The translations under genes were made by a program, and so were the position numbers. The notes below the pieces were generated by a model, which saw nothing but the letters and a program-made list of their open reading frames with translations, did not search any database and had not been told where the DNA came from. A stretch of DNA of 22,024 nucleotides from a virus. The stretch covers positions 1-22,024 of the IMG/VR virus record IMGVR_UViG_3300027779_000183. One strand, 5' to 3'. Shown piece by piece: positions 1 to 22,024 of this stretch (positions within the stretch are counted from its first letter, which is position 1; each line of letters starts with the position of its first letter).

Positions 1-1209
1 ATTAGGTAAAACTACTCCTGCTGAATTTAAAGCAAAAGAAATACCTGTGCCTGAAGCTACAGTTACAATTTCATTTGTAGTTCCTGTGATGGCTAAAGTT
101 TCACTATTTAATATAACTGCTCCAGTACCTGAATCTCCTGTGAAATCTAAATCACTAGCGTTATTTAAACTTTTTACATAAGCAGTAGTTGCAACTTTTG
201 TAGAATCATCTGATGAAATTTGTGTTGTTGCTGTTGAACCATTAGGAATTACTATAGTAGTTGGAAAAGCTAAACTGATTCCTTGACTTGCTGCTGCTGT
301 AACGATTTGATTAGCTGTTCCTGTAACTGCTAAAGATTGAGTGTTAAGGTTTATATCTCCTGTGCCACTATCTCCTGCTGTATCTAGGTCTGAGGCTGCA
401 TCTAAAGTGTCTACATAAGCTGTTGTTGCTACCTTTGTGGAGTTATCACTTGCTGTTTGTGTAACTGCTGTAGTTGCTGTGTTTATTGTGCCATTTAAAT
501 CTCCTATATAAGTTGTAGCAGTAACTATTCCATTGACATCTAAAGTGCTTGATGGAGTAAGTTTGTTAATTGCTATTCTTGAGTTTGTTGGGTCTGTGTT
601 AAATAAGTTTCCTCCTCCATCATCTTTAATTCTGAAAGTATGGCTACCACCTGAATTGTTGACCTGTAAGCCACCTTCAAAGATACTTGATGCTACAGTA
701 CCATTTACAGTTAAAACATCTGTAACAGTTAAATCATCAGCAATGGTTACATCGTTTGACAATCCTATAGTTAAGGTTTGAGCATTTCCACTTGTTACTA
801 TTTCGTTTGTTGTTCCTAGAACACTAAAGTTTTGAGAATCTAAATCTACTACTGGAGTTCCTGTGTTTGAATCTCCTAAAAAGTCTAAGTCAGCACTTGT
901 AAATTGAGCATCTACATAAGTTTTTACTGCACCACTTGTAGGAACTGTAGTATCGTTATTAAAGTTTTCAATTCCATCTGCTGCTGTTACCCATTGAGTA
1001 ATAGTAACACCTGTTCCTGTATCTTTTAAAGAACCCCATTCAAGTATTGAGTTTACTTTAAAATCTCCTGCATTATTGGCATATAATCCTGAACTATTTC
1101 CTGCTCCATCTGTAAGCAATTTTAGAGTTGCTGTTAATGCTAAATTATCCGTAGTCTTTATAAGAGAAGGATAGGTATCTGAAATTCTTGTGTTATATAG
1201 AGTTGCCAT
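1..1209 (-). CDS. Repetitive tail-fibre/appendage-like protein, 3' end outside window
   Basis: The frame is open from an ATG at 1209 to the window edge: 403 residues with no stop, so the C-terminus is missing. The sequence is rich in Thr, Ser, Asn, Gly and Asp and lacks Cys, as in fibrous beta-structured phage proteins. A module with the core DLDxxGDSxTG followed by TGTxNxIVT occurs three times (about residues 106-155, 273-322 and 352-402). Two copies are preceded by STKVATTAYV (residues 257-266 and 336-345), a signature resembling the phage tail-fibre repeat family (Pfam Phage_fiber_2 type). Residues 156-245 interrupt the repeats with a different Gly/Asn-rich stretch. It is the last visible gene of the structural operon, after portal and connector, a usual place for fibre genes. 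Role in host adsorption is inferred; the receptor-binding end is not in the window. A repetitive virion decoration protein is the alternative. Confidence 0.75.
   Translation of the reverse strand, partial: MATLYNTRISDTYPSLIKTTDNLALTATLKLLTDGAGNSSGLYANNAGDFKVNSILEWGSLKDTGTGVTITQWVTAADGIENFNNDTTVPTSGAVKTYVDAQFTSADLDFLGDSNTGTPVVDLDSQNFSVLGTTNEIVTSGNAQTLTIGLSNDVTIADDLTVTDVLTVNGTVASSIFEGGLQVNNSGGSHTFRIKDDGGGNLFNTDPTNSRIAINKLTPSSTLDVNGIVTATTYIGDLNGTINTATTAVTQTASDNSTKVATTAYVDTLDAASDLDTAGDSGTGDINLNTQSLAVTGTANQIVTAAASQGISLAFPTTIVIPNGSTATTQISSDDSTKVATTAYVKSLNNASDLDFTGDSGTGAVILNSETLAITGTTNEIVTVASGTGISFALNSAGVVLPN
4..435 (-). repeat. Two tandem 79-residue protein repeats in the fibre gene
   Basis: Residues 256-334 of the fibre and the segment starting at residue 335 align without gaps: both begin D-(N/D)-STKVATTAYV, then ASDLD, GDSGTG, LAVTG or LAITG, and IVT. 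The period is 79 residues (237 bases). The second copy is cut by the window edge. The repeat probably continues to the left. Confidence 0.8.
745..894 (-). repeat. Third, diverged copy of the fibre repeat module
   Basis: Fibre residues 106-155 carry ADLDFLGDSNTG and LGTTNEIVT, matching the cores of the two tandem copies further downstream. The preceding segment has TSGAVKTYVD instead of STKVATTAYVD. The copy is separated from the next one by about 90 unrelated residues, so it is an older or recombined unit. Confidence 0.65.
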
Positions 1210-1287
1210 TGTTATTCTTTTTAATTTTTATAATATTTTTTAAAAACATTTTAAGTTTTTGTATGTTTTTTAATTTTGGTTTATAAA

Positions 1288-1794
1288 TCATAATACCCAT
1301 CCATTAAAAGTTGCTTCCTGTGAAGGGAATATATCATCATTTGTGTTACTAGTGTATTTAGGGAATGTAGTTTGGTTAAAAGCCATATAATCTACAAACC
1401 TTCTTGCATACCATTCAAAATTTGTTCTAGCTTTTTCCACTAAAAAATCTACTTCATTCTTAGAAACAGATTCTGCATTTTCAGATGTATGTTTAAAAAC
1501 CCCTCCGTTACGTATTTGATAAGCAGCAAAAGGATAATAGTTTGCCTGTGCTGCCCAAATAAGCATAGGTTGTATATATTCAGTTAATAATGTTTTATAT
1601 GCAGCATTTGCAGCATCATCTATATTAGGAATTTTAATAATCATTTCATTATAAAGTTCAGTACCCATATACTGCTGAATATCAATTTCTTGAGCAAGTT
1701 TGATGAACTGAATAAATTTGTCAGTATCAACATTTCCATCCATTATTGAATTTCTTACTAAGTCTGTACGGTTTATAAATAATTGTGTAGCCAT
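1288..1794 (-). CDS. Head-tail connector/adaptor-like protein
   Basis: A 168-residue soluble, mostly helical protein with no signal or membrane segment. It begins seven bases after the portal stop codon and precedes the fibre, so it belongs to the portal unit. The opening, with LFINRTDLVRNS, a helix containing KFIQFIKLAQEIDIQQYMG, then a conserved-looking YNEMI and the aromatic patch NYYPFAAYQIRNGGV, resembles small adaptor or head-completion proteins (gp6-like/DUF6712-like) found next to portals in Bacteroidota phages. It would bind under the portal ring and extend the DNA channel towards the tail. Family assignment is from motif memory and gene position only. Other neck proteins are possible. 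Confidence 0.55.
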   Translation of the reverse strand: MATQLFINRTDLVRNSIMDGNVDTDKFIQFIKLAQEIDIQQYMGTELYNEMIIKIPNIDDAANAAYKTLLTEYIQPMLIWAAQANYYPFAAYQIRNGGVFKHTSENAESVSKNEVDFLVEKARTNFEWYARRFVDYMAFNQTTFPKYTSNTNDDIFPSQEATFNGWVL

Positions 1795-1800
1795 AATTTT

Positions 1801-3903
1801 CTATTTTGGATATGCACCTCTATTAGGCATATTAACTGGTGCTTCTTTTGCCTGTTTATGACCAAAAGGTCTAGGTCTATACGATACTGGTATTTCCCTA
1901 GTCTTTTTATAATCATCTAAATACTCTGACTTTTCTGTATTAGCTTTTAATCTATACAGCACTTCTTGCCAAGCGTGTCTACAATAAATGCCACCTTTAA
2001 ATTTAAATAAGTCATAGGCTCTACCTTTATGTCCTAACACCTTATTTACACCATCTCTAGAGGCTCTATCAATATCCTCTAAGCGATAAACTACCTTATC
2101 AATAGCTAATCTCATCATATTATCACAAAAGTCTCTAGATTTACCTGTTTTAAGAGCCTTATTAGATTTCTTAAAATACCTATAACGTACCTTATAGAAA
2201 CTTTTATCTAGAATACTAAAGCCATTAGGGTCAGAATAGATTTCATCCTTTAATCCTATTAGTTTTTTTATCTTTGAAAGGGTACTTTTTTTAGGTTTTA
2301 TTAAAAGGTTTGCCCAATTATCTGTATCTAAGTTACCTTTATTATATTCCCTGTGGTCTACAATCTCCCAATCTTTAGACATCTTTCCACCTTCTAATGA
2401 ATTAAGGATTCCTTCACCTAATTCTTCTGTTAATTTAGGTTTTTCATATTCTTCGTGAGTCTCACAAGGCATATACCATACCTTACCATCTTCATCGTGT
2501 TCGTGATAACCCACACATCCTATTAATTTTGCTACTTCTAGTGCTTTTTCTTTAGATTCAAAGGCAGGTTTACCACCTATTTCTTTAAGATTAAATTCAT
2601 TCATATTAGATTTAATCCATCCGCATATTTTAGGTGCAGCTTTAGCACCATATCTAGCTGTTTGTTCCTTAATACATTTATCCCAAGCATAAGGTTCTAG
2701 TTCTACCTTACTCATTTCTATACCAGTTTCTTCTTCAATATCTTCATCATCCTGTAATGTAGGGTCTACTTCAGTAAACTCTAAAGGTTGAAGCGTTGTA
2801 AAGTATAGATTTAAGGCAATATCATTGTATGAAAGTAAAACATCAAAGGAATCAATCAAAAGTTCCTGAAAAGGTCTTATAACTGTGTTATCCATTAAAA
2901 GAGATGCTGTCTTGATTTCATCTGCATTGTTTCCTAGTCCTGTACTGTCTTTTATACCAAGAAGCATTGGACTAACAATCCTATGAGCAACCATTATCTT
3001 CTTAGAAGATTCATCACTTAAAAATTGGTATTGTTGATGTGCATCACTAAGCTGTACTGGAGTAATCGTTGACTCTTGTTCTTTATTATCATTAAAACTT
3101 AATATAAATTTTCCTGCATTTGATGTGCCACTAAACTTTTGAGCAATTTTAGACTCTATTAATCTTCTTTCTTCTTGGTTTGGAACTCCATTATTAAACG
3201 ATATAAGCATACTAGGTGAAAGACCGTTAAGTATATTGTTTAAATGGTAGTTAGATATTTCTTCTTCTAATTCAGCGTACTGTAAACCACCTTGATAATC
3301 TACAGGACTATAGTAATAAAACCCTGCTTTATAAGGTTTGATATACATTATCTCAATATTTTCCTTAGACATACCATATGCAGGTATTCTAAGCGGAATA
3401 TTGCTAGGCTTAATGTTTTGCCAATCTTTAAAATAGTAATATGCAGGAATTTCACCTTCTTCATTTGCTTTTTCTGCTCTTAATGTCTCTATTGGTAAAT
3501 GTTCAAGTAAAGATATTTTACTTCTGTCTTTAGAGTATACAACTTGAACCGCACATTGACCCATTAACTTTAAATCATAACATAATTTTCTAACTACATC
3601 CTTTTTGAACATAGAAATCATCTGAGCATATTGGTCAGGTTTTTTATTTGCATCTGTAGCGTTTAATCCCTTACCATATATTGCCTGACTGATTCCATTT
3701 ATAGCAGCATTGTTTGTAGGACTTCCATTATATCTATCTATCAAAAATTGAAAGTAATTATTGTCTGCTCCATATTCTACCCAATCCCTACTTTTTACTT
3801 CTATAATTTCAGGACTTGTATATGTACTAAGATTAACAAAACTTACTTCTGAAGTATTTTTTGCAAATTGCCCTATAGTATTTCTTTTTATTTTTTTTCT
3901 CAT
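1801..3903 (-). CDS. Portal protein with long C-terminal MuF-like extension
   Basis: 700 residues. Residues 1 to about 380 look like a phage portal: a Lys/Arg-rich start, RDWVEYGADNNYFQFLIDRY, NAAINGISQAIYGKGL, a central helical region, and the late VAHRIVSPMLLGIKDSTGLGNN typical of portals near the stem/crown. The portal is the dodecameric ring at the capsid vertex through which DNA is packaged and ejected. The remaining 320 residues are extra: an acidic linker (386-395), a Cys-containing segment DKCIKEQTARYG (408-419) with ICGWIK, a segment with YHEHDEDGKVWYMPC (466-480), and a C-terminal part (about 570-652) with SRDFCDNMMRLA and GGIYCRHAWQEVLYR. That end resembles the C-terminus of MuF-type head morphogenesis proteins. 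The ATG overlaps the stop of the upstream gene as TAATG. The portal lies downstream of the capsid gene, opposite to the common order. Confidence 0.85.
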   Translation of the reverse strand: MRKKIKRNTIGQFAKNTSEVSFVNLSTYTSPEIIEVKSRDWVEYGADNNYFQFLIDRYNGSPTNNAAINGISQAIYGKGLNATDANKKPDQYAQMISMFKKDVVRKLCYDLKLMGQCAVQVVYSKDRSKISLLEHLPIETLRAEKANEEGEIPAYYYFKDWQNIKPSNIPLRIPAYGMSKENIEIMYIKPYKAGFYYYSPVDYQGGLQYAELEEEISNYHLNNILNGLSPSMLISFNNGVPNQEERRLIESKIAQKFSGTSNAGKFILSFNDNKEQESTITPVQLSDAHQQYQFLSDESSKKIMVAHRIVSPMLLGIKDSTGLGNNADEIKTASLLMDNTVIRPFQELLIDSFDVLLSYNDIALNLYFTTLQPLEFTEVDPTLQDDEDIEEETGIEMSKVELEPYAWDKCIKEQTARYGAKAAPKICGWIKSNMNEFNLKEIGGKPAFESKEKALEVAKLIGCVGYHEHDEDGKVWYMPCETHEEYEKPKLTEELGEGILNSLEGGKMSKDWEIVDHREYNKGNLDTDNWANLLIKPKKSTLSKIKKLIGLKDEIYSDPNGFSILDKSFYKVRYRYFKKSNKALKTGKSRDFCDNMMRLAIDKVVYRLEDIDRASRDGVNKVLGHKGRAYDLFKFKGGIYCRHAWQEVLYRLKANTEKSEYLDDYKKTREIPVSYRPRPFGHKQAKEAPVNMPNRGAYPK

Positions 3904-4331
3904 TATGTTACAATATACTCATTATTATAAGCATCGGTTGTGATGTATTGCCCTTTGTTTATGTCATAATAGTCTCCATCTGTTTGGTTTACTAATTGGT
4001 CAGTACAAAATATCCTATCTCTGTATGCTACTACTTTAAAATTAGATGTATCATCCCATAATTCATTGAAGTTTTCCCATAAACTATAGTTTGTATTCCA
4101 AAAAGCATAGTCTGAATACATTTCAACATCATAGAAATGATTTAAAACTAATACAGGATTAAAAGTAAAATTAAATACTAAATAATTACCTGAAGTAGTT
4201 GCTGTAGATATAACGCTACTTGTGGTAACATTTGTAGAATCATCTCTATAAGAAAATGTAAACTCAGACTCATATTCTCTTGGTATTACCTTTAAAGTTT
4301 GTGCCGCAGCAGATGTAGTTAAAACTATCAT
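3903..4331 (-). CDS. Conserved Bacteroidota-phage structural protein, role unknown
   Basis: 142 residues from the ATG at 4331. A longer reading from a TTG at 4385 would start inside the terminator hairpin and is rejected. The N-terminus (MIVLTTSAAAQTLKVIPREY) is mildly hydrophobic but too short for a clear signal peptide. The rest is rich in Asn, Tyr, Thr and Asp and looks beta-stranded, with VAYRDRIFCTDQL and a YDINKGQY motif near the end. I associate this pattern with small structural proteins next to the portal in Bacteroidota phages, but no function is established. Its stop overlaps the portal start (TAATG), so the two are probably translationally coupled. A terminator and then a TRYAAA-N15-CGTTAT element lie immediately upstream, making this the first gene of the portal transcription unit. 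Confidence 0.6.
   Translation of the reverse strand: MIVLTTSAAAQTLKVIPREYESEFTFSYRDDSTNVTTSSVISTATTSGNYLVFNFTFNPVLVLNHFYDVEMYSDYAFWNTNYSLWENFNELWDDTSNFKVVAYRDRIFCTDQLVNQTDGDYYDINKGQYITTDAYNNEYIVT
4210..4236 (-). promoter_or_regulatory. Internal copy of the TACAAA-N15-CGTTAT element
   Basis: On the minus strand TACAAA (4231-4236) is followed by exactly 15 bases and CGTTAT (4210-4215), the same boxes and spacing as upstream of four structural genes. Here it lies inside the coding region, in the codons for STNVTTSSVIS, and no ATG follows at the usual six bases. It may be an internal promoter for the portal gene about 300 bases downstream, or a coincidence. Confidence 0.35.
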
Positions 4332-4364
4332 AACTATATAACGAAAATATCTAATGAATTTGTA
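4332..4364 (-). promoter_or_regulatory. Predicted phage late promoter before the portal unit
   Basis: Minus strand: TACAAA (4359-4364), 15 bases, CGTTAT (4338-4343), six bases (ATAGTT), then ATG at 4331. Identical boxes and spacing precede the genes starting at 7019, 7794 and 14512. It sits directly behind the terminator at 4370-4394, so a fresh start of transcription is expected here. If CGTTAT acts as a -10 box, the transcript would begin at or beside the ATG. Confidence 0.65.
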
Positions 4365-4369
4365 GAAAT

Positions 4370-4394
4370 AAAAAAAGCACCCCAAAAGGTGCTT
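4370..4394 (-). terminator. Rho-independent terminator after the head gene block
   Basis: On the minus strand a 7-bp stem (AAGCACC paired with GGTGCTT, loop TTTTGG) is followed by a run of seven T that starts with the last two stem bases. It lies 34 bases after the stop of the tail-tube-like gene and closes the capsid transcription unit. Confidence 0.85.
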
Positions 4395-4428
4395 AATTTA
4401 AATCAGAAAAGTATTATTAGTTTTGAAT

Positions 4429-4941
4429 CTAATTAGGAGTGATTTGCTCGGAATCTCCTGTTATTGCAGGAACTACAAAATAAGGTGCAGTTTCTTCCAT
4501 TCCTTCCATAACTAGGGTAAATCCTGATAAATCACCTGCTGCTGCACCAGTTACTATAGTGCCGCCAGTTACTTCCATTCCGTTTTCATAGCCACATAAG
4601 AATTGATTACCGTAGTAATCCTCTACTACAATAGTAGGTCTTGCAACAGCTATTAATTGAATTTCATTTTTTGTAGCATTATCTAAATAAGTTAATGTTA
4701 AATTTAGAGTTTGTGTATAAAATGTCGTTCCGTTATCCCTGCTAGATGTGATGCTAGTTTCTAAGCTAGAATTTCCTTTTACATCAAATTGAAACCACAC
4801 AGGTGTGTCAGTAAATGCAGTAATTATATTATCAGTTCCTATAGTAGCCACTACAGGAAAGTCAGCCATAAATACAGTCTTTATTCCTCCAAATGCTGAT
4901 TTGCAAGGTACTTTTCTTCCAGTTGTTAATAGACAAGCCAT
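4429..4941 (-). CDS. Tail-tube-like structural protein
   Basis: 170 residues, starting MACLLTTGRKVPCKSAFGG. The body is rich in Thr, Gly and Val with alternating hydrophobic residues: LNLTLTYLDNATKNEIQLIAVARP, then IVVEDYYGNQFLCGYENGMEVTGG, and a final GFTLVMEGMEE. This layout (a beta-sandwich with a late edge strand and conserved GMEVTGG and FTLVMEGME) is what I would expect for a tail tube or tube-like protein, and similar genes follow the capsid gene in other Bacteroidota phages. It would polymerise around the tape measure to form the tail interior. A head decoration or head-proximal protein is the main alternative, because the gene lies in the head block and not beside the tape measure. 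It follows the capsid gene and is followed by a terminator. Confidence 0.45.
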   Translation of the reverse strand: MACLLTTGRKVPCKSAFGGIKTVFMADFPVVATIGTDNIITAFTDTPVWFQFDVKGNSSLETSITSSRDNGTTFYTQTLNLTLTYLDNATKNEIQLIAVARPTIVVEDYYGNQFLCGYENGMEVTGGTIVTGAAAGDLSGFTLVMEGMEETAPYFVVPAITGDSEQITPN

Positions 4942-5014
4942 AATTTTTATTGTTTAAAAAAAAAGGGTAAGTAGGATTATACCTAACCTACCCTTCTTTA
5001 TAGTTAATTAATTT

Positions 5015-5971
5015 TTAAGAATAGTAAACTAAGTCCTCAGAAATACCATATTGAACACCTGCTGTAAATCTCATTATAAATCTACAATTTTGACTTCCAT
5101 CAATATCTTGCATATCTAAAACTTTTACTTCATTTAAGTTATTTAAAAGTCCAGTTCCAAAGTATAAGTTACTTCTTTGTGCTGCAAACATTGTATCTGT
5201 AGACATTCCAGGACAAACAAAGATTTTAACTCCGTTTACTGTAAGTGAACCATTATTCCACCATTGAGTACCTTGATTATTTACACCATTAGCACCTAAG
5301 CCATTTGCTGCAAATCCTCCTAATGCTTCAACATATGCTTTAGCAGTAGCACTTGGAATATAGATAAATAAATCTTCTTTTCCATAAAGTGCAACAGGGA
5401 TAGCATTGACTACTCTAGATAACTCTGCTATAACATTAGTAGCAGTAATTGCAATTCCTACCAAATCTTGAGCAACAGGAATATTTCCATCTGCTGTCAT
5501 TAAGGTTTCAAATCCATCATATTCTCCTGCTGTAGCAGCCACTCCTGTGAAGATAGTTTGCTCAGTTTTTTGAGCAACTTCAGCAGCCACGTGAGAAATC
5601 ATAAAGTCACTAAATTTAGGAGGTAAAGTTTGAGCCATACCATATCCCATAGATTGTGCTTCCCAATCGTTTACAAAATCTTTTTTACAAAGTTGTAAAT
5701 TTACCTGTAGTTCTGTTGGTTGTATTATTCTTTCAGTTAATGTAACTGTAGAATTTGGATTAAAATCACAAGTTGCATCAGACACCAAAGAGCCTGTTGC
5801 TAATTTTTTAATTACTTCTTTAAAAGCAATGTTTGGTTTTATTGATAGTCCACCATCATCTATAGTTGATGCACTAAATAAAGCTGCTGCGATATACTCA
5901 CCTGCAAACTCACCTGCATAGGTAGTTGTGATGTTAGTAGTAGTCGCTAATTCAATTTTTCTATTATTCAT
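5015..5971 (-). CDS. Major capsid protein (HK97 fold)
   Basis: 318 residues, a normal length for a capsid protein without a delta domain. It follows protease, scaffold and a small virion protein, the expected place. Features consistent with the HK97 fold are an N-terminal arm region (about 1-60), a long stretch with LTERIIQPTELQVNLQLCKKDF (about 77-98) leading to an E-loop/spine-like segment, DLFIYIPSATAKAYVEAL (about 201-218) as in the peptidase-free P domain, and a C-terminal VYGIS-like ending, here GVQYGISEDLVYYS. Self-assembles with the scaffold into the procapsid, then packages DNA. No crosslinking residue can be assigned by eye. The ATG at 5971 is preceded by an A/T-only leader with no Shine-Dalgarno, typical of this window. 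Confidence 0.8.
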   Translation of the reverse strand: MNNRKIELATTTNITTTYAGEFAGEYIAAALFSASTIDDGGLSIKPNIAFKEVIKKLATGSLVSDATCDFNPNSTVTLTERIIQPTELQVNLQLCKKDFVNDWEAQSMGYGMAQTLPPKFSDFMISHVAAEVAQKTEQTIFTGVAATAGEYDGFETLMTADGNIPVAQDLVGIAITATNVIAELSRVVNAIPVALYGKEDLFIYIPSATAKAYVEALGGFAANGLGANGVNNQGTQWWNNGSLTVNGVKIFVCPGMSTDTMFAAQRSNLYFGTGLLNNLNEVKVLDMQDIDGSQNCRFIMRFTAGVQYGISEDLVYYS

Positions 5972-5995
5972 TATTATTATATTTAAAAGTTTATA

Positions 5996-6415
5996 TTATG
6001 CTTCAAATGCCCAAATTCCTTGAGAACCACAAACATACCATTCAGTTGAACTAACTGCTGTTACTTCTACCCAATCTCCTTTTACAGAAGTTGCACCTGT
6101 ATTTCTAATGTATTTAGCTATTGTTCCTGCACTTGAAACTACAGTAGCACCTAAAGTGAAACTACCTAATACATAGTTGTTTGCGTGTGGTTTTACAGTT
6201 AAAGCATCTGTTCCTGCTGTTCCAATATTTCTGCATCTGTAAGTCAGACCAACAATATTAGAATTTAATTCAGGTAATGTCAATTGATGACTTCCTGAAG
6301 ATAAGTTTTGGTCAACACCTGCATCACCTGCGGCAAGACCTTTATTAGCTGAATGAGATTCTTGAGAAACCTGATTGTAGCTAATATCATTTGATGTATA
6401 TCTATATGTACTCAT
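5996..6415 (-). CDS. Putative head decoration or accessory virion protein
   Basis: 139 residues, rich in Ser, Gly, Thr and Ala, without a signal peptide or membrane segment. The N-terminus (MSTYRYTSNDISYNQ) is polar. The middle contains LPELNSNIVGLTYRCRN and the C-terminal half alternates beta-prone residues, ending GDWVEVTAVSSTEWYVCGSQGIWAFE. Small beta-rich proteins encoded between scaffold and capsid genes are often capsid decoration proteins that bind the outer shell at 3-fold sites, and that is the best guess from position and composition. I do not recognise a named family with certainty, and a tail or fibre-tip accessory protein would look similar. It is separated from the scaffold by ten bases and from the capsid by 24 bases. 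Confidence 0.45.
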   Translation of the reverse strand: MSTYRYTSNDISYNQVSQESHSANKGLAAGDAGVDQNLSSGSHQLTLPELNSNIVGLTYRCRNIGTAGTDALTVKPHANNYVLGSFTLGATVVSSAGTIAKYIRNTGATSVKGDWVEVTAVSSTEWYVCGSQGIWAFEA

Positions 6416-6425
6416 AATTATTAAT

Positions 6426-7019
6426 TTATTTGTTTAATTTGTTTAATACTCTGTCTAAAGTTGTTGTAATTTTTCCTTTACCATAAACTCTTTGAATGAC
6501 TTCATTAGTTTTAGCTTCAGGATTATGCTTAATCGCTTTTGCAGAAGGCTTAGACAATTCTTCTTTTATTTCTTCTTCTATCTTTTCTTCTTCTTTTTTA
6601 GATGCTTCTACTTTATCTTTTTTTAAGTCAGCAATTGCATCTTCAAGATTTTGTATTCTTTTTTCCATTCCTTTCCAATCAGCAACATCTGCTTCATCAT
6701 CTTCAGCTAATTCTTGTTCTTTTAAATCAGAAGTAATTTCTTCACCTTCTTCATCTTCTTTAGCAGGAACTTCATCTGAAACTTCTCTAACATCACCAAT
6801 AATACCTTCTTCTTCTACTACTAACATTCTAGAATCTTCAAGCATATATTCTCCTACTGGCATTGCAATTTTTTCATCATCTGTTTGAATAAAAATTTCT
6901 TTTCCTTTTTCAAAGGATTCAGCACTTACTATAGTACCGTTTTCTAACTTCATATCTTCTAATTTTACTTTTAGATTAAGAAGTGTTTTAATTTGATTTA
7001 ATAATTCATTTGATTTCAT
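6426..7019 (-). CDS. Capsid scaffolding protein
   Basis: 197 residues, highly charged. The N-terminal third (MKSNELLNQIKTLLNLKVKLE, then GTIVSAESFEKGKEIFIQTDDEKIAMPVGEYMLED) forms a small beta-like domain. Residues 70-165 are very acidic and predicted helical/coiled coil (EVSDEVPAKEDEEGEEITS, ENLEDAIADLKKDKVEASKKEE pattern), and the C-terminus is basic (TTTLDRVLNKLNK). An acidic coiled middle with a basic C-terminal capsid-binding end, encoded between the prohead protease and the capsid protein, is the standard layout of a phage scaffold. It would direct procapsid assembly and then be cut by the protease. The gene has its own TGCAAA-N15-CGTTAT element ending six bases before the ATG, so it can be transcribed separately from the tail genes upstream. 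Confidence 0.7.
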   Translation of the reverse strand: MKSNELLNQIKTLLNLKVKLEDMKLENGTIVSAESFEKGKEIFIQTDDEKIAMPVGEYMLEDSRMLVVEEEGIIGDVREVSDEVPAKEDEEGEEITSDLKEQELAEDDEADVADWKGMEKRIQNLEDAIADLKKDKVEASKKEEEKIEEEIKEELSKPSAKAIKHNPEAKTNEVIQRVYGKGKITTTLDRVLNKLNK

Positions 7020-7052
7020 AATATTATAACGTTTTAATTTTTAAATTTTGCA
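7020..7052 (-). promoter_or_regulatory. Predicted phage late promoter before the scaffold gene
   Basis: Minus strand: TGCAAA (7047-7052), 15 bases, CGTTAT (7026-7031), six bases (AATATT), ATG at 7019. It fits exactly in the short gap between the stop of the Cys-rich microprotein (7056) and the scaffold start. No terminator precedes it, so it would add transcripts for scaffold and capsid on top of read-through. Confidence 0.6.
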
Positions 7053-7055
7053 TTT

Positions 7056-7211
7056 TCAACTTGTTCTTGTTATTACACCTATCCCTTGATTCCACATATC
7101 ACCCTCACAACATTCTCTAGAATATGTCTTTTTATGTCTACATAAACATCCCCTTTCACTACCTTTAGGACTTGTGCGACTTGGAATAAATGTATTATTT
7201 GCTCTAGTCAT
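7056..7211 (-). CDS. Cys-rich microprotein between protease and scaffold
   Basis: 51 residues from ATG at 7211 to TGA at 7056-7058. The start overlaps the stop of the protease gene, which suggests translational coupling. The core is GCLCRHKKTYSRECCEGD followed by WNQGIG: four cysteines in the pattern C-x-C-x9-C-C, a spacing that could bind one zinc ion or form two disulfides. I recall short proteins of Bacteroidota phages with a similar CxC...YSxxCCxG...QGIG pattern near virion genes, but no function is known to me. The N-terminus (MTRANNTFIPSRTSPKGSER) is basic. The conserved-looking motif, the exact overlap and the fit before the next promoter argue for a real gene. Confidence 0.7.
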   Translation of the reverse strand: MTRANNTFIPSRTSPKGSERGCLCRHKKTYSRECCEGDMWNQGIGVITRTS

Positions 7212-7794
7212 TTGTTAATATTTTTTTAATTTCAGTAAGTATAACTTTTGCTTCTTTTTCTTTTTTATTCATTTCTACTTTATCAGCAAAATATCCTTCA
7301 ATACTAAAACCCTTTACTTTTCCATTTTTTACATAGTCATTCCAAACTTCATCATTATTTACTTTTACTGAACCCATCCAAGTTCCAACAGGTACATTAA
7401 ATCCATACTTTCTTGACTTGTCGTGAACTTCATCTTCTACTATCCAAGACTCAACCAAAGTTAATCCACTAAGTTGATGTTGATGTTCTAGAGTTGAATT
7501 GTTTTGATTACCATTTTTTAAGTACATTTGAGATGCTTTATTAATAGTATCTTTTGAAAAATAAATATAATATTCATCATCTTCTGACTGTCTGTAAATT
7601 GGTTTGTTAGGAACTAGCAATGCACCCATTAATATCTTTTTGTCTTTGGATATTTCAGCTAGTTTTATTTCTTCTATTTTTTCTGCTTTTAAAGCTAAGA
7701 AGTTTTCTTCAATAGCAGGATTTTCTACGATTGAAATAGCTTCTATTCCCATCATCTCTTGAGCCTCATCAAGTATCAATTCTATAATCTTCAT
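7204..7794 (-). CDS. XkdF-type prohead protease (peptidase S78 family)
   Basis: 196 residues. The N-terminus with IEAISIVENPAIEENFLALKA and the block GALLVPNKPIYR, then YYIYFSKDTI, match the XkdF/S78_2 family of phage head maturation proteases. The likely catalytic residues are His104 in TLEHQH and Ser164 in KGFSIEGYF; SWIVEDEVHDKS and VGTWMGSVKV are also typical. The enzyme cleaves scaffold and capsid N-termini during prohead maturation. A Lys/Glu-rich tail (172-196) may be self-cleaved or bind scaffold. The gene follows the tape measure and starts the head block, preceded by its own TACAAA-N15-CGTTAT element. The family assignment is firm; the catalytic residue assignment is by pattern only. 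Confidence 0.85.
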   Translation of the reverse strand: MKIIELILDEAQEMMGIEAISIVENPAIEENFLALKAEKIEEIKLAEISKDKKILMGALLVPNKPIYRQSEDDEYYIYFSKDTINKASQMYLKNGNQNNSTLEHQHQLSGLTLVESWIVEDEVHDKSRKYGFNVPVGTWMGSVKVNNDEVWNDYVKNGKVKGFSIEGYFADKVEMNKKEKEAKVILTEIKKILTND

Positions 7795-7827
7795 AATTGT
7801 ATAACGTATTTAATTTAACATTTTGTA
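7795..7827 (-). promoter_or_regulatory. Predicted phage late promoter before the protease gene
   Basis: Minus strand: TACAAA (7822-7827), 15 bases, CGTTAT (7801-7806), six bases (ACAATT), ATG at 7794. The element fills the whole gap between the tape-measure stop (7829) and the protease start. This is the point where tail genes give way to head genes, a sensible place for separate dosage control. Confidence 0.65.
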
Positions 7828-7828
7828 T

Positions 7829-9583
7829 TTATATAGCTGCACCTTCTATTATGTTACGTTCAAGGCTTTGAGCATTAGTAATATCATTGGATACAACATA
7901 AGCCTGAATGGTTTGTTGATTTTGTTGACCTATTGCATCTGCTAACTGATTAGTACCACTAGAACCTACAGAAGTAAATGATGGAGGTGATGGAGTTGCA
8001 GCCGCTTGATATGAAGGAATAGGAACACCACCACCACCTGCTCCTGCATTTGCTGCTGCTGTCTTTGCAGTTCCAACTGCTGAACGTATTGAACTTATTA
8101 TTCCAACTGCCTGTAAAGCGTATGCAATTAACATAGGTATATTTTGCGGGAAACCTATTTTAGCAGTATTGGCTGTACCCGCAGCTAGAGCAGCAGAACT
8201 TTCTGCTGCAACTAATGTAGAAAATGTTAAAGTTTTTTTAGCTTGCATTATCATTTCTTTTGCAGCCATTATTTGCTTTACAATTAATGCTGCTTTACCT
8301 GCTTTACTTTCAGCACCAAATAAACTTATAACTCCATCAACTGAAGCCTTCTTTGCATTGAAAATCATTTGCTCTATAGCTATTTCTTCATCTGCAATAG
8401 CTTTTTTTCTTTCTAATCTTTTATTTTCTTCATCTACTAATACTGCATCATCAATTACTTTCTTTGCAGCAACTTCTTCATCTATAATTTTTTGTTCTTC
8501 TTTTTCAGCTAATTTTTCTGCATCTTTAATTGCTTTTAATGCAGCAGCTTCTTCAGCTTTTAATGCTATAGTTTGACTAGTTACCTCTTTAGCTTTAGTT
8601 AGTTTAGCAGTTTCTAATTGTATTAATGTAGCTTTAAGTTGTGCTTCTTCTTCTAAGTCCTCTTTTGTAGATTTACTTAATTTGTTATCTTCAATTTTTG
8701 CTTTTAATCTTAACTGTGCTGCAAAGATTTCTTTGTTTGTAATTTCTTCTTCTAACCTTCCTGCTTCTTCTAAAAATCCTATTCTTTGTTTAGTAGTAAA
8801 CATTTCTCTATTAACTGCTTTTTCTAATAAATCTGCTCTATCTCTGTCGGCAGTTGCTCTATCTACTAATAACTTGCGTTCTAATTTATCTGCCTTTGCT
8901 CTCATATCAGCAATTTCTCCTGCTATCTTACCTTCTTCAACTATTTCTTTTACAAAACCTTTAACTCCAGTTGTAACTTTTTCTAAAGAATCTTCAACTC
9001 CTGTTAATACATCTACATAAGAACTGCCAGCTTCCTTCGCATCATCCATTGCTCCTTTGAAATCTCCTTGAAATACTTTCTTAATTGCTGAACCTAAAAA
9101 ACCAACCGTATCTATTGCCGCATTAAACCTATTTATTATTTGAGATTTTATCAATTCAACAAAACTATTCAACGCCTCTATTGGACTTGTAAATACCCAT
9201 ATTAATTTGTCTCCTAAATTCGCAAGTACGTCTATTAAATTGCCAGTAACAGAACCAATAACACCCATTAATTTTGAGAACTTATTTTGTCCTTCTTCTG
9301 ATGCTGTAAAGGCTGCTGACAATGAAACTATACCTATGACTAATGCACCTATTCCAGTAGCTATAATTGCACCTCGCATAGTTTTAAAACCAACAATAAC
9401 TCCTTTGATAGATTGACCTGCTGCTTTAAATCCTGAAACCATTCCACCAGTAGCTGAGTCTGCTGCTCCTTCTATTCCTGATATATCACTAGATGTTTGT
9501 TCTAAATCTTCATTTAAATCCTGAACGTTATCTTGTGCTTGTGCTGTATTTACTTTTAATGTAGTCTCTATTATCTTTGCCAT
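7829..9583 (-). CDS. Tail tape measure protein
   Basis: 584 residues. N-terminal coiled-coil segment (VQDLNEDLEQTSSDISGIEG), a hydrophobic stretch at about 70-92 (ATGIGALVIGIVSLSAAF), a further amphipathic region (about 100-180), a long charged coiled coil rich in Ala, Lys and Glu (about 215-410), then an Ala-rich hydrophobic segment (about 440-500) with NIPMLIAYALQAVGIISSI, a Gly/Pro hinge (GAGGGGVPIP) and a C-terminus with IQAYVVSNDITNAQSLERNII. This layout, and that C-terminus in particular, is typical of tape measures of Bacteroidota phages. It sets tail length and helps DNA cross the cell envelope. It is rather short, which suggests a short siphovirus tail by the usual length relation. 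The opposite-strand open frames here are composition artefacts. Confidence 0.85.
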   Translation of the reverse strand: MAKIIETTLKVNTAQAQDNVQDLNEDLEQTSSDISGIEGAADSATGGMVSGFKAAGQSIKGVIVGFKTMRGAIIATGIGALVIGIVSLSAAFTASEEGQNKFSKLMGVIGSVTGNLIDVLANLGDKLIWVFTSPIEALNSFVELIKSQIINRFNAAIDTVGFLGSAIKKVFQGDFKGAMDDAKEAGSSYVDVLTGVEDSLEKVTTGVKGFVKEIVEEGKIAGEIADMRAKADKLERKLLVDRATADRDRADLLEKAVNREMFTTKQRIGFLEEAGRLEEEITNKEIFAAQLRLKAKIEDNKLSKSTKEDLEEEAQLKATLIQLETAKLTKAKEVTSQTIALKAEEAAALKAIKDAEKLAEKEEQKIIDEEVAAKKVIDDAVLVDEENKRLERKKAIADEEIAIEQMIFNAKKASVDGVISLFGAESKAGKAALIVKQIMAAKEMIMQAKKTLTFSTLVAAESSAALAAGTANTAKIGFPQNIPMLIAYALQAVGIISSIRSAVGTAKTAAANAGAGGGGVPIPSYQAAATPSPPSFTSVGSSGTNQLADAIGQQNQQTIQAYVVSNDITNAQSLERNIIEGAAI

Positions 9584-9714
9584 TTTATTTCATTTTTAAT
9601 TTGTTTGATTGCAGATTTGATTCCTCTAGGTAAAGCATATTTACCCTGTGCAATTCTTATGTTTTCAGTTTCTCCATTTACCATTAACAAAAGGTCTAAT
9701 ATATTTTTTATCAT
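9571..9714 (-). CDS. Small basic protein just before the tape measure
   Basis: 47 residues from ATG at 9714 to TAA at 9571-9573. The ATG overlaps the stop of the 682-residue tail gene (TAATG), and the 3' end overlaps the tape-measure start by 13 bases. The sequence has a hydrophobic helix (MIKNILDLLLMVNG), a polar middle (ENIRIAQGKYALPRG) and a basic amphipathic helix (IKSAIKQIKNEIKWQR). No family is recognised. In many phages the position before the tape measure is held by tail assembly chaperones, but this protein is far smaller. Double overlap with both neighbours supports that it is translated. Confidence 0.6.
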   Translation of the reverse strand: MIKNILDLLLMVNGETENIRIAQGKYALPRGIKSAIKQIKNEIKWQR

Positions 9715-11762
9715 TATACTACATTTAAAATTTCAATACTACTTTCTCCACTTATTAGATTAGTTGTAAGTGAATTAATTTTATAATTCTGCTGTCTTAC
9801 TTTTAGTTTATCATTTAATTGTAAATTATAAATAATTTGTAAAGGTAAAAATGCTTTTATTTTTGTTAATCTTCTAGATGAATTAAAAACATCAGAGATA
9901 TAAGTGAGATAATTGTTTTGAAACAATGTTCCTGTAAAACTACTATCTAAAGTATACTCATTTACTTCTAAACTAAAATTTATATTTGTAGTGCTTACAG
10001 ATGAATCAATATCTAAACTATTAGATGGAATTATATAATCATTTATTGTTGCAGCTACTGAAGGTGAAGTTAATATAGCTATATCAGTACCATTTTCAAT
10101 TTTATAACCATAAAATATTAAAGGTTTACCAAAATAAGACTGCTGATTATCATTTACAAACCTTCCATATTGTATTGTCTTATATGCTGTAGTTCCTGCA
10201 TCTGCTAACCTTTCAAATTGCATATGTTCAAAAGGAACGCTTACTTTATATGTGTTATTAGGAGCATCAAAAGTTTCATTGTTTAAAGTATATCTTAAAG
10301 TTCCCCATCCTATGTTTTCAAGTTGCTCATATTGTTTAGCTAATAATGTTCCTCTACCTGAATATGAAAATTCTATTTCTTTAAATGGTAAAGCTACATT
10401 TACTTGACTGGTTTTTACATCTAGATATTTATCAATATCCCATACTACAGATGAAGCACTATAATAACTATCTAAAGTTTTTACTACTATGGTATTAGTT
10501 TCATCTACATAAGCTGTGAGATTAAACATTTTAAAAATGCCTGTAAGGAAATCTATTACTTTTATTTCAGGAATTTGTTGAGTTATTATAAAATCAAAAG
10601 TAGTTACAGCTTCAAATTGTAAAGTAGAATCCCATTGGTCTGACCACCCTGTACTTGCTCCAGTACCTGCAATTATCCATTCAATATCTCCTGCACTAAA
10701 TATTACAGAACCAGTAGAGCCTATTGATACCGTATAATCAGCAGGAGTTAAAGAACCCATTTCAGTTTTTCCTATTGTTTGTGTTCCAATTAAATCAGTA
10801 ATTTGATAAAATAAAGAACCATTTTTAAAAATTTGTACATTATAAGGAATAGTATTTGTTCCACTTGTAGGAGTTAGTACTAAATCATTTTGAAGTAAAG
10901 CACCGTATTGAATATTTTGTGTAAAGATTCTTAATGCTCCATTAACCATACCAGTATCAGGAGTTCCAACAGTATTAGTAAATTCAGGAACTTGATTATA
11001 ACTTATTGATACCTGTTGAGCAGGTTCTACATCTCCAGTTTTTCTATGTAGCCACATATATAAACTTCCAAATGGTGCAGAATTATTTAAAAAGTCATTA
11101 GAGAAAACTATGTTTGAACTAAATCCATTTGCTACTGCGTATCTTGATTCTATTGCATCTATAATAGGATTTAATCTTATTGCAAATTTAAGCTGTGACC
11201 ATAAAACGCCATTTGTTCCTGAAGGATATAAGTTTCCTGAAGTATTTGTTTCTGATGAATTATAATAGAGTTGGTCTGTATGAGTTATTAATGGAGTAAT
11301 GATAGTTCCTAAACTACCCTCTAAGTTGTTTTTAATATTTGTAGAATTATAGATTAAATTATAAGAATTTAAAGTTGATAGAGAAGATAATAAGTCCTCA
11401 CCTAAAAGGTCTTTTAAGTTTATTGTGTTTCCAAAGAATGTAATTCTATAGTTATAGGCTTTGTTCTTTTTCATTTCTACTCCTTCAAGTTTTATGAAAC
11501 CAGTTTTAAAAGGAATATAATTTAATTCTATAGATGCATTTACTTTATTACGAGCATCAAACCCTCCTGAAATATCAAAGTTATAATAGTGTTTAAAAAT
11601 TTTGTTATTTGTAGAAGAAGCAGGTAAGGTAAATGTTTGAGTAAACTCTGTAAATATCTTAGATATATCTTTTACATTCTGTATTGTTTGAGTCATTGAA
11701 ACAGATTCATCACTGAATAAATCTATTCTTTCACCACTTATATAGAGTTGTAATTTTTGCAT
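9714..11762 (-). CDS. Large tail/baseplate-like structural protein
   Basis: 682 residues. The N-terminal part (LQLYISGERIDLFSDESVSMTQTIQNVKDISKIFTEFTQTFTLPAS compressed here to key motifs: RIDLF, QNVKDISKIFTEF, FTLPAS) and the block with NASIELNYIPFKTGFIKLEGV (residues about 76-96) and ITFFGNTINLKDLLGED are, as far as I recall, conserved in a large tail protein of Bacteroidota phages. Near residue 420 the segment FLTGIFKMFNLTAYVDETNTIVVKTL resembles baseplate hub-like proteins that build on a flexible receptor platform. The rest is Asn/Thr/Ser-rich beta structure. Probable role: tail-tip or baseplate hub. Starts with ATG overlapping the upstream stop (TAATG). The exact equivalent (distal tail or tail-associated protein) cannot be settled by eye. 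Confidence 0.6.
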   Translation of the reverse strand: MQKLQLYISGERIDLFSDESVSMTQTIQNVKDISKIFTEFTQTFTLPASSTNNKIFKHYYNFDISGGFDARNKVNASIELNYIPFKTGFIKLEGVEMKKNKAYNYRITFFGNTINLKDLLGEDLLSSLSTLNSYNLIYNSTNIKNNLEGSLGTIITPLITHTDQLYYNSSETNTSGNLYPSGTNGVLWSQLKFAIRLNPIIDAIESRYAVANGFSSNIVFSNDFLNNSAPFGSLYMWLHRKTGDVEPAQQVSISYNQVPEFTNTVGTPDTGMVNGALRIFTQNIQYGALLQNDLVLTPTSGTNTIPYNVQIFKNGSLFYQITDLIGTQTIGKTEMGSLTPADYTVSIGSTGSVIFSAGDIEWIIAGTGASTGWSDQWDSTLQFEAVTTFDFIITQQIPEIKVIDFLTGIFKMFNLTAYVDETNTIVVKTLDSYYSASSVVWDIDKYLDVKTSQVNVALPFKEIEFSYSGRGTLLAKQYEQLENIGWGTLRYTLNNETFDAPNNTYKVSVPFEHMQFERLADAGTTAYKTIQYGRFVNDNQQSYFGKPLIFYGYKIENGTDIAILTSPSVAATINDYIIPSNSLDIDSSVSTTNINFSLEVNEYTLDSSFTGTLFQNNYLTYISDVFNSSRRLTKIKAFLPLQIIYNLQLNDKLKVRQQNYKINSLTTNLISGESSIEILNVV

Positions 11763-12778
11763 TATCTAACATTATTTATGTAATCAAAAGCATCTTCAAA
11801 ATCTATAGTATATTCTATTAGCCTATCATTAACAGAGGTCTTATGAATCATTTCACTTGTTTTTACATTTACTGGAACAACTTCATTAACAGCAGGGTCA
11901 TTTGTTTCAGGTCTTGTCAACCACACAAACTCAGACAATAATAATTGCTCAAAATATTCATTAGCAAATTCAGGGTAATATCCACTACTTAAAAGGTTAG
12001 ACTGAATACCTCCTTTATTAAAGATTTTCTTAGTAGCTGAATTAGTTGAATAACTAGATGCTCCACCTGTTGAGGTTATAGTATTAGCTTGAAATTTTTC
12101 TACAGTTGTAGATGTTGAAGTTACTTTTTTAAGAAAGAAATATAAATCTTGTAATGCTCCATACTTATTTACAAAAGTTATTTTTCTACCATCTCCATAT
12201 TTAGTGCAACTTATTCTAACTATGTTTAAATCTACTCCTGCTACAGTACCTTGTAATACAATAGCAGTTGATGAAAAAGCAGGATAAGATATGGTATGCC
12301 CTGTGTCTATTGCAGGTGCTTGACCTGCTGTATTGTCAGGAAGATAAACATAGAATTTGTCAGTTGTGCTAACAGTATCTTGATTAGTTTCTTCTATTAA
12401 CCAAGTAGGCTTAGACCTATCAGGAAAAGGAATATCAGGATTTACACCTTCCATAAAAACACCATAACCCTCAAAACCATACGCAGTAATCCCTGTGCTA
12501 CTTCCTACCTGTGAACCTCCTGCATTTGCAGCAGTCCAAAAACTAGTAGTTAATAAAATGGTAATAGTTTGTGCTGTGTATGTTCCATTAAAAGTAATGG
12601 TTAAGTAATCTCTACATAATTCAGATATTTCAAATATTACATCTGTTCCTGCTGTACAGTCTTTAATAATAGTATATCTTAAAGTTCCATCTATAGTAAT
12701 AGTTACTTTAGCAGATAGAGCAGTTGCAGGTGCTGTAGGACTATGATAATGCGGACTTCGTAATGCTATATTTGCCAT
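11762..12778 (-). CDS. Tail structural protein, Bacteroidota-phage type
   Basis: 338 residues starting MANIALRSPHYHSPTAPA. The N-terminal domain repeats beta-strand patterns (KVTITIDGTLRYTIIKD, then VIFEISELCRDYLTITFNGTY), which looks like an immunoglobulin-like or fibronectin-like fold. The middle has IVRISCTKYGDGRKITFVNKYGALQDLYFFLKK, and the C-terminus YEQLLLSEFVWLTRPETND (after FANE) and IDFEDAFDYINNVR. I recognise the general pattern from tail modules of Bacteroidota phages, where it sits immediately before the large baseplate-like protein, but no precise function is known to me. Its stop overlaps the next start as TAATG, so the two are likely made in a fixed ratio and may interact. Confidence 0.5.
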   Translation of the reverse strand: MANIALRSPHYHSPTAPATALSAKVTITIDGTLRYTIIKDCTAGTDVIFEISELCRDYLTITFNGTYTAQTITILLTTSFWTAANAGGSQVGSSTGITAYGFEGYGVFMEGVNPDIPFPDRSKPTWLIEETNQDTVSTTDKFYVYLPDNTAGQAPAIDTGHTISYPAFSSTAIVLQGTVAGVDLNIVRISCTKYGDGRKITFVNKYGALQDLYFFLKKVTSTSTTVEKFQANTITSTGGASSYSTNSATKKIFNKGGIQSNLLSSGYYPEFANEYFEQLLLSEFVWLTRPETNDPAVNEVVPVNVKTSEMIHKTSVNDRLIEYTIDFEDAFDYINNVR

Positions 12779-12784
12779 TGTTGT

Positions 12785-13312
12785 TTATTTTGTTTCTCCA
12801 AATACTATGTTATTCTCTATGTCTAAAACAAAAGCATCTACTAAGTTATTTGCCATCCTTTGTAAACCTTTATCAAATGGTTTTGTAAAAAACATAGTTG
12901 CTTTTAATCCTTTTCTATAAATGCTGTTTACTATAATATACTGCATAGACTTATAACTCATAAACCTACCTTTTTTGTCTTTCCATTGAAATCTCTTTTG
13001 TCTTAACCATTTACCTATTCCTTGTGTTAATCCTCCTGATTTACCTGTTCCCCTTCCAAATCTAAAAGGTGAATTGTTAGATTGTGAATAAGTAGATTTT
13101 ATTCCTTTAACACCTTTGTCTTGAAATGCTCCATAATCTTCCATTAAGAACTCTAAAAGAAAAGCATCTTTTTCAACATCTAAATCATAAGTTATAGATT
13201 GATATAATTTACCTGAAGATTTGTTTCTTCCTTTAGTTAAATTGCTTCTAGATTGTTGAACTACATACTTTGCATATTTAGTGAGAACCTGTTCTGTTTT
13301 TTGAAAATCCAT
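12785..13312 (-). CDS. HK97 gp10-like neck / tail-completion protein
   Basis: 175 residues from the ATG at 13312, which overlaps the stop of the upstream gene (TAATG); a TTG two codons upstream is not needed. The protein is basic, with an N-terminal helix (VLTKYAKYVVQQSRSNL), then SSGKLYQSITYDLDV and FLMEDYGAFQDKGVKG, the pattern seen in gp10-like head-tail joining proteins: a helix, an xLxxSI strand and a Y-G-x-x-x-x-x-G motif. A Lys/Arg-rich middle (GKWLRQKRFQWKDKKG) and a C-terminal helix follow. It would sit at the head-tail interface, closing the tail or joining it to the connector. Neighbour of the tail-terminator-like gene, which supports this role. Confidence 0.6.
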   Translation of the reverse strand: MDFQKTEQVLTKYAKYVVQQSRSNLTKGRNKSSGKLYQSITYDLDVEKDAFLLEFLMEDYGAFQDKGVKGIKSTYSQSNNSPFRFGRGTGKSGGLTQGIGKWLRQKRFQWKDKKGRFMSYKSMQYIIVNSIYRKGLKATMFFTKPFDKGLQRMANNLVDAFVLDIENNIVFGETK

Positions 13313-13782
13313 TAGCAAATAGTTATATCATTATAAATTAAAATATCCATTGTAGAGTTCCATCCTGCTAACTGATTCTCAAACCTATCATAGAAAGGTT
13401 CAAGGCTAGGATTCCCATCTAACTGGTATAATGTCCTGTGTAAGTCACCCTTTCTAAGCACTTGAATAAGTTTATTAAGAACAGCTAACTGAGTGTTTAA
13501 AATATCTTGTTCGTTGTTGTTTCCTGTAAAGATATTAGTAGTAGCATTTTTAGACTGGTCTACAATATCCATTGCTAAAACTGATATATTAAAACGTAAT
13601 ACATTTTCTTCATCTGTTACGTTATTAATCATAATATGACTTAAAGGAAATATGTCTTGTTTCTGTAAATTGATTTGAGATAAATCCCCTGATGTTACAG
13701 TATTAACATCTATATTTTTTAATAACTCTGTTTTAATAGTATCGGTAATTTGATAAAATCCTCTAACCCCTTGATTACTCAT
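13312..13782 (-). CDS. Tail-terminator-like / neck protein
   Basis: 156 residues. It has RGFYQITDTIKTELLKN, then VNTVTSGDLSQINLQKQDIFPLSHI with IMINNVTDEENVLRFNISVLAMDIVD, a helical middle and FYDRFENQLAGWNSTMDILIYNDITIC at the C-terminus. The alternation of an N-terminal helix, long beta strands and a closing strand ending DITIC is what I associate with a tail-completion protein common in Bacteroidota phages. Such proteins cap the tail tube and present it to the neck. Its ATG overlaps the stop of the -1 frame of the upstream chaperone-like gene (ATGA), and its stop overlaps the start of the gp10-like gene. The exact equivalence to known tail terminators is inferred. Confidence 0.5.
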   Translation of the reverse strand: MSNQGVRGFYQITDTIKTELLKNIDVNTVTSGDLSQINLQKQDIFPLSHIMINNVTDEENVLRFNISVLAMDIVDQSKNATTNIFTGNNNEQDILNTQLAVLNKLIQVLRKGDLHRTLYQLDGNPSLEPFYDRFENQLAGWNSTMDILIYNDITIC

Positions 13783-14040
13783 AGTTTGTTTTTAATTTGC
13801 TTTGCTTCTAATTCATTCTTGTCTTTCATATATGCTAACATCATAAGACATTCGTGTACATTTAATTTGGTGATATGTTCAATTCGTGTAATATCTCCTT
13901 TAGCGAGTCCGTAAATTGAGTTATACCATCCCCACTTTTCTGAGAATTGAGAAAGTCTGTCAATGCCGCCTTCTCCTTGTTCTCCAAAGAGTTCAGCATA
14001 ATTTGTGATAAGTCCATCCCTAAATGATAAAAAAAAAAAA
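13779..14040 (-). CDS. -1 frame extension of the tail-chaperone-like gene
   Basis: Reading on from the T12 run in the -1 frame gives about 86 residues: FFLSFRDGLITNYAELFGE, GGIDRLSQFSEKWGWYNSIYG, LAKGDITRIEHITKLNVHEC, LMMLAYMKDKNELEAKQIKNKL. This looks like a genuine protein end: the WGWYNSIYGLAKGD and HITKLNVHECLMMLAYMKDKNE patterns are typical of a protein family I recall from Bacteroidota phages. It ends at a TGA (13779-13781) that overlaps the ATG of the next gene as ATGA, the junction style of this operon. The fused product from 14512 would be 244 residues, against 216 without shifting. This is the long (G-T-like) form if the gene is a tail assembly chaperone. Confidence 0.75.
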
Positions 14041-14512
14041 TAGAACTGTTTACCGCATCCATAGGCATATTCAATAATTGACTATTAGATTCTATCTTAT
14101 AATCTTCTATGGAATACTTATGTTTAAACTTATTTGTTATGGGTCTGTAAAGAACATTCATAGCTTTCTCTATATTATCCCAGTCTCCAATATAAGTATC
14201 CAAATCAATATACTCTCCTAGAGATAAATCATCTAAGGAAGGATTGAATCCATACTCTACATTATCAAGTTTAAACTGCTTTACTAGTTCAGGTTTTTGT
14301 TCAAATAATTCTAATAATATCTTACAGATTTCTTGAGAATCTTTAAACTTTAACCGCATCACTTCTGTAAATTTTATGTTACAGAAAATCTCTATCATTT
14401 TTGTTTGTAGAAACTTTTCATCATCATTATCCTTTTGAATTTTAACAAAATGTTTGTACTGTTTTAAGGTGATTTCGTTAAGGCTCGTTGGAACTGTGAT
14501 TTTAACTTTCAT
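13862..14512 (-). CDS. Tail assembly chaperone-like protein, frame-0 product
   Basis: 216 residues from ATG at 14512; an upstream GTG at 14575 lies in the terminator and is rejected. N-terminal motifs: ITVPTSLNEITLKQYKHFVKI, then a helical region and VEYGFNPSLDDLSLGEYIDLDTYIGDW, KAMNVLYRPITNKF. After residue 157 the T12 run is reached; frame 0 continues for 59 residues to a stop at 13862 while the -1 frame continues to 13779. A two-product gene at the head of the tail module is the hallmark of tail assembly chaperones (gpG/gpGT type), which hold the tape measure during tube polymerisation; that role is inferred from architecture, as the sequence itself is not a family I can name firmly. It opens the late structural unit, behind a terminator and a TATAAA-N15-CGTTAT element. 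Confidence 0.65.
   Translation of the reverse strand: MKVKITVPTSLNEITLKQYKHFVKIQKDNDDEKFLQTKMIEIFCNIKFTEVMRLKFKDSQEICKILLELFEQKPELVKQFKLDNVEYGFNPSLDDLSLGEYIDLDTYIGDWDNIEKAMNVLYRPITNKFKHKYSIEDYKIESNSQLLNMPMDAVNSSIFFFYHLGMDLSQIMLNSLENKEKAALTDFLNSQKSGDGITQFTDSLKEILHELNISPN
14029..14040 (-). other. T12 slippery run, predicted frameshift or slippage site
   Basis: Twelve consecutive T on the coding strand encode part of SSIFFFYH in frame 0. A T-only run permits -1 ribosomal slippage (repeated T TTT TTT) and also RNA polymerase slippage. Both frames are open beyond it. Because long homopolymers are also error-prone in sequencing, an assembly miscount that breaks one continuous gene must be excluded. 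Confidence 0.7.
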
Positions 14513-14545
14513 AATTATATAACGTAATATAAGAAGAAATTTATA
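14513..14545 (-). promoter_or_regulatory. Predicted phage late promoter before the tail block
   Basis: Minus strand: TATAAA (14540-14545), 15 bases, CGTTAT (14519-14524), six bases (ATAATT), ATG at 14512. It starts three bases after the T run of the terminator at 14548-14577. It would drive the long structural unit from the chaperone-like gene onwards. Confidence 0.65.
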
Positions 14546-14547
14546 AC

Positions 14548-14577
14548 AAAAAAAAAGGCGGTCATTTCTAACCACCT
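14548..14577 (-). terminator. Rho-independent terminator after the packaging block
   Basis: Minus strand: AGGTGGT pairs with ACCGCCT (one G-T wobble), eight-base loop, then nine T. It lies 25 bases after the stop of the 86-residue gene and separates packaging from structural transcription. Confidence 0.85.
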
Positions 14578-14601
14578 AATTTCCCCAAAGCAAAACTATT
14601 T

Positions 14602-14862
14602 TTAACTCAGTTGCAGAATGTGTTTGTCAATAGCTACTTCACTAGCTAGTGTTATATCTTGGTTTACTATATACTGAATATCAACACCTTCAGAAAGTTC
14701 TAAAATTAATCCATCTGTATCATAACTCTTTAAAAATATCTTCTCTATATCTATTCTATCATTATCATCAGGCTGTAAATATCCATCTCCTTTCATTCCT
14801 TTTTGATGAGTATAAAATACTTCAAAAGTAAAATTATCGTATTCAAATTCTGTACTATCCAT
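14602..14862 (-). CDS. Small acidic protein of unknown function
   Basis: 86 residues, acidic (many Asp and Glu), no Cys, no membrane segment. It looks like a compact alpha/beta protein: an N-terminal strand pattern (FEYDNFTFEVFYT), a Gly/Asp loop (GMKGDGYLQPDDNDRIDIEK), then IFLKSYDTDGLILELSEGVD and a C-terminal helix with AIDKHILQL. No family is recognised. It is the last gene before the terminator that ends the packaging unit, and its start overlaps the end of the upstream coiled-coil gene by eight bases, so it is probably co-translated. Position in a late-like block hints at a virion or host-takeover role, but this is not evidence. Confidence 0.55.
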   Translation of the reverse strand: MDSTEFEYDNFTFEVFYTHQKGMKGDGYLQPDDNDRIDIEKIFLKSYDTDGLILELSEGVDIQYIVNQDITLASEVAIDKHILQLS

Positions 14863-15142
14863 TTAGTTCTAAATTTTTAAGGTTATCAAATTTCTTATAT
14901 AATTCTTGTAATTCTAAAGATACTTTGTTTTTCTCATATCTATAGTCAGATGCAATCTTATCTTTTAATGCAATATCTTGCTGAATCCTAACTACATAAA
15001 AAGCAATCTCAGTTAAGGCTTTAGATAAGGCTTGTATTTCCTTATTGTCAGGCTTAGCCTTTGACCACTTAGATGCTAACTCTATGCAAAGCTGTGCATT
15101 AGTATAATATTCTAAATCGTGTAAGTTCTGTATTTTGTTCAT
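14855..15142 (-). CDS. Small helical coiled-coil protein, unknown function
   Basis: 95 residues, predicted nearly all helical. It starts MNKIQNLHDLEYYTNAQLC, followed by a helix with ASKWSKAKPDNKEIQALSKALTEIAFYVVRIQQD and a C-terminal heptad-like stretch (KNKVSLELQELYKKFDNLKNLEL) consistent with a coiled coil and oligomerisation. No catalytic motif and no DNA-binding helix-turn-helix can be pointed to. It lies between a 54-residue basic protein and the acidic 86-residue protein in the same unit. I do not recognise a family. Confidence 0.55.
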   Translation of the reverse strand: MNKIQNLHDLEYYTNAQLCIELASKWSKAKPDNKEIQALSKALTEIAFYVVRIQQDIALKDKIASDYRYEKNKVSLELQELYKKFDNLKNLELNG

Positions 15143-15155
15143 AACTCTAATATAA

Positions 15156-15320
15156 TTAATTATAAATTGTTTTCATAATATTTAAAATATCGCTAATCTT
15201 TAAAGGCTTATTTGTTACAGCTTTTTGTTTATGTAAAGAAGTATTTAGTTTTTCTATCCTTCTTTTATTTCTCATTTTTCTAGCTTTCTCTACAGCTTTC
15301 TCGTAACTATTGTTTTTCAT
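15156..15320 (-). CDS. Small basic helical protein, unknown function
   Basis: 54 residues from ATG at 15320 to TAA at 15156-15158; ten bases follow the stop of the upstream 62-residue gene. The first half is very basic and helical (SYEKAVEKARKMRNKRRIEKL), the second half a short amphipathic helix (KISDILNIMKTIY). Such a basic N-terminal helix could bind nucleic acid. No family is recognised. It is called from clean spacing and protein-like composition, and fills what would otherwise be a 190-base gap. Confidence 0.5.
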   Translation of the reverse strand: MKNNSYEKAVEKARKMRNKRRIEKLNTSLHKQKAVTNKPLKISDILNIMKTIYN

Positions 15321-15330
15321 TTTGTTTGTT

Positions 15331-15519
15331 TTAAATTAATCTTTTAATGCTTCTCGGAAAAATTCCTTGTTCTTCTAATAATTCTTTAGCATCTTGTACT
15401 GTCCTGACATTCTGTAATACCACAGTAATTCTAGCTATATCTTTAAGAAAAAATCCATCACCAAAATTTTGTGGATTAAATGTTATGTCAAATTGATGTT
15501 CAAATGTTTTTGTTTTCAC
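15331..15519 (-). CDS. Small hypothetical protein with GTG start
   Basis: 62 residues. No ATG exists in this frame, so a GTG at 15519 is used; the A-rich stretch before it (AACAAAAACAGAACAAA) fits a Bacteroidota start region without Shine-Dalgarno. The sequence reads as a strand pair (FEHQFDITFNP, then DIARITVVLQNV) and a helix (TVQDAKELLEEQGIFPRSIKRLI), a ferredoxin-like beta-alpha pattern. No known family is recognised. It lies 84 bases after the large terminase gene. Confidence 0.5.
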   Translation of the reverse strand: MKTKTFEHQFDITFNPQNFGDGFFLKDIARITVVLQNVRTVQDAKELLEEQGIFPRSIKRLI

Positions 15520-15603
15520 TTTGTTCTGTTTTTGTTTTGTGTCTTATTGACAAGACAATGATAACACTAATATAGTTATAAACAAAATAATTAATAACTT
15601 ATT

Positions 15604-16815
15604 TTAAGATATGTAATATCTGCCCTTATTAGGATTCTGAAGCTGATAGGTAACTGCATACCTTGCAGCATCTAGTAAGTGATTCCACTTATCAACTGGA
15701 GTTCTAGATTTCTTTTCTAACCAAGAGTAGTTGTTTAGTTCTTTAATTAGATTAATACTTTGTTCATCAATGATTAAATCATAATCTTGAAGTAATGATA
15801 TGCCATAAGTTATAGAACCTTGACCTTTGATTGCAGGAACTATATTACATTTAGTTGCTTTGATTTCTGATATTAGTCTAGGCTCAGCAGAGTCAGCTAC
15901 TATCAAACTATCTTTAGCGTGTTGATGGTTTAATAAACTAAGCTGAGATGTTGTTAATCCTTTAAGATAAAAACATTCCTTTAAATAGATAATCTTATTT
16001 ACCTTGTCTATATATGATTCTATAAGAGTAGATTCATCTGCTGCAAATCCAAAGTCTTGACCATAAACAGATATTCCTAATCTTTTAAATGTTCCTATTT
16101 TCCAATTATTAAATATTACTCCTTCTGCTTTTGCTAACCATCCTCCCAGTATTTGATGTTTGTATTTTTCAGGTCTACGTTTTTTAATGCTTTCTATTTG
16201 TTTGATATAACTTTCAGATAAGTTGTCTATGTTGTCTAGATATGTAGTATGTATATAAGTAGTATTTCCTTTCGTTGTATTAACTCCATCTTGAACTCCT
16301 TTGTCTTGAAAGAATCTATTATATATCCAATGTTCTTTAGTGACTGGATTAAGAATTAAGATAACTCTATTCTTACTTCCTAATTGTCTTACTGATAAAT
16401 CTATCTTATCAAATGTATCTTCGCTAATGAGTTCTTCAGCCTCATCCATTATCCAAGTTGTAACGCCTTGTAAGGACTTGAGGTTTGCTGTTTGGTCTCC
16501 ACTTGATGTTTTGATACCTTTAAAGATTATCTTGCTTCCTGAGTGCTTATTCCTTATCTCATCTTTTGTTATATAGAAGTCATTAAATTTATCTAGTAGT
16601 TCTAGCTTTTCTATAAATTCAGGAATGATAGAAACATAAGCTGATGCTAGTGTATATCTTGTAAATAATATAGTGTGTCCTTTCTCGTATGTTAGTAATA
16701 CTAATAGAAGATTTATAGAGAATGATTTACCTGAGCCTCTACCTCCTGTAACCATAAAGTATCTCGCATCTGATTGAGATATAGGAGCATACTTATTGTG
16801 AATTTTTATCTTCAA
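15604..16815 (-). CDS. terL: Terminase large subunit (PBSX-type)
   Basis: 403 residues. It cuts concatemeric DNA and pumps it into the procapsid through the portal. The ATPase domain has a Walker A GGRGSGKS (24-31), Walker B WIMDEAEE (122-129, Asp125/Glu126) and a coupling motif region VILILNPVTKEHW (152-164). The nuclease domain has the acidic residues Asp255 (GQDFGFAAD), Asp309 (VADSAE) and Asp383 (LLDAARYAV), an RNase H-fold arrangement as in PBSX/Terminase_3 enzymes. Length is normal. Its start overlaps the end of the small terminase by four bases (ATGA). The gene is followed by a run of four small genes and not by the portal, which lies about 12 kb downstream. Confidence 0.95.
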   Translation of the reverse strand: MKIKIHNKYAPISQSDARYFMVTGGRGSGKSFSINLLLVLLTYEKGHTILFTRYTLASAYVSIIPEFIEKLELLDKFNDFYITKDEIRNKHSGSKIIFKGIKTSSGDQTANLKSLQGVTTWIMDEAEELISEDTFDKIDLSVRQLGSKNRVILILNPVTKEHWIYNRFFQDKGVQDGVNTTKGNTTYIHTTYLDNIDNLSESYIKQIESIKKRRPEKYKHQILGGWLAKAEGVIFNNWKIGTFKRLGISVYGQDFGFAADESTLIESYIDKVNKIIYLKECFYLKGLTTSQLSLLNHQHAKDSLIVADSAEPRLISEIKATKCNIVPAIKGQGSITYGISLLQDYDLIIDEQSINLIKELNNYSWLEKKSRTPVDKWNHLLDAARYAVTYQLQNPNKGRYYIS

Positions 16816-17087
16816 GAACCAAATTTAATTAGGTCTTTAAAGTTGATGTTTAAGCCTTCACTAGAATTGATGTCTACTGATTCTTTAGGTTTACCATAAC
16901 GATAACCAAAGTATAAGGTCATTGCTCTACTATCACCTTTAGATATTTGTATTCCTAGAGTTTTAATAACTTCATCATTATCAATTAACATATCTAACCT
17001 TTCAATCAGCTTTAATTCATCTGCTTTTGTAGGTCTACCTGCAAATCCTTTAGTAGAATGTCCTCCGTTGTTTTTTCGTTTATCCAT
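16812..17087 (-). CDS. terS: Terminase small subunit (putative)
   Basis: 91 residues, short for a small terminase. It starts basic (MDKRKNNGGHSTKGFAGRPTKADE), where GRPTKADE resembles an AT-hook-like or helix-turn-helix entry, then LKLIERLDMLIDNDEVIKTL and the conserved-looking FGYRYGKPKES near the C-terminus, a pattern I associate with small proteins encoded directly before the large terminase in Bacteroidota phages. It would recognise the packaging site and regulate TerL. Coupled to terL by an ATGA overlap. Preceded by about 60 bases of pure A/T-rich DNA with a weak CGTTAT element at 17123. Confidence 0.65.
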   Translation of the reverse strand: MDKRKNNGGHSTKGFAGRPTKADELKLIERLDMLIDNDEVIKTLGIQISKGDSRAMTLYFGYRYGKPKESVDINSSEGLNINFKDLIKFGS

Positions 17088-17122
17088 AATTAATATAATA
17101 TTAACTAATTAATATTTTTAAT

Positions 17123-17149
17123 ATAACGATTTTAAATTAGATTTTTTAT
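17123..17149 (-). promoter_or_regulatory. Weak CGTTAT-type element upstream of the terminase genes
   Basis: CGTTAT (17123-17128) lies 35 bases before the small-terminase ATG. At the 15-base spacing the upstream box reads ATAAAA, sharing only the AAA of the TRYAAA consensus. It could be a weaker late promoter that gives a real 5' leader; the intergenic stretch 17088-17149 holds nothing else I can name. Confidence 0.3.
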
Positions 17150-17299
17150 TTAATTTTTTATTTTAGTGATAAATAAGATTTGCTGTCTTGTCTTTTTAAT
17201 ACATTCAATTCTCTTTTTTTTTGTTGGAAATTCTTTAGGAATTTTAAGATAAATCCATCTTGCTCTAAATAACTTCTTTATATATTTAAGTATTCTCAT
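17150..17299 (-). CDS. Small basic hypothetical protein
   Basis: 49 residues from ATG at 17299 to TAA at 17150-17152, overlapping the end of the diphosphohydrolase-like gene by 14 bases. Very basic, with a first helix MRILKYIKKLFRARWIYLKI and a second part KKKRIECIKKTRQQILFIT. It contains an A9 run, so its frame depends on that count. No family is recognised. It would be the last gene of the replication block. Confidence 0.45.
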   Translation of the reverse strand: MRILKYIKKLFRARWIYLKIPKEFPTKKKRIECIKKTRQQILFITKIKN

Positions 17300-17870
17300 T
17301 CTCTATTTCTTTTTGTAAGTTAGCTAAGGCTCTCCAAGCTACTTTTGCTGAATGTTTAATGCCATCAATATCAGTTTCACCTACTTGTATAAGATGTCGC
17401 ATTAAAGCATCTAATTCATCTGTAGATTTTTCTCTATCCCAATGTAAAGGTTTATCAGGATGATGTTGTTGATTACCTTCATAGCTGCATTTAGCAACCT
17501 CACAAATAGCATCAGGAAAATATTTTAATACTCCTGTATAAATAGGTATTTGTTTTCTTTTTTTTTGGGTAGTATCAGCAAAATAAGATTTCTGTAAATT
17601 TGCCTTATCTTTTTGTAAACTTGCCTTATAAGATTGTAATTCAGTTTCTCTTTTAAGAAAAATTTCATTAGCTAATCTTATAGCTTCTTTCTTTTCCTTT
17701 CTTTCAAATGAATTTTTAGGTTTTACTGCATAAGATAAACCCATTGATTTCCTTTGTCTTTTAGCTTTTTTATTTCCATTCTTATCAATATAATACCATA
17801 AAAAAACATCAGTATAAAAATACATTTTACCTTTTACTATTTGAGTTCTTAAGTTTAATTTCATTTTCAT
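17286..17870 (-). CDS. Arm-binding-like domain fused to dATP/dGTP diphosphohydrolase-like domain
   Basis: 194 residues from the ATG at 17870; a reading from 17966 would run 86 bases into the upstream gene. Residues 1-80 resemble the arm DNA-binding N-terminus of Bacteroidota tyrosine recombinases: basic strands (KGKMYFYTDVFLWYYIDKNG, KKAKRQRKSMGL) and the signature KPKNSFERKEKKEAIRLANE plus FLKRETELQS. Residues 81-108 are a Lys/Gln-rich linker with two similar units (YKASLQKDK, NLQKSYFA). Residues 109-190 match the phage dATP/dGTP diphosphohydrolase N-terminal type: PIYTGVLKYFPDAICEVAKC, HHPDKPLHWDREKSTDELDA, then MRHL and HSAKVAWRALANLQ, with His and Asp residues suited to metal binding. The second domain would cleave dNTPs; the reason for joining it to a DNA-binding domain is unknown. 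No recombinase catalytic domain is present. Confidence 0.65.
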   Translation of the reverse strand: MKMKLNLRTQIVKGKMYFYTDVFLWYYIDKNGNKKAKRQRKSMGLSYAVKPKNSFERKEKKEAIRLANEIFLKRETELQSYKASLQKDKANLQKSYFADTTQKKRKQIPIYTGVLKYFPDAICEVAKCSYEGNQQHHPDKPLHWDREKSTDELDALMRHLIQVGETDIDGIKHSAKVAWRALANLQKEIENENT

Positions 17871-17880
17871 TTTAATTATT

Positions 17881-18396
17881 TTATTCACCAATATAAGCAG
17901 TAGATTTATCAGAGTATTTCCATTGCCATCCTTTAAGAAGAAGTTCCAATTTTTCAATTGCTTCATCTTCTCTTTCTTTTGGAATCTTAGATATTAATTC
18001 TATTAATGGATTTGTAGAGGCTTCATAAACTTCTATCTTTTGTTGTAAGTTTTTACATTTATTTTCTAGGTAGTGAACTCTATCTATTTCATCTATAGAC
18101 AAATTACTTTTAAAGTAGAACATCTTTTCTATGTCTTTAAGTTTTTTGTTTGATTTTTTATATGTTTTATACAGCTTTATACTGTGCATTACTGTAGCGT
18201 GATTCATTGACTTTCCTTGAGACCTAAAAAAAAGTGCAATGTTAGTCCATCTCATCCCTAGTTTTTCTCTAAGTAAATAAGAAAACAATGCTCTCATTTC
18301 TACTACATTTTTTTTTCTTGTATCTTCAAAAATATTTATTCCTGAGAGTTCTATAATTTTTTTAGCAATATCTAATGGTTTTAAATTATGTTTCAT
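17881..18396 (-). CDS. DnaA domain IV-like DNA-binding protein
   Basis: 171 residues from ATG at 18396, which overlaps the exonuclease stop as ATGA. Residues 7-75 match the DnaA C-terminal DnaA-box binding domain: a first helix DIAKKIIELSGINIFEDTR, then KKNVVEMRALFSYLLREKLGM, the basic loop region RWTNIALFFRSQGKS and the signature helix MNHATVMHSIKLYK, equivalent to the DHSTV signature of DnaA. There is no AAA+ ATPase domain. The rest (about 100-171) is a coiled coil (YLENKCKNLQQKIEVYEAS) and a helical tail, so it is likely a dimer. Probable role: binding DnaA-box-like sites at the phage or host origin, or as a transcription regulator. It lies between a 5' exonuclease and the nucleotide hydrolase fusion in the replication block. 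Confidence 0.75.
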   Translation of the reverse strand: MKHNLKPLDIAKKIIELSGINIFEDTRKKNVVEMRALFSYLLREKLGMRWTNIALFFRSQGKSMNHATVMHSIKLYKTYKKSNKKLKDIEKMFYFKSNLSIDEIDRVHYLENKCKNLQQKIEVYEASTNPLIELISKIPKEREDEAIEKLELLLKGWQWKYSDKSTAYIGE

Positions 18397-19106
18397 TGTG
18401 TACGTAATTTTAGTAAGTTGTAACATTCAATATATTTCTGTTTAGCTTTTCCTTTATATTCTTCTTTAAATAATTGATATAATTTTTTAGTGTACTGGTA
18501 TTTTGTTTGACAATTTTTTAAATAGTATTCAGCAAACTTTTTTCCTTTGCCCTTAAAGTAGTTTACATTATCTGCTGTATCTCCCATAATACATTGCTCA
18601 TAGAAATTGTATAAGGCTTCATCTTCTGTGATGTCTAGTAGTTCTCTACGGTTATAATGGTAGTTGTATATTAATGCAGGAAATTGCCTGTAATCCTTAT
18701 CTATTGAAATAATAAGTACGTTGTTTCTTCCTACTTTATTTGTGAGTTGTTTCCAGTATCTAGCTACAAGGTCATCTGTTTCTATTCCAAAAGCAAATTT
18801 ACTGTTGTATTGGTCTTTAACATATTGGTGCATTTCGTGGAGTAATGGAGGTAGTTCATATTTCTTTCTATTGGCTTTATAGGTAGGATTTAACAGCTTT
18901 CTAAAGTTTCCTTTGCTTCCATTAAAGGTGATGATTTCTTCTATGTCAAAAACTTCTTCTAAGTTATTTATTATTTTCATAAATTGCTCATCAAATTTAT
19001 GTATAGAATCTTGAATTTTAGTATAATATTTTTCTTGGTTGTTTTTTTCTTTTGCTCTATAACAGCTAGCAAATATTAAACTGTCTGCATCTACTAATAA
19101 AATCAT
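18393..19106 (-). CDS. FEN-type 5'-3' exonuclease
   Basis: 237 residues. It has the acidic metal-binding pattern of the PIN/FEN fold: LLVDADSL (Asp6, Asp8), a basic arch segment NFRKLLNPTYKANRKKY (68-83) that contacts the phosphate of the 5' flap, IETDDLVA (Glu109, Asp111, Asp112), IISIDKDYRQ (Asp136, Asp138) and IMGDTADNV (Asp176, Asp179), followed by KGKGKK where the H3TH motif is expected. Such enzymes remove RNA primers and 5' flaps in phage replication, or degrade host DNA. Length is close to phage versions. The start overlaps the stop of a tiny membrane protein (ATGA), and the stop overlaps the DnaA-like gene. Confidence 0.9.
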   Translation of the reverse strand: MILLVDADSLIFASCYRAKEKNNQEKYYTKIQDSIHKFDEQFMKIINNLEEVFDIEEIITFNGSKGNFRKLLNPTYKANRKKYELPPLLHEMHQYVKDQYNSKFAFGIETDDLVARYWKQLTNKVGRNNVLIISIDKDYRQFPALIYNYHYNRRELLDITEDEALYNFYEQCIMGDTADNVNYFKGKGKKFAEYYLKNCQTKYQYTKKLYQLFKEEYKGKAKQKYIECYNLLKLRTQ

Positions 19107-19222
19107 AATAAATAAAGAATTAAACTATGTAACCAAAATAAAATAAATAAAACAATTATAGTTTTTAATATTCTTTTTTGTTCCTTTTTCTTTTTTGCTT
19201 TTTTATATTTTCTTATAAACAT
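19103..19222 (-). CDS. Tiny single-pass membrane protein
   Basis: 39 residues from ATG at 19222 to TGA at 19103-19105, whose bases overlap the exonuclease ATG (ATGA). The first half is strongly basic (MFIRKYKKAKKKKEQKR), the second half a hydrophobic helix (TIIVLFILFWLHSLILYLL). By the positive-inside rule the N-terminus stays in the cytoplasm. It lies directly behind a host-type promoter, so it should be transcribed early. Possible roles are membrane anchoring of replication, superinfection effects or a holin-like function; nothing in the sequence decides among them. Confidence 0.6.
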   Translation of the reverse strand: MFIRKYKKAKKKKEQKRILKTIIVLFILFWLHSLILYLL

Positions 19223-19227
19223 ATTTA

Positions 19228-19257
19228 CAAAAGTACTAAATTATTACTTATAAACAA
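19228..19257 (-). promoter_or_regulatory. Host-type Bacteroidota promoter
   Basis: Minus strand: TTG (19255-19257), 19 bases, TACTTTTG (19228-19235), an exact match to the Bacteroidota TTG / TAnnTTTG pattern. The ATG of the tiny membrane protein follows six bases after the -7 box. It lies in the gap between the gene ending at 19271 and that start. It would be read by the host primary sigma factor and could supply exonuclease, DnaA-like and diphosphohydrolase transcripts early. Confidence 0.65.
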
Positions 19258-19270
19258 GTCTGTTAATAAC

Positions 19271-19681
19271 TTATTTTATATTAATAATAGTAGCTTGATT
19301 TTCTTCTAATAAATACACAGGTTTAAGTAATCGTTTTTTAGTCCACATAGTAGTATCAGGACAATACTTTTCAACTGGTGGTGGTAACTCTAACTTATTT
19401 AAATAGAACATATAATTCCCTTTAGGGTCATTCACAAAATATAACTTAACTATGTCTTTATCTAAAACCATCAAAGAATCATACTTATGCTTTTCAATCA
19501 TTTTTTCTTGATAGTATTTAGTTCTGAATTTCATTTCTATAACACAATCAAATCCTTTAGGAGTTTTTCCTTTAGCATCATAATGCTCATAAGAATCTCC
19601 AGTATGTTCTAGCTTCCATCCATCAATATTCAAAATCATAATGAGTGCTTTCTCCCATCTATGAATATTTTTAATTCCCAT
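19271..19681 (-). CDS. PD-(D/E)XK-like nuclease candidate
   Basis: 136 residues. It begins with a helix (GIKNIHRWEKALIMILNIDGW), then a short EHTGDSYEHYDAKGKTPKGFDC and VIEMKFR, giving the pattern Asp45-x3-Glu49-x-Lys51 expected for the metal site of the restriction-endonuclease fold. KYYQEKMIEKHKYDSLM and a strand (VLDKDIVKLYFVNDPKG) follow, as in phage nucleases of the VRR-NUC/Holliday-junction resolvase type. Expected role: DNA cleavage or branch resolution in replication. The active site is inferred by pattern; no family was confirmed. The start overlaps the upstream 67-residue gene by 11 bases. Confidence 0.5.
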   Translation of the reverse strand: MGIKNIHRWEKALIMILNIDGWKLEHTGDSYEHYDAKGKTPKGFDCVIEMKFRTKYYQEKMIEKHKYDSLMVLDKDIVKLYFVNDPKGNYMFYLNKLELPPPVEKYCPDTTMWTKKRLLKPVYLLEENQATIINIK

Positions 19682-19874
19682 ATATTTTATTCAAATCTGT
19701 TATCCATTGAACAATAATTTTCGGTGAGCAAGTACAAGGTACGTAATACGAATGTTTGAAGTATTCGCTGTGCAATTTGCAGACCAGTTCAAGTTCTCCA
19801 CTTGTAAGGGTGTTGCGTTTAGATAATCTAAAAGTCCTCCATTTTTCATAATCTTTTGTATTAAATTTTACCAT
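19671..19874 (-). CDS. Small protein with YYVPCTCSPK motif
   Basis: 67 residues. After a charged helix (KDYEKWRTFRLSKRNTLTSGE) comes LELVCKLHSEYFKHSYY, VPCTCSPKIIVQWITDLN. Three cysteines (32, 47, 49) and two histidines (35, 41) could make a zinc site. I recall similar LHxxYFxHxYxxxCTCxPK patterns in short Bacteroidota-phage proteins of unknown function. It overlaps both neighbours: seven bases with the upstream 45-residue gene and 11 bases with the nuclease candidate, so all three are probably translated together. Confidence 0.6.
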   Translation of the reverse strand: MVKFNTKDYEKWRTFRLSKRNTLTSGELELVCKLHSEYFKHSYYVPCTCSPKIIVQWITDLNKIYGN

Positions 19875-20005
19875 CGTTTGATTTTAATATTATTCAGGTT
19901 TTTTTTTCTATCATCACAACCACAATCATCTCCCCATATCTTTTTAACTATCCACTTAATTCCTGTGTATGTTGTAATTGTTTCTATGATGTTTCCAAGT
20001 TTCAT
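19868..20005 (-). CDS. Tiny DCGC-motif protein
   Basis: 45 residues from ATG at 20005 (overlapping the upstream stop as ATGA) to TAA at 19868-19870 (overlapping the next start). The sequence is a helix (MKLGNIIETITTYTGIKWIVKKIWG) followed by DDCGCDDRKKNLNN. I recall short Bacteroidota-phage proteins with the same layout, an N-terminal amphipathic helix and DCGCxxRxxxLN. The CxC pair with flanking acids could bind metal. Function unknown; ATGA coupling on both sides argues it is real. Confidence 0.65.
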   Translation of the reverse strand: MKLGNIIETITTYTGIKWIVKKIWGDDCGCDDRKKNLNNIKIKRW

Positions 20006-20496
20006 ATAATATTTTTTAATTCTTCTCGTTTAATATAATAAGCATTAGTATATTTCATTACTTTATAATTCCATTTATTAATATCTTTATAATCAACAAA
20101 ATAAAATTCAGCTTCTGTTTTATTTAAAATATATATGAACCAATATTTATCAATTTTATTTAATCCTTTTTCGTGTGCTTCTTTATTCACTAATAGATGA
20201 GCATTATTAAAATGTAATGTTGATTTAATATCTATCCTTTTATTTCTAAAAATAATATCAGCATTTTTTGATGGATATAAATCTAACAACTTAGTCATTT
20301 GAAATTCAATATTTTTATTTGTTAAATAATCTACTGCAATTAATTCTCCTAAAATTCCTATAGTATCAACGTGAGTATTTTTATCTCCCCTATCAAATCT
20401 AGGATTTTTTTCTAATATATTTTTATTAATAATACTTCTAGCATAACCAATCTGTTCTGATATTTCCCAAAATGATTTAGGATATTTATAATTCAT
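20002..20496 (-). CDS. PD-(D/E)XK-like nuclease domain protein
   Basis: 164 residues. The pattern GILGELIAVDYL (helix with Glu51), then PSKNADIIFRNKRIDIKST (Asp80, then Asp89-Ile-Lys91) matches the core of the PD-(D/E)XK restriction-endonuclease fold: a helix Glu, an Asp at the hairpin and a D/E-x-K strand. The C-terminal part (about 115-160) has aromatic strands (KYWFIYILNKTEAEFYFVDYKDI), typical of the closing sheet in small homologues of this fold. It could be a repair/recombination nuclease or act against host DNA. It overlaps the sigma gene stop (ATGA) and is followed by the tiny DCGC protein. No specific family was confirmed. Confidence 0.6.
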   Translation of the reverse strand: MNYKYPKSFWEISEQIGYARSIINKNILEKNPRFDRGDKNTHVDTIGILGELIAVDYLTNKNIEFQMTKLLDLYPSKNADIIFRNKRIDIKSTLHFNNAHLLVNKEAHEKGLNKIDKYWFIYILNKTEAEFYFVDYKDINKWNYKVMKYTNAYYIKREELKNII

Positions 20497-20969
20497 AATA
20501 TCTTTTTTAGTAATTTCTTTTTTACTTTCTTATAAGTGTTATATAAACTATAATATGGAATCTTAGTTTTCCTAGATAAAGATGCTATAGACTCACCATC
20601 ATTTACTAACAAGAAAACTCTTTTATCATACCAGTACATTTTATTTAATTCTTTTTGAACTGTTTTATATTTATCTTCATAGTCTATATCAGCTTCTAAA
20701 CTTTCTATATTTTCTAGACTTACCATATGGATGTTTTTTCCTTTACGTTTAAAGTCTATAAATAATGTTCTTAATGTTTTAAATATATAATAGTAATTTA
20801 TATCATCATTATATTTTATGTCTAAGCCTTTTTTTAATTTCAATTGAATCTTTATATAACATTCTTGCACAATGTCCTCAGCGATGTATCTATCGCATCC
20901 AAACGAAGCGACAATATCAATCCAAGTGCTATGTTTTTTAAATAGCAATTCCATTGTTTTTTTTTCCAT
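20493..20969 (-). CDS. ECF-like RNA polymerase sigma factor
   Basis: 158 residues, the size of a two-domain (sigma2-sigma4) factor. Region 2: LFKKHSTWIDIVASFGCDRY, IAEDIVQECYIKIQ (AEDIVQE is the core-binding signature), then INYYYIFKTLRTLFIDFKRKGK, the -10 recognising helix area. A short acidic linker (SLENIESLEADIDYEDKYKT) leads to region 4: YDKRVFLLVNDGESIASLSRKTKIPYY, SLYNTYKKVKKKLLKK, a helix-turn-helix for the -35 box. It would direct host RNA polymerase to phage promoters; the TRYAAA-N15-CGTTAT elements of the structural genes are the obvious candidate targets. Some relatives in Bacteroidota phages are annotated both as sigma factors and as small terminase-like proteins, so a second role cannot be excluded. 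Seven bases separate it from the ATPase gene. Confidence 0.7.
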   Translation of the reverse strand: MEKKTMELLFKKHSTWIDIVASFGCDRYIAEDIVQECYIKIQLKLKKGLDIKYNDDINYYYIFKTLRTLFIDFKRKGKNIHMVSLENIESLEADIDYEDKYKTVQKELNKMYWYDKRVFLLVNDGESIASLSRKTKIPYYSLYNTYKKVKKKLLKKIL

Positions 20970-20976
20970 TTTAACA

Positions 20977-21813
20977 TCAGTTTATAGGGTCATATAAATC
21001 CCCAATTATTTCAGGTAATCCAAAGCTGTTTACCTTAAAACTAAAAGTTTCAAATGAATAACCTCTGCTTCTTTTGCATTTTACAGTCACCCATTCTTTA
21101 TTAACTGTGTTCTTTTCAATTTGTATCTGTGTTTCTGTTTTCTTTTCTAAGAATGAACCTAGATGTCCTGTAGGTTTATCTGAACCAAAATTGGAATGAA
21201 TCACCGTAATTATATGACAATTATAATTCGCTGACCATTCCATTAATTTCTGCACAACTTTATTAGATTCCTCTAAGTTGTTTACATCACTTACAAGGTC
21301 AGCAATTCCATCTATTATAACAAGTCCAGTCCTTTTTTTATTTTTTAAACAAAACTCTATAAACTCCAATCTTTGCTTAAATCCTAAAGTTCTTAAAGCA
21401 TAAGTATGATAGCAATTCTTTGCTACATTTACATTCATAGAAGTTATTCTCGAAAAAACTCTACTTGCGTGCCATAGTCCTTGCTCTGTATCAAAATGTA
21501 TTAAGCATTTATTTTTTCTATGTCCTTTTATATTTCCTCCAAATTTATTAGAACCTGATAAATAAACAGATGCTAACAAAGATATAAAAAATGTTTTTTT
21601 TGCTTTTGGTTCTGATTGAACTAAAGAGAAATTCCCATAAGTACCTAAAGGTATGGGTAACAACTGGTCTCCTTTTTTTGATTTGATTAATTTTTCTCCA
21701 TAAGATAAAGCTACTGGAGGATAGTCTAGAATTACTGATGCATCTACAATACATTCTTTTTCTAGTTGTAACATTTTAAAATAGTATTCTTCTTGCTTGG
21801 TTTTTTTATTCAT
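20977..21813 (-). CDS. RecA/RepA-like ATPase with degenerate Walker A
   Basis: 278 residues. The core has LGTYGNFSLVQSEPKAKKT (about 57-74), where the P-loop position reads SEPKAKKT instead of GxxxxGK(S/T); then LIHFDTEQ (104-111, likely catalytic Glu110), a Walker B GLVIIDGIADLV (163-174, Asp168), the sensor strand IITVIHSN (201-208) and GHLGSFLEKKTET (216-228). This is the AAA_25/RepA-type RecA fold, found in phage replicative helicases, helicase loaders and recombinases. The pattern with KAKKT in place of GSGKT is one I associate with Bacteroidota phage and mobile-element versions, so ATP binding may be retained. The N-terminus (about 1-55) is a helical domain. First gene after the terminator at 21820, with almost no leader before its ATG. 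Confidence 0.75.
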   Translation of the reverse strand: MNKKTKQEEYYFKMLQLEKECIVDASVILDYPPVALSYGEKLIKSKKGDQLLPIPLGTYGNFSLVQSEPKAKKTFFISLLASVYLSGSNKFGGNIKGHRKNKCLIHFDTEQGLWHASRVFSRITSMNVNVAKNCYHTYALRTLGFKQRLEFIEFCLKNKKRTGLVIIDGIADLVSDVNNLEESNKVVQKLMEWSANYNCHIITVIHSNFGSDKPTGHLGSFLEKKTETQIQIEKNTVNKEWVTVKCKRSRGYSFETFSFKVNSFGLPEIIGDLYDPIN

Positions 21814-21819
21814 ATATAT

Positions 21820-21858
21820 AAAAAAAAGGAGGATAAGTACTGATACTTTTATCCCCCT
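21820..21858 (-). terminator. Strong Rho-independent terminator
   Basis: Minus strand: a 10-bp stem (AGGGGGATAA with TTATCCTCCT, one G-U wobble) around a 12-base loop that can itself fold AGTA/TACT, then eight T. It ends the unit to its right; the ATPase ATG follows seven bases after the T run. Confidence 0.9.
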
Positions 21859-21882
21859 AATTATATGGAAATTGAACTATTT

Positions 21883-22024
21883 TTAAAAGGGTAATTCTTC
21901 TTTATTTTCAACTGCTTCTTCAGTTGCATCTACTGTGTCAATTAATGTGTTTTGTTCTTCTGCTTTTACAATATTACCATCAGTCCAAATTACCTTACCA
22001 TTACCGATATAGTTTTTAGGCTTT
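21883..22024 (-). CDS. C-terminal part of an SSB-like protein (partial)
   Basis: The last 47 codons of a gene that enters from the right edge. It reads PKNYIGNGKVIWTDGN, then IVKAEEQNTLIDTVDATEE, AVENKEELPF and stop. The C-terminal acidic stretch ending in LPF resembles the tip of single-stranded DNA-binding proteins that recruits replication partners, and position next to the ATPase supports a replication role. The rest of the protein is outside the window, so other DNA-binding proteins with acidic tails are possible. Confidence 0.4.
   Translation of the reverse strand, partial: KPKNYIGNGKVIWTDGNIVKAEEQNTLIDTVDATEEAVENKEELPF

Follow-up and report, generated by a model that had tools for sequence, protein, structure and literature searches.

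A putative bipartite late promoter and an ECF-type sigma factor in a widespread group of marine phages

In a 22,024-nucleotide stretch of viral DNA (IMG/VR record IMGVR_UViG_3300027779_000183; hereafter, the window), four structural genes, all on the minus strand, are preceded by the same two-part element, TRYAAA-N15-CGTTAT-N6-ATG. Comparisons with related phages strongly support the view that this element serves as a late promoter in a widespread group of marine phages of the Bacteroidota type. We propose that the promoter comprises a -35 box (TRYAAA[A]), a 15-base spacer, a -10 box (CGTTAT), and a TA initiator, and that it is very probably read by the host's RNA polymerase together with an ECF-type sigma factor that the phage itself encodes. 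Once made, this sigma factor would redirect the polymerase to a set of four or five operons, namely those for terminase, tail, protease, scaffold/capsid, and neck/portal. If so, this large group of marine phages, most of which are uncultured, has a concrete switch for its late genes, with one sigma gene and one promoter, each of which can be recognized from sequence.

The element in the window and in related phages

The four copies of the element, the genes that they would drive, and the other relevant features of the window are listed in Table 1. The full pattern, including the N6-ATG, occurs four times on the coding strand, versus never in 1000 first-order Markov sequences. Without the ATG, the two boxes occur five times on the coding strand, versus a mean of 0.003 in the Markov sequences. 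CGTTAT by itself has 8 occurrences on the coding strand and 5 on the opposite one. The initial annotation of this DNA had reported the same four copies, had estimated that CGTTAT alone would occur a handful of times per strand and both boxes at one spacing well below once, and had noted that two copies directly follow terminators. All of this agrees with our counts and with the hairpins that we see upstream of the 14512 and 4331 promoters; these terminators would insulate the two units.

Table 1. Promoter-like elements, terminators, and genes in the window
Coordinates	Strand	Feature	Details
14512..14545	-	Putative late promoter	-35 TATAAA 14545-14540, N15, -10 CGTTAT 14524-14519, ATG 14512; 27-base element 14545-14519
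7794..7827	-	Putative late promoter, protease gene	-35 TACAAA, N15, -10 CGTTAT 7806-7801, ATG 7794; 27-base element 7827-7801
7019..7052	-	Putative late promoter, scaffold-like gene	-35 TGCAAA, N15, -10 CGTTAT 7031-7026, ATG 7019; 27-base element 7052-7026
4331..4364	-	Putative late promoter	-35 TACAAA, N15, -10 CGTTAT 4343-4338, ATG 4331; 27-base element 4364-4338
17123..17149	-	Probable fifth late promoter	A-rich -35-like stretch and CGTTAT 17128-17123
4210..4236	-	Fifth exact TRYAAA-N15-CGTTAT match	Within gene 4331, no start codon after it
14556..14577	-	Terminator hairpin	Directly upstream of the 14512 promoter
4375..4394	-	Terminator hairpin	Directly upstream of the 4331 promoter
13862..14512	-	Tail-related protein, 216 aa	Putatively driven by the 14512 promoter; phrog_32199 E 4e-23; phrog_166 tail E 0.005
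7204..7794	-	Prohead serine protease, 196 aa	Putatively driven by the 7794 promoter; Pfam Peptidase_S78_2 E 1e-17
6426..7019	-	Scaffold-like protein, 197 aa	Putatively driven by the 7019 promoter; upstream of the capsid gene (MCP)
3903..4331	-	142 aa protein	Putatively driven by the 4331 promoter; just before the portal gene
20493..20969	-	ECF-type sigma factor, 158 aa	Sigma2 and sigma4 only; profile and fold

Two of the four driven genes are described mainly from their positions. The product of 6426..7019 is probably scaffold-like, given its position and a weak match to phrog_24921, which it has in common with the protease. The protein encoded by 3903..4331 had no match in family searches, and its position suggests a neck-like role. 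Rfam had no match in the window.

Gene 17087, which is small-terminase-like, has a probable fifth promoter, with the CGTTAT 35 bases ahead of the ATG. The fifth exact match to both boxes (4236-4210) is intragenic and has no counterpart in relatives, so we set it aside as probably coincidental, as we did a portal-gene match at 2187. The initial annotation listed neither the match at 4236-4210 nor the CGTTAT at 17128-17123. Our model does not account for the expression of gene 4941, which follows a terminator and lacks a promoter of this kind.

Searching relatives for the pattern, as had been suggested from the window's sequence, showed that it recurs at the same slots and is enriched over altered sequence. 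In records chosen solely by homology to the sigma factor, AAA-N15-CGTTAT was present in 30 of 30, with 3–6 occurrences per near-complete genome (versus about 1 control hit per genome); nearly all lie on the strand that carries the structural genes, ahead of the operons that have the pair in the window. At least 120 viral contig stretches contain the full pattern, versus 3 for a scrambled -10 box. Across spacings of 5–30 bases, sense-strand counts peaked at 14 and 15 (63 and 81) and were about 12 at most other spacings, and antisense counts were flat.

Upstream of the late genes, CGTTAW was present in 72 of 73 non-redundant sequences; for seven other genes, the figure was 2 of 134. Of 72 late-slot promoters, 69 have AAA at N15. 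Genes lying within the late operons mostly lack the element (132 of the 134 control gene starts have no CGTTAW). By slot, CGTTAW was present in 22/22 non-redundant orthologous upstream regions for 14512 (with the ATG at distance 6 in 20), 18/19 for 7794 (distance 6 in 17), 16/16 for 7019 (distance 6, 9, or 10, with one at 21), and 16/16 for 4331 (distance 6–8). At the terminase slot (17087), 7 of 12 non-redundant upstream regions have it 26–39 bases ahead of the start. The spacers and flanks differ among slots and genomes while the boxes are constant. With the promoter as a guide, operons could be mapped and start codons called in hundreds of contigs, with no need for experiments. The hosts of these phages are probably Bacteroidota, as we infer for the window phage.

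A phage-encoded ECF-type sigma factor

The gene at 20493-20969, in the early part of the genome with the replication genes, encodes an ECF-type sigma factor, as judged by profiles and predicted fold. The initial annotation missed this gene, which is the likely cause of the conserved element. Pfam's Sigma70_r2 (PF04542) was found in 22 of 28 relatives of this protein, with a best E value of 8e-5, and NCBIfam's sigma70-ECF (TIGR02937) was likewise found in 22 of 28. Scores are under the families' curated cut-offs; for the window protein, PF04542 gives 15.5 bits, which is below the threshold of 24 bits. The AlphaFold model (pLDDT 86.6) resembles ECF sigma factors in transcription complexes. In comparisons with this model, residues 1–75 match sigma2 of SigR (Z = 9.4, rmsd 2.1 over 71 residues), and residues 95–158 match region 4 of E. 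coli sigma-E on -35 DNA (Z = 8.7, rmsd 1.9 over 64 residues). The modelled helices of the 158-residue protein cover these two domains only, without sigma1.1 or sigma3. When one genome collection was scanned with the sigma alignment, cellular genomes yielded no relative, and tblastn with the window protein found none in a collection of phage records.

The sigma factor and the element occur together whichever one is used for selection. Among contigs of at least 26 kb, a sigma homologue was present in 8 of 8 selected by the motif and in 7 of 7 selected by the capsid, and all of the latter have motif matches. The sigma factor is the presumed reader of the CGTTAT promoters and, when bound to core polymerase, it would direct the polymerase to them.

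Start sites and other explanations of the element

At the late slots, the ATG lies 6 bases after CGTTAT in 50 cases, 7 in eight, 8 in one, 9 in three, and 10 in seven, followed by single cases at 13, 14, and 21; it is never closer than 6 in the slots counted. Elsewhere, the distance is 4 before a ParB-like gene in two relatives (G005 and G008) and 5 before gp35 of phage P12024S. These exceptions would reflect either a small shift in the start site or different start codons. Among 30 promoters whose ATG is at a distance other than 6, 29 have a purine 12 bases after the C of CGTTAT, and 22 have a T 11 bases after it. This T-purine initiator coincides with the site of the A of ATG in distance-6 promoters, so at that distance, the first transcribed base would be the A of the ATG.

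In the modal promoters, +1 would be on the A of the ATG or a few bases from it, and the late mRNAs would be leaderless or have leaders of about 0–4 nt. The terminase transcript would have a normal leader of roughly 20–29 nt. It seems almost as probable as not that, in an abundant group of marine Bacteroidota phages, one phage ECF sigma factor has come to couple promoter geometry to the start codon, with almost all late operons beginning in a leaderless AUG. Leaderless late mRNAs would bypass the host's leader-dependent initiation and favor late phage translation, and the system makes it testable whether leaderless translation is efficient in bacteria that do not use Shine-Dalgarno sequences. 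From sequence, we infer the exact start site, the late timing, and leaderless translation.

The initial annotation had likewise read the element as a late promoter specific to the phage, giving mRNAs with no leader or almost none, and this reading is now strongly supported by the recurrence at the same operons, the fixed spacing, the strand bias, the sigma factor, and the initiator. Its distance of exactly six bases holds for the window but not for relatives, in which orthologous promoters are mostly at 6–10. Its view that near-leaderless mRNAs simply fit the host group does not hold: Flavobacterium johnsoniae lacks Shine-Dalgarno sequences, but 87% of its predicted transcripts have leaders of more than 10 nt (PMC6847099), so a phage with near-leaderless mRNAs would be unlike the hosts that we presume for it.

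A variant of our proposal, which is compatible with it, is that the promoter is real but transcription starts a few bases upstream, giving leaders of about 1–5 nt. ECF promoters have spacers of 15–17 bases and start sites 3–6 nt after the -10 box (PMC10880074), and the distances of 4 and 5 at two genes suggest starts nearer to the -10 box. We consider this variant somewhat unlikely, as the T-purine at positions 11–12 is conserved whatever the position of the ATG.

We also considered that the promoter might be read by an alternative sigma factor of the host, or by the host polymerase with a phage activator, while the phage's sigma-like protein is employed otherwise. Bacteroidota hosts carry many ECF sigma factors, and the proposed link between the phage sigma factor and the motif is drawn from comparative data. 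However, this explanation is unlikely given the co-occurrence of the two in motif-, capsid-, and sigma-selected records, the ECF-like geometry of the boxes, and the CGT in the -10 box. Furthermore, the -7 element of the host's primary sigma factor sigma-ABfr (TAnnTTTG) is at none of the four window elements, which do not fit a primary-sigma promoter.

A conserved translation-start signal in the mRNA, akin to a Kozak sequence, is quite improbable. An A at -3 aids initiation in Flavobacterium (PMC6847099), many copies of the element have A at that position, and each of the four copies in the window lies exactly six bases from its ATG. But as the initial annotation argued, such a signal would not need the upstream box, which is kept at N15 while the gap to the ATG among orthologous promoters varies (mostly 6–10, about 26–39 at the terminase gene, and 6–39 overall). 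Because the spacing between the boxes is fixed while the ATG distance varies, we take the element to be a promoter. The scarcity of the element before other genes, including those within the same operons, and the two copies directly after terminators also argue against a translation signal. Chance, or duplication of one upstream region by shared ancestry without selection, can be dismissed: the genome is AT-rich and CGTTAT alone is frequent, but the comparative data (the Markov and scrambled controls, and boxes that stay constant although the sequences between and around them vary from slot to slot and genome to genome) refute it.

Relation to known systems

Like bacterial ECF sigma factors (of the sigma-E, SigW, SigH, or SigL type), the window protein has two domains, sigma2 and sigma4, and would read a bipartite promoter; the N15 spacers of the window and its relatives fall within the ECF range of 15–17. 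Unlike them, it is phage-borne and would serve late genes. Also, the -35 box of bacterial ECF promoters is of AAC type, instead of TRYAAA.

ECF-type sigma factors are also encoded by phiEco32 (gp36) and its relatives (SU10, Privateer, and Kuravirus phages), where they direct the host polymerase to middle or late genes of the phage (PMC4281155, PMC7881722). The promoters of phage ECF sigma factors have been described as having an extended -10 and no recognizable -35; in phiEco32, tAATGTATAtA lies 6–8 nt upstream of the start (PMC5333181). The window promoters are not of this type: they have a strict -35 box and a strict CGTTAT, and the start codon would be coupled to +1. Although phage ECF sigma factors are known, the bipartite, start-codon-coupled version appears to be undescribed, and we found no description of the promoter in the open-licence literature.

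Leaderless phage mRNAs are known for lambda cI and for Thermus phage phiYS40. As proposed here, their start codons are at or near the 5' end. Phage transcripts have been remarked to be often leaderless (PMC5312081), but the class in the window would be nearly the whole late regulon and tied to one phage sigma factor. It would also sit in a bacterial group whose leaders usually exceed 10 nt (PMC6847099).

In two cultured Nonlabens phages, P12024S and P12024L (Inhavirus), a gene for sigma-70 region 2 immediately precedes the terminase genes, and late genes are preceded by CGTTA[A/T]-N6-ATG with AAAACAAA upstream. Specifically, CGTTAA-N6-ATG with AAAACAAA about 14 bases upstream precedes five genes, and a variant precedes a sixth. 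Compared to the window, the spacing is one base shorter and the -10 box is CGTTAA. The element is unannotated in their records, and their sigma factor is too distant for tblastn from the window protein; we located it via the capsid gene. In three other flavobacterial phages (11b, phi10:1, and P2559S), which lack the sigma gene as judged from annotations and tblastn searches, there is no ATG peak at distance 6, and there are 0–1 paired sites versus 4 in P12024S. Because P12024S and its host are cultured and the phage has the same arrangement, the system is testable. The sigma factor, together with its short promoter, could also give laboratory strains of Bacteroidota an independent switch for expression.

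Proposed late promoters in the window and its relatives

The initial annotation described an element, TRYAAA-N15-CGTTAT-N6-ATG, at four minus-strand genes (starting at 4331, 7019, 7794, and 14512), and we confirmed all four copies in the sequence. The full element occurs four times on the coding strand, versus never in 1,000 first-order Markov sequences modeled on that strand. When the ATG is not required, the box pair is found five times, versus a mean of 0.003. As claimed, two copies directly follow terminators.

We propose that the element is a late promoter, as previously suggested. A translation-start signal would be expected at a fixed position relative to the ATG. We took orthologous upstream regions from 34 records and made them non-redundant. 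Of 73 upstreams from the four late slots, 72 had CGTTAW, versus 2 of 134 from seven other gene starts, and AAA at N15 was kept in 69 of the 72 promoters. The distance from CGTTAT to ATG was 6 (50 cases), 7 (8), 8 (1), 9 (3), 10 (7), or 13, 14, or 21 (1 each), and upstream of the small terminase gene the range was 26–39. Since the boxes are fixed to each other while the ATG drifts (with a floor of six at the late slots), we rejected a translation signal. Outside the late slots, shorter distances were seen before P12024S gp35 (5) and before a ParB-like gene (4, in relatives G005 and G008). This ParB-like gene (MIEKVKINKI...; G005–G008, G027, G031, G037, and G048) is found in the terminase region, ahead of the tail gene, and has its own late promoter, otherwise at distance 6.

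The fifth two-box copy has no start codon after it and was not found in the relatives, so we set it aside as a coincidence. A box pair in the portal gene (GATAAA, N15, CGTTAT; GACAAA at the equivalent place in G031) overlies conserved codons (KVRYRYFKK in the window) and is probably a coding coincidence. The 170-aa gene at 4941 lacks a late promoter despite the terminator-like hairpin upstream, which is conserved in all relatives seen; this gene is possibly expressed by controlled read-through.

Features of the window discussed in the text
Feature	Position	Strand	Context
ECF-type sigma factor, 158 aa	20493-20969	-	flanked by an AAA-type ATPase gene and further genes of early type
DnaA C-terminal DNA-binding-domain protein	17881-18426	-	early region; overlaps or adjoins next
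dATP/dGTP diphosphohydrolase N-terminal domain protein	17286-17966	-	early region
Terminator hairpin	14577-14556	-	just upstream of an element copy
Terminator hairpin	4394-4375	-	just upstream of another copy
Region with G/C-rich terminator-like hairpin	4941-5010	-	before gene 4941; GGGTAGG...CCTACTTACCC and T-run
Fifth two-box copy	4236-4210	-	within 142-aa gene starting at 4331
Portal-gene box pair	2208-2182	-	

Co-occurrence with an ECF-type sigma factor

Profile matches and the predicted fold indicate that the 158-aa protein is an ECF-type sigma factor. Of 28 relatives, 22 match Pfam Sigma70_r2 (best E = 8e-5) and 22 match NCBIfam sigma70-ECF; the window's protein itself matches Sigma70_r2 at E = 0.015, under the curated cut-off. 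Its AlphaFold model (pLDDT 86.6) shows two domains, both helical, and the closest solved structures are ECF sigmas, mostly within transcription complexes. In model comparisons, residues 1–75 resemble SigR sigma2 (Z = 9.4, rmsd 2.1 over 71) and residues 95–158 resemble region 4 of E. coli sigma-E on -35 DNA (Z = 8.7, rmsd 1.9 over 64).

Sigma relatives are encoded in 207 stretches of viral contigs; we retained 80 and examined the motif in 30 of these records, selected via the sigma gene only. AAA-N15-CGTTAT was present in all 30, with 3–6 copies per near-complete genome, nearly always on one strand, versus about one match per genome for a reversed control. The motif recurs at the same slots: the small terminase-like gene, the MKxKIxVP tail gene, the MKIIELILDE protease, the MxxxEMLNQIKTLL scaffold-like gene, and the MIVLTTSA gene before portal. 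When box spacings of 5–30 were scanned, the sense strand peaked at 14–15 (63 and 81, versus a background near 12), and no peak was found on the antisense strand.

Conversely, all eight motif-selected contigs of at least 26 kb encode a sigma homologue (three of them distant, E = 7e-33, 7e-33, and 6e-12); many motif-selected fragments below 26 kb have none. All seven contigs of at least 26 kb that were selected by capsid protein have both the sigma and motif matches. Across the whole collection, the full pattern matched at least 120 stretches, versus 3 for a scrambled -10 box.

Predicted transcription starts

Among 30 non-redundant promoters with an ATG distance of at least 7, 29 carry a purine 12 positions past the C of CGTTAT, and 22 carry a T just before that position. 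Because these sequences are mutually related, the count should not be read as a formal probability. This pyrimidine-purine step falls where the A of ATG lies in distance-six promoters, so most simply, transcription of those genes would start on that A, giving leaderless mRNA. Similarly, we predict leaders of 1–4 nt at distances 7–10 and of about 20–29 nt for terminase. It is possible that the start lies a few bases further upstream. The consistent initiator fits the original prediction of leaderless or near-leaderless mRNAs. Several terminase leaders (such as in G021, G023, G035, and G044) share a conserved string near ATTGAATAAACAA, about 10–20 bases past the -10 box.

The Thermus phage phiYS40 makes leaderless transcripts. 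In principle, phage transcripts that lack a leader are already known (remarked on in PMC5312081). The initial annotation also held that near-leaderless mRNAs fit the host group, which we infer from the Nonlabens relatives. However, 87% of predicted transcripts in Flavobacterium johnsoniae have leaders above 10 nt (PMC6847099), and of 37 Bacteroidetes/Chlorobi genomes, just 1 had leaderless genes detected by a Pribnow-box method (PMC3160421). So, if an entire late class began at or close to AUG, it would depart from the presumed host's habit.

Known ECF systems and cultured Nonlabens phages

CGT in the -10 box is an ordinary feature of ECF promoters. Their spacers are 15–17 bases, with the start site 3–6 nt after the -10 box (PMC10880074); the window's element likewise has a CGT -10 box and a spacer in this range. 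Phage ECF sigmas for middle and late genes are already known from phiEco32 and its relatives (motif tAATGTATAtA; PMC4281155, PMC7881722). But phage ECF promoters have been described with an extended -10 and no recognizable -35 (PMC5333181), and strict -35 and -10 boxes set the present system apart. Within the sensitivity of a tblastn search, the phage collection yielded no sequence relative of the window's sigma.

Via the capsid protein (28% identical), we reached the cultured Nonlabens phage P12024S. Just before its terminase genes is a gene annotated as Sigma-70 region 2, whose product also matches NCBIfam sigma70-ECF (E = 5e-7). CGTTAA-N6-ATG precedes gp05, gp08, gp41, gp44, and gp45, and CGTTAC-N6-ATG is at gp01, in most cases with AAAACAAA about 14 bases upstream. 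In three flavobacterial phages without an annotated sigma, we did not find a distance-six ATG peak. The existing phage-host pair makes our finding testable. P12024L shows the same arrangement as P12024S, as do environmental relatives of its sigma. At 16207-18674, P12024L has a base-modification-like cassette (2OGFeDO oxygenase, glucosyltransferase, and methyltransferase) where P12024S has other genes.
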